A DNA stretch of 48,890 bases from Tildeniella nuda ZEHNDER 1965/U140 (GTDB lineage Bacteria > Cyanobacteriota > Cyanobacteriia > Leptolyngbyales > Leptolyngbyaceae), in NCBI GenBank assembly GCA_019358895.1, contig JAHHIG010000030.1, forward strand, positions 1 through 48,890, in the 5' to 3' direction. Both the position numbers and the translations under genes were made by a program. The notes under the pieces are model-generated. The model saw only the letters and a list, made by a program, of their open reading frames with translations, was not told where the DNA came from and did not search any database. Shown one piece after another: positions 1 through 48,890 of this stretch. Within the stretch, counting starts at the first letter, position 1. Each line of letters opens with the position of its first letter.

Positions 1-170
1 AGGATGTCTGAAAAGTGTCTGGCGGTTAAAACCGCGACTACGTAAACAAAGTCTGCCTGCGCGGACGACCGCAGAGTAAGGGTTTTATAACCTGCGTAGG
101 CAGGTTTTGTGCGTGTAGCCGCGACTTTAGTCGCCAGAGCTACACGCATCTGGACTTTTAAAACATCCTC
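1..170. repeat. MITE-like element with nested inverted repeats
   Basis: The outer ends are related inverted repeats: AGGATGTCTGAAAAGT at 1-16 against the complement of 154-169. A second imperfect pair of about 22 bp lies at 20-41 and 115-136 (TGGCGGTTAAAACCGCGACT against the complement of a similar sequence), and an inner pair lies around 52-63 and 91-103. No protein is encoded. This layout resembles the short non-autonomous elements common in cyanobacterial genomes. The left end coincides with the window edge, so the element may extend further. Confidence 0.6.
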
Positions 171-237
171 TAAGCTTTTAGTCTCTAACATAAACTCGTC
201 ATAAGGCTAACGTCAGTACTTTTTCTAAACAAAATTT

Positions 238-681
238 CTACACAACAAAGCTCGTCTCTTCCCCTTGTGCCGCCTGCCAACTACGAGCATCGAAGTACAA
301 ATCTTCTAGCGAGATGCTGTAGAGCGCTTCTTTGAGCTTTTGGTGGAGACGATTCCAAACGGTGAACGTAACCCAATCTTCTGCCTGTGAGCCATCAGGG
401 GCATGGCGAGGAAGCGGGTCAACGCTTTCACCAACGGCTTCCAGAATTTGTCCTAAAGAAATGCTGGCAGGCGATCGGGCAAGTTGATAGCCGCCCTGTA
501 CGCCACGCATGGATTGCACCAGTCCAGCGCGGCGCAGTTCGATAAGCAATTTTTCGAGGTAGGGCGCGGGAAGGTCTTGACGATGCGCGATCGCTTTCAC
601 CGATGCCGGACCATACCCCGGTTGCAAGGTTAGATCGAGTAGCGCTTTCACACTGTAATGTCCGCGAGTCGTTAATTTCAT
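238..681 (-). CDS. Rrf2 family transcriptional regulator, cysteine-free
   Basis: A 147-residue protein starting MKLTTRGHYSVKALLDL, the characteristic opening of Rrf2 winged-helix repressors. The helix-turn-helix spans about residues 10-65 and the wing motif MRGVQGGYQLARSP follows. IscR-type members bind a [2Fe-2S] cluster through three cysteines near residues 90-105. This protein has no cysteine at all, so it cannot hold such a cluster and probably senses something else or acts through partner binding. The start codon sits against a 21-bp tandem repeat and no Shine-Dalgarno sequence is visible. It is separated from the divergent MFS gene by about 250 bp, so control of that gene is possible but only inferred. 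Confidence 0.88.
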   Translation of the reverse strand: MKLTTRGHYSVKALLDLTLQPGYGPASVKAIAHRQDLPAPYLEKLLIELRRAGLVQSMRGVQGGYQLARSPASISLGQILEAVGESVDPLPRHAPDGSQAEDWVTFTVWNRLHQKLKEALYSISLEDLYFDARSWQAAQGEETSFVV

Positions 682-722
682 GAGAAGAGAGGAGTGAGGA
701 GTGAGAAGAGAGGAGTGAGGGG
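681..722. repeat. 21-bp tandem repeat, two copies
   Basis: Two nearly identical 21-bp units (TGAGAAGAGAGGAGTGAGGAG, then the same ending in GGG) at 681-701 and 702-722. They lie immediately upstream of the Rrf2 gene and occupy its ribosome-binding region. Purine-rich short repeats of this kind recur elsewhere in the window. Confidence 0.7.
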
Positions 723-929
723 AGAAAGTTTTGAGTTAATGCTAACCACTGGTGACTGACCACTGACCAAACTTTCATCCTTCAGCCTTTAGCCTTTAGC
801 CTTTTAACTTTTAACTCTCCCATTCTTTAGCTTGACAGTTGCATCGACAGCATCGACTGAAGCAAGTCGCTCACTCCAGCACCAGATCAGGCAAACTTGA
901 GGTTGCCCCTCGTCTAAGGTGCCTGCTTC

Positions 930-2174
930 ATGCCTCGCAAATCCAAGCTATCGTCCTGGCTACCCAATTTGAACTATCAGGTTTGGGTTCTGGCAGCGGG
1001 ACGGTTGCTATCTCAGACAGGATCAGGATTCACGCTGTTCTACGCGCCGATCTTTTTCGTTAATCAGGTGGGCTTATCGGCGACACAAGTTGGCATTGGC
1101 TTGGGCAGTGCGTCGATTTCAGGCGTGGTGGGTCGTTTGTTAGGTGGGTCGTTTGCCGATTCGCAGTTCTGGGGACGACGACGAACGCTGCTGCTGTCTG
1201 CGATCGTGTCCGCGATCGCCTCGATCGTCCTTGCCATCTCCAGCGATTTTCCGGTCTTCGTGGCAGGCAATTTGCTGATGGGCTTAGGCATTGGCTTGTA
1301 TTGGCCCGCGAATGAGGCGATGGTAGCGGATTTAACGGCACCCGCACAACGTAATGAGGCGTTTGCGTTGACGCGCCTGAGCGACAGTCTAGGCTTAGGT
1401 TTGGGTGTTGTGCTCGGTGGATTGTTGGTTGGTGCAACGGGTGCCTATCGAGCGCTGTTTGTCATTGATGCCGTCTCGTTTTTGGTGCTGTTTGCGGTGG
1501 TGTATTGGGCGATCGCCGAGTCTCATCAAGCGACAGGGGAACATAGAGCGATCAGGGACTGGCAGCAGGCATTGCGCGATCGTCGTTTGCTCACCTATGC
1601 CGTTGCCAATGTGCTGTTTACAACCTATCTGGTTCAGATCAACAGCACGATGCCGCTGTACTTCACGAATTTTCTCGCTGATTTGCCCGGTGGCTTCTCG
1701 CCACCGACTCTGAGTGCTCTATTCACCTGGCACATGGTTGTGTCTGTCCTCTGCCAATTACCCGCAGCCCGACTGCTTAACCGTTTTAGCCGCGCGTGGG
1801 GACTCACGCTGTCTGCCATACTGTGGGGTGTGGGCTTTGTACTGGTATGGGTGACGGGCGTTGTCTCCTCATATCATTTGCTGTGGGCAATCCTGGCATT
1901 AGGTGTATTGGCGCTGGCAACGGTTGCCTATATGCCATCAGCGTCATCAATCACGGTTGAACTGGCACCAGAGTCTCTGCGTGGCGTTTACCTGGCAGTT
2001 AATTCGCAGTGCTGGGCGATCGGCTCGTTCATTGGTCCACCATTGGGCGGTTGGGCGTTGGATCAATCACCGTTTGTTGCCCACAGTTTGTGGCTTGGGT
2101 TAACGCTCAGTGTTGGTATCGTCATTCTGGTTTTGCAGGAACTCGATCGCGTGATGAAACAGTCAAAGCATTGA
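930..2174 (+). CDS. Major facilitator superfamily (MFS) transporter
   Basis: A 414-residue, highly hydrophobic protein with about twelve predicted membrane helices in two halves. The loop between helices 2 and 3 carries GRLLGGSFADSQFWGRRRT, which fits the MFS loop signature (G-x-x-x-D-x-x-G-R-R). This suggests a proton-coupled drug or metabolite exporter in the inner membrane; the substrate cannot be read from sequence. The ATG at 930 is the first in frame and precedes the first helix by about 20 residues. The gene ends at a strong inverted repeat that separates it from convergent hisIE. Confidence 0.85.
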   Translation: MPRKSKLSSWLPNLNYQVWVLAAGRLLSQTGSGFTLFYAPIFFVNQVGLSATQVGIGLGSASISGVVGRLLGGSFADSQFWGRRRTLLLSAIVSAIASIVLAISSDFPVFVAGNLLMGLGIGLYWPANEAMVADLTAPAQRNEAFALTRLSDSLGLGLGVVLGGLLVGATGAYRALFVIDAVSFLVLFAVVYWAIAESHQATGEHRAIRDWQQALRDRRLLTYAVANVLFTTYLVQINSTMPLYFTNFLADLPGGFSPPTLSALFTWHMVVSVLCQLPAARLLNRFSRAWGLTLSAILWGVGFVLVWVTGVVSSYHLLWAILALGVLALATVAYMPSASSITVELAPESLRGVYLAVNSQCWAIGSFIGPPLGGWALDQSPFVAHSLWLGLTLSVGIVILVLQELDRVMKQSKH

Positions 2175-2179
2175 GATCG

Positions 2180-2212
2180 AGATCCCCGACTTCTTCAAGA
2201 AGTCGGGGATCT
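2180..2212. terminator. Perfect 16-bp palindrome, probable bidirectional terminator
   Basis: AGATCCCCGACTTCTT at 2180-2195 and its exact complement at 2197-2212, separated by one base. It lies between the convergent MFS and hisIE genes. No long T-run follows on either side. The same palindrome arms recur at 33149-33212, so it is also a dispersed repeat. Confidence 0.6.
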
Positions 2213-2226
2213 GGTGGCGTAATGCC

Positions 2227-2859
2227 TCAGCGTCGTCGCTCTTGCAGTTTGCGATAAACCGCTTTTAGATCGACGTTGTGGTGAGCCAGTGCAACGAGCG
2301 TATGGTAGAACAGATCAGCCACTTCACCCGCGATCGCGTCCGGGTCGTCATCTTTACATGCCATCACCACTTCAGCCGTTTCTTCACCAATTTTTTTGAG
2401 AATCTTATTGTCTCCATCCGCCAGTAGCTTCGAGGTGTAGGAGCTTTCGGAGGGACGATCGCGGCGATCGCAAATCACCTCAAAGACCTGCGACAGCATA
2501 TCGGCAGGCGGCGCTGAAACTGAACCATTCAGGCGATGAAAGCAACTTCGCTCTCCGGTATGGCAGGCAATTTCACCGATCTGCTCGACTCCAACCAGCA
2601 GGGCATCGCTATCGCAGTCATAACGAATCGAGTGAACCTTCTGAAAATGCCCAGAGGTTTCGCCTTTGTGCCAGAATGCCTGACGCGATCGACTCCAGAA
2701 CCAGGTTTCGCCCGTGTCCAGCGTTTTTTGCAACGAGTCCCGATTCATCCATGCCATCATCAGCACGGTGCCGTCCAGGTAATCCTGTACAATTGCCGGA
2801 ACCAAACCGCGATCGTCGTAGCGAATCGTTTCTACCGGAACTGATTGCTGTAAAGCCAT
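2227..2859 (-). CDS. hisIE: Bifunctional phosphoribosyl-AMP cyclohydrolase / phosphoribosyl-ATP pyrophosphatase
   Basis: Performs steps 2 and 3 of histidine biosynthesis in the cytoplasm: removal of pyrophosphate from PR-ATP, then opening of the adenine ring of PR-AMP. The N-terminal HisI half (about residues 10-115) shows [30 protein letters not shown] and the metal-site motif [11 protein letters not shown]. The C-terminal HisE half (about 120-205) has the pyrophosphatase motif [14 protein letters not shown] and the acidic EVADLFYH. I chose ATG 2859 (MALQQSVPV), giving 211 residues, the usual size. Earlier in-frame starts at 2892 and 2940 would add residues and overlap the divergent methylase gene. 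It is not in a his operon here, which is normal for cyanobacteria. Confidence 0.95.
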
Positions 2860-2914
2860 TGTCTCAAACGCCCCTATAGTCGATGTCTTCATCTTACCGA
2901 CTGTTGGTATCCCA

Positions 2915-3826
2915 ATGATGCAGGTTAAAGTTCCACCCATTAAGTGTCAGGGCATTAAAACAAAGCTTGTGCCCTTCATTTTGAGTCAAATTCAATGGGT
3001 TGAAGTAGTAGAATCTCGATGGATTGAACCCTTTTTAGGGTCAGGTGTTGTGGCATTTAATTTAGCACCCAAACGCGCCTTATTAACTGATAGTAATCAG
3101 CATATTATTGCGTTTTATCAAGGTATTCAGAGTGGTGAGATCGATCGAAAAATAGTATGCGAATTCTTACAAGAACAAGGGGATCAGCTTCTTAAGTTTG
3201 GAGCTGATTACTACTATGAAGTGCGCGATCGCTTCAACCAGTTTGCTTCACCGCTAGACTTCCTCTTTCTCAACCGCGCTTGTTTCAATGGTTTAATGCG
3301 ATTCAACAGTAAAGGTGGTTTTAATGTTCCTTTTTGTCGCAAACCGCAGCGCTTTGCCCAAAGCTACATCACCAAAATTGCCAATCAAGTTGACTGGATC
3401 GCCAAGCAAATAGAAGGCAAAGATTGGGAATTTCGGGTTGCAAACTGGCAAGAAACGCTGGCTGAAGCGCGATCGGATGATTTCATCTATCTCGATCCGC
3501 CCTATATCGGTCGCCATACCGATTATTACAATGCCTGGAATCAAGCAGAAGCGGAAACATTAGCGATAGTAACAAAACAGCTTTCCTGTGGTTTCGCCGT
3601 GTCCATGTGGCTTGAAAATCAGCATCGTCAAAACAGCCATATTCAAGAATGCTGGTCAGGTTTAGAGATGCGCGTTTGTCAGCATTTCTATCATGTCGGG
3701 TCTAGAGAAAAGCTGCGTGGAGCGATCGCAGAAGCGCTACTCATCAAACCGGGTTTCTCCGTCAGTATTGATCAGTCATTACCAGTCGAGTTAGGGACGA
3801 TCGCAACACCACCCTATTCCAGCTAA
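2915..3826 (+). CDS. DNA adenine methylase (Dam/D12 class N6-adenine)
   Basis: A 303-residue alpha-class N6-adenine methyltransferase. The order of motifs is diagnostic: an N-terminal motif X region ([13 protein letters not shown]), the AdoMet-binding motif [14 protein letters not shown] near residue 40, and the catalytic DPPY in [15 protein letters not shown] near residue 195. Relatives methylate adenine in GATC; that target would place methylation inside every HIP1 site (GCGATCGC), which is abundant here, but specificity is inferred. No classical restriction gene is adjacent. The next gene, 33 bp downstream on the same strand, encodes a Uma2-fold protein of the PD-(D/E)XK superfamily. The divergent hisIE start lies 55 bp upstream. 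Confidence 0.9.
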
Positions 3827-3859
3827 AATTAGAGGACTCCAGTTGCGTTTGGTCAGGCT

Positions 3860-4705
3860 ATGGTTACTACTCCAGGTGCGCCCATTACCCAAACACCTGT
3901 CACTCAGGCAGTAGCGCCAATCGTCACCTGGGAAGCGTTACCCGACGACGTGCCTTTAGATGATGAACCCGTGGAAAATACAGGTCAACCGCTGCTGGCA
4001 GGGGCGCTCCGTGAGTCTCTTGAGTTAGCTGGGTTCATTCAGCCAGAGATGCTCATTGCGTCTAACTTTGGGCTGTGTGCAACCGTGAATGGCGATCTGG
4101 TCATCAAAGCACCCGATTGGGTTTATGTGCCCTCTGTATCAACGCTAGAAGCCGATCGTCGCAGCTACACGCCCAATCTACAAGGGGCAACGCCGATCGT
4201 GGTGATGGAGTTTTTGTCTCACAAAGACGGCGGCGAATATTCGGTGAAGCGCACCTTTCCGCCCGGAAAATGGTTTTTCTACGAACAAATCCTCAAAATT
4301 CCGGTTTACGTGATTTTTGAGCCAGCCGAGGGACTGCTGGAAGTACATCAGCTAACCGCAGGACGGTATGAACTGCAACCCCCAACGCCAGAGAATCGCG
4401 TCTGGCTGGCTGAGATGGGGCTATTTTTAGGCATTTGGCAGGGTGCAAAAGAAGAACGCACAGGCTACTGGCTACGCTGGTGGGATGAAGCCGGAAATTT
4501 GTTACCCTGGGCAGTCGAGCAGATTGAGCAAGAGCGCCAGCGAGCGGAGCAGGAAAGCCAACGAGCGGAGCAGGAAAGCCAACGGGCAGAACAGGAATAC
4601 CAACGGGCAGAGCAAGAACGCCAGCGGGCAGAGGAAGAACGCCAGCGGGCAGAGAGATTGGCAGAGTATTTGCGATCGCAGGGCATCAACCCAGATTCTC
4701 TCTAA
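3860..4705 (+). CDS. Uma2 family (DUF820) protein with C-terminal coiled coil
   Basis: 281 residues. Residues about 40-205 form a Uma2/DUF820 domain of the PD-(D/E)XK nuclease superfamily, with KAPDWVYVPSV, IVVMEFLSHKD and the strand VYVIFEP. This family is greatly expanded in cyanobacteria and its role is unknown. Residues about 220-275 are seven heptad units based on QRAEQE, a charged coiled coil likely to mediate oligomerisation, encoded by a 21-bp DNA repeat. The gene is 33 bp behind the Dam-type methylase on the same strand and probably co-transcribed. Whether the nuclease fold is active is not known. Confidence 0.85.
   Translation: MVTTPGAPITQTPVTQAVAPIVTWEALPDDVPLDDEPVENTGQPLLAGALRESLELAGFIQPEMLIASNFGLCATVNGDLVIKAPDWVYVPSVSTLEADRRSYTPNLQGATPIVVMEFLSHKDGGEYSVKRTFPPGKWFFYEQILKIPVYVIFEPAEGLLEVHQLTAGRYELQPPTPENRVWLAEMGLFLGIWQGAKEERTGYWLRWWDEAGNLLPWAVEQIEQERQRAEQESQRAEQESQRAEQEYQRAEQERQRAEEERQRAERLAEYLRSQGINPDSL
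4517..4660. repeat. 21-bp coding repeat (heptad coiled coil)
   Basis: About seven imperfect 21-bp units (variants of CAGCGAGCGGAGCAGGAAAGC) inside the Uma2 gene. Each encodes a Q-R-A-E-Q-E-x heptad. The copy number is likely to vary between strains. Confidence 0.8.
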
Positions 4706-4954
4706 ACGAAGCTTCTTACACTCCTTTGTTACGCCAACAGCTAAGATAGAATTGTTAAGGCTTCTTTACCAGATTTGACGCGACTTTTTGGGAAAGCTTT
4801 TGAAAGAAGTGCCTAACGCTGTCCCAAAGGCTGCATCGCTCAGCTCAGCAAACAGTCCGTTAAGCTGGATGATGCATATTCAGCGCTCTCAGCTCTTAGT
4901 CCATCAGTTCTTGTCTCACGTCCCTTTCGATATCCCCTCCCTACGGAACCCGTT

Positions 4955-6754
4955 ATGACTCTCCCTATTCGCAACGTTGCGATCATTGCTCACGTTGACC
5001 ACGGCAAAACCACCCTTGTGGATGCGCTCTTGAAGCAGGCAGGCACCTTTCGTGAAGGAGAAGAGGTTCCAGACTGCGTGATGGATTCCAACGACTTGGA
5101 GCGGGAGCGAGGCATTACAATTCTGTCGAAAAATACGGCAGTGCGCTACAAAGATACCCTGATCAATATTGTGGATACACCCGGACACGCTGACTTCGGT
5201 GGTGAAGTCGAACGGGTGCTGGGCATGGTGGATGGCTGCCTTCTCATTGTGGATGCCAACGAAGGACCGATGCCACAGACGCGCTTTGTGCTGAAAAAAG
5301 CGTTAGAGAAAGGTTTACGCCCGATCGTCCTTGTCAATAAAATCGATCGCGAACGCGCCAATCCCCACACGGCTGTCGATAAAGTGCTGGATCTGTTCCT
5401 TGAGCTTGGTGCGGATGACGATCAGTGCGAGTTTCCCTATCTGTTTGCATCCGGTCTCGCTGGCTTTGCGAAGGATAAGCTGGAAGACGAGTCGGTGGAT
5501 ATGCAGCCGCTGTTTAATGCCTTCTTGCGCCATGTGCCACCACCCGTTGGCGATCCCGAAAAGCCTTTGCAGCTACAGGTGACCACGCTCGATTACTCCG
5601 ACTACCTCGGTCGCATCGTGATTGGCAAAATCCACAACGGCACGATTCGAGCCGGACAGCAAGCCGCGCTGGTGACGGAAAGTGGCGCGATCGTCAAAAC
5701 CAAAGTCTCCAAGCTTATGGGCTTTGAGGGGCTGAAGCGAATCGATATCGAATCGGCATCCGCAGGCAATCTCGTGGCAGTCGCAGGCTTTGCCAACGCC
5801 AACATTGGTGAAACGATTACTGATCCCAACGATCCACAAGCATTACCGCTGATCAAAGTCGATGAACCCACGTTGCAGATGACCTTCTCGGTCAATGACT
5901 CGCCCTTTGCCGGACAGGAAGGCAAGTTAGTCACATCTCGACAGGTGCGCGATCGGCTCTTCCGCGAATTGGAAACAAACGTAGCTCTTCGCGTCGAAGA
6001 AACCGACTCGCCCGACAAGTTTCTGGTGTCTGGACGGGGTGAACTCCACCTGGGCATCTTAATTGAGACCATGCGACGTGAAGGCTACGAGTTTCAGGTG
6101 TCGCAGCCACAGGTGATTTACCGCGAAGTCAACGGTCAGCCCCGTGAACCGTTTGAAACCTTGGTTTTGGATATACCCGAAGAAGCCGTGGGTAGCTGTA
6201 TTGAGCGGCTCGGTCAGCGCAAGGGCGAAATGCAAGATATGCAGGTGGGTGTTGCCAATCGGACGCAACTGGAATTTGTCGTTCCCGCACGAGGGCTGAT
6301 TGGCTTCCGGGGTGAATTTATGCGCCTGACTCGTGGTGCTGGCATCATGAACCACAGTTTCCTGGAGTACCGTGCTATTAGCGGCGAGATTGAAACCCGG
6401 CGCAATGGAGTGCTGATTTCCTTTGAGGAAGGCGTTTCTACCGTTTATGCCATGCAGAATGCCGAAGACCGGGGTGTGTTCTTTATCATTCCTGGCACTC
6501 GCGTTTATAAAGGCATGATTGTGGGCGAACACAACCGCAACCAGGATCTGGAACTCAACATCTGCAAGAGTAAGCAGTTGACCAACCACCGCGCCTCTGG
6601 TGGCGAAGAACTGGTGCAACTACAGGCTCCGGTCGATATGAGCCTTGAGCGTGCTCTAGAGTACATCGGTTCTGACGAGCTGCTCGAAATTACGCCTCAG
6701 TCAATCCGCCTGCGGAAAGTTGATAAGGTAAAGAAGATGGCAGGAAGAAAGTAA
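4955..6754 (+). CDS. typA: Ribosome-associated translational GTPase TypA/BipA
   Basis: 599 residues, full length for TypA/BipA, an elongation-factor-like GTPase that binds ribosomes under stress and helps 50S assembly. The GTPase motifs are all present: AHVDHGKTT (G1), RGITI (G2), DTPGHADFG (G3) and NKIDR (G4). The EF-G-like domains follow, including the family motif [22 protein letters not shown] and the C-terminal part with [10 protein letters not shown]. The gene stands alone, with a hairpin directly after the stop separating it from the convergent pilT-like gene. Confidence 0.96.
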
Positions 6755-6758
6755 GTAT

Positions 6759-6823
6759 AAAGGCTAAAGGATAAAGTATAAAAGCAATTCTTTTTAGCCC
6801 TCATACTTCATCCTTTAGCCTTT
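6759..6823. terminator. Inverted repeat between convergent typA and pilT-like genes
   Basis: The left arm 6759-6779 (AAAGGCTAAAGGAT, then AAGTAT) pairs with the right arm 6803-6823 (ATACTT, then ATCCTTTAGCCTTT) with a single mismatch and a 23-base loop. Its place between two convergent stops suggests a bidirectional terminator. The CCTTTAGCC arm is also a dispersed repeat seen at about 784-802 and 26050-26130. Confidence 0.6.
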
Positions 6824-6828
6824 CTTGC

Positions 6829-8073
6829 TTACGCGTGATTAAATTCACGATTAGACGATCGCGCCGGGTCAAAGCCCTCATTTCGCACTCGTCGTCGGAG
6901 ATCGCCTGCATCGGGAGACGCTCTCACGGCATCGTCGGGGCTAATTTTGCCCAGCAGTACGAGATCGCAAAGCGCCTGGTTCATCACCTGCATCCCCTGG
7001 TTGGTATCGGTTTCCATCAGTTGGAACGCATCCGTTTCTTGACCTTTCAGCAAGTAATCTTGCATGGCTGGTGTGTTGATCAAGATTTCGTGGACGGCTG
7101 TACGTCGTCCATCGGTGGTCGGGATTAACTGCTGCGCGACGATCGCCACCAATGATTCAGTAATCTGCACCCGCATGGCTGGCTGCTCATCGGGGTTGTA
7201 GATGTTCAGTAGACGATTAAGAGAATTGATTGCATTCCGAGTATGCAGCGTTCCTAAAACTAAGTGACCTGTTTGAGCCGCTTTGAGGGCAGTCTCAACG
7301 GTCGTGCGATCGCGCATTTCCCCAATGAGGATGACATCTGGATCTTCCCGCAGTACAGCCCTTAGTGCCTGATTAAATTCGTGGGTATGCAGCCCTACTT
7401 CCCGCTGACTAATCAGACACTTCTGCGACGGATGAACATACTCAATAGGGTCTTCAATGGTGACGACGTGCCTCGTCATGCTTTCATTCAAGTGACGCAA
7501 CATTGCCGCTAGCGTGGTTGACTTCCCTGACCCAGTTGGTCCCGTAATGAGAATCAAGCCCTGCGGTTGGCTCACTAAATACTTCAGGACTTCTGGCAAA
7601 CCCAACCCCTCGATCGACGGCACTTCAAGCGAGATCAGTCGCAGCACGATCGCGCCACCCGTTAGCGTCTCAAAGCAGTTCACCCGACAGCGCAGAAAGC
7701 CTGGATAGAAAATAGCGGTATCCAGTTCCTTATTGTGCTCAAATTCTTGCTGCTGCTTAGGCGATAAAATTTCGGCGAGATAGGCTTCAAAGACTTCAGG
7801 CGTGACCTTCAACTGATCCCGTGGCTGTACCATCTGCCCTCGGACGCGGAATCTAGGCAATTCACCAATGCGAATATGAATGTCAGAAGCCTGTCTGGCA
7901 TGGGCATCACGAACCATCTGTTCGATCGAACTAGTCTCTTTGGATCGCCCTTGCACAGCCATTGAAAGGGGCGGTGGCGGCGGTGCGCTTGGTGCTTGAT
8001 CGTGGGGGCGGGGTGCGGGTGAGCCGGACATTGGTATCTCTCTGGTAGGTCTTTCGTTATGCAGAGCCATCAT
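6829..8073 (-). CDS. Type IV pilus PilT/PilU-family ATPase
   Basis: 414 residues. A secretion ATPase of the PilT family, which drives retraction of type IV pili at the inner membrane. Visible motifs are Walker A GPTGSGKST, the Asp box region VVTIEDPIEYVH, Walker B DPDVILIGEMRD and the His box GTLHTRNAINSLNRLL. The classic PilT retraction motif AIRNLIRE is not found: the corresponding stretch reads NTPAMQDYLLKGQETDAF. It is therefore more like the second retraction ATPase of cyanobacteria (PilT2) or PilU than the main PilT1, an inference from this one motif. The N-terminal 40 residues are proline-rich and poorly ordered. Starts at 8073 or 8031 (MSGSPAPRP) are both possible. No other pilus gene is nearby. 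Confidence 0.88.
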   Translation of the reverse strand: MMALHNERPTREIPMSGSPAPRPHDQAPSAPPPPPLSMAVQGRSKETSSIEQMVRDAHARQASDIHIRIGELPRFRVRGQMVQPRDQLKVTPEVFEAYLAEILSPKQQQEFEHNKELDTAIFYPGFLRCRVNCFETLTGGAIVLRLISLEVPSIEGLGLPEVLKYLVSQPQGLILITGPTGSGKSTTLAAMLRHLNESMTRHVVTIEDPIEYVHPSQKCLISQREVGLHTHEFNQALRAVLREDPDVILIGEMRDRTTVETALKAAQTGHLVLGTLHTRNAINSLNRLLNIYNPDEQPAMRVQITESLVAIVAQQLIPTTDGRRTAVHEILINTPAMQDYLLKGQETDAFQLMETDTNQGMQVMNQALCDLVLLGKISPDDAVRASPDAGDLRRRVRNEGFDPARSSNREFNHA

Positions 8074-8389
8074 ACTGGCTCAATTCAGTTCAACTTATTG
8101 CAGTTTGGGTAAGCTAGCCTAGAGATGGCTAGCAATCTCGCCAATACAAACTGAGTCTTTACTAGCACGCCTGACAAATATCCACTCATTGTATCGAGTA
8201 ACCTCTCAGTGATCCGTCTTTTTAGTACTTTTGTTACTAGATTAAGTCGTCACACCTAAGAGTAAAGAAGCGATTGCAGCTACTGGAATGTCCGGTTTAA
8301 CCTCTATCTACCTGCAATGCTCTAATTTGCTTGCGTTCAACCAGCTAAAAACTTACTTTAACTTGAGTGCGTCTAGCGTAGCAATTTTG

Positions 8390-9571
8390 ATGAATACTGC
8401 AAAACAAATTGCTGACTGGCTAGAATCCCACTGGGTCACGCCTGCTTATAGTGGCTGGCTGTTGAGCAGTCTGGCGCTCTTTTTCTTCGTTTCTGCAACA
8501 AATACGCTGGCGGGTTGGCTTTATGTCATCAGCGGGATTAGTTTCGCACTGCTGGCAATTGCAGCGATTTTACCCGAACGCACGCTACGTGGCATCCAGA
8601 TTCAACGTCGCCTCATTAATCCTGTGAGCGTTGGCGAGCCACTAACCGTTGAGTTGATTTTGGCGAATACGACCAAACAACCGAAGACCTTGATTCAGAT
8701 ACAGGATCTACTCCCTTTTGTGATGGCTCCGATCGTATCAGCGGCGATCGAAACGATTGCACCACACAGCACCCATCACTGGTGTTATCACCAGACCGTG
8801 CAACGTCGTGGTATCTACCGCTGGCAAACCGTTAACGTGAGAACGGCTGCACCGTTGGGGCTGTTTTGGTGTCGTCGATCGCAAACAGTCCCGGCGATCG
8901 CGGTTGTCTATCCGACCGTCTTACCGCTGACGCAGTGCCCGTTGATTGATGAAATGGGTCGTAACGCGGATGTATTGTTTAGCCGCGATCGCCGTGCTCA
9001 CACTGCCAGTGAAGGCTTAACACGATCGCTGCGTCCCTATCGTTGGGGCGATCCTATCCGCTTTGTCCACTGGCGTACTAGTGCCCGCTACGGTGAACTG
9101 CGAGTGCGTGAGCTGGAAACCTTGACCAGTGAGCAAGAGCTTATCATTTACCTGGATAGCGCGATGCCCTGGCAAACCTACGGTGGTTCAGAGGTAGCCG
9201 AACCGTTTGAGCAAGCGGTTATCGCAGCCGCCTCTCTTTACTTCTATGCACTGCACCGCAAGCTTAACGTCAAAGTGTGGACAGCAGGCACAGGCATGAT
9301 CCAGGGCAGTCAAGCCGTACTCGAAGCCTTGGCAGCCGTGCAGGCGGGCGAAGATGTCCGAGCCGATCGGCTACCAGATGCGCCCCTGCTTTGGCTCACT
9401 CAGAATTCTCTTGGTTTGGCGACCTTGCCGCCCGGCAGTCGTTGGTTGCTATGGACAAGCGCACAACAGGAGCAGCCAGTCTTAGATAGTCTAGGTTTGT
9501 TAATGCAACCTGATCAATCGCTACAGCTACAGCTTCAAAAAGCCTTGGGGACGCAACTTCAGAGCAGATAA
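8390..9571 (+). CDS. DUF58 domain-containing membrane protein
   Basis: 393 residues from ATG 8390; an upstream in-frame ATG at 8288 would add 34 residues. Two membrane helices (about residues 20-65, including LLSSLALFFFVSATNTLAGWLYVI) are followed by a beta-rich extracytoplasmic-type segment and then the DUF58 signature RPYRWGDPIRFVHWRTSARYGELRVRELE near residue 235. DUF58 proteins usually accompany MoxR ATPases and transglutaminase-like genes, but none is next to this one. The biochemical role is unknown. The C-terminal half has a von Willebrand A-like character (IIYLDSAMPW). Confidence 0.85.
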   Translation: MNTAKQIADWLESHWVTPAYSGWLLSSLALFFFVSATNTLAGWLYVISGISFALLAIAAILPERTLRGIQIQRRLINPVSVGEPLTVELILANTTKQPKTLIQIQDLLPFVMAPIVSAAIETIAPHSTHHWCYHQTVQRRGIYRWQTVNVRTAAPLGLFWCRRSQTVPAIAVVYPTVLPLTQCPLIDEMGRNADVLFSRDRRAHTASEGLTRSLRPYRWGDPIRFVHWRTSARYGELRVRELETLTSEQELIIYLDSAMPWQTYGGSEVAEPFEQAVIAAASLYFYALHRKLNVKVWTAGTGMIQGSQAVLEALAAVQAGEDVRADRLPDAPLLWLTQNSLGLATLPPGSRWLLWTSAQQEQPVLDSLGLLMQPDQSLQLQLQKALGTQLQSR

Positions 9572-9728
9572 GGGGGAGTCGCGCTATGGTTGTAAACTGG
9601 CTGATGGAGACGAATGCAAGCTTGAGCTTTGTGATCGAGCCACTGATCACTCTTGATGCCGCGATCGATCGCACCGCTTCATCGCCCTCTCATTGAGAAA
9701 GGCAATTCAAAGAGAAAGGCAATTCAAA

Positions 9729-10400
9729 ATGTACGTATTGATTGGGGGCGCGGGCTTAGTTGGACTGGGGTTAGCGCAGCGGTTACTCGATTTAGGACAT
9801 ACGGTAGCGATGATCGATATTGACCCGATCGCCTGTCGTTATGCCCGCGAACAGCTAGGTGTCATGGCGTTTGAAGGCAGTGCGGTAAATACAGAAGTGC
9901 TGCTCGAAGCTGGTGTTCGCAAGGCAGATGCACTGGCAGCAGTCTTACGCAACGATGCTTTAAACCTGGCGATGATCATGCTGGCAAAGCACAATGGTGT
10001 TCACCATATTCTCGCCAGAATGCGGCATCGAGACTTTGCTGAACCCTATCGCATTGCTGGTGCAACGCACATCGTTAACGCGATCGACCTGGCAGTGTCA
10101 ACGATGGCGAACGCGATCGAGTACCCCCAAGTAGAATCCATGATGCACTTTGAGCAGGGGCAGATTGAGGTACTGAAACTCGCTATCCCTGAGAAGTGCA
10201 ATGTGGTCGATCGCAGCGTGGCAGAAATCGCCCAGGATCGTCGCTTTCCATCTGGTTCACTCATCATTGGCTACCAGCCGCATCCGCAAATGGCTCTTGC
10301 GATCCCCAATGGCAACACAGTACTGGAGGCAGGTTCAACCATCCTTGTGGTCACCAAACCGGGTTCAATGCGCGAGATGATTGACTTTATTGAAGGTTAA
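9729..10400 (+). CDS. TrkA/KtrA-type potassium uptake regulatory subunit
   Basis: 224 residues starting MYVLIGGAGLVGLGLAQRLL, an RCK/TrkA-N Rossmann domain with the Gly-rich nucleotide loop at residues 6-13 and the acidic end of strand 2 (MIDIDP). A TrkA-C domain follows from about residue 140 (IEVLKLAIPEKCNVVDRSVAEI) and ends with the typical GSTILVVTKPGSM. These proteins bind NAD(H), ATP or c-di-AMP and gate a partner K+ channel. No channel gene is adjacent. Start ATG 9729 was preferred over 9693, whose extra residues (RKAIQRERQF) come from a small upstream duplication of AAAGGCAATTCAAA. Confidence 0.87.
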   Translation: MYVLIGGAGLVGLGLAQRLLDLGHTVAMIDIDPIACRYAREQLGVMAFEGSAVNTEVLLEAGVRKADALAAVLRNDALNLAMIMLAKHNGVHHILARMRHRDFAEPYRIAGATHIVNAIDLAVSTMANAIEYPQVESMMHFEQGQIEVLKLAIPEKCNVVDRSVAEIAQDRRFPSGSLIIGYQPHPQMALAIPNGNTVLEAGSTILVVTKPGSMREMIDFIEG

Positions 10401-10433
10401 ACACCGATTGAGGCACAGACTCACACAAGGGCA

Positions 10434-10853
10434 CTAATGGTAAAGACGCTCTTCAAGCCAGATCTGGACTTCTGCTTCAGATTCCAGGTAGGCTGTTTGT
10501 CCAGTGAGTGGATCATAGACTGTCCACCAGGTTTGCCCCGTTTGATCGAGTGTCTGCCGCACTTCCGGTTCAGCCTGTGTGGATCGGTAGGGACCAAACC
10601 CAAGCGGTTGGTTGAGCAAGCGCCAGAGTGTTTGCCAAACGTGGGTACGTGCGGTCGATCGCTCACACAGAAGCTTTAAACGTCGCTCCAGATATTCCAC
10701 TTGATTCTCGTAATCCAGACTGCTAGACCGACGGTTTAGCAGCGATCGCCACCACCGATCTAGATAGCCGATCAGCGGAGAATGAATCGTCTGCGGTTCT
10801 ACGATGTCTGGAAGCAGTTCTAGTTCTTTGTAAGCTTGCCATTGCGATTTCAT
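10434..10853 (-). CDS. Uncharacterised protein, paralogue of the next gene
   Basis: About 140 residues from ATG 10853 (MKSQWQAYKELELLPD); an in-frame ATG at 10985 would add a 44-residue extension of low-quality sequence. No known domain was recognised. The C-terminal 60 residues are tryptophan-rich (WQTLWRLL, then TWWTVYDPLTGQTAYLESEAEVQIWLEE). They align by eye with the end of the protein encoded at 11163-11540 (WQTL, WWVASDPQTGQVVYADSEAELRLWIEE). The two genes lie in tandem on the same strand. It has no signal peptide or membrane helix. It probably belongs to a small cyanobacterial protein family of unknown function. Confidence 0.65.
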   Translation of the reverse strand: MKSQWQAYKELELLPDIVEPQTIHSPLIGYLDRWWRSLLNRRSSSLDYENQVEYLERRLKLLCERSTARTHVWQTLWRLLNQPLGFGPYRSTQAEPEVRQTLDQTGQTWWTVYDPLTGQTAYLESEAEVQIWLEERLYH

Positions 10854-11162
10854 CACAACGCTCCATAAAGTCTCTTGAGTACATGAAGCGCGTTCCTTCG
10901 GGGCTTTCCCTACTTCCGTCCCTCCTTGAACGGATACAGCAGTTTGTTTAGCGTGCGATGCAAAAGCATTGCAGAAGTGTTCCATAACCTCTACAACCCA
11001 TACACCCCACAGACCTGAGCTAAGATTGCTACGGCTTGCCTAACTGTTGGTTTTAAGCGGAGAGATGAACGATTTTATCTTTTTGCAGAAACATCAAGCT
11101 GGGCAAAAGAGTGTCTAAATTTTCTGAATCTCTTGGATCCCTGAGTAACAATCAAATGTTAC

Positions 11163-11540
11163 TTATTTGCCCTGGTAGTTTTCTTCAATCCAAAGTCGGA
11201 GTTCTGCTTCGGAATCTGCATACACCACTTGACCAGTCTGGGGATCAGAGGCAACCCACCAGCGATCGCGCCCGTCCGCAATTTCAACTACTTGCAGAGC
11301 CGAACCACCAAAAATCTTGTCTGTAAGATACTGAGTCAGTGTTTGCCACCAGTTGCCACCCAAGGCAACATCAAGCGGCGTTTTTGGTTCAACCTGCCGT
11401 TTTTCTTGCTCTAACAGCACGACCAGATTGGCGTTGTTGGTTGCTCTGGCGATCGCTAGACGGTGGTTCAGAGAAGCCATGATGCTGTCTTGGTGCTTCT
11501 CCAGGGTGCGGCGGTTGTGGAGATGAAGTGCATTAGTCAT
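11163..11540 (-). CDS. Uncharacterised protein with WW-DP-TGQ C-terminal motif
   Basis: 125 residues, probably cytoplasmic. The N-terminal half is helical (LEKHQDSIMASLNHRLAIARATNNANLVVLLEQEKRQVE), and the C-terminal half shares with its neighbour at 10434 the pattern WQTL, a glycine/phenylalanine linker, then WW-x3-DP-x-TGQ-x2-Y-x-(D/E)SEAE-x2-(L/I)W(L/I)EE. Two perfect 15-bp tandem repeats directly precede the start codon. No function is assigned. The coupled conservation of the C-terminus suggests a small binding module. Confidence 0.7.
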   Translation of the reverse strand: MTNALHLHNRRTLEKHQDSIMASLNHRLAIARATNNANLVVLLEQEKRQVEPKTPLDVALGGNWWQTLTQYLTDKIFGGSALQVVEIADGRDRWWVASDPQTGQVVYADSEAELRLWIEENYQGK

Positions 11541-12104
11541 AGTAATAGTGTTCCGAGTAATAGTGTTCCGAAAATGTACAGTTGACGCAGAGACTAAAAT
11601 CTCTACATTTACAACTATAAGATTTTTTCTGTATTGAAAGCTACAGTTTCAACGTTTGTTGACATTTTGATTCTATACCTCTAGGCATCCTGGTAAGAAC
11701 GGGGTGCAGGGAGGGGTGGAACCCCCTTCGGCTTGAGCGCTCAGGTCGAAAGCTGGCTGGGGCAACGCTCCTACACCCTTTTGATCCCACTATCCCAAGC
11801 TCTGTGGCGACAGCTAAGTAGCTGGGTGAAATTAAACGTAGGATGTGTTAGGCATAGCCGTAACGCATCAAAACCTTTAGCAGCATGGGTTACGCTTCGC
11901 TTTTCTTGAATGCCGAAGGCTATACCCATCCGACGCAGATTTTATATTTAATTGAACCTTCCTACTTATAAATTACTTATAAATAGACGAGAGCTGGAGT
12001 ACTCGATCGGTTTTGCCTGCTAACGATCTTTCCTGCTCAGACAGCTAGGCGAACGGAGACAGATCTGATAGGGTTTTGAGGAAAATCTTGGAGAGTGAAG
12101 TGCA
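11541..12104. repeat. Intergenic stretch with tandem and palindromic repeats
   Basis: A 564-bp gap with no credible gene. It begins with two perfect 15-bp tandem copies of AGTAATAGTGTTCCG (11541-11570). At about 11838-11945 it holds a dispersed element with GTAGGATGTG at one end and CCCATCCGACGC at the other, containing AACGCATC and GGGTTACGCTTCGC, a pattern typical of cyanobacterial dispersed palindromes. The last 100 bp lead into argF and contain its ribosome-binding site (CTTGGAGAG, 12 bp before the ATG). Confidence 0.5.
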
Positions 12105-13025
12105 ATGGGGGCATTGAAAGGACGCGATTTGCTGAGTTTGGCAGATCTGACGAGAGAAGAACTACAGGAAATTTTGCAGTTGGCAGCTCAGCTGAAGGCA
12201 GGAACGCTAAAGCCGAAGTGCGAGAAAATCCTGGGACTGTTGTTCTACAAAGCGTCTACCCGCACCCGTGTTAGCTTTACAGCCGCCATGTATCAACTGG
12301 GTGGACAAGTGTTGGACTTAAACCCCAATGTGACGCAAGTGGGGCGCGGAGAACCAATCTCTGACACCGCACGAGTGCTCGATCGCTACCTCGACATTCT
12401 GGCAATTCGCACGTTCGACCAGCATGACCTCGAAGCCTTCGCCCGCTATGCCACCATTCCGATCATCAATGCCCTCACCGATCTGGAACATCCCTGTCAG
12501 GTTCTGGCTGATCTACAAACGATACAGGAGTCTTTCAACTCATTGTCTGGTCTTACCCTGGCATATATGGGAGACGGGAACAATATGGCGCATTCCCTCA
12601 TGCTGGGCTGCGCGATGGCAGGTATCAATGTGCGTATTGCCTCACCGCCAGAGTATCGTCCGCTAGATGTGGTTGTGCAGAAGGCAGAGGCGATCGCTAA
12701 TGGTAAAACTGAAATCATCGTTACAACCGATCCGATCGTCGCGATCAATGGTGCTCAGGTTGTTTACACTGATGTCTGGGCAAGCATGGGGCAAGAAGCG
12801 TTAGCAGAAACTCGCATTCCCATTTTTCAGCCTTATCAGGTTAGCGAGGTACTGCTCAGCCATGCTGCTAAAGAGGCGATCGTGCTCCACTGCCTGCCTG
12901 CCCATCGCGGTGAGGAAATCACTGACGCTGTAATCGAAGGACCCCAATCTCGCGTCTGGGATCAAGCCGAAAACCGGATGCACGCGCAGAAAGCACTGCT
13001 AGCAAGTTTGTTGGGAATCGCCTGA
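12105..13025 (+). CDS. argF: Ornithine carbamoyltransferase
   Basis: 306 residues, full length. Transfers the carbamoyl group from carbamoyl phosphate to ornithine to give citrulline in arginine synthesis. The carbamoyl-phosphate loop KASTRTRVSF is at about residues 46-55, the DLEHPCQ segment near 127-133, and the ornithine-site HCLPAHRGEEI near 265-275. HCLP identifies an ornithine rather than an aspartate carbamoyltransferase. The start is supported by GGAG upstream. It is monocistronic, as is common in cyanobacteria, and is followed by a candidate hairpin. Confidence 0.96.
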   Translation: MGALKGRDLLSLADLTREELQEILQLAAQLKAGTLKPKCEKILGLLFYKASTRTRVSFTAAMYQLGGQVLDLNPNVTQVGRGEPISDTARVLDRYLDILAIRTFDQHDLEAFARYATIPIINALTDLEHPCQVLADLQTIQESFNSLSGLTLAYMGDGNNMAHSLMLGCAMAGINVRIASPPEYRPLDVVVQKAEAIANGKTEIIVTTDPIVAINGAQVVYTDVWASMGQEALAETRIPIFQPYQVSEVLLSHAAKEAIVLHCLPAHRGEEITDAVIEGPQSRVWDQAENRMHAQKALLASLLGIA

Positions 13026-13039
13026 GTCAAAAGGGCGGG

Positions 13040-13080
13040 TGTAGACCCAACAGTGTATTTGGTCTACAGAAGGACATTTT
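13040..13080 (+). terminator. Hairpin after argF
   Basis: TGTAGACC at 13040-13047 and GGTCTACA at 13061-13068 form an 8-bp stem, followed by GAAGGACATTTTT. The T-run starts about eight bases after the stem, so this is a modest terminator candidate. Confidence 0.45.
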
Positions 13081-13419
13081 TGGGGGGCACTTTAGTTTTT
13101 GGTTGTCCAGAGCGAGACGTGTCTTGCGCTGAAAATCGCTTGGGATGACCTGAAGCAAGATGGTCTGCGATCGCCCACTTTAATGCCGTGACGGTTAAAA
13201 ATATCTCATTTTGTAAAATGCTTTGCAGTTTAAAGTGTTAGCCGCTATCTATAGTAGTAACACTGAGAGAACAACGCTATATACAGCGTTTGCCTGGAGC
13301 TTCGCTCTACATTTAAGTGTACCGCCTAGCACATTTTGAGTGTATCGCTTAGCTTAATGGCTTCTCTAGGTGATAAACACATCTGTCACTCATAAACCAT
13401 TAGCCACGGAACGAAAACG
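13081..13419. other. Gene-free stretch upstream of a small ORF
   Basis: About 340 bp without a gene. It is AT-richer than its surroundings, with several short inverted pairs (for example ATATACAGCG near 13278 and CTACATTTAAGTGTA near 13310). No recognised RNA, riboswitch or promoter motif was identified. It presumably carries the promoter of the 66-residue gene downstream. Confidence 0.4.
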
Positions 13420-13620
13420 ATGAGTTATCAACAGCAACTGACTCCCTGGGTGATTCACAAGCTCCTACCCAACTTAAAGCATCTCACGATTATTCGGTTT
13501 CGTCGTCGTCCTGACGCTGAAGCCTATCTGAAGGTTTTAATACAGTCTCAGCCTTACTCTCAGTTCGCTATTACCTTTGATTCTGGAGAGGGCAGCTTTG
13601 CTACTCAAGCTGAAGCGTAA
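13420..13620 (+). CDS. Small conserved-looking protein of unknown function
   Basis: 66 residues (MSYQQQLTPWVIHKLLPN...). It has a plausible start preceded by ACGGAACGAAAACG, a basic centre (IIRFRRRPDAEAYLKVL) and a balanced composition, and no cysteine or membrane segment. The pattern of an N-terminal hydrophobic helix, a strand, RRRxDAE and a second strand resembles small cyanobacterial hypothetical proteins, but I do not recognise the family. It is monocistronic. Confidence 0.6.
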   Translation: MSYQQQLTPWVIHKLLPNLKHLTIIRFRRRPDAEAYLKVLIQSQPYSQFAITFDSGEGSFATQAEA

Positions 13621-13744
13621 TGTTTCATTCGTAACGCTTTGGGAGGGTGGTGTTGGAACAATTGAATCGATGTAAATGCTGTGTGCGATCGACAGCGCTT
13701 CCATACTGTTGTGCTCGCCTGTGTCAAAATAAAGACCGCTATCA

Positions 13745-14986
13745 GTGGTGGTTATGGCAGGATTGGATGAGCAAGACAGTCACTCAACTCTCGGTAATTT
13801 GATTGCCCGACGGATTGCCGAGAGTTCTCAACAACGCCTAACCTTTGCTGACTACATGGAGCTGGCATTGTACCATCCAGAGCATGGATACTATGCTACT
13901 AACGCTACCGTGATTGGTGCCAGCGGCGACTTTTTTACATCACCCCACTTGGGTGCAGATTTTGGTGAATTGTTAGCTGAACAATTTGTCCAAATGTGGG
14001 ACATTCTACAGCGTCCAGCCCACTTTACACTGGTTGAAATGGGTGCCGGACAGGGATTGCTAGCGGGTGACATCCTGCGCTACCTGCAGCGTCAATATCC
14101 TGAGTTTCTGCGATCGCTCGAATATATTATTGTTGAGCGCGCTGCTGCACTCATCGCCGAGCAGCAGCGACAGTTGAAAGCATTAGCGGACAGCGGCATC
14201 CGGCTACATTGGCGTAGCCTTGAAGCTATTCCCCCGCACTCCATCACTGGCTGCTTTTTCTCAAATGAGTTGGTGGATGCATTTCCAGTGCATCAAGTGA
14301 CGCTGATGTCGGGGCAATTGCAAGAGCTGTATGTCACCACACTTCATGGCGAGACGGACAGGGAGAAAGAACCTATTCAGTTTGACGAGGTAAGCGGCTC
14401 ATTGTCAACACCAGGTCTAGTAAACTATTTTGAGCTGGTAGGCATTGATTTAGCCGCTCGATCTTATCCCGATGGGTACCGTAGTGAAGTCAATTTAGCC
14501 GCCCTGGATTGGATGCATCTGGTTGCAGACCGCCTTCAAAGGGGCTATGTTTTGACGATCGACTACGGTTATACAAGCGCTTGTTACTACAGCCTCACTC
14601 GCACAGAGGGCACGTTACAGTGTTACTACCAGCACACACACCATTCAAACCCATACATTCATGTTGGGCGGCAAGATATCACTGCCCACGTTGATTTCAC
14701 TGCCCTAGAACGACAAGGTGAAATTTCTGGACTAAGTACGATCGGTTTAACCCAGCAAAGCCTTTTTCTGATGGCATTGGGTTTGGGCGATCGCATTGTT
14801 GCTCTTAGCCAAACCACTGCCAGCGATACGCTGACAATACAAGCCATACTCCAGCAGCGCAATGCTTTACATCTGCTCATTAACCCGATGGGTTTGGGAG
14901 GCTTTGGTGTGTTAGTACAGTCCAAAGGGCTAACCAGTTCAGAAAGTGTCTATCGGCTGAAAGGGTTGAGCGGGTCGTTAGGTTAG
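13745..14986 (+). CDS. MidA/NDUFAF7-type SAM-dependent methyltransferase
   Basis: 413 residues from GTG 13745, or 410 from ATG 13754. It matches the MidA (DUF185) family, whose mitochondrial member NDUFAF7 dimethylates an arginine of a complex I subunit. Features are the N-terminal FADYMELALYHPEHGYYA, SGDFFTSPHLGADFGELLAEQ, the AdoMet loop LVEMGAGQGLLAGDIL near residue 100, and the downstream SNELVDAFPVHQV and LTIDYGYTS. In cyanobacteria the target might be the related NDH-1 complex, which is inference. It sits alone. Confidence 0.9.
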   Translation: MVVMAGLDEQDSHSTLGNLIARRIAESSQQRLTFADYMELALYHPEHGYYATNATVIGASGDFFTSPHLGADFGELLAEQFVQMWDILQRPAHFTLVEMGAGQGLLAGDILRYLQRQYPEFLRSLEYIIVERAAALIAEQQRQLKALADSGIRLHWRSLEAIPPHSITGCFFSNELVDAFPVHQVTLMSGQLQELYVTTLHGETDREKEPIQFDEVSGSLSTPGLVNYFELVGIDLAARSYPDGYRSEVNLAALDWMHLVADRLQRGYVLTIDYGYTSACYYSLTRTEGTLQCYYQHTHHSNPYIHVGRQDITAHVDFTALERQGEISGLSTIGLTQQSLFLMALGLGDRIVALSQTTASDTLTIQAILQQRNALHLLINPMGLGGFGVLVQSKGLTSSESVYRLKGLSGSLG

Positions 14987-15211
14987 TCTGAGAAAACACA
15001 ACTCAGAAAGCACAACGGTCGAAGCAAGTAAACAATCAGCGTTGTGATGCAGCATTCACTAAATAGTCGCCAAGCAATAGGACAAATTTCGCCCGCTTTG
15101 TCGTGCACGGAATCGAATCGTCTGATGAACGAAGGGCTTGGCTTTCAACCTAATCTTAGTGGTGACTGGAACCGACACCCCTGTTTTTTGACCGCTCTGT
15201 GCTGATGTTCT

Positions 15212-16474
15212 TTAGTTGCCAGAAGCGTTTACGGCTCTAGGGCTGTTGTCTAAGACATCCAGCCTCACCGGGGCAACACCGGATTGCACTAAACCCAGCA
15301 CACGGGCAGCGGCGGTAGATAAGTCGATGACGCGATCGCCAGAAAAGGGACCCCGATCATTAATCCGCACAACCACCGATTGACCGTTATCCACATTAGT
15401 TACACGCACCTGTGTCCCAAAAGGGAGCGTTCTGTGCGCTGCGGTCATCGCGTTTTGGTTGAATCGCTCACCGCTAGCACTGGGGTTACCGTGGAAACCC
15501 GGACCATACCAGGATGCCAAGCCGCTGAGCCGCTGCCGAATCGAACCTACCGCAGCCTGAGACCAGCCATTTGGTTTGCCAGAGACGCTGGAGAGTGGGG
15601 ACGCATTGCCCAGTAGCCGCCGCAAGCGATTGGTTGCTTGCAGCGCATCTGTTTCCAGGTTGCGGGTAGAACCTGATAGCACAGTGCCAGCATCAACCAC
15701 AGCAATCAGGGTTTTGTTCGCTTTGATGATGTACCTTTCGCCTGTGGGGGCTGATTGCCCAGATTGCGCCTTCCAACTGACGGTAATGGTTTTGGCATCC
15801 ACGCCTTCGCGGTTTAGTTGATTAATCTTGGCAGCGATCGCGGCGGCTCTCAAGACCGGATCGCTTTGAGAAAGGGCAGCATCTGCCTGGGCTGCGTTAG
15901 CAGTTTGGGTTAAGCGTTCTGGCGTTGCTGCTTGGGACGTGTCAGTAGCGCTAGATTCTTCAAGGGCTTTAGCGCTTGCGATCGCGGTAGCCGCTCCAGT
16001 GGAAATAAGTTGTCGGCTTCCCATCTTGACTCTGGTCGTCACTGTTTTGCTAGAACCAGTAAACGTCAAGATCGGTATATTGCGTACATAAAGGGTGGCT
16101 GCCTTACGCCCTGCCAGGCTGTGTGACTGTACCTTGGCAATCGCTTCACGCTCAGCAGTAACGGTATTGATTGCTTGAGGCTGCTGTTCACCGAGTTTGA
16201 CGACTGCATGTGTGAGCTTCAAGTCTGGAGTTTGTGGTGGATTGAAAGCAGATGCTTCACTGGTTCCAATAGCAGCATGAGGAAGCTGTTTACTAGCTTT
16301 TTTTGCCATCTCACCCGGAGTCGGTTCGGATGGTGCAGACTGGTGAGAGTCTTGACTAAGGTTAGCCTCAGCAACCTGGTTAACTGCGGTCTGGTCGGCG
16401 CGGCTAGATAGTGGTAGACCGAGCGTTGTCATAAACAGGGTGGCAGTTAAACCACTGATAACATTTTGATTCAT
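15212..16474 (-). CDS. rlpA: RlpA-family septal ring lytic transglycosylase-like protein
   Basis: About 420 residues from ATG 16474 (MNQNVISGLTATLFMTTLGLPLSSRA), a secretory signal peptide; an upstream ATG at 16495 would precede it. The middle region is low-complexity and rich in Ala, Ser and Thr. The C-terminal double-psi beta-barrel (about residues 325-410) has GLASWYGPGFHGNPSASGERF, MTAAHRTLPFGTQVRVTN and VRINDRGPFSGDRVIDLS. RlpA proteins act on denuded glycan strands at the septum. No SPOR domain is present, so septal targeting must differ from the E. coli protein. It is exported to the cell envelope. Confidence 0.9.
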   Translation of the reverse strand: MNQNVISGLTATLFMTTLGLPLSSRADQTAVNQVAEANLSQDSHQSAPSEPTPGEMAKKASKQLPHAAIGTSEASAFNPPQTPDLKLTHAVVKLGEQQPQAINTVTAEREAIAKVQSHSLAGRKAATLYVRNIPILTFTGSSKTVTTRVKMGSRQLISTGAATAIASAKALEESSATDTSQAATPERLTQTANAAQADAALSQSDPVLRAAAIAAKINQLNREGVDAKTITVSWKAQSGQSAPTGERYIIKANKTLIAVVDAGTVLSGSTRNLETDALQATNRLRRLLGNASPLSSVSGKPNGWSQAAVGSIRQRLSGLASWYGPGFHGNPSASGERFNQNAMTAAHRTLPFGTQVRVTNVDNGQSVVVRINDRGPFSGDRVIDLSTAAARVLGLVQSGVAPVRLDVLDNSPRAVNASGN

Positions 16475-17432
16475 ACATCCATGTGTGAAGGGCATATGTC
16501 AAGCGAGATCTAAGTTGGTCGAAAATCTCCCGGTTGACATCTCTCATAGCTCGTACTTGTTCCGCGTTTACTCCTGCTCTAAAGAACTGCAACAGACTAT
16601 CACGAACTTTTTACTTTGGGGATCAGGGATCTAACAGACAGCCCCAAATCTAGCGAATGCTTTAGGGATACATAGAGCAAGCAAAGTAAGTATCAAAGGA
16701 CGTTTTGCCGTTTTACGCACTTTGAGGCGCTTCATCAAAACTTCACGTTAGCTTCACAAATTTGTGACTTAAATCACCCAATTGGAGGATGAGTTACGGG
16801 AAGGTAGAAAGACTTTGGGTGTTAGAGCTAGAGAAACCAATATTGCTGTAGTACGGCAGCGAGATCCGAGGCGATCGCTGTACTGCAAAGTACTGACGAT
16901 TAACAGGCTAGTGCTGCCTAGCCAGCCGCTCTTGACCCAAAGTCTGGATGTCTGCTAGTTGCGAGAGAATCCTTAAACCTGTTCGCGTTGAATGGCTTCA
17001 TGTTGACTGAGTTCAGCGCCTCAGCAAGGGTATGAATGCCGCTTTGCTGTTCCGTACTGTATTCACAGCTCAACCTACTTCAGTGAACAGGCTAATACTG
17101 GTATCAGTACACCTGGTTTCTTTGTTTAGCGTTGCGAGTTTTTTATACTTGCTTGAGACGCTGTGCGCCAACCATACCCAGTTTAGGGCGCTACGTTGAG
17201 GCTGTTGGCTTGAAGCTGCGGGTTTGTTGTGCGATCGTGCCACTACTGCTGTAGCGGTAATCACGCATGGCTACCGAAGCAACCAAATGATATTCTGTAA
17301 AAGACCGTTTGTGTGTCAACGGTTGTAAAAAATAGTTTCTTTCTATATAGGTTTATAGAGGTTATTACTGACACTGCTATCTCGTTAACCTTGTTCTAAT
17401 CCAAGTCGATCGTCCCTAAGCAACCTCTTCTT
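16475..17432. other. 950-bp gene-free stretch upstream of rlpA
   Basis: No convincing gene lies between the divergent rlpA and alpha/beta hydrolase starts. The only open frame of note (17070-17264, minus, 64 residues) has unconvincing composition. I see no tRNA, no recognised riboswitch and no tandem repeat. The length is unusual for this density of genes. It could carry a long leader or a small RNA, which cannot be decided from sequence alone. Confidence 0.4.
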
Positions 17433-18308
17433 ATGACTGCGCTGTCTTCTGAATGGCAACATCATTTTGTTGAAACCAATCGTATTCGCCTGCACTACGT
17501 CACGCAAGGGGAAGGTGAACTGGTGCTGCTTCTACACGGGTTTCCAGAGTTCTGGTACTCCTGGCGCTTTCAAATACCTGCACTTGCCCGTCACTTTAAA
17601 GTCGTGGTGCCCGATTTACGCGGCTATAACGAATCGGACAAACCTTCCAGTGGGTACGATCTCGATACACTTAGCGCTGATATTCAAGGGCTGATTGAAA
17701 GTTTAGGGTATGCCCGTGCTCACATTGTGGGGCATGACTGGGGTGGGACGATCGCGTGGCATTTGGCACAAAAGTTTCCTCAGTATCTCAACCGTTTGGC
17801 GATCTTGAATGCTGCACCACCGCAACGTTTTCTACAAGAGATGGTGAGCAACCTGGATCAACTTCGCCGAAGCTGGTATGTGCTTGCTTTTCAGGTGCCT
17901 GGGGTTCCAGAGTGGCTCATTCAGCAAAATTTGAAGGAGTTTCTCAACAATCTTCTTCAGGGACAAGCAGTCCGCAAGGGTGCCTTCTCAAATGAGGAGA
18001 CGAAGCTTTATCAATCGGCGCTAGAGAAACCAGGCGCACTCTCTGCTGCCCTTAACTACTATCGCCAAATGTTTTCGCCCTGGAGTTGGCTGAAAGATTT
18101 TGGACGTACGCCTAATCTGGTGACCGCACCAACGCTCGTGCTGTGGGGTGAAGAAGATTCTTTGTTGAGCCAAAACTTAGTTAAAGAGCTTGACCAACTG
18201 ATTAAAGCCCCGTTTCGGCTGACGCTTGTGCCTCACTGTGGGCACTGGATTCAGCAGGAAGCGCCGCAAACGGTGAACCGTGAGTTGTTGTCGTTTTTGA
18301 GACAATAG
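17433..18308 (+). CDS. Alpha/beta hydrolase, epoxide hydrolase/haloalkane dehalogenase type
   Basis: 291 residues. The oxyanion-hole motif HGFPEFWYSWR is at 35-45. The nucleophile elbow GHDWGG puts Asp102 where lipases have Ser, and the catalytic histidine is in HCGHWIQQEAP near residue 270. An Asp nucleophile together with HGFPE is typical of epoxide hydrolases and haloalkane dehalogenases, which form a covalent ester intermediate. The acid residue is likely the Asp in LWGEEDSLL. The substrate is unknown. It has no signal peptide and no operon partner. Confidence 0.88.
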   Translation: MTALSSEWQHHFVETNRIRLHYVTQGEGELVLLLHGFPEFWYSWRFQIPALARHFKVVVPDLRGYNESDKPSSGYDLDTLSADIQGLIESLGYARAHIVGHDWGGTIAWHLAQKFPQYLNRLAILNAAPPQRFLQEMVSNLDQLRRSWYVLAFQVPGVPEWLIQQNLKEFLNNLLQGQAVRKGAFSNEETKLYQSALEKPGALSAALNYYRQMFSPWSWLKDFGRTPNLVTAPTLVLWGEEDSLLSQNLVKELDQLIKAPFRLTLVPHCGHWIQQEAPQTVNRELLSFLRQ

Positions 18309-18372
18309 CAGAACAAGACAATTAAGTATTAGAAAAGCGGCGTTGCTGAATGGCGACATGAATTGCAAGATT

Positions 18373-18460
18373 CGCCCTCACCCTAGCCCTCTCCCAAAAG
18401 GAGAGGGGACAAGAATTCTAGCTCCCTTCTCCTTGGGGAGAAGGGTTGGGGATGAGGGCA
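18373..18460. repeat. Dispersed inverted repeat (CCCTCACCCTAGCCCTCTCC family)
   Basis: CGCCCTCACCCTAGCCCTCT on the left pairs imperfectly with GGGTTGGGGATGAGGGC on the right. An inner hairpin, CTCCCTTCTCC against GGGGAGAAGGG, is also present. A second copy of the family, with its halves reversed, lies at 36661-36750. The remaining parts of the 18309-18630 gap hold nothing else recognised. Confidence 0.75.
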
Positions 18461-18630
18461 GATTCATAGTTTGATTCAGCAATGCCAGAAAAGCCTCCAA
18501 CCGTAGAATGACGCATGAAGATGGCTGGTGGGCTGTTTGGAGTGTGATGCCGTCAGTGCCGCTTCTTTAAACGATTCAGGTTAAACTCTAAAAAATTCAG
18601 TCAATACCAAAATTCGGTCAATACCAGGCT

Positions 18631-19059
18631 ATGAACGATGCGGGCGGAAATTCTACAACGCAACAGTTACTGACTGTTTTGGTTCAGTCGACGGCTGAAC
18701 TGCAACAATCGACGGCTGAACTGCAACAATCGACGGCTGAACTGCAACAATCGAACAAGCAACAGAATCAGAAGATTGACTTACTGACTGATCAAATTGG
18801 GTATTTGACTGAGGTTGTGACTACAGGGTTTGCCGAACTCAAAGAATTGGCGCAGCAACAATCTGAAACGGCAAAACGGCAGGAGCAAAATATCACCCGT
18901 CTTGTGGGGATTGTGGAGGTTGACCTTAAAGAGTTAGCGCAACAGCAATCTGAAACTAAAGAATTAGCGCAGCAACAATCTGAAACGGCAAAACGGCAGG
19001 AGCAAAATATCACCCGTCTTGTGGGGATTGTGGAGGCTTTGGTGCCGCAGCGATCGTGA
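18631..19059 (+). CDS. Coiled-coil protein built from internal repeats
   Basis: 142 residues, no recognised family. Three perfect 7-residue copies of STAELQQ (residues about 20-40) precede an 8-residue linker and then two copies of a 25-residue unit ([20 protein letters not shown] and VGIVE) with an extra partial ELAQQQSET in between. It is rich in Gln and almost certainly a parallel coiled coil. The repeats are near-perfect at DNA level (21 bp x3; 79 bp x2), so they arose recently. Its 3' end overlaps the convergent lipB gene by 50 bp. Related short proteins with a comparable LVGIVE tail are likely cyanobacterial, but the function is unknown. Confidence 0.65.
18688..19036. repeat. Tandem 21-bp x3 and direct 79-bp x2 coding repeats
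   Basis: Perfect 21-bp units (TCGACGGCTGAACTGCAACAA) lie at 18688-18708, 18709-18729 and 18730-18750. A 79-bp direct repeat occurs at 18841-18919 and 18958-19036 with one mismatch. The second 79-bp copy runs into the 3' end of lipB on the other strand. Confidence 0.9.
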
Positions 19060-19762
19060 AATCTGGTTGCTGATGTGTCACCAACGTGACCTGGAAGACT
19101 TCAGCAAACACGATCGCCACCTGCTCTCGTACCTCTTCAAACTGAATGCCTGGGATAAATTGCTCCAGACTGCCAATGGGTTTATCGGGGATGCCACAGG
19201 GCACAATGCGATCGAACCCACTGAGATCGGGACAAATATTCAGTGCAAAGCCGTGCATCGTGATCCAACGGCTCACTTTAATGCCGATCGCGGCGACTTT
19301 GCGATCCTCTATCCATACGCCCGTCAAACCTGGAAGGCGATCGCCCTGCAAGTTGTAATTTGCTAACACGCGGATCAGCACTTCTTCTAGCTGGCGTAAG
19401 TACCAGTGCAAATCTTTCTGATAGTAAGTCAGGTTCAAAATGGGGTAGCCAACTAGCTGACCAGGGCAGTGATAAGTGACTTCACCGCCGCGTTCGACCC
19501 GATGCAGATCCCATTCTGTTTGTGCGGGGTCAAATTTAAGAAAGGCGAGACTCGCACCCTGCCCCAGCGTATAGGTTGGCGGGTGTTCCAGCAGAAGCAA
19601 GACATCATCAAGGTGGGGATTTTGACGACGATCGTTCACCCGCGATCGCTGCCATGCCCAGGCAGTTTTGTATGGAATAATACCCTTCTGATCAAGCTGG
19701 CAAACACGACGAGTTGAGCGATCGCGATCGGGCAGAAATTCTCTAGCAGTACCTTGAATCAC
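19010..19762 (-). CDS. lipB: Octanoyl-[acyl carrier protein]:protein N-octanoyltransferase
   Basis: 250 residues. Moves octanoate from ACP to the lipoyl domains of pyruvate dehydrogenase, glycine cleavage H protein and similar. Diagnostic motifs are [19 protein letters not shown], then [28 protein letters not shown] with the catalytic Lys, and the catalytic Cys in IVPCGI. The final 15 or so codons ([15 protein letters not shown]) are read from the reverse complement of the neighbour's coiled-coil repeat, so the natural C-terminus may have been replaced by the repeat. The first ATG at 19762 is plausible but the true start could be slightly downstream. Confidence 0.93.
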
Positions 19763-19937
19763 TGGTTTAAACTCGCAAAAAAATCAAGGGGGTTCCAACG
19801 CAATTTTGCCTTTTATGAAGGATGTTCTAGTCAAGAATTGTCAAGGCTTGCAAAACATTCTAACGGGCGCTGTCGTGCACAATACAAAGTGCTAGGGTTA
19901 ATTCATTACCCATTCGTTCAGGGAAGGAAGCTCGTTT

Positions 19938-20609
19938 ATGAAGCTTGTTATCCAGGGCAAAAACATCGAAATTACGGACTCGTTACGTGAATACGTGACT
20001 AGCAAGATCGAAAAGGCGGTCAGCCATTATCAAAGCCTCACGACTGAAGTGGATGTCCATTTATCTGTTGCCAAAAATCCTCGCATCAACTCTAAACAGA
20101 CGGCTGAGGTGACAATTTATGTTAACGGTTCGATCGTCCGCGCTGAAGAAGGTAGCGAGAGCCTGTACGCCAGTATCGATTTAGTTGCCGATAAGATTAG
20201 CCGCCAGCTTCGTAAATATAAGGAGAAACGTCAGGCACAGAGTCAGGCTCCCGTGAAAACAGTAGAGGTGTTGAGCGATCAACCCGTCGCGCCTGATCTA
20301 TTGCAAGACCGATCGCCCACGTTACCCAGCCAGGTGTTACGCACCAAGTACTTCGCCATGCCTCCGATGACCACACAGGAAGCGTTGGAACAGCTAGAAC
20401 TGGTCGATCACGATTTCTACATGTTCTTAAACAGCGAAACGGGCGAAATTAACGTCATCTATGAGCGTAATCATGGTGGCTATGGCGTGATTCAACCGCG
20501 TAAGGGCAATGGGCACACCAACGGCAAGAACGGTAAGACCGCACATCATGACGACACTAATGGGCATAGCAGCGAGTATGAGTATGTTCCTCAAGCCACC
20601 CATGCCTAA
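19938..20609 (+). CDS. hpf: Long-form ribosome hibernation promoting factor (LrtA)
   Basis: 223 residues. The N-terminal S30AE/HPF domain (about residues 1-100; [20 protein letters not shown]) binds the decoding centre, and the C-terminal domain (about 130-190; [31 protein letters not shown]) causes dimerisation of 70S ribosomes to 100S. Long HPF in cyanobacteria is called LrtA, known for its light-repressed transcript. The start has a good ribosome-binding site (GGAAGGAAG). The tail is Gly/His/Asn-rich. A terminator follows. Confidence 0.95.
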
Positions 20610-20637
20610 GCCATAGCTATAGTCATAAGTTTACCTA

Positions 20638-20695
20638 ACCCGCCTTCACTCGATCGCTGCCGTTAAGCAGTTGTCCCAACGAAGGCGGGTTTTTG
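20638..20695 (+). terminator. Rho-independent terminator after hpf
   Basis: ACCCGCCTTC at 20638-20647 pairs exactly with GAAGGCGGGT at 20681-20690, followed by TTTT. The 33-base loop can fold further. It serves hpf and shields it from the convergent mgsC-like gene. Confidence 0.75.
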
Positions 20696-20737
20696 CATGA
20701 CGTAGAACCGTGATCGAAATCTCTGACTTCTGACTTC

Positions 20738-22099
20738 TCACTGCCACCCCGGAATCCAGGACGTTCCCGCTAGAGGTAAACGCGCCATTGCAGCCGCTTC
20801 AACGGTGAGGGCAACCAGATCTTCCCGTTCTAAATGATGGATGTTTTGCTTGCCGCAAGCACGGGCGATCGTGGTCAGTTCCATATTCAACGTTTTGAGA
20901 TAGTTTTCCACTCGCCGCGCACCCACTTCTGGTTCCAACCGTTTTTCTAGAACCTCGTCCTGAGTGGTGACACCAACGGGACACTTTCCGGTATGGCAAT
21001 GGTGGCAGTAACCGGGAGCAGTGCCGATCGCCGCATAATCCTCTACCGCTGAGTGGTGTTCGCCCTGCTGGATATAGGTTTCGCCGTTGCAACCCAATGC
21101 AATGAGAATGCCTTGCCCAAGGGAAACAGCATCGGCACCCATTGCGATCGCTTTTGCCACATCGGCTCCTGTGCGAATCCCACCAGAAACAATGAGTTGC
21201 ACCTTCCCTTTCATGTCTAAATCTTCGAGAGCATCCACTGCCTGACGCACGGCTGCGAGAGTGGGAATGCCCACATGTTCAATAAACACCGATTGGGTTG
21301 CAGCCGTCCCACCCTGCATGCCATCAACGACGATTACATCGGCACCGGAATGCACCGCTAGTTTCACATCATTAAAGGTACGCGAGGCTCCTACTTTCAC
21401 ATAGATGGGTTTTTCCCAATCGGTCAGTTCCCGCAATTCCTGAATTTTGATGGTGAGGTCGTCGGGTCCTGTCCAGTCAGGATGACGGCAGGCAGAGCGC
21501 TGATCTATCCCTTCAGGTAAGGTTCGCATCTTTGCCACCCGTGGATTGATTTTCTGCCCCAGCAGCATCCCACCACCACCCGGTTTTGCGCCCTGCCCAA
21601 TGACGATTTCGATAGCATCTGCCTTTCTCACATCATCGGGATTGAACCCATAACGGGAGGGTAAACACTGATAAATCAACGTCTTGGACGACAGCCGTTC
21701 TTCGGGAGTCATGCCGCCATCGCCTGTCGTAGTCGAAGTGCCCACTGCGGTTGCGGCAAGCCCCAATGCTTCTTTCACGTTGGCGGAGAGGGAACCGAAA
21801 CTCATGCCTGCGATCGTGATGGGAATCTCCAACTCAATGGGTTTTGTAGCGTATCGAGTGCCCAGAATGGTTTTGGTCGTACATTTTTCTCGATAGCCTT
21901 CTAATGGATAGCGCGAGAGAGATGAACCGAGAAACACCAAATCATCAAAGTGAGGCAACCGACGCTTGGCACCCAACCCACGAATTTCGTAAAGACCGTG
22001 TGCGGCTGCGTTTTGAATGTAGCTAATCATGCGGCTGTCGTAGCCCCAGGATGTCTCACGAGAGATGGGTTGAGGGGATTGAGAATTTTGTGTGTTCAT
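20738..22099 (-). CDS. mgsC: N-methylglutamate synthase, FMN glutamate-synthase-like subunit
   Basis: 453 residues from ATG 22099 (GTG 22117 is an alternative). This is the FMN-binding central domain of glutamate synthase as a separate protein: AGMSFGSLSANVKEAL, GDGGMTPEE, IGQGAKPGGGGML, IYVKVGASRTFNDVKLAV, GADVIVVDGMQGG and VSGGIRTGADVAKAIAMGADA. The Fe-S cluster cysteines are in YCHHCHTGKCPVG. In NMG-pathway bacteria this subunit forms N-methylglutamate synthase with a GXGXG subunit and a class II amidotransferase, converting gamma-glutamylmethylamide and 2-oxoglutarate to N-methylglutamate and glutamate. It is the last gene of the cluster here, 22-40 bp behind a PIN toxin gene that interrupts it. 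A Glx-type role in other metabolism is the alternative. Confidence 0.85.
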   Translation of the reverse strand: MNTQNSQSPQPISRETSWGYDSRMISYIQNAAAHGLYEIRGLGAKRRLPHFDDLVFLGSSLSRYPLEGYREKCTTKTILGTRYATKPIELEIPITIAGMSFGSLSANVKEALGLAATAVGTSTTTGDGGMTPEERLSSKTLIYQCLPSRYGFNPDDVRKADAIEIVIGQGAKPGGGGMLLGQKINPRVAKMRTLPEGIDQRSACRHPDWTGPDDLTIKIQELRELTDWEKPIYVKVGASRTFNDVKLAVHSGADVIVVDGMQGGTAATQSVFIEHVGIPTLAAVRQAVDALEDLDMKGKVQLIVSGGIRTGADVAKAIAMGADAVSLGQGILIALGCNGETYIQQGEHHSAVEDYAAIGTAPGYCHHCHTGKCPVGVTTQDEVLEKRLEPEVGARRVENYLKTLNMELTTIARACGKQNIHHLEREDLVALTVEAAAMARLPLAGTSWIPGWQ

Positions 22100-22138
22100 A
22101 GCGTCACAGTTCACCACGAAGAATGTATTAATCGTTTT

Positions 22139-22573
22139 TTATGAATTTTCTTCGGCTTCCTCAGATCCCAGCAAAAAATCTTCTGCCGTCACAATCTTTA
22201 TGTTGCGAAATGGATTTAGAACAAGGAGGTCGTTGTCGCCGCTAATGATGTAATTGGCTTTTCCACTTAAAGCCAGCGACAAAACCATGTCATCTTTTGG
22301 GTCACGGCATACTTGCACCGTTTCAACTGGTTGGATCAGTACTATCCGCTCTATCAAACTTTCTAAAAACTCTTCTCGCTCTTCGCTGGTCACATAGCGA
22401 TCGAATTTACCCCGCCCAAGTACCTCGCTCAATTCTTCTAACAATTCAAGCGACGAAAGGACTTCACCATGATTCAAGGTGTATCGAAATGCTTTTGCAG
22501 GCGTACTATTTTTGAACAGTAATGCACTAATGATCAGGTTCGTATCCAGAATATAGCGGACTTTATTGCTCAT
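22139..22573 (-). CDS. PIN-domain protein, putative toxin of a toxin-antitoxin pair
   Basis: 144 residues. A PIN-fold RNase: the conserved acidic residues are in YILDTNLIISALLF near the start, CRDPKDDMVLSLAL in the middle, and IISGDNDLLVL later. It resembles the stand-alone PIN-family toxins typical of bacterial genomes (the COG1569 type). It overlaps the small gene upstream by 11 bp, as toxin-antitoxin partners do. Its position between mgsB and mgsC on the same strand makes it an intruder in the metabolic cluster. Toxicity is inferred. Confidence 0.85.
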   Translation of the reverse strand: MSNKVRYILDTNLIISALLFKNSTPAKAFRYTLNHGEVLSSLELLEELSEVLGRGKFDRYVTSEEREEFLESLIERIVLIQPVETVQVCRDPKDDMVLSLALSGKANYIISGDNDLLVLNPFRNIKIVTAEDFLLGSEEAEENS

Positions 22574-22790
22574 GTAAAAGCGAGTTTAAAATCTCTGGAG
22601 TCAAGCCTCGGCTTTGTGCTCGATCGCTAATTTCCGTCATGACTGTTTCAAGTGGTTTTCTTTGACGAGTAGCTTCGCTCAGTTTCAGGCTCAGTAGTAC
22701 CTCTAACTTATACCGTTGCTCCTCTGGCAGCGCTTCAAACATTCGTGCTGTTTCAACATCAACCTGAATTGTAATCGGTCTGGTTTCCAT
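22563..22790 (-). CDS. Putative antitoxin of the PIN toxin
   Basis: 75 residues (METRPITIQVDVETARMFEALP...). A short basic/acidic protein with a ribbon-like strand ITIQVDVETARMFE near the N-terminus and a helical remainder. The gene overlaps the PIN toxin by 11 bp and precedes it, the usual antitoxin-first order. I do not recognise the family with certainty; it may be a ribbon-helix-helix-like or CopG-type protein. Confidence 0.7.
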   Translation of the reverse strand: METRPITIQVDVETARMFEALPEEQRYKLEVLLSLKLSEATRQRKPLETVMTEISDRAQSRGLTPEILNSLLHEQ

Positions 22791-22912
22791 TGTTCTACTC
22801 CTGTTTTTCGGTTGATTGCTTCAATAATCTTGTCTACAGCTTACTCAACGAATCAATGAGTCAACCATGCTTCAACCCTAACCAGATAATGCAGAATACG
22901 ATCCTAGTGTAT

Positions 22913-23590
22913 TTAATATTCTTGGTTGGCATCCGCATTCCAATGATAAAGCTGCTTGGCTGAGGCGATGCGTTTGAAGTCTTTGGGATTGTGGGTGAAA
23001 CCTGCTTTGGCGAGTAGCTCCCTAACCGTTTCATAATCGGCATCAGACATGGATTCCATCTGGGCATCGGCACCGAGCGATTTAATGGAACCGCGCACGT
23101 AGATGATGGCTTCGTAGAGGGAATCACCGAGAGCATCGCCTGCGTTGCCACAAATCACGATGCGCCCTGCCTGTGCCATGAACGCGGAGAAACTGCCGAC
23201 GCTGCCACCCACCACAATATCGGCTCCTTTAAGGGAAATACCACAGCGCAGACTGGCATCGCCATCAATGATGAGTAGTCCACCCTGGGCAGAGGCTCCA
23301 GCAGAGACGGAAGCAAAGCCCTTAACGTGGACTCGTCCAGACATCATGTTTTCGGCAACACCAGTACCGACATTACCTTGAATGGTGACGTTTGCCAGTT
23401 TATTCATACCAGCGGCGTAGTAGCCTGCATGACCGACGATTTCCACTTCAATGGGAGCATCTAAGCCTACTGCAATGTTATGAGCACCGTCAGGATTGAT
23501 GATATGGATATACCCGCTTGATGATTGATGGAGAAAGCGATTGACTTCACGTAGGGGCGTTTGAGCGAGGTCGAAGGTTACACCGTCCAT
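22913..23590 (-). CDS. mgsB: N-methylglutamate synthase GXGXG-domain subunit
   Basis: 225 residues. It is the C-terminal beta-helix domain of glutamate synthase (GXGXG) as a separate protein, with glycine-rich repeats such as AGYYAAGMNKLANVTIQGNVGTGVAENMMSG, GGLLIIDGDASLRCGIS and GRIVICGNAGDALGDS. It is structural and mediates subunit assembly. The start codon overlaps the stop of the upstream amidotransferase gene by 13 bp, so the two are co-translated. Downstream there is a 122-bp gap and then the toxin-antitoxin pair instead of mgsC. Confidence 0.85.
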   Translation of the reverse strand: MDGVTFDLAQTPLREVNRFLHQSSSGYIHIINPDGAHNIAVGLDAPIEVEIVGHAGYYAAGMNKLANVTIQGNVGTGVAENMMSGRVHVKGFASVSAGASAQGGLLIIDGDASLRCGISLKGADIVVGGSVGSFSAFMAQAGRIVICGNAGDALGDSLYEAIIYVRGSIKSLGADAQMESMSDADYETVRELLAKAGFTHNPKDFKRIASAKQLYHWNADANQEY

Positions 23591-24486
23591 ACATACATTT
23601 CCTCTGGTGCAGGTTCGTAGATATGAGCGTGGTTAATGTTTGGGAGATGGGCGAGAGAGCGGAATTCCGAGGCGATCGCCACATAATCATCCGTTTCAGC
23701 CACTACAGCAGGCTTACAGGCAAAAGCATCACGCACTAATGCTAATTGATTGGCGGTACCCATGAGAAAGGTATAGAAACCATCGAGCGCTTCAAAGCCT
23801 TTTTGAATGGCAGCTTTCAAATCATCCCCTTCTTGCATGCGCCATTCCAAAAAGCGGCAGGCGGCTTCGGTATCGTTGTCGGTTTCAAAGTGGATGCCGT
23901 GATGTTCAAGCTTGCGGCGAATTTCGTAGGGATTGGATAGGGAGCCGTTATGCACCAGACAGAAGTCTTCACCAGCGGTAAAGGGATGGGCGTGAGCGGG
24001 CGTGACTGCCGATTCCGTCGCCATGCGGGTATGACCCACCAGATGGGAACCTTGCAGGTGTTTGAACTGGTAGCGATCGGCAATGCTTGTCGGACTCCCA
24101 GTATCTTTGTACAGGTCGATCGCGCGTCCTGTCGATAGAAGATGGATTTGTGGATAGTGCACTTGCAACCATTGCTTAACTATATTGGGAGCCAGATCAG
24201 CGGTTAAAACTGCCTGATTCTCATGAATTTGGAGGTCAGGAGTTGTCTTGAAATGGGTTTGAAATGCCTGTGCGAGTTCCAACCAGTTGAAGTTTCCACC
24301 AGTATGAATGCTGCCAGCATAAAGACTATATTTGCGCTGATGGTCAGGGAGCGTTTCGGTAAAAACGGCGAGTCCGGCAGAATCAGGACCGCGTTGGCTC
24401 ATGCCGATGAGCATGGGCACCATTAGTTCACCGAGGGACGATCGCAGTGATGGATTTTTGATGAGTAGTCCGACAATGCCGCACAT
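23578..24486 (-). CDS. mgsA: N-methylglutamate synthase class II amidotransferase-type subunit
   Basis: 302 residues starting MCGIVGLLIKN. The N-terminal Cys2 is the nucleophile of class II glutamine amidotransferases. Supporting motifs are MSQRGPDSAGLAVF, HTRMATESAVTPAHAHPF, and FCLVHNGSLSNPYEIR. In N-methylglutamate synthase this subunit is thought to hydrolyse the gamma-glutamylmethylamide (a glutamine analogue). It is the first of a mgsA-mgsB pair and lies 85 bp downstream of the GmaS-like gene, across an imperfect hairpin. Confidence 0.85.
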   Translation of the reverse strand: MCGIVGLLIKNPSLRSSLGELMVPMLIGMSQRGPDSAGLAVFTETLPDHQRKYSLYAGSIHTGGNFNWLELAQAFQTHFKTTPDLQIHENQAVLTADLAPNIVKQWLQVHYPQIHLLSTGRAIDLYKDTGSPTSIADRYQFKHLQGSHLVGHTRMATESAVTPAHAHPFTAGEDFCLVHNGSLSNPYEIRRKLEHHGIHFETDNDTEAACRFLEWRMQEGDDLKAAIQKGFEALDGFYTFLMGTANQLALVRDAFACKPAVVAETDDYVAIASEFRSLAHLPNINHAHIYEPAPEEMYVWTV

Positions 24487-24487
24487 G

Positions 24488-24562
24488 GATGGTTGTTGGT
24501 TGTTAGTTGTTAGTTGTTAGTAGGCGGTTCAGACCTCCGATTTCTCCAAGAAATCCGAAGTC
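24488..24562. repeat. TTGTTAG tract and imperfect hairpin between gmaS-like and mgsA genes
   Basis: Repeats of GGTTGTT and TAGTTGT at 24491-24520 are followed by an imperfect hairpin at 24531-24562 (AGACCTCCGATTTCT, loop CCA, AGAAATCCGAAGTCT, two 1x1 mismatches). It lies in the 85-bp gmaS-mgsA gap and may attenuate or separate transcription. The hairpin resembles the dispersed palindrome at 2180-2212. Confidence 0.5.
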
Positions 24563-24571
24563 TTTGCAACT

Positions 24572-25900
24572 TTAGAAAAATTCTAAATACCGCTGCACTT
24601 CCCATTCAGAAACATGGCGCATATATTCGACCCATTCCATGCGCTTGAGGCTGATGAATTCGGTGGCGAGTGGTCCAAGAGCGTTGGTGATGATGGGATC
24701 GGCTTCGAGAGCGTCGATCGCCTCCTTCAAACTTTGGGGCAAGGTTTGAATACCTTTATCTGTGAGGTCTACCTCAGAAAGATCGTAGAGATTGATGTTG
24801 TGAGGTTCGCCTGGATCGAGTTCGTTTTCGATGCCATCAAGACCAGCAGCGATCGCGACGGCTGCGGCTAGATAGGGATTGCAGGAACCATCGGCAAGGC
24901 GAAATTCGAGCCGTCCACCAGGGATGCGTACCATGCTGGAGCGGTTGTTGTCGCCGTAGGTAATGTAAGCGGGTGCCCAGGTTGCGCCACTGAGCGATCG
25001 ACCGACCACTAAACGTTTATAGGAATTGATGGACGGCGCACAGATGGCAGTCAAGGCAGGCGCATGAGCTAATAACCCACCGAGGAAGTGATACGCGAGT
25101 TTGGATAATCCCAACTGGCGAGGATCGCTATCATCCGCAAAGAGATTAGAATTGCCATCGGACATGGACATATGCATGTGCATTCCAGTGCCTGTGCGGT
25201 TTGCAAAGGGTTTGGGCATGAAGGTCGCAATCAATCCCATCTCTTTAGCGATCTCGGAGGCAGCCATTTTAAAGAAAATGTAGCGATCGGCAGAAGTCAA
25301 GCAATCGGTGTAGGTGTAATTAATTTCAAACTGCCCGTTTGCATCTTCGTGATCAATCTGATACACATCAAAACCCGCCACTTGCAGGCTTTCCACCAGC
25401 TTTTCAACAAACGTACGACTGCGAGAGAGTCCCTTATAGTCGTAGCAGGGTTTTTCTAAGGTATCGGTGATATCGGCAGGAGCAATGCGACCTTGAGCAT
25501 CTTTTTGCAGCAAGCCAAACTCAGGTTCCAATCCCGTATAGAACGTCCAACCCTTTTGCTTGAGTCGTTCCAACTGCTGCTTCAAGACAAAGCGAGAATC
25601 ATACGGGTAGGGCTGTCCATCCACGTGCCCGACACAAACCATACGCGCGAAACCCGGCATCCAGGGAACGAGCGTTAAGGTTGATGGATCGCCTACTGCC
25701 ATAAAATCGTGACTATTCGGCTGTTGCGCCAAGCCCCAAACCGCAAACCCTGCAAACCCTGCACCGGGGTCGAGAATATCATCAAAATGGGACGCAGGCA
25801 CCGCTTTTGTTTTGGCAGTGCCGTGCATATCCACAAACTGCGCTAGGACGAATTTAACGTGATTGTCTGCCAAGAATTTTTTTGCCGTTTCTGGGGTCAT
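24572..25900 (-). CDS. gmaS: Type III-like glutamine synthetase, probable gamma-glutamylmethylamide synthetase
   Basis: 442 residues. A glutamine synthetase fold: [22 protein letters not shown] at the N-terminus, [24 protein letters not shown], the metal and ATP segments ANGQFEINY and [33 protein letters not shown] and [22 protein letters not shown]. Its resemblance to the GlnT/GmaS group and its place beside mgsABC and the sarcosine-oxidase-like subunits suggest that it makes gamma-glutamylmethylamide from glutamate, methylamine and ATP. The true substrate could instead be ammonia or another amine. It lies 85 bp before mgsA on the same strand. Confidence 0.8.
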
Positions 25901-25924
25901 GGGTGGTTCCTTGAAGTTGGTGGG

Positions 25925-26172
25925 CGGGAGTCAGGAGTAGGGATGGCAGGGGAAGCAGAAGAGGCAGAGGGGCAGGGGAAGTAGGGGAAGCAGAAGAGGC
26001 AGAAGAGGCAGAGGGGGCAGAGGAAGCAGGGGCACTTGGATTAACTCATAACTTTTAGCCTTTCTTCCAACTCAAATCTCACAATTCAAAACTCATAACT
26101 TTTATTCTTTATCCTTCATCCTTTAGCCTTTCTTTCAACTCAAATCTCACAATTCAAAACTCATAACCTTTA
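25925..26172. repeat. Simple-sequence and 51-bp direct repeats between gmaS and mgdD
   Basis: 25930-26035 is a purine-rich tract of AGGGGAAGCAGAAGAGGCAG-type units. At 26054-26104 and 26122-26172 a 51-bp unit (TTTAGCCTTTCTT, CAACTCAAATCTCACAATTC, AAAACTCATAACYTTTAT) is repeated with two differences and a 17-bp spacer. The last copy overlaps the mgdD 3' end and supplies its final codons and stop. This suggests a repeat insertion that separates the two halves of the cluster. Confidence 0.75.
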
Positions 26173-26819
26173 TCCTTTATCACTTCTTCTATACCGATCG
26201 CTCTACCTCCCATCTCTGACACGATCGCCCCTAATGTGCGCCATAGATATGCTCCAAAGGTGCCATCACACCAGAGGCGGTAGAACGGGTTGCCATTGCG
26301 ATCGCCAGGAATGATTGTAACAGCGACTCCTACCATTGACGTGATGAAGATGGGACGTTCTATCAATGATACAGCGCGAAAGTTAACGCTACAGGTTTGG
26401 AGTAGTAGTTCGTTAACATCTGCGCCACAGAGGACGATCGCGGCATCCTGACGCAAAACGGGATAGACTTTGGCGGGTGGTTGCTGGCAGTTTTCCATTA
26501 AGTGCGATGCAAATTGACTACGCAAACTGTCTTCAATGAAGAATTCTGTTAAACCAACACGGGCAATGATGGCACCATCGGGAAGAGAATTCCAGGTATT
26601 GGGGCGATCGGGTACTGCGACACCCTGACTCTCTAACCAATGGGCGGCGTTGGTTCCTTTGACACCGAAGCGGTTCAGGCAAGAAACATCAGCAATGCCT
26701 AAATGGGCGGCGATCGCCTCTTCGTTGGGCAATTTCACCAATGATGGCATTCCATTCAGATCGCGCCACGTTCCATCAAGGGATTGCAGCAAGTCGTGCA
26801 TAGGACTGAGGCGAATCAT
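26154..26819 (-). CDS. mgdD: N-methylglutamate dehydrogenase / sarcosine oxidase gamma-like subunit
   Basis: 221 residues. Matches the gamma subunit (SoxG type) of heterotetrameric sarcosine-oxidase-like enzymes: an N-terminal domain with LNRFGVKGTNAAHWLESQGVAVPDRPNTW, then GLTEFFIEDS, and a GcvT-like C-terminal region. The gamma subunit has no cofactor and packs against the alpha subunit. The start overlaps the mgdC stop by 4 bp (26816-26819). The 3' terminus lies in a 51-bp direct repeat, so its last residues may be repeat-derived. Confidence 0.85.
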   Translation of the reverse strand: MIRLSPMHDLLQSLDGTWRDLNGMPSLVKLPNEEAIAAHLGIADVSCLNRFGVKGTNAAHWLESQGVAVPDRPNTWNSLPDGAIIARVGLTEFFIEDSLRSQFASHLMENCQQPPAKVYPVLRQDAAIVLCGADVNELLLQTCSVNFRAVSLIERPIFITSMVGVAVTIIPGDRNGNPFYRLWCDGTFGAYLWRTLGAIVSEMGGRAIGIEEVIKDKGYEF

Positions 26820-29800
26820 ACTGCAACCTCCTCACGGTTTGGCATGGATTCTTTCTGGCGTAGATTACCAGGATCATAAAACGGGGTGGGACAGATGGTT
26901 GCAGTGACAAAGGAACCATTAGAGCGACGGATGGAAAGGCGATCGCCCACCGTTGCCAACTCTGGTTTCACATACGCTAAGCCAATAAATTTTTGCAGTG
27001 AGGGGCTGAAGGTGATACTGGTGATGCGACCTGCAATGTCACCGCGATCGATGATTAAATGACATTCCTGGGGTGGCATCCCTTCAAATGGCTCTAGCAT
27101 AACGCCTACTAATGTATGTTTAACCGGACGTTTTGCCATACTTTGCAAACTCCGTTGACCGATAAAAAATGGTTTATCCATCTTCACTGCCCATCCCAGA
27201 TTAGCTTCTCGCGGAGTGGTCAAACCATCGGTATCCTGTCCCACAATCAAGTGCCCTTTCTCCAATCGCAAGAGTCGCTGTGCTTCCACACCAAAAGGCG
27301 TGATATTATAGGCTGCACCTGCTTCTAGAAGGGCATCCCACAGGGCGATCGCGCAGTCTGCCGCTACATGGATCTCATAGCCCCATTCACCCACGAAACC
27401 AACGCGCATTAAAAGGGCAGAAATCCCGGCAACGGTTGCCTGACGGACACCGAGATAGGGAAATGCACTACTGGATAAATCTAAATCAGTAAGCGTGGTG
27501 AGCACTTCACGGGCGCAGGGTCCAGCCAAATTGATTGCCGATCGTGCCCCTGTCGTATTCACAATGCCGCAATCCATCTGCCACATGGTATTGAGGCGTG
27601 ATAGCTCACGATAAATAGTCGCGGCACCGGATGTCGTGGTCGTGAAGTAGAAATGCTCGGCTCCAAACCGCGCTACCACGCCATCATCGATAATTACACC
27701 TGTTTCATCTAGCATCAGGGCATAGCGTGACATCCCAATTTTCAGGTTAGCGTAGCGTCCTGTATAGACGCGCTCCAGAAACTCAGCCGCATCGGCACCA
27801 CGTATTTCCAGCTTGCCCAGCGTACCGACATCAATGATACCAACGTGAGTACGAACGGCGATCGCTTCTGATTGAATGCACTCCTCACGGCTTTTCCCGG
27901 TTTGCACATAGTATTCGGGTCGTCGCCAATTACCTGCCAGCATGAATTTTGCGTTCAATATAGTATGACGACTATTTAAAGGCGTTTGACGCTCAGGCGT
28001 AAATCCACGTCCTGCCAGATGGGAAAGAGGAACGGGATGGAAAAACGGTCGTGCGGTTGTGGTGCCGACTTCACCGGGTGCTTTACCTGTAATACGTGCC
28101 AAAATTCGTAGCGCGTTCATGTTGGAATGCTTGCCCTGGCTGGGTCCCATCCCTACAGTGGTATAGCGCTTTAATAGTTCAATGTTGTCGAATCCCTCCT
28201 GCGCTGCGTTGTAGAAATCCTTGAGCTGCAAATCTTCGTCAAAATCCACAAAGTTTTTGCCGTGAGGATGGGGGACGATCGCCCAGGGATGGGATTCGCC
28301 CTCATTCATAACCGCGATCCCAGACAAGTTGCCGTGTACATTCATCTGGGCTTCGTTGCTAACGTTGCCCGGGGGACTTCCCCCCTGCCAAGATGATTTC
28401 TTCGGCACAGCGACGCAGAAATCATCTTGTCCCCCGCTATGTGGGGTCTTAACTCCCCCACGCCCCCCGAAAGGTGCTGCTTGTATTGGTCTCAGCCTCT
28501 CGTCGATCGAGGTAAGCCGTGTAGACTGAAGGCTATTCCGCTCGGTGAAGGGGGTCTTAAAGCCTAGATGTACTGCTGCTGACATCCCAGCCCGATCGCC
28601 ATCCAACATTTTCTGCTCAAACTCAAAGATTCCATTCACTCGACCACAGGCGAAAACTCCTGCAGGCAGAACGTCCGGGATAAATTGCTGCAAGTGGTCA
28701 TCGAAGCACATCTTGGCACCCGCCTGATAGAGCAAATTTGCCGCTGGTGCCCAACCTACACTCATCACAATGCCATCACAGACGATCGTGCGTTTCTGTC
28801 CTACTTGCGGTTTGTCACCATCAAACGGACAAATCACCGCACTGGAAACACCATCGCCTGCTGGGTTTCGCTTTGCTTCGTAGATACAATATCCTGCGAA
28901 AATGGGAATACCGTGTAATTTCACGGCTTGCATTAGATCCGTTGTTGCGATCGTGGGACGCAGATCAACGATCGCCATCACAACAATTCCATGTGCTACC
29001 AGATCCAATGCCGCACGATAGCCGTCACTGTTTGCGACTAACACCACAGCCCGCTGCATGGGTTTGACGGCATAACGATAGATTAACCGTTGTGCCGCCG
29101 ATGCCAGCATTATGCCTGGGAGGTCATTATTATGGAAAACGGCAGGCTGTTCGTAGGCACCACTGGCAACAATCACTGCCTTTGCCCGCATCTTGGTAAG
29201 CCGATCGCGATCGACTAGGGGAACCCAATGATCGGCATAATAGCCTGCTGCTTCGGTTCCCAGGTACAAGCGAATGTTGGGATGGGATACGATCGCGTCC
29301 ATCATCTCACCCGTTTTCTTAGCGCGAGATGGATTGCCACCGAGTTGGTAAGTACCCGATCCACCCGCCCTTGCATTCTCATCAATAGTTACCACATCTG
29401 CGCCTGCATTTGCTGCTGATAGTGCTGCTGACAGCCCAGATACTCCAGCACCAATGACCAACACATCACAAAAATCGTAGCGTTTGAAAGTGCGAATGTG
29501 AGGAGTGGATGGATCGCCTTCGCCCAGCCCTGTCATACGGCGAATGAGGCGTTCCCAGAAAGGAAAAAGTTTTTTACCTAAAAAGGCTTTGTAGTAAAAA
29601 CCAACAGGCAGAAAGGGTGAAAAAAAGTTGAGAACGCTGGCACGATCGCCCATCACGCCACCGATCGTATTAATTGCGGTGAGCGACATTCCTGCTTCTA
29701 GCGGTGTGACATCTGCCCGCACATTCAGTTTCTCACCAGATTGCATCAACGTATTAATATCATGATTGGCAAAGCTCAACAGCCCACGCGGACGATGATA

Positions 29801-29959
29801 TTTAAAGCTGCGTCCCAAGATCCGCTGTCCTGCTGCCCACAAAGCACTGCTGATGGTATCACCTTGATACCCTCGAAATGACACCCCTTCAAAGGTAAAG
29901 TCGATCGGCTGAGTGCGATCGATCCATTCACCGGGAACAGGTGGCAATCGTTGACTCAT
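26816..29959 (-). CDS. mgdC: N-methylglutamate dehydrogenase / sarcosine oxidase alpha-like subunit
   Basis: 1047 residues. Domains in order: an N-terminal ferredoxin-like domain (about 1-100; IDFTFEGVSFRGYQGDTISSALWAAG), an NAD-type Rossmann fold with GAGVSGLSAAL at 170-180, and a C-terminal GcvT-like tetrahydrofolate domain (about 640-1040; GIIDVGTLGKLEIRGADAAEFLERVYTGRY). The FAD-bearing alpha subunit oxidises the N-methyl substrate and passes C1 to tetrahydrofolate. The protein is about 50 residues longer than I expect because residues 474-530 correspond to a palindromic repeat inserted in frame at about 28370-28540 (see finding). The start overlaps the delta gene by 4 bp, and the stop overlaps mgdD by 4 bp. 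Confidence 0.87.
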   Translation of the reverse strand: MSQRLPPVPGEWIDRTQPIDFTFEGVSFRGYQGDTISSALWAAGQRILGRSFKYHRPRGLLSFANHDINTLMQSGEKLNVRADVTPLEAGMSLTAINTIGGVMGDRASVLNFFSPFLPVGFYYKAFLGKKLFPFWERLIRRMTGLGEGDPSTPHIRTFKRYDFCDVLVIGAGVSGLSAALSAANAGADVVTIDENARAGGSGTYQLGGNPSRAKKTGEMMDAIVSHPNIRLYLGTEAAGYYADHWVPLVDRDRLTKMRAKAVIVASGAYEQPAVFHNNDLPGIMLASAAQRLIYRYAVKPMQRAVVLVANSDGYRAALDLVAHGIVVMAIVDLRPTIATTDLMQAVKLHGIPIFAGYCIYEAKRNPAGDGVSSAVICPFDGDKPQVGQKRTIVCDGIVMSVGWAPAANLLYQAGAKMCFDDHLQQFIPDVLPAGVFACGRVNGIFEFEQKMLDGDRAGMSAAVHLGFKTPFTERNSLQSTRLTSIDERLRPIQAAPFGGRGGVKTPHSGGQDDFCVAVPKKSSWQGGSPPGNVSNEAQMNVHGNLSGIAVMNEGESHPWAIVPHPHGKNFVDFDEDLQLKDFYNAAQEGFDNIELLKRYTTVGMGPSQGKHSNMNALRILARITGKAPGEVGTTTARPFFHPVPLSHLAGRGFTPERQTPLNSRHTILNAKFMLAGNWRRPEYYVQTGKSREECIQSEAIAVRTHVGIIDVGTLGKLEIRGADAAEFLERVYTGRYANLKIGMSRYALMLDETGVIIDDGVVARFGAEHFYFTTTTSGAATIYRELSRLNTMWQMDCGIVNTTGARSAINLAGPCAREVLTTLTDLDLSSSAFPYLGVRQATVAGISALLMRVGFVGEWGYEIHVAADCAIALWDALLEAGAAYNITPFGVEAQRLLRLEKGHLIVGQDTDGLTTPREANLGWAVKMDKPFFIGQRSLQSMAKRPVKHTLVGVMLEPFEGMPPQECHLIIDRGDIAGRITSITFSPSLQKFIGLAYVKPELATVGDRLSIRRSNGSFVTATICPTPFYDPGNLRQKESMPNREEVAV
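28367..28480. repeat. Palindromic element inside mgdC
   Basis: GGGGGAC (28371-28377) and GTCCCCC (28429-28435) flank an 11-bp perfect inverted pair, AAGATGATTTC (28390-28400) and GAAATCATCTT (28418-28428). GC-rich CCCCC blocks continue to about 28470. Such C-rich palindromes resemble intergenic dispersed repeats of cyanobacteria. Here it is in the coding region and remains in frame. Confidence 0.7.
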
Positions 29960-30216
29960 GCTGCCTCCTCACCCAAAAGATAGGTGCGAAGAATTTCATC
30001 GGTGATGGTATTGCGATCGACTAGAAACCAGGTATTGCTCGGCGTATGACACCACCATTCTTGCTTTACACCTGCTGCACCATTGCGATTAAAGATGTAA
30101 TCTGCCCATGCTGCATCATCTACTAATTGTGGATCGGTTATGGGACGCACTTCGCCGCCATACACAAATTCAGAAATCGATCTGGCACCGTTAATTGGAC
30201 AAACCATTAATTTCAT
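29956..30216 (-). CDS. mgdB: N-methylglutamate dehydrogenase / sarcosine oxidase delta-like subunit
   Basis: 86 residues starting MKLMVCPINGARSISEFVYGGEV. It matches the small delta (SoxD) subunit family. Classical SoxD holds a zinc with two Cys in CPxC, one His and one more Cys. Here the first motif reads CPING and the later site reads WWCHTPSNTWF, so at least two of the four ligands look absent. This pattern is what I recall of the delta subunits of N-methylglutamate dehydrogenase clusters, which favours the NMG interpretation over classical sarcosine oxidase. It overlaps mgdC by 4 bp. Confidence 0.85.
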   Translation of the reverse strand: MKLMVCPINGARSISEFVYGGEVRPITDPQLVDDAAWADYIFNRNGAAGVKQEWWCHTPSNTWFLVDRNTITDEILRTYLLGEEAA

Positions 30217-30268
30217 CGTTCAATCCCATCCATCACAGTCATTTGTTTCAGTGCTAACTTTATCAGTG

Positions 30269-30598
30269 TTAAAAGGTTCCTAAGAGCGGTAACACCTTTT
30301 TCTTGAGTAGTTCAATCAAAACTGGCTCCACATACTCATATTCATCTGGAATATCTAAACAAATCACTCGTTTCTCATTGAGATAGCGCTGGAACTTTTT
30401 TGAGAGCTTACTTCGGTGTACTTTTTCCATCACAAAGATGATGTCTGCCCACTGAATAATTTCATGACCGAGTGGAACGTCTGCGTCCCGATCGATCCCA
30501 GCCGATTCGACTTCTAAACCCTCATAATACGAGAAAATTGCTTCAGCCGTTGGGCTACGTAGACGATTTTTGCCACACACAAAGAGCAATTTTTTCAT
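30269..30598 (-). CDS. Low-molecular-weight protein-tyrosine-phosphatase-like protein
   Basis: 109 residues from ATG 30598 (MKKLLFVCGKNRLRSP; an upstream ATG at 30616 is in frame). The phosphatase loop CX5R is present (CGKNRLR), and VMEKVHRSKL and CLDIPDEYEYVEP follow. The P-loop at the very N-terminus fits a short LMW-PTP family common in cyanobacteria. It interrupts the order mgdA-mgdB on the same strand, so it is likely to be co-transcribed, but it has no obvious link to methylamine metabolism. Confidence 0.8.
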   Translation of the reverse strand: MKKLLFVCGKNRLRSPTAEAIFSYYEGLEVESAGIDRDADVPLGHEIIQWADIIFVMEKVHRSKLSKKFQRYLNEKRVICLDIPDEYEYVEPVLIELLKKKVLPLLGTF

Positions 30599-30631
30599 GA
30601 GCCTCCCACCGTTCATGGGTATGCCTGACTT

Positions 30632-30940
30632 CTATTTCCAGCTAACAACTTCTGTAAAATGTTCAACGACGGGAAACGGATCATAAAAGTGATGGAGAAG
30701 CTGTTTCCATTTTTGATAGGTGGATGACTCCCGAAAGCCGATCATATGGTTTTCCAATGTCTGCCATCGCACCAACAGTAAATATTTCCCCGGCACTTCC
30801 AGACATTGATGGAGTTCATGGGAGTCATATCCTGGTATGGACGCAATTAAGACAGAAGCTTGCCTGAACGCAGTCTCAAACGCCTGCTCCAGACCACGTT
30901 TAACCATCAATATCGCCACCTCAAGCACCATAAAATCCAA
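30632..30940 (-). CDS. ABM-domain (antibiotic biosynthesis monooxygenase-like) protein
   Basis: 102 residues. A dimeric ferredoxin-like ABM fold with EVAILMVKRGLEQAFETAFRQASVLIASIPGYDSHELHQCLEVPGKYLLLVRWQTLENHMIGFRES. Proteins of this fold include quinol monooxygenases and stress-dabb relatives; the substrate cannot be told. It lies between mgdA and the PTP-like gene on the same strand. The 54-bp gap to mgdA is filled with a CTTCTGCC simple repeat, as at other cluster junctions. Confidence 0.8.
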   Translation of the reverse strand: MDFMVLEVAILMVKRGLEQAFETAFRQASVLIASIPGYDSHELHQCLEVPGKYLLLVRWQTLENHMIGFRESSTYQKWKQLLHHFYDPFPVVEHFTEVVSWK

Positions 30941-30952
30941 TCCTTGACTTTC

Positions 30953-30990
30953 TTTCTGCCTTCTGCCCTCTGCCCTCTGCCTTCTGCCTT
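30953..30990. repeat. CTTCTGCCCTCTGCC simple repeat
   Basis: Five variants of CCTTCTGC/CCCTCTGC between the ABM gene and mgdA. It is the complement type of the purine-rich tract at 25930-26035 and a common cyanobacterial intergenic simple repeat. Confidence 0.6.
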
Positions 30991-30994
30991 TATC

Positions 30995-32236
30995 CTAATG
31001 TCCCACCGATGCGGCACCCTTTTCACCCACCAACGCATAGTTGGCAAAGCGATCGAGTGAAAAGTCTTCAATTAACTCATGAGTGCGATCGTTCGCTACC
31101 GTATATGCCATCGTCTTTCCCGCGACAGGCGTGGCTTTGAAGCCCCAGGTGCCCCAGCCAGAGTCGAGGTAGAAACCCTCGATCGCGGTCTTTCCCATAA
31201 TGGGGGCGAAATCTGGTGTCATATCTGCCATCCCTGCCCATTGCCGCACCACTTTGACGTGTGAAAGGAACGGAAAGAGTTCCAGCATATGAGCCGCCAA
31301 GCCTTCCACGAAATCGAGGGTCGATCGGGTGGAATGCAGTTCATAGGGGTCAAGCGACGCACCCATCACCAGTTCTCCCCGTGCCGTTTGGCTCACATAC
31401 ACATGCAAACTACCAGAGACAATGATGGGATCGAGCCATGCCTTCATTGGTTCGCTTACCATTGCTTGTAAGGGATGGATGTAGAGGGGCGATCGCAGTC
31501 CTACCATATCCAGCAACCGTGGCGTTGATCCGGCAACCGCGCACAACACTCGTGATGTGGCAATAGTGCCGCGTGAGGTTTTCACACCTGTGACACGACC
31601 AGATTTCACGTTGATACCTAAGACTTCCGTTTGCTGATGGATTTCTACACCCCGCTGATCAGCCCCACGCCCGTAGCCCCATGCCACTGCATCATGGCGG
31701 GCAATGCTTCCCGGTGCATGGTAGAGTGCGCCGAGGATAGGGGCATTGCCACCACAAGTAACATCCATATATGGACAGGCTTCTTGAACGGCATCAGCAT
31801 CCACCAATTCGCTGTCAATGCCGAAATGTTTGTTGACCTCCGATCGCCATCGCATCGTTCGCACCGACGCATCGGTATGTGCCAATGTGAAATGTCCGCG
31901 TGTGGCATAGAACACATTCAGATCAAAATCCTGTGATAAGTCCTGCCACAGCCGCACCGACTCATCGTAGAACTTCACGCCTTCGGGAGTGAGATAGTTA
32001 GAGCGAATAATCGTGGTGTTGCGTCCCGTATTACCACCACCGAGGTAGCCTTTTTCCAACACGGCAACATTGTGCATCCCGTGATCGCGCGCTAGATAGT
32101 AGGCGGCTGCGAGTCCATGACCACCTGCGCCAATGATCACCGCGTCGTAGCTCGACTTGAGGCGATCGTGCTGCCGAAACATGCGTGGTTCGGGGTATTT
32201 CTTAGAAAAGCCAAACTTTAGGAGACGCAAAGGCAT
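30995..32236 (-). CDS. mgdA: N-methylglutamate dehydrogenase / sarcosine oxidase beta-like subunit
   Basis: 413 residues. An FAD-dependent DAO-family oxidoreductase: the dinucleotide-binding GAGGHG is at 36-41 in YDAVIIGAGGHGLAAAYYLARDHG, followed by VLEKGYLGGGNTGRNTTIIRSNY, the segment where sarcosine oxidase beta subunits bind FMN covalently, and a C-terminal GFYLDSGWGTWGFKATPVAGKTMA. It would oxidise the N-methyl group at the FAD site. It is followed by purU upstream (10 bp away) and, out of usual order, by the ABM and PTP-like genes before mgdB. Confidence 0.87.
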   Translation of the reverse strand: MPLRLLKFGFSKKYPEPRMFRQHDRLKSSYDAVIIGAGGHGLAAAYYLARDHGMHNVAVLEKGYLGGGNTGRNTTIIRSNYLTPEGVKFYDESVRLWQDLSQDFDLNVFYATRGHFTLAHTDASVRTMRWRSEVNKHFGIDSELVDADAVQEACPYMDVTCGGNAPILGALYHAPGSIARHDAVAWGYGRGADQRGVEIHQQTEVLGINVKSGRVTGVKTSRGTIATSRVLCAVAGSTPRLLDMVGLRSPLYIHPLQAMVSEPMKAWLDPIIVSGSLHVYVSQTARGELVMGASLDPYELHSTRSTLDFVEGLAAHMLELFPFLSHVKVVRQWAGMADMTPDFAPIMGKTAIEGFYLDSGWGTWGFKATPVAGKTMAYTVANDRTHELIEDFSLDRFANYALVGEKGAASVGH

Positions 32237-32245
32237 AGGGTTCTC

Positions 32246-33106
32246 CTACCGAAACACAACGGTTTTGTTACCATGCACCAGCACTCGATCTTCCACGTGG
32301 TAGCGCAATCCCCGTGCCAGCACCGCTTTTTCAATATCTTTGCCATAACGCACTAAGTCTTCTACCGAATCGGAGTGGTCAATGCGAATTACATCCTGCT
32401 CGATGATGGGACCCGCATCCAAGTCGGCTGTGACATAGTGGCAGGTGGCACCTGTGAGCTTCACGCCGCGCTCATACGCTTGATGGTATGGCTTCGCACC
32501 CACAAACGAGGGCAGAAAGGAATGATGGATGTTAATAATACGTCCAGAGTAGCGATCGCACACCTCTGGTGAAAGCACCTGCATATATCGCGCCAACACC
32601 ATCACATCACCCTTCATGGTGTCAAACAAATGGCTCACTTTATCAAAGGCTTCTGCTTTTGTGTTGGGCGTAATGGGCACGTGATAAAAGGGGATTTCGT
32701 GCCATTCCACAAACTTACGAAACACATCATGATTAGAAATGACGCAGGGAATTTCGACATCCAGTTCGCTACTTTGCCATCGTGCCAGCAAATCGTACAG
32801 GCAATGTTCTAATTTGGAAACCAGAATCACCACTCGCTTTTTCTGTGCCGAATCGGTGACGTTCCATTCCATGTGGAATGACTCAGCGATCGGTGCAAAC
32901 TGTTCACGAAACGCCTCAATGCCAAAGGGAAGGGAATCGGCGAGAATTTCTTGACGCATGAAGAATCGCTCTACCACACGATCGGCGTGATGTTGCGCTT
33001 CCACAATCCACCCTTGATGATTGGCAACAAACGTACTCACGGCTGCCACAATGCCTACGCGATCGGGGCACGAAAGGGTCAGAGTGTAGCGTCTTACGGA
33101 GGACAT
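32246..33106 (-). CDS. purU: Formyltetrahydrofolate deformylase
   Basis: 286 residues. An N-terminal ACT domain (about 1-80; YTLTLSCPDRVGIVAAVSTFVANHQGWIVEAQHHAD) is followed by the formyltransferase-like hydrolase domain with CVISNHDVFRKFVEWHEIPFYHVP, RIINIHHSFLPSFVGAKPY, and LDAGPIIEQDV. It releases formate from 10-formyl-THF and regenerates THF, balancing C1 release from N-methyl oxidation. It leads the cluster, 10 bp ahead of mgdA. The promoter region is shared with the divergent XRE-cupin regulator. Confidence 0.93.
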   Translation of the reverse strand: MSSVRRYTLTLSCPDRVGIVAAVSTFVANHQGWIVEAQHHADRVVERFFMRQEILADSLPFGIEAFREQFAPIAESFHMEWNVTDSAQKKRVVILVSKLEHCLYDLLARWQSSELDVEIPCVISNHDVFRKFVEWHEIPFYHVPITPNTKAEAFDKVSHLFDTMKGDVMVLARYMQVLSPEVCDRYSGRIINIHHSFLPSFVGAKPYHQAYERGVKLTGATCHYVTADLDAGPIIEQDVIRIDHSDSVEDLVRYGKDIEKAVLARGLRYHVEDRVLVHGNKTVVFR

Positions 33107-33134
33107 CGGCTTTCCATCAGGAGACGTTAGTGAT

Positions 33135-33254
33135 TAGGACTTATGCAAAGATCCCCGACTTCTGTTGTAAAAGCTGGGCACATCGCATTACCGTCAGAGA
33201 AGTCGGGGATCTAAAAGCTTTGCGAGGATCTGAAAGCCTTGTGCTTGAGTCCTA
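33135..33254. repeat. MITE-like element between purU and the regulator
   Basis: The outer ends TAGGACTTATGCAAAG (33135-33150) and the complement-type CTTGTGCTTGAGTCCTA (ends 33254) are imperfect inverted repeats beginning with TA and ending with TA. A 15-bp perfect internal pair (AGATCCCCGACTTCT at 33149-33163 and its complement at 33198-33212) matches the palindrome at 2180-2212. It fills about half of the regulatory gap. Confidence 0.65.
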
Positions 33255-33345
33255 TTATCATGCCGTTTTGATTCATGTGTGTCAACTAATTTTCCTGCTA
33301 TTATGCAAATTAGCCAGAGCAAAGCGATCGCCTACGAGGTGAGTC

Positions 33346-33975
33346 ATGACGGAGGCTACGACCAGCAACCCCGAACAGCGCGTCACCGACCATACATTAG
33401 AGCGTTATGTGGGCAACACCATTCGGGATTTGCGGCAACGACATGGGCTGACGATCGCCGAAGTTGCTGAACAGAGCGGCATCTCGCGTGGGATGCTATC
33501 CAAAATCGAGAACGCGCAAACTGCCACCAGCCTGGAAACATTGGCTAGACTTGCTAATGCTCTCGGCGTGTCACTTGCCACACTCTTTCGTAACTACAAC
33601 ATTCCCACAGGCAGCGCTCAACTGGTCAAGCAAGGCGATGGGATGGAAGTAGTGCGTCGAGGTACAAAGTGCGGGCATACCTATCATTTGTTGGCATACG
33701 ACCAGGGACCCACGAAGCTCTTTGAGCCGTTTCTGATTACGATGGACGATGCCTCCGAGGTTTTCCCCACCTTTGAGCATCCCGGCACGGAATTCATTTA
33801 TATGCTGGAAGGCGCGATCGAATATCGTCATGGGCAATCCACATACCTTTTAGAACCAGGCGATTCCCTCACCTTTCGCGGTGACATTCCCCACGGTCCC
33901 GAAAAGCTTCTCACACTACCCATTCGCTTTCTCGCCATCATCTACTACTCTGTCTCACAAGTAGATTTGTCTTAG
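33346..33975 (+). CDS. XRE-family transcriptional regulator with cupin domain
   Basis: 209 residues. An N-terminal helix-turn-helix (about 20-75; GNTIRDLRQRHGLTIAEVAEQSGISRGMLSKIENAQTATSLETLARLANALGVSLATLF) is followed by a C-terminal cupin barrel (about 135-200; EHPGTEFIYMLEGAIEYRHG and LEPGDSLTFRGDIPHGP). Regulators of this architecture commonly sense a small metabolite near amine- and amino-acid-degrading operons. It is divergent from purU, separated by 239 bp including a repeat, so it is the best candidate for the cluster's regulator; the ligand might be methylamine, gamma-glutamylmethylamide or N-methylglutamate. The convergent GST gene follows 22 bp after its stop. Confidence 0.9.
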   Translation: MTEATTSNPEQRVTDHTLERYVGNTIRDLRQRHGLTIAEVAEQSGISRGMLSKIENAQTATSLETLARLANALGVSLATLFRNYNIPTGSAQLVKQGDGMEVVRRGTKCGHTYHLLAYDQGPTKLFEPFLITMDDASEVFPTFEHPGTEFIYMLEGAIEYRHGQSTYLLEPGDSLTFRGDIPHGPEKLLTLPIRFLAIIYYSVSQVDLS

Positions 33976-33996
33976 AGCTTGTTGATGCGTTCGTTT

Positions 33997-35217
33997 CTAA
34001 CGTTTGGCAAAATCAGCCGGGTTCTGGTCTCGCCGATGCTGCACAGGAATAGGTTGACCCTGCCGATCGCCGACCAGAGCAGCAGTTTCTTCCAAAGCTT
34101 CTCTCAACCGCTTGGCAGCATAAATCGACATATCGCGCGGCACGTTAATGCGATCGCGCAGGTAGCGCAGCGCCACATCAGAACCGGATGGTGGTGTACA
34201 CACTTGACCCGTCATCAGGTTAGTCAACGCACAGCGTAAGGCTTCATCCATCAAGCGATCGTCAGCGGGATTGACGCGAATAATATTGGCGCGATGCCTA
34301 ATCACCCGATAAAGTGCCTCAGCGCGGGAGGTTTCCGGTTCTGGGTAGGTCACGTCGGGCAGACCATTCCAGGGACCGTTATCCACTCGTGCTTTATTCA
34401 ATTCCATCTGCGGTTCACCGTTTTCCCAGCAGCCTCCCATCTGGGGTGGCAAATCATGCACATGAGTGTGGAAGTCGCTCTGAGTGCCACGGTAAGTAGG
34501 ACGGCTTTCCATCGCCGCGAACCAGCCCGCTAGTCGTGGGTTTGCTTCACGCAAGGAGTAACCTTTGTAATAGTAAAGACTGGCGTTCATCCGCTCGACA
34601 TAGGGTGTAAAGATCACGTCAGCCGTGCCGAACTCGTCCAGAAAATACGGACCTGACGTGGCACCCAGAGCCGTTTCGACCTTAGCGACTACGCTGACGA
34701 ATTGGTCGCGGTTCCCCTGTTCTTGCCGAGCCGAACTGGATGGATAGCATAGCCAGGCACACCAGGATCGAAAAAGCAGACGCTCTAAATACCTCAGGGG
34801 AAGCACTGCGGGGTGTTTCATGCCCAATCCCAATACCCCAAACGCCTGTTCCAGAGCAAGCAAAATGTCATCGCTTTCGGTGATGATGCGATCGTCCAGC
34901 ACAATCGCGGGCAGCATTCCCGATGGCACTTTGCGCTTGTACCAGCTTTCTTTTTCCCCATAACAAAACATCGTGACTTTTTCGATACGGTAGGGAATTT
35001 GCTTCTCCTCCAGCCACAGCCAAACTTTCTGGCAGTAAGGACACCAGGCATGGTTGTCGCGGTAGAGCGTTACCCGCACGTCTGCTTCAGCATGACCAAA
35101 GAGACGCAAACGAGCTTGAGCATTGGTCGAGCCATTGACCGGATCGACTGGAAACTCTGCCAGAGCTTCGAGTTCTGACCAACTTAAAGGATCGATCGCT
35201 GTAGAAAGGGATGTCAT
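33997..35217 (-). CDS. Glutathione S-transferase family protein
   Basis: 406 residues. A thioredoxin-like N-terminal domain with a glutaredoxin-type CPYC ([24 protein letters not shown]) near residue 60, the [21 protein letters not shown] segment, and a C-terminal helical GST domain, then an additional C-terminal region of about 130 residues (from [11 protein letters not shown]). The extension and the dithiol CPYC are unusual for classical GSTs. Cyanobacterial proteins of this length exist but their role is unknown. Convergent with the regulator. Confidence 0.85.
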
Positions 35218-35286
35218 AATGAGTTCAACCAGATTGAGTCTAACGGTAACGGTCTAAAACTGTCTGCAACAGCGGATCGTCTTGCT

Positions 35287-35676
35287 TCATGCCCACGATC
35301 GCCGGATCGGATATGCGTCAAACTGCTCATCACGGCTAATCATAATCAAATCATGAACGATCGCTTGTGCAATGAGCATCCGATCGAATGGATCACGATG
35401 ATGCAGTGGTAGTGTCAAGTAGAGCGCTGCATCGTCAAAGGTAATGGGGAGAGTTTCAATATCAAACTGTTGTAAAAGCTGACGTAAGTCTTGAAATGAA
35501 GATTGGAGTTCTAGCTTTCCCAAGCCAACTTTGATTGCAATCTCCCAAAGGCTGGCGATACTCAGATAAATCCGATTTTCTCGCGCTTCAATGATGTCTT
35601 TTGCCGATGCACTCAAGGTAAGACTGCCCTGTATGTACCACAGAAATACATGTGTATCCAGAAGCGCAGCCGTCAT
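35287..35676 (-). CDS. vapC: VapC-type PIN domain toxin
   Basis: 129 residues. A PIN-fold RNase toxin with LLDTHVFLWYIQG (first acidic residue), ASLWEIAIKVGLGKL, and LPLHHRDPFDRMLIAQA, then MISRDEQFDAY. These are typical VapC signatures. It follows a DUF2281 antitoxin whose stop and its start overlap by one base (TAATG), indicating translational coupling. It probably cleaves RNA when the antitoxin decays. Confidence 0.92.
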   Translation of the reverse strand: MTAALLDTHVFLWYIQGSLTLSASAKDIIEARENRIYLSIASLWEIAIKVGLGKLELQSSFQDLRQLLQQFDIETLPITFDDAALYLTLPLHHRDPFDRMLIAQAIVHDLIMISRDEQFDAYPIRRSWA

Positions 35677-35891
35677 TACATATAATCCTTGAAGTCTTCC
35701 AGAGGCTCATCAAAATCATCAGCGATCGTGATTTTGTCTTTCCAAACGCCAAAACCCTGTCGTTTGAGAGACTCTTGCTCAGAAGAAACCGTTGCATAAC
35801 GATTCACAAGAAATTCTGTGTAATGCAAAACCTCTTGCTTCAGTGCTTCCGGTAGTTTCTCAAGATTCTGCAAAATCGTAGTCTCTAACAT
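35676..35891 (-). CDS. DUF2281 family antitoxin, first tandem paralogue
   Basis: 71 residues: MLETTILQNLEKLPEALKQEVLHYTEFLVNRY, then a tail ending DDFDEPLEDFKDYM. The N-terminal helical part fits DUF2281, a family often paired with VapC. It overlaps the toxin start by 1 bp and the upstream paralogue by 7 bp. The DDFDEPLEDF tail is shared with that paralogue and is the probable toxin-binding segment. Confidence 0.85.
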   Translation of the reverse strand: MLETTILQNLEKLPEALKQEVLHYTEFLVNRYATVSSEQESLKRQGFGVWKDKITIADDFDEPLEDFKDYM

Positions 35892-36115
35892 GACGCATCC
35901 TCCTTCAAAGAAAAGTCTTCTAACGGTTCATCGAAGTCATCCGACATCCAGATTTTTCCTTTAAGCGCACCCGCTTCGCGCTTCTTTTCAGGCGGCTCTG
36001 CTGCGATCGTGTCTTGAGGATACTTCTGAACCAGAAATTCGGCATAATGCAGCACTTCTTGCTGTAATGACTCAGGTAATTTCTGCAACGCCTCTAATAA
36101 ATCTGTTTGAATCAT
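35885..36115 (-). CDS. DUF2281 family antitoxin, second tandem paralogue
   Basis: 76 residues: LLEALQKLPESLQQEVLHYAEFLVQKYPQ..., tail MSDDFDEPLEDFSLKEDASC. Clearly homologous to its downstream neighbour (the same helix pattern and DDFDEPLEDF). It is the first of three overlapping genes (DUF2281, DUF2281, VapC). A single VapC with two antitoxins is unusual; one may be an orphan whose toxin was lost, or both may bind the same toxin. Confidence 0.82.
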   Translation of the reverse strand: MIQTDLLEALQKLPESLQQEVLHYAEFLVQKYPQDTIAAEPPEKKREAGALKGKIWMSDDFDEPLEDFSLKEDASC

Positions 36116-36838
36116 GGCTCCTTACTCCAACGTAGAGTTCGCAATCAAACGCATTGACAGCACAATATACACAACCGTTCTTCCAGAATAAGCCAGTAGA
36201 CGCGATCGCGCGAGTCTCCAAAAACCGGGTTTCTCGCGGCAACGGTCAAAGTGTTGATTGGCGTGGAGCTAGTCAACTACTACTCAACAGGAGTAGACGC
36301 GATCGCTCAACGAGGCAAAATTGTGCCCCTACATTGTCACTGTCGCCGCGTTGATCTTGACTCGATCGCGATCGATCTCAAAGGCAGCGTGATCGATCTC
36401 AAAGGCAGCGTGATCGATCTCGAATGTATGCCCCTGCATTACCAAGGCGACTGCATCGATCTCAAATTGATCGTGATCGATCACAACTGCATCACCCTAC
36501 ATTGCCACTGTGACCACATCGATCGCGCATTGCTCAATGCACACTCGCATCACAGCCCCAACTATTCCTTCTGCAAGCGTTAACCGTCGTGTTGCAAGGG
36601 GCACACTAAAGCCGTCAATTCTTTACCCACAGATGAACGTAACGCGATGTGCAACTAATTCGCCCTCATCCCCACCCTTCTCCCCAGGGAGAAGGGCTTC
36701 CAGACCGTTCCGGTTCCCTCTCCCATCGGGAGAGGGCTAGGGTGAGGGCAGTTTTGGCAGGTATTTTAGGAAAGTCGCACATCGCGTGAATGTAGGGTTA
36801 GGGGGCACGATCGCCCCTCCAAACCAAGCCCGTGTTCA
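36116..36838. repeat. Repeat-rich intergenic stretch
   Basis: 723 bp with no confident gene. Around 36368-36420 the 21-bp unit GATCGATCTCAAAGGCAGCGT is repeated, and three longer units starting (C)CCCTRCATT occur at about 36328, 36430 and 36497. An open frame of 110 residues (36251-36583, plus) runs through these repeats with an IDLKGSV heptad pattern but has no clear ribosome-binding site and is probably not translated. At 36661-36750 lies the second copy of the CCCTCACCCTAGCCCTCTCC inverted repeat. HIP1-like GCGATCGC sites are dense. Confidence 0.6.
36661..36750. repeat. Dispersed inverted repeat, second copy
   Basis: Left CGCCCTCATCCCCACCCTTC, inner CTCCCCAGGGAG, then CCCTCTCCCATCGGGAGAGGG and right GCTAGGGTGAGGGC. 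It corresponds to the element at 18373-18460 in the opposite orientation. Confidence 0.8.
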
Positions 36839-37363
36839 TTAAACAGGCACATACTTCAAATAAAGTCTCAGCAACCGCAGTAGGCGCATCCATGCTCTGG
36901 CAGGCTGTTCAAAAAAAGTAAAAATATCCCCGAAACCCACGCTTGTCTTCTGGTGATGCAGCCAGTGCTGTTCAGGAATCGTGATGAAGCAAACCTGACA
37001 CAACAGCGCGATCGGTTTTGGTGTTTGCCAGCCCAACGCGCTAACATGCCGCCACCAAACGTGAAATTGTCCGAAGAGTAGCCCACTGATAACGCCGATC
37101 GGTGAGAACGACCACAGCGCCACCGCCACCAGCAGATACGGTAATGCACCCAAAAGACCGTCAAGCAAAACCTGCACGTTGAACGTCAAAATGGCGTAGT
37201 GGTGAAACGTTTTCTTTGCAGAATGGTGCGTCTTAAGATGAAGGCTACCAAAAACATGTTCGGGAACGTGGTAGCAAAAGGTAGAAAAAAAATCGCCAAG
37301 CACCAACAACAACCAGGCAACTGTCAATGGACAAATGAACGCACGTGCGATCGCCTCAAGCAT
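36839..37363 (-). CDS. Fatty acid hydroxylase / sterol desaturase superfamily membrane protein
   Basis: 174 residues with about four hydrophobic segments. Histidine clusters typical of the di-iron membrane hydroxylase superfamily are in place: HVPEH then HLKTHH near residues 33-47, HVWWRH near residue 100, and HWLHHQ near residue 135. It is shorter than most members but has all the clusters. Possible substrates are lipids or carotenoids. It has no partner gene; it is preceded by a region of about 600 bp without genes. Confidence 0.8.
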   Translation of the reverse strand: MLEAIARAFICPLTVAWLLLVLGDFFSTFCYHVPEHVFGSLHLKTHHSAKKTFHHYAILTFNVQVLLDGLLGALPYLLVAVALWSFSPIGVISGLLFGQFHVWWRHVSALGWQTPKPIALLCQVCFITIPEQHWLHHQKTSVGFGDIFTFFEQPARAWMRLLRLLRLYLKYVPV

Positions 37364-37974
37364 GGATATTCCTCACACCGATATAGATTGGCATCGTAGA
37401 ATTTGACCGGAAAGGCACCCAAGCCCTCTACCGTCTCAAAACGTCATTAGCTAAAGAAACCAAACGAGTCTTTAGAAATCACTGGAGCCAGAGGACTAAC
37501 CCCAAGATCATCTCTTGTTAACATCTCTCAGCTCAATTTGCGTGTAGCCTACAGCACTCAAAAAGAAGCGACTCTGGCTACAGGGATCATGTGTTTCGAC
37601 ACCGATAGACAAGCATGTCTTCACCTCACGTCAAGCAAATCTTGCATACAATGGTTTTCCGATAGGTTAACCGTAGATTTTGCACTATTGTACCGATCTT
37701 GTCAGTGAAAGCCAAGATCCTTGTAGCGTTCTCTACGATCGTTCCAGGTGATACCTGCTCAGGCTGCTTCGGCAACAGTTGACGGTTCGATCGCCAACCG
37801 ACAATTGGTAAACTCAGTCGCCATCACACCGCTACGCGCTCTGCATCAATGCCATTTCATCGGCAACTCGACTGCAAGCAGCATAAAATCAAGAGATAGA
37901 CACTGAACTCTGGATGTACAAACTCTGCAACCAGGAGTGTGACGAACACTTGCAACAGGAGTGTGACGAACGCA
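37364..37974. other. Gene-free stretch before the PRC-barrel gene
   Basis: About 610 bp between divergent genes. No gene, RNA or riboswitch was recognised. The last 45 bp hold a 24-bp tandem duplication (CAGGAGTGTGACGAAC at 37932-37947 and 37956-37971) that duplicates a ribosome-binding-like AGGAG and a GTG codon right at the start of the next gene. Confidence 0.45.
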
Positions 37975-39147
37975 ATGACACCATTACCTGACGTAATCCG
38001 ACAGAGCGACTTGCTCAACCAGCTAATACTCGATCGCACCACCATGGAAGCACTGGGGCGAGTAGAAGTCATGTGGATGTATCCCTCTGCCCATCGTGTG
38101 TTGGGCTTTGTCTGCAAAGCAGGCACCTTCGGAGCTAAAAAAACAGCCTTCAAACTGGCTCAAATCAGCACATTGGGTGCCAATGGCATCTTGACTCGCG
38201 ATCAACCCGAAGAAACGGATGCCACAAAAGTACGTCAGCTTGAAACGTTGCTGCACTGCGAGGTGTGGAGTGAAACTGGCAACAAAATCGGCAAAATCAC
38301 CGATTACCTTTTTAACCTGAAAACAGGCACTATTACTCACTACTTGCTGGCATCAAGTGGCTGGGCTGGCATTGCCAGTGATCTCTACCAGCTACCACCA
38401 TCACAAGTGCTGAGTATGGGGCGAAAACGGGTGCTTGTGACCGAAGCCTCAGCTCAAACGCTGGCAGTCGATCAAAGCGGCATCAAGCAAACGTTGGCGA
38501 AAGCCACGTCGGTGCTAAAAGAAGACTATGGTCAAGCGACCGAAGAATTGCGATCGCTCTCAAAACAAGCACAAGCCGCTACCGAACAGGCAAAGGGGCG
38601 GTTTCAAACCCTGACTGGACAGTTAAAGGAACGAGCGCGATCGCTCTCTCAACAGGCGCAAGAAACGATTCAAAACATCAACGAGCAGCTCCAGGAAGAC
38701 GCGCAGACGATCGTTGAACAAGCGAAAGAGAATAGCCAGGTGCTTGCCGAACGGATGAAAGAACGCACTCAAACCTTCAGCGAACAGTTTGAAGACGGCA
38801 TCCAAAGCCTGGGTGAGCAAGTCGAAGATGGCATCCAAACATTGACCGTCCAGGCAAAAGAAATCCTCGAACCGACGACAGACGATACTGAGCAAGCCGT
38901 GTCATCCACACCAATCATCCCTTCAACTCAAGTAAACGAACAAACGGGTTTTGAAACCACTCGCTCGGAGATTAGTGACTTCAACGATGATGATGCTCCC
39001 TGGATTGGCGATGAACCTTGGATCGGGACATCGATCGACACCCCATTACCAACGATCGCTTCTCCACATTCAAAAAACAGCCCAAATCATCAACAAAAAC
39101 TTAACTTGGAAGCAACTGACATTGATGACGACGAGCCTTGGATTTAA
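37975..39147 (+). CDS. PRC-barrel domain protein with long coiled coil and acidic C-terminus
   Basis: 390 residues from ATG 37975; GTG 37939 (402 residues) or GTG 37963 are alternatives created by a duplicated AGGAGTGTG. Two PRC-barrel-like domains lie at about residues 10-80 and 85-150 (LETLLHCEVWSETGNKIGKITDYLFNLKTGTITHYLLAS). A long amphipathic helix region (about 165-310) has 11/22-residue apolipoprotein/LEA-like repeats (EDAQTIVEQAKENSQVLAERMKERTQTFSEQ). The acidic tail carries DDDAPWIGDEPWIG and ends DDDEPWI. Such architectures occur in cyanobacteria with unknown function; a membrane- or thylakoid-associated role is plausible but inferred. Confidence 0.82.
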   Translation: MTPLPDVIRQSDLLNQLILDRTTMEALGRVEVMWMYPSAHRVLGFVCKAGTFGAKKTAFKLAQISTLGANGILTRDQPEETDATKVRQLETLLHCEVWSETGNKIGKITDYLFNLKTGTITHYLLASSGWAGIASDLYQLPPSQVLSMGRKRVLVTEASAQTLAVDQSGIKQTLAKATSVLKEDYGQATEELRSLSKQAQAATEQAKGRFQTLTGQLKERARSLSQQAQETIQNINEQLQEDAQTIVEQAKENSQVLAERMKERTQTFSEQFEDGIQSLGEQVEDGIQTLTVQAKEILEPTTDDTEQAVSSTPIIPSTQVNEQTGFETTRSEISDFNDDDAPWIGDEPWIGTSIDTPLPTIASPHSKNSPNHQQKLNLEATDIDDDEPWI

Positions 39148-39230
39148 GAGCTATCGGTAGGGTGAGTTTGGACGCTCTGTAATCGTCTTTGCTGTTGCTA
39201 AACAGTGAAGCTTTGTCAATACAGGTCATT

Positions 39231-42200
39231 CTAAATTTGCTGTGCCCTTGTATCGGCAATGCAGTTTTCTAGTTTCTCACCCAGTAGTTGCACGTGAGGT
39301 TCTTTCAACATGCCCAGATGATTGCCAGGAATCAGAAAAACTTCTAAGCCGTTCTCTGCCAAACTCTGCCAACTCAATTTGTTGTCAGGAAGAGCGTGAT
39401 AGGCACTAGCAATTTCAGTTGCTTTGAACAAGGTAACGTGACCAGCATAGCTACGAATGCAGTAGCGAGCGGTTAACTCCTGGTTTTCTTGCTCATAGTT
39501 AAAGTCCATAATCTCGTCTGGTAAGGGCAGTCCCGCACGTTGAGAGATCTTAATTCGGACATGATAATAGAAATCCCACAGCGCTTGTGTGAGGTCATGC
39601 GTTCGCCAGCGAAGTTGTTCTTTGAGCGTGGGTAACAGGTAAGCGAAACCAGATTGCCTCATCTTATGCCAGTGTTTGGTTGCTGTATCACGAGCTAGAG
39701 AAGACTGAGCGGCGATCGGGGGATAGGTATCAATCAACCCCAACAAAGCAGTTTCTTGTCCTTGCCCTTTGAGTTGCTGTGCCATCTCATACGCAACCAA
39801 ACCGCCGAACGATATGCCTACTAATAAGTAGGGTCCTTGCGGCTGTAGTGTTCGCATCTGCTGAATATAGTGCGCCGCTAGATCTTCAACGCGATCGAGC
39901 GCGATCGCTTCTCCAGCAATTTGAGCTGCCAGACCATAGACGGGTCGTTCTGAATCGAGGTGCCGCACTAATGGTAAGTAGAACTCTAGTCCTCTACCAA
40001 GTACATGAATACAGAAGAGCGGCGGCTTATGACTCGCTTGGTTACCCGACTGTATGACCACTAGCGACGGACAGATAGGTGTTGGTTCCAGTTGCCGTAA
40101 AGCCTTTGCGAGTTCACTGATTGTTGGTGCTTGAAAAAGAGTAGACAATGGGAGACCCTTGCTACACCGCTCTTCAACTTGCGCCCAAACCCGCACGGCT
40201 GAAAGCGAATGTCCCCCTAACTCAAAAAAGTTATCGTAAACGCCGATCGGCTTGATTCTCAAAACGTCCTGCCAGATTTCGGTCAACTGACGTTCTAATT
40301 CATCTCTCGGTGCAACGAATGTACTTGCTACGGCATCCGTTGCACCAGTAGTCGCCGATACCAACAGGGTTTGGCGATCGTCCGTAAATGCCAACTCAGG
40401 AGTCGGTAACGCCTGACGATCGAGTTTGCCATTGGCGGTAACGGGTAGCTCTTTCAGCATGACGAAAGCTGAAGGCACCATGTACTCTGGCAGTTTTTCT
40501 TTTAAGCAGCGTCGCAACTCACCGATCGTCGGAGCAGGCTGCTGACGAGGAACAATGTAAGCAACCAGACGCTTTTCACCGGGCTGGTCTTCCCGTGCCA
40601 TGACCACAGAAACCTGAATGTCAGGATGTTGCGCCAGTACGGCTTCGATCTCGCCTAACTCAATGCGAAAGCCCCGAATCTTCACCTGATGGTCTATACG
40701 ACCCAGGAACTCGATATTGCCATCCGGGAAAAAGCGCGCTAAATCACCCGTGCGATACAGCCGCGCCTGTGGTGACTGATGAAACGGATGAGGAATAAAG
40801 CGTTCTGCTGTTTTGACTGGATCGGTGTATCCAGATGCCAGACAATCACCACCAATGTAAAGCTCTCCAGTCACCCCGATCGGACAGGGTTGCAAGCGAG
40901 CATCCAAAATGTAGTACTGGGCATTCTGAATCGGCTTGCCATAGGGAATGCTTGTCCAGTGAGGCTCGATCTGGTCAATGGGGTAGACGTTCGACCAGAC
41001 AGTCGCTTCTGTGGCACCTCCAAGCGAAATTACCTTGACTCCTGGAAACGTTGCTTTCACTGCGTTGGGCAATGTGACCGGAATCCAATCACCGCTCATA
41101 AAAACAAGTCGCAACGGGTTAGGTCGATCAGTTGCCGGAATGCTGGCAAAAAACGGTACTAGCTGTTGTAGTGCTGGTGGGGCAGAATCCCAGAAGGTAA
41201 TTGGCTCGTGACAAAGAATCTGTAGCAGAGCAGATGGATCACGAACCGTTTCGTTCGATACGACTCGGATAGAACCACCCGCTGCCAAAAGCCCAAAGAT
41301 GTCGTAGACCGATAGGTCAAAGCAGAGAGAAGTTATGAACAATACGCGATCGGAGGCGTTCACAGCAAAGGTGCGGTTGACCCACTCGATCAAATTGATG
41401 ACAGGCTGATGCCGAACAACGACCCCTTTCGGTGTTCCAGTCGAACCTGAGGTGAAAATCACGTAGGCAGTGTCATCAGGACTGTTTTGCCTGGGCAAAT
41501 TCTGTTGTGGCTGCTTGTACAGGTGGGATGCTTGCCAAACGTGCAGTCCTTTTGAAGACAGCGGCTTCGAGGCGCAGGCAGTCGGTGTTTCGATCGCGGC
41601 TCGATCCAAACAAATCAAATGCTCTAACTGAGGAAGTTGCGGCTGTAGCCCTTCAAACGTTGGTTGGTGACACGCCTGTGTGACAACCCAGTGAATATTG
41701 AGTGAGTCCAGAATCCACTGCACCCGCGCTTCAGGAAAGCTTGGTTCCAAAGGCACATAAGCACCTCCAGCTTTCAGAATTCCCAACAGAGCTGGAATCA
41801 TCTCTAAGCCACGGTTCAAGTAGACTCCAACAAAGGTACCAGCACCAACTCCTAAAGATTGAAGGTGATGAGCGAGTTGATTCGCCTGACGGTTAACGTC
41901 GCCATACGTTAGCTGTTGGTTTTCATAAACAACGGCGATCGCGTCAGGATTGCACACGACCTGAGCTTCAAACAGTTGATGTAAACAGACATCTTGCGCG
42001 TAGGGAACCGCTGTGTCGTTCCATGCCACCAGCAGTTGATGTTGTTCAGCTTCAGTCACCAGCGTTAGATCTGCCAGCGTTTGCTCTGGATGAGCAACCA
42101 TCCCTGCCAGCAATGTTTGCAGATGTCCCAGTAGTCGGACGATCGCTGCCCGGTCAAACCGAGAGCGATCGTAGGAAATTTTCAATAATAGTTCTGCATC

Positions 42201-43508
42201 CAGACAGCCAATCAATACCAGCGGTAACCCGGGTTGTTCATGGAGTTGAACGTGGCGGTTTTGCCAGTTGCCTCCCTGCTGTTGAAGCGTCGTGTTCAGC
42301 GCATAGTTTTCAAACACGACAATGCTCTCAAACAGAGCTACACCAGGAGGCACATCACTCCATGTCTGTACCTTAACCAGCGGTGTGTGTTCATAGTCAC
42401 GAACGGCTACGTGCTGCGATCGTAGCGCTTTCAGCCAGGGCAGCAAGGACGCTTCAGCAGGAACCTGGACTCTCACTGGTAGCGTGTTGATCAACAGTCC
42501 AATCATCGCTTCTGTTCCGCCCAGAGCCGAATGCCGACAGGCTCTAGTTGCCCCAAAAAGCACATCTTCCTCGCCGCTATAGCGACTTAAAAGCAGTGCC
42601 CAGGCACCTTGAACGATCGTGTTTGGTGTGATGTCGTGCTCTTTAGCGAGAGCTTGTAGCGCCGTTGTTAAGGCTGACGAGAGGCAAATCTGCTCTTCTC
42701 CATAGTCTGCCCGGTCAAGCAAGTGGCTAGAAGCTTGAATTGGAAGTAAAGGCGTGGGTGTGGAAAAGCCCTTGAGGAGGTGCTGCCAGAAGTCTTTCGC
42801 CTTCGCGAGATCCTGCTGCTGTAGCCACTCAATATAGTCTCGATACGGACGAGGGGTTGGCAGTGAAAGCGTTTGAGCCTGACAAACCGCTTCGTAAAGT
42901 GCGAAGACTTCTTTGAGTAGCCACGTAAACGAGCGTCCATCTAGCAAAATGTGGTGGAATGTCCAGACCAGCCGATACTCAGCGTCAGCTAACCTGAATA
43001 AAGCAAGCCGGATGAGAGGCGCATGAGTCAGATCAAAACCACGCTGGCGATCGCCTTGCAAGTATGTCTGATGGCGTTCCAGTTGCTCTATATCAGATAA
43101 TTCTCGCCAGTCGTATTGTGTCAGTGGCAGTTGTACGTCTTGATGCACTTGCTGCGATGGTTCATCTAGATCATTCCATCTAAAGCTGGTTCTTAAAATT
43201 GGATGCCGTTGTATAACTTGCTCCCAGGCTTGGATGAACGGTGCAATTTCAAGGTTTTCACGCAGCGTACAAACCATTTGTTCGATATCGATTCCAGACT
43301 GTTGCTCATGCAGGCTATGGAACAACATGCCCTGTTGCATCGGAGAGAGTGCATACGAAGCTTCTATCCTTTTGGACGTAATTGGCATGGGCGAGTCATG
43401 CAACAACGGTTCTAAAGCCTTCCCGATCGCGCCTGCTCTCTCTATTTTTGGCTCAGTGACCGATGCTTTAGCTGGTCGTAGTCGCTTAGAAGGATTGAAG
43501 AGCATCAT
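39231..43508 (-). CDS. Single-module non-ribosomal peptide synthetase (C-A-PCP-TE)
   Basis: 1425 residues. The condensation domain (about 45-480) has LSPMQQGMLFHSL at 54-66 and the active-site HHILLDG at 185-191. The adenylation domain (about 505-1035) has FTSGSTGTPKG at 685-695, FDLSVYDIFG, YRTGDLARF, GRIDHQVKIRGFRIELGEIE and LPVTANGKLDR. The carrier domain has GGHSL with the phosphopantetheine Ser1101. The thioesterase (about 1165-1415) has GISFG with Ser1233 and a final histidine in PGNHLGML. The selectivity positions read by eye begin D731, L732, Y735 with S near 805, and then the segment SLGGATEATVW; parts of this resemble cysteine-type codes but the substrate is uncertain. No loading module or tailoring gene is adjacent, so it is either trans-acting or an orphan. 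Confidence 0.92.
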   Translation of the reverse strand: MMLFNPSKRLRPAKASVTEPKIERAGAIGKALEPLLHDSPMPITSKRIEASYALSPMQQGMLFHSLHEQQSGIDIEQMVCTLRENLEIAPFIQAWEQVIQRHPILRTSFRWNDLDEPSQQVHQDVQLPLTQYDWRELSDIEQLERHQTYLQGDRQRGFDLTHAPLIRLALFRLADAEYRLVWTFHHILLDGRSFTWLLKEVFALYEAVCQAQTLSLPTPRPYRDYIEWLQQQDLAKAKDFWQHLLKGFSTPTPLLPIQASSHLLDRADYGEEQICLSSALTTALQALAKEHDITPNTIVQGAWALLLSRYSGEEDVLFGATRACRHSALGGTEAMIGLLINTLPVRVQVPAEASLLPWLKALRSQHVAVRDYEHTPLVKVQTWSDVPPGVALFESIVVFENYALNTTLQQQGGNWQNRHVQLHEQPGLPLVLIGCLDAELLLKISYDRSRFDRAAIVRLLGHLQTLLAGMVAHPEQTLADLTLVTEAEQHQLLVAWNDTAVPYAQDVCLHQLFEAQVVCNPDAIAVVYENQQLTYGDVNRQANQLAHHLQSLGVGAGTFVGVYLNRGLEMIPALLGILKAGGAYVPLEPSFPEARVQWILDSLNIHWVVTQACHQPTFEGLQPQLPQLEHLICLDRAAIETPTACASKPLSSKGLHVWQASHLYKQPQQNLPRQNSPDDTAYVIFTSGSTGTPKGVVVRHQPVINLIEWVNRTFAVNASDRVLFITSLCFDLSVYDIFGLLAAGGSIRVVSNETVRDPSALLQILCHEPITFWDSAPPALQQLVPFFASIPATDRPNPLRLVFMSGDWIPVTLPNAVKATFPGVKVISLGGATEATVWSNVYPIDQIEPHWTSIPYGKPIQNAQYYILDARLQPCPIGVTGELYIGGDCLASGYTDPVKTAERFIPHPFHQSPQARLYRTGDLARFFPDGNIEFLGRIDHQVKIRGFRIELGEIEAVLAQHPDIQVSVVMAREDQPGEKRLVAYIVPRQQPAPTIGELRRCLKEKLPEYMVPSAFVMLKELPVTANGKLDRQALPTPELAFTDDRQTLLVSATTGATDAVASTFVAPRDELERQLTEIWQDVLRIKPIGVYDNFFELGGHSLSAVRVWAQVEERCSKGLPLSTLFQAPTISELAKALRQLEPTPICPSLVVIQSGNQASHKPPLFCIHVLGRGLEFYLPLVRHLDSERPVYGLAAQIAGEAIALDRVEDLAAHYIQQMRTLQPQGPYLLVGISFGGLVAYEMAQQLKGQGQETALLGLIDTYPPIAAQSSLARDTATKHWHKMRQSGFAYLLPTLKEQLRWRTHDLTQALWDFYYHVRIKISQRAGLPLPDEIMDFNYEQENQELTARYCIRSYAGHVTLFKATEIASAYHALPDNKLSWQSLAENGLEVFLIPGNHLGMLKEPHVQLLGEKLENCIADTRAQQI

Positions 43509-44516
43509 GATAAGGATGAATTTGTATAGCTGAACTTACACAGAGGACTTCACCCAGACCCTTCAGGGTTTTAATGAGACTGCAAACGTGGCGGTGGACT
43601 GAGTACCAGCACTAAATACTGCCTTTCTTGTCGAGGCGGAGAGCCGTCTCGACAAGGACATCTGTGCTTGAGCTAACTCAGCTCAAGGAAGAAAAAAGAG
43701 TGAACATTAGTAAATAGACAAATCCACTAGACATCTTTGTTCGTAACAACATTCCATTTATGCTTCCCTAACTTACAACCGTCAATGCATAAATGACGAT
43801 CCTTCACTTAGTCTTTATCTATCCATGCCGTTTACCTTACGCTTTCAAGAAATCTTTATATGCTTTCTTGAAAAGCTGATCTGAGTTTTCAAGTCGTGAA
43901 GTAAAGCGGTGCTAGCAATTTTAAGTGTGTTTAAGAAGCCTCTCGATCGTTGTTTTCAACAAGAGTAGAAGGTCATTATGAAGATTGAACTTGCAATGAT
44001 GGTAAGTAGTTAATAACATCAAAAGCAGTTAACCCAAGTACTGCTTATGCACATTCAAATAGTTCAATCTAATTAGTTAAGACATGGGTAGGCATTTTAT
44101 TCACTTGAGGCTATGCAGGTTGCAGATGACTGTGTCAGTTACTGCCAATTACTGCCAATCAGCCAATTTTGCAGTCTTACTATTTTAGTGAAGCGACGCT
44201 AAACAGGGGTTGAGATTAGGTCAACGCGTGAAGAATGTAGAGTCGGCTGGAAGCAGTGAAGCGTTTGAGCAGAAGCATGATCTCGGCAATAGCAACCCAA
44301 CAGCAGCAAGGTGTCACGAGGCAAAGGCTTTTATGTGTTTAGTGCAGCTACTCTAAATAATCCACTTGACGGAAGTTGCCTTAAGTTTGCTAGGCTGAGA
44401 AGGTACGTAACTGATTAGAGTCTTGGGAACTAGAAGCACTAACTCTGTTTCGATTGGCATTGAAGCTTTTTTGTTACACGCTTTTATTTGACATTCTATG
44501 CCGAGAGAATAACATC
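43509..44516. other. 1-kb gene-free stretch between the NRPS and sipA-like gene
   Basis: No convincing gene. At 43627-43656 lies a near-perfect hairpin: CTTGTCGAG pairs with CTCGACAAG, extended by G-T and three GC pairs, loop AGAG. It is 119 bp upstream of the NRPS start. The rest is AT-rich; no RNA, riboswitch or tandem repeat is recognised. It must contain the promoters of both divergent genes. Confidence 0.5.
43627..43656. repeat. Strong hairpin upstream of the NRPS gene
   Basis: A 13-bp stem (one G-T pair) with loop AGAG: CTTGTCGAGGCGG, AGAG, CCGTCTCGACAAG. No T-run follows on either side, which argues against a terminator. It may be a dispersed palindrome or a transcript leader structure. 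Confidence 0.6.
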
Positions 44517-44741
44517 ATGTCAAAAGTAATCTCAGTGGGCGATCGTGTCCGTATTGTGGCTCTTCCTGCTTTTATTAAAACTGCTGATCCAATGCCCACG
44601 TTGCGTCCGCCGAACGTGCTTGCTGTGGGATTAGAAGGCGTTGTGGTAAACCAGCGACCGGGTAACTATTGGGGCGTTCGCTTTGCTAGTGGCACATTTC
44701 TATTAGAGCCACAGTATTTAGAAGCGATCGTCGAAGGGTAG
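44517..44741 (+). CDS. sipA: SipA-like regulatory protein (NblS-interacting)
   Basis: 74 residues from ATG 44517 (MSKVISVGDRVRIVALP). An upstream in-frame ATG at 44454 adds 21 hydrophobic residues and is unlikely. It matches the small SH3-like SipA protein: SVGDRVRIVALPAFIKTADPMPTLRPPNVLAVGLEGVVV, then RPGNYWGVRFASGTFLLEPQYLEAI. In Synechococcus elongatus SipA binds the ATPase domain of the histidine kinase NblS (Hik33) and modulates its activity under stress. It is monocistronic, as expected. Confidence 0.88.
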   Translation: MSKVISVGDRVRIVALPAFIKTADPMPTLRPPNVLAVGLEGVVVNQRPGNYWGVRFASGTFLLEPQYLEAIVEG

Positions 44742-44921
44742 CGATCGTCAGCATAGTTAACTCCGTAAAAACCGCAGGGCGGAGAAAAAACGACAAAAGT
44801 TAATCGGTATTTTCACTCTAAAGGCTTGTCTAAAGAGACAACTTTTGTGAATCAGCATCAAAGTCGTTAGCCCTAAAACATATCCGGGCAACATAGCTAT
44901 GCCATTGCTTGAGTAGTAGCT

Positions 44922-47900
44922 ATGCCTGATATCGCCGGGAACTCTTTGGGAACAGCGACAGCGCTGAACCTTTCGTCCAATGTTCAGACCTTCCCAGACA
45001 TTGTGACTCCAACTGCGAATGACTACTACCGCTTCACTCTCAGTCATCGTAGTAGTTTTAACCTGTCCTTAACAGGCTTAAATACTGACGCTGACGTTGC
45101 TTTGCTATCTAGCACAGGTAGCGTACTTAGCGTTAACGGAGTCTTACAATCATCTAACAATGCGGGCAATCTAGCTGAGTCCATCAATACCACGTTAGAT
45201 GTTGGAACCTACTACATTCGTGTCGCTACAGGTGCTTTTGCCACCAGTGCCAACTACAGCTTGAATGTGTCTGCTCAAAGTGACCTCCGATCGGATATCC
45301 TTTGGCGTAATTATGCTACTGGTGAAAATGTCGTCTGGCAGGTAACGGATGCATCAGTTGAAGCATATGCTTCTCTAAGGCTTATCACTGATTTGAATTG
45401 GGCGATACAAGGCGGAGGTGACTTCAATCAGGATGGTCAATCAGATATTCTGTGGCGCAATTACAGCACCGGGCAGAATGTCATCTGGCTGATGAATGGC
45501 ACCACCTTCAGTTCAGATGTTTATCTGCGCCCGATTGGCGATCCGAGTTGGCAAATTAACGGAGTCGGTGATTTTAATCGTGATGGCAAAACCGACATTC
45601 TGTGGCGCAATTATAGCACCGGGCAGAATGTCATCTGGCTGATGAATGGCACCACCTTTAGTTCAGATGTTTATCTGCGCCCGATTGGCGATCCGAGTTG
45701 GCAAATTAACGGAGTCGGTGATTTTAATCGTGATGGCAAGACCGACATTCTGTGGCGCAATTACAGCACCGGGCAAAATGTAGTCTGGCTGATGAATGGC
45801 ACCACCTTTAGTTCAGACGTTTATCTGCGTCCCATTGGCGATCTTAGTTGGCGTATTAGTGGGACGGGTGATTTTAATAGCGATGGTAAGACCGATTTAC
45901 TATGGCGCAATTACAGCACCGGGCAGAATGTGATCTGGCTGATGAATGGCACTACCTTCAGTACAGATGTTTACCTTCAAGCTGTTGGTGATCCTAACTG
46001 GCGATCGCTCTCTCCCTTTGTTCGCACTGTTGAACCCGCTCCCATTAGCGTGGCTGGAAACGCATTGTCTAATGCATTCAATGTTGGTGACAATTTGACA
46101 GGCAGCGGGACGTATCGTGATGCTGTCAGTAGTTTGGAGAGCGACTACTATCAGCTCAATTTGAGCACTTCCAGTGCTGTTAGCCTGACGCTCACAGGCT
46201 TTACTAATAATTTAGACGTGCAGTTAATTAACAGCAGTAACCAGCTTTTGCAAAGCTCGACGCTGAGCAGTATTAGCCCGGAAACGATTAACAGCACACT
46301 GAATGCTGGCGTTTACTACGTTCGGGTCTATACCGCTAATGGTGGTAGCAGTGCGTATGCGCTTAACCTGCTCATTAATAATTTACCAGTGCTGGTGACG
46401 AATGCTGGACTGACGCTTGATGAAGGTGCTGCTGCAACAATCGGCAGCAGTTTGCTCCAGGTGGCTGACAATGATAACCCGATCGCACAGTTGACATATA
46501 CGGTGGGAAGTCTGCCTGCTTATGGTGCCCTTTCTTTGAATGGAGCGGCGATCGGTGTTGGTGCAACCTTTACGCAAGCAGATATCACCAGTAACCTGCT
46601 CCGTTATCAGCATGACGGTGGCGAAACGCTGTCTGATAGCTTCAGCTTTGCAGTGTCCGATGGAGCAGGTGGAGCGATCGCTGGCAACACGTTCGGCATC
46701 ACAGTGAACCCGGTGAACGATGCGCCAGTTTTGACCGTTCCAGGTAGTCAGACAGTTGATCAAAACGCTAACTCGCTCATTACAGGCGTGAGCCTTGCTG
46801 ACCTTGATGGTGGGACTGGTAGCGAAACCATCACCATTTCAGCCGCAAACGGGTTGGTATCTCTAGGCTTAACCGCAGGCTTAACTTTTGCACAAGGAAA
46901 TGGTAGTGCAGCCAACTCAATTACTGCCAGCGGTACGTTGAGCGCGATTAACAATGCACTGACCAGCCTGATTTACCGTAGTAATGTTTCGTTCCAGGGT
47001 ACTGAAACCATCAGTATTACGGTCAATGACAATGGCAATACGGGCAAAGGTGGAGCGCTGACGGACAGCAAAACGATCGCGGTGACGGTAAATTCTGTCA
47101 ACAAGCCGCCTGCCATCACTGTGCCGACCTCGCAATCAGTTAACGAAGATACAAGCCTCTCCCTCACTGGTATTAGTATTAGCGATCTGGATGCTGGCGG
47201 CGGCAATGTGACGGTCAACCTCTCAGCCGTAAATGGTGTTCTCTCTCTCGGTACGACTGCTGGGCTAACGTTTGTAACGGGCACAGGCTTCAAAGACCGG
47301 AACCTCACCATTGCAGGTACTTTAGCGCTGATCAATACGGCACTGAGCAGCTTGTCTTATCAGAGCAATAAGGATTTCAATGGCTCTGACTTAGTTTCTA
47401 TTAGCGTGAATGACAACGGCAACACGGGCAACGGTGTTGCTTTGTCAGACACAAAGAGTTTGGTGGTGACGGTAACGCCCGTAAATGATGCTCCAGTGCT
47501 AACGGTACCAGCGGCTCAGGTTGTGAACGAGAACACGCTTTTACAGGTAACGGGTATTAGCATTACGGATGTGGATGCTGGCAGTGGTGCGATCGCGGTG
47601 AGTCTATCAGCCACAAACGGTAAGCTTTCACTGGGTACGACAGCCGGACTATCCTTCACAAGCGGAAACGGCAGTCCGAGCGGCAGTCTGATTTTCAGCG
47701 GTACCTTGGCAGCCATCAACAGCGCTCTCAGTACTCTCGTCTATAAGGGCAACGCCAATTTTAACGGTGCTGATGCCATTAGCATCAACGTGAACGATAA
47801 CGGCAATGTTGGCTTTGGCATTCCGTTAAGCGACAGCAAGACGATCGCAATCAATGTGCTGGGCATCAACCAGGCTCCTGTGATCACAGTACCGCTGGCA

Positions 47901-48890
47901 CCTTCGACTGTCGCCAACACTAATTTGGCGATCGTCGGTGTTAGTATTAGCGACCCAGATGCCGCAGGCGGTACAGAGACCGTAACGATCGCCGCTGCTA
48001 ATGGGGTTCTTTCGCTGCCATCTAACACAGGACTTACCTTTACTCAAGGCACAGGTAATCAAAATAACCGCATCACATTCCAAGGAACGCTGGCTGCAAT
48101 CAATACGGCGATCGGTAGTCTCATCTATCGCAGCTATCCCGGTTTTACTGGCTTCGACACCATCAGCATTAGCGTCAACGATGAAGGCAACACGGGCATC
48201 GGCACAGCTTTATCGGACACTAAAACCCTGTTTGTTAACGTGGGTGGCGCACTCAACAGCCCTCCCACTGCCAACTCTGATAGCTATACCACTACCCGCA
48301 ATGTTGCTCTCACTGTCGCTGGACAGGGAGTTCTCGCCAACGACACCGATCCTGAAAACAACGCACTGACCGCCAATCTATTAACCACACCCACGAGTGG
48401 TGCCATCATCTTCAACGGAAATGGTACCTTCACCTATACGCCAAACAGTAACTATGTCGGCACCGATCGCTTTACCTACCAAGCAAGCGACGGCATCGGC
48501 AACTCTAATCCCGCTACGGTCAATATTTTCGTCACTGCCCCTGTGCCCGTGAATCAAGCACCCGTGGCGACCCCGGATGCCTTCACCTTGAGCCAGAACA
48601 CGACATTCACCACCGGGAATGTCCTGAGCAACGACAGTGACCCCGACAACAACCTGCCCTTCACCGCGCAACTGGTTGCCGATGTCACGCAGGGCAGTCT
48701 GACGCTCAACAGCAACGGCAGTTTCACCTACATCCCCACCGCCAACTTCACGGGTACTGATAGCTTCACTTACGTCACGCAAGATGCGCTGGGTGCCACC
48801 TCCAACACGGCGACAGTGAGTTTGAGCGTCACTGCCCCTGTGCCCGTGAATCAAGCACCCGTGGCGACCCCGGATGCCTTCACCCTGAGC
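44922..48890 (+). CDS. Giant repeat protein (PPC, FG-GAP/VCBS-like, cadherin-like), partial at the 3' end
   Basis: An open frame of 1323 codons with no stop before the window edge, starting MPDIAGNSLGTATALNLSS and preceded by a TAG. Order: a PPC-like beta domain (about 20-115; NDYYRFTL, VGTYYIRV), five 50-residue FG-GAP/VCBS-like units (about 122-355; GDFNRDGKTDILWRNYSTGQ), a second PPC-like domain (about 375-480), then several cadherin-like units of roughly 125 residues (about 490-1110; VNDAPVLTVP, GISITDVDAG, SINVNDNGN), and tandem-95 repeats (from about 1115; VLANDTDPENN, GTFTYTPNSNYVGTD). No signal peptide is visible, so type I secretion with a C-terminal signal outside the window is likely. 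An adhesin- or matrix-like role is inferred. Confidence 0.85.
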   Translation, partial: MPDIAGNSLGTATALNLSSNVQTFPDIVTPTANDYYRFTLSHRSSFNLSLTGLNTDADVALLSSTGSVLSVNGVLQSSNNAGNLAESINTTLDVGTYYIRVATGAFATSANYSLNVSAQSDLRSDILWRNYATGENVVWQVTDASVEAYASLRLITDLNWAIQGGGDFNQDGQSDILWRNYSTGQNVIWLMNGTTFSSDVYLRPIGDPSWQINGVGDFNRDGKTDILWRNYSTGQNVIWLMNGTTFSSDVYLRPIGDPSWQINGVGDFNRDGKTDILWRNYSTGQNVVWLMNGTTFSSDVYLRPIGDLSWRISGTGDFNSDGKTDLLWRNYSTGQNVIWLMNGTTFSTDVYLQAVGDPNWRSLSPFVRTVEPAPISVAGNALSNAFNVGDNLTGSGTYRDAVSSLESDYYQLNLSTSSAVSLTLTGFTNNLDVQLINSSNQLLQSSTLSSISPETINSTLNAGVYYVRVYTANGGSSAYALNLLINNLPVLVTNAGLTLDEGAAATIGSSLLQVADNDNPIAQLTYTVGSLPAYGALSLNGAAIGVGATFTQADITSNLLRYQHDGGETLSDSFSFAVSDGAGGAIAGNTFGITVNPVNDAPVLTVPGSQTVDQNANSLITGVSLADLDGGTGSETITISAANGLVSLGLTAGLTFAQGNGSAANSITASGTLSAINNALTSLIYRSNVSFQGTETISITVNDNGNTGKGGALTDSKTIAVTVNSVNKPPAITVPTSQSVNEDTSLSLTGISISDLDAGGGNVTVNLSAVNGVLSLGTTAGLTFVTGTGFKDRNLTIAGTLALINTALSSLSYQSNKDFNGSDLVSISVNDNGNTGNGVALSDTKSLVVTVTPVNDAPVLTVPAAQVVNENTLLQVTGISITDVDAGSGAIAVSLSATNGKLSLGTTAGLSFTSGNGSPSGSLIFSGTLAAINSALSTLVYKGNANFNGADAISINVNDNGNVGFGIPLSDSKTIAINVLGINQAPVITVPLAPSTVANTNLAIVGVSISDPDAAGGTETVTIAAANGVLSLPSNTGLTFTQGTGNQNNRITFQGTLAAINTAIGSLIYRSYPGFTGFDTISISVNDEGNTGIGTALSDTKTLFVNVGGALNSPPTANSDSYTTTRNVALTVAGQGVLANDTDPENNALTANLLTTPTSGAIIFNGNGTFTYTPNSNYVGTDRFTYQASDGIGNSNPATVNIFVTAPVPVNQAPVATPDAFTLSQNTTFTTGNVLSNDSDPDNNLPFTAQLVADVTQGSLTLNSNGSFTYIPTANFTGTDSFTYVTQDALGATSNTATVSLSVTAPVPVNQAPVATPDAFTLS
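45286..45985. repeat. 150-bp tandem repeats in the giant gene
   Basis: Five units in exact 150-bp phase (TGGCGYAA anchors at about 45301, 45451, 45601, 45751 and 45901). Units 2 to 4 are nearly identical, unit 1 is degenerate. Each encodes a 50-residue FG-GAP/VCBS-like blade. The near-identity suggests recent duplication or gene conversion. Confidence 0.92.
48531..48890. repeat. 297-bp tandem-95 repeat at the window edge
   Basis: A 63-bp block at 48531-48593 recurs at 48828-48890 with one difference (CACCTTGAGC against CACCCTGAGC). The 297-bp period equals 99 residues. The array continues past the window. Confidence 0.85.

Follow-up and report, generated by a model that had tools for sequence, protein, structure and literature searches.

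A candidate XRE-cupin repressor of methylamine use in a cyanobacterium, with a predicted operator array entered by a hairpin repeat

A range of comparative data points to a local repressor of the XRE-cupin type, dedicated to methylamine use via gamma-glutamylmethylamide and N-methylglutamate, on a 48,890-nucleotide stretch of the Tildeniella nuda ZEHNDER 1965/U140 genome (hereafter the window, meaning the whole stretch analyzed). We consider it probable, with real room for doubt, that this repressor uses an operator array of 20-bp pitch, is released by an amine or a gamma-glutamylamide, and has had its promoter region entered later by a repeat. Along the divergent promoters, TTC-N7-GAA-type dyads recurring at 20-bp intervals, or roughly two turns of the helix, would each be occupied by a dimer of the regulator. 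The promoter of the purU-mgd-gmaS-mgs genes would be closed by O3 over the −35 box, O2 over the −10 box, and O1 past the start, and the regulator's own promoter by O4 over its −10 box; binding of the ligand in the cupin would release the repressor. The later insertion of a hairpin repeat between the operon −10 box and purU would have retained the promoter, O3, and O4 while cutting a weak O2 in two, displacing what is left of O1 by about 120 bp, and becoming a structured 5' leader.

The window holds a full N-methylglutamate set (gmaS, mgsABC, and mgdABCD), in which mgdD is assigned by position and homology only. The cluster lies on the minus strand, is presumably a single transcript, and opens with purU, a formyltetrahydrofolate deformylase gene (33106-32246; TIGR00655, 367 bits against a cut-off of 285.95). 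There follow, in order, mgdA (SoxB-like; 30995-32236), an ABM-domain gene, a phosphatase-like gene, mgdB (SoxD-like; 29956-30216), mgdC (SoxA-like; 26816-29959), a probable mgdD (26154-26819; in the SoxG position, homologous in relatives, and unmatched in Pfam and NCBIfam), gmaS (type III glutamine synthetase-like; 24572-25900; TIGR03105), mgsA (class II glutamine amidotransferase; 23578-24486), mgsB (GXGXG; 22913-23590), a PIN-domain gene, and mgsC (glutamate synthase domain; 20738-22117). Of the two genes that separate mgdA from mgdB (30269-30940), the ABM-domain gene is matched in all five congeners and the low-molecular-weight phosphatase-like gene in three (L023, L024, and L027); the PIN-domain gene between mgsB and mgsC occupies 22139-22573. 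Elsewhere in the window, 39231-43508 encodes a single-module non-ribosomal peptide synthetase (condensation, adenylation, carrier, and thioesterase).

The first-pass annotation had described an XRE-cupin regulator diverging from purU, and profile searches bear this out. The regulator gene (33346-33975, plus strand, ATG start) encodes 209 amino acids with the two domains that define the class, an N-terminal Cro/C1 helix-turn-helix (residues 26-79; HTH_3, 63.1 bits, cut-off 23) and a C-terminal small cupin (residues 137-198; Cupin_2, 42.6 bits, cut-off 27.2). The host genome is cyanobacterial, and the regulators closest to the window's come from Stenomitos and Leptolyngbya. Cupin residues H145, E149, and H183 are the same in all 49 sequences of an alignment covering the window and 48 of the 80 loci described below, a pattern suggestive of a metal site; all three fall within confident blocks of a structure model with a mean pLDDT of 82.8 overall and a pTM of 0.56. 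The solved chains that match both domains are 1y9q, a Vibrio cholerae XRE-cupin, and the HppE epoxidases (E 1.7e-14 and 9.3e-5), which Foldseek places at rank 1 and ranks 2-17, respectively. Against the model, 1y9q aligns over 166 residues at 27% identity (VIA; Z 12.7, rmsd 21.7) and HppE 1zz9 over 179 residues at 21% identity (VIA; Z 11.9, rmsd 13.8); given these rmsd values, the packing of the domains is unmatched with either. HppE, unlike the regulator, is an enzyme, and its iron ligands share the H-x3-E..H spacing of H145/E149/H183. Ratios of dN/dS, rough where several dS values lie near or above 1, are 0.033-0.043 for the regulator against three congeners and 0.022-0.100 for purU, mgdA, gmaS, mgsA, and mgsB (mgsC lies outside the compared DNA), and by this measure the regulator and the five enzymes tested stay under purifying selection. 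The regulator reading frame is broken by an in-frame stop in L034:10001-10600 and lies in two pieces in G008:C8:31781-32304.

The earlier suggestion that this protein regulates the methylamine cluster is supported by comparison across genomes. Bacterial and archaeal genomes scanned with the regulator alone yielded 251 relatives, of which we kept the best 80 (65-91% identical). In 70 of these best 80 loci purU or mgdA diverges from the regulator at a distance of 98-496 bp, so that the class habit of lying beside a metabolic target is seen here too, provided that the cluster is indeed the target. This pattern supports the XRE-cupin as a dedicated regulator of the cluster. Among the ten remaining loci, contigs end less than 180 bp from the regulator in L029 and L033; L088 has mgsABC beside the regulator, L100 has gmaS, and in L094 gmaS-mgs lies about 5.5 kb away; L037 and L039 carry a different cluster, discussed below; and around the regulators of L087, L090, and L095 the available DNA shows none of the pathway genes, L087 offering only a 27% GCV_T protein match. 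A census of 58 genomes (the window's own and relatives) found the regulator (E < 1e-50) in 16, including G008 with its two pieces, mgdC (E 1e-150 or better) in 15, and both in 12. The regulator occurs without mgdC in G008, G023, G032, and G045. Three of the 15 mgdC genomes have no detected regulator (G007, G014, and G041), two of which (G007 and G014) are less than 90% complete: the G007 contig ends inside mgdC and so includes no gap, and that of G014 starts 179 bp before mgdA, a stretch in which no site of 9 or more appears and beyond which a regulator may still lie. Of the six other genomes of the window's genus, five have the regulator gap (L023-L027) and the sixth has no regulator. A regulator tree of 65 of the 80 loci plus the window gathers the cyanobacterial rows together except for one weakly placed row, L044.

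The gaps between regulator and cluster share a dyad. From 81 gaps we dropped nine (L029, L033, L037, L039, L087, L088, L090, L094, and L095), leaving 72 usable, and removed 13 of these as near-copies, leaving 59 non-redundant gaps. TTC-N7-GAA occurs in 48 of the 59, against a mean of 4.5 and a maximum of 10 in dinucleotide shuffles, and the stricter WTTC-N7-GAAW in 41, against 1.7; because the dyad was named after the gaps had been read and the 59 gaps share descent, these and the other shuffle figures overstate independence. Other spacings of the dyad, from N0 to N15, occur in 1-8 of the 59 gaps, inside the shuffle range, and 46 of the 53 gaps outside the window's genus carry TTC-N7-GAA. When one mismatch is allowed and no matrix is used, 23 pairs of sites lie exactly 20 bp apart (shuffle mean 0.5), 16 lie 40-42 bp apart, and 34 lie 60-62 bp apart. 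The predicted sites thus form arrays of 20-bp pitch over both divergent promoters in relatives, the best of which hold four sites (at 2, 22, 42, and 62 in L032 and at 16, 36, 56, and 76 in L036). No predicted site of 6 or more appeared where examined before L088, L090, and L094, or in the 153-174 bp before L029 and L033, all of which stand outside the 59 gaps.

Within the window, the array appears in reduced form. The shared intergenic region (33107-33345) is 239 bp long; in five congeners the corresponding spans between matches measure about 125-194 bp. Exact TTC-N7-GAA is missing from 11 of the 59 gaps, those of the window, L025, L026, and L027 among them, and all six gaps of the window's genus carry, at O3, the asymmetric TTC-N7-TCAA, a form found in 19 of the 59 gaps (shuffle mean 1.4, maximum 5). 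The window's O3, TTGATTCATGTGTGTCAACTA (33268-33288), is the best match in the whole window to an operator matrix trained without the window's genus (11.6; the next best scores 9.4), and it is this matrix that links the clear proteobacterial dyad to O3. Genome-wide, O3 has one exact match, itself, and two with two mismatches. O4 (33288-33308; matrix 6.9) lies exactly 20 bp from O3. The O2 position is split (left half 33127-33136, right half 33258-33268), and O1 (33110-33129) would be a degenerate remnant, assigned by eye on the alignment. In the window's genus the case for an operator is therefore carried by the asymmetric O3 and the weaker O4; the predicted array is well supported in relatives and reduced here.

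The predicted sites coincide with likely promoters. A putative sigma-70 promoter for the purU-mgd genes lies on the minus strand at 33285-33257 (TTGACA, 33285-33280; a 17-bp spacer; CATGAT, 33262-33257), matching 10 of 12 bases in an independent promoter scan, with its −35 box inside O3 and its −10 box in the right half of O2. A similar −10/−35-like pair recurs at one spacer in 17 of the 59 gaps (shuffle mean 0.0) and at the next longer spacer in 7 (shuffle mean 0.03; 30 shuffles each). For the regulator, the likely element is an extended −10-like TGCTATTAT (33296-33304, plus strand), which O4 overlies and which is identical in four congeners and differs by one base in L024. We gave no weight to a further promoter-like match, 9 of 12 bases on the plus strand (33230-33258), that arises where the right end of the repeat joins its flank; 0.3 such matches would be expected by chance. 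Binding across the predicted array would close both promoters, and by analogy with the XRE-cupin family the regulator may bind it and repress.

Could the regulator instead activate, as TmaR does in Ruegeria pomeroyi? In Methyloversatilis universalis, a regulator co-clustered with the pathway, presumed from the related M. discipulorum locus L102 to be of the XRE-cupin family, rises 6-10-fold together with the pathway genes on methylamine, according to the part of PMC5023235 that concerns it. A joint rise is also what an autoregulated repressor would display on release. Activation is quite unlikely in our judgment, for the predicted sites cover the operon −35 box, −10 box, and start rather than the region upstream, and the Pseudomonas aeruginosa XRE-cupins described in sections of PMC7901475 are local inhibitors of their neighbors, with three motifs determined, all palindromic.

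A somewhat unlikely alternative is that the dyads belong to another factor, or reflect promoter constraint, and that the XRE-cupin acts elsewhere. O2 and O3 overlap the −10 and −35 boxes, the right half of O3 doubles as the operon −35 box, which constrains sequence by itself, and the window has no exact TTC-N7-GAA; the pairs at 40-42 and 60-62 bp, however, are left unexplained by a single promoter. G041 (L157:8180-9102) keeps O3 and O4 20 bp apart before mgdA with no regulator detected; a methyltransferase ORF (Methyltransf_11, 54.8 bits) stands at the regulator's place, and gmaS, mgdC, and mgdD match in pieces. These sites may record a recent loss of the regulator or may be used by another factor. 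Against another owner, the sites track the regulator across two phyla, and a site of the O3 form is kept before the unrelated cluster of L037 (13.2) and L039 (16.4). NtcA in particular was rejected as the owner, since its box, GTA-N8-TAC, is absent from the six gaps of the window's genus.

Binding by the XRE-cupin regulator remains our preferred account of the dyads, and its predicted array has been entered by a repeat. The first-pass annotation had placed a MITE-like element of 120 bp in half of the promoter region, and so it proves: a 121-bp insertion (33137-33257, with TTA kept once) fills about 51% of the 239-bp gap. The five congeneric gaps (L023-L027) are free of it, three reading AGTGACTATCATG and two AGTGCTTATCATC or AATGCTTATCATG in alignment, and the window reads AGTGATTA at the same point, then 121 extra bases, then TCATG. 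The repeat has a perfect 7-bp inverted pair at its ends, TAGGACT (33135-33141) and AGTCCTA (33248-33254), and an inner hairpin with perfect 15-bp arms, AGATCCCCGACTTCT (33149-33163) and its complement (33198-33212). The pattern TTAGGACTTAYGCA matches nine places in the genome, including the window copy (the others have C at Y), the inner arm occurs exactly at 101 places (52+49), and both controls, the former a reversed pattern, return 0; the repeat is therefore not a product of chance. It has the marks of a MITE: it is short, bears terminal inverted repeats, overlaps no ORF of at least 80 amino acids, and exists in many genome copies, which we define from the window's own genome and take to be the cyanobacterial MITE-like hairpin repeats. 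A second AGATCCCCGACTTCT hairpin, with arms 3 bp apart, lies at 2180-2212; when the window was scanned for the outer end at up to three mismatches, the copy at 33134 alone came up.

The ends of the window copy, GGACTTATGCA and TGCTTGAGTCC, place it in a family with inverted ends GGACTTACGCA, varied hairpin interiors, many copies, and an apparent short target duplication. We sampled 20 distinct two-ended copies of 85-125 bp, pairing only copies of 60-200 bp, among which no insertion-sequence partner was found. A 5-bp flanking word, the best of 64 word lengths and registers, is shared with a mean identity of 0.75 across the 20 copies, compared with 0.28 for control pairs that combine the flanks of two different copies (0.25-0.31 across the 12 registers listed); in that best register, 14 of 20 copies share at least four of the five bases. 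The family's target duplication would thus be about 5-7 bp, and a TA duplication of the Tc1/IS630 type was rejected. The earlier description of the ends as TA-bounded is literally true, but the TA belongs to the repeat ends and is not the family's target duplication. The window copy is longer (116 bp between GGACTT and GAGTCC, against 93-110 in the other 19), has an atypical right end, and lacks a clear duplication, its flanks sharing only TTA/ATT; loss of a few bases at the odd right end would explain the missing duplication. The L023 and L026 gaps bear other hairpin-like inserts between O4 and the regulator start, from which it seems that the gap has been entered more than once in the window's genus.

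As to what the insertion changed, it sits directly past the operon −10 box and leaves the promoter, O3 (11.6), and O4 (6.9) in place, while splitting the O2 position and moving what remains of O1 some 120 bp farther from the promoter. The possibility, raised earlier, that the repeat carries the operator was rejected: it contains no matrix site of 3 bits or more, five congeners do without it, and O3 and O4 lie outside it. The companion idea, that it disrupts the operator, holds in part. Among the predicted positions O2 is indeed split, but O2 is a minor site: its joined flanks score only −0.7, and the congeners score 9.8, 4.3, 2.6, 0.5, and −9.1, so that destruction of a good operator was dropped as an explanation. 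For O1, the positions tried give 5.4 in L026 and negative scores in the other congeners. Destruction of the promoter is likewise unsupported, as the 10 of 12 sigma-70 match is kept.

With its predicted start at the repeat's edge, the operon transcript would carry the repeat as its 5' leader, and the repeat might then be a working control element whose hairpin attenuates or stabilizes the message. The leader strand folds at −52.9 kcal/mol, a value that none of 200 shuffles reached (−36.9, sd 4.0; z −3.95), and the hairpin-like inserts of L023 and L026 show such elements elsewhere in the same gap. We nonetheless think leader control unlikely: no GC-rich stem with a 3-8 loop and T run was found in the leader, which disposes of the repeat as a terminator; five congeners have the same cluster without the repeat; and arms present at 101 genome places mean that the fold is not special to the purU gap. 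Because the promoter, O3, and O4 are kept and O2 is weak in the genus, the effect on expression is likely modest, with the repressor held mainly by O3 and O4 and a strongly folding leader added.

The second gene context bears on the ligand. In L037 (6460-9827) and L039 (6493-9855), regulators 84% and 79% identical to the window's diverge from a cluster of a desaturase-like protein, an alpha/beta hydrolase, and a GlnIII-type enzyme. Gene lengths and distances indicate that L039 is very probably G023 and L037 G032, making two cases rather than four. In the regulator tree both are nested among those of cyanobacterial methylamine clusters (98/86 with L041). In G023 and G032, which are 99% and 85% complete, neither mgdC (E 1e-150) nor mgsC (E 1e-60) was detected. 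The GlnIII-type enzyme is 45% identical to GmaS, an identity from which its substrate is unreadable, because paralogues away from the regulator reach 48% in G023 and 49% in the window's genome. What is common to both contexts is possibly a gamma-glutamylamide synthetase, and the desaturase-hydrolase-GlnIII cluster is possibly an undescribed amine pathway.

That the ligand is N-methylglutamate or a later pathway product is, on balance, decidedly improbable. The idea draws on TmaR of R. pomeroyi, an AraC-type activator of the same pathway that, in the account of it in PMC13390433, answers to a catabolite beyond methylamine, no methylated amine being its effector. Against it stand G023 and the 85%-complete G032, which keep the regulator and an O3-like site facing a GlnIII-type enzyme akin to GmaS; retention of the regulator where mgdC and mgsC go undetected favors an amine or a gamma-glutamylamide over N-methylglutamate.

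A regulator of this kind has clear counterparts elsewhere. It resembles Pseudomonas PauR, PsdR, ErfA, PA0535, and DbuR in domain order and in lying beside its metabolic target, as those proteins are characterized in the relevant portions of PMC7901475 and PMC12724383; the inferred target here is a methylamine cluster. The Pseudomonas proteins have palindromic promoter sites in the same accounts, whereas the dyad here is predicted. The PsdR site given in an excerpt of PMC10965056 is TTAAG-N5-CTTAA, unlike TTC-N7-GAA, and DbuR is assigned one 20-bp palindrome, AATTCTCATATATTAGAATT, in a section of PMC12724383, in contrast to the up to four predicted sites of 20-bp pitch here. PuuR and PauR act on the gamma-glutamylation of polyamines, in the words of one part of PMC7901475. 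Escherichia coli PuuR offers a further likeness as an XRE-cupin tied to a glutamine-synthetase-like gamma-glutamyl-amine synthetase, that for putrescine; the regulator's best NCBIfam match is indeed NF007408 (PuuR), at 50.6 bits, below the equivalog cut-off of 211, and PuuR deals with putrescine enzymes whereas the window's regulator adjoins methylamine enzymes. TmaR controls the gmaS-mgs and mgd operons with an AraC-type fold unrelated to XRE-cupin, as far as a portion of PMC13390433 describes it; that another kind of regulator governs the pathway in R. pomeroyi counts against our reading.

A bolder and doubtful extension would make this a general XRE-cupin switch for small-amine gamma-glutamylation in cyanobacteria and proteobacteria, sensing an amine or a gamma-glutamylamide and acting through a four-dimer array of 20-bp pitch. 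It would have moved from the methylamine cluster to the undescribed desaturase-hydrolase-GlnIII pathway, and in the window's species the repeat-broken array would make the methylamine operon leakier than those of relatives. Searches among open-licence PMC papers brought up no title on such a regulator or on a cyanobacterial methylamine pathway; accounts of either may be in print elsewhere.

The regulator of the window is a candidate methylamine-pathway regulator, with a precise predicted operator, for cyanobacteria and many betaproteobacteria, and would differ in kind from the AraC-type TmaR. The second gene context reduces the range of likely ligands. The natural insertion and the five uninterrupted congeners form a ready-made comparison of what follows when a repeat lands among predicted operators.
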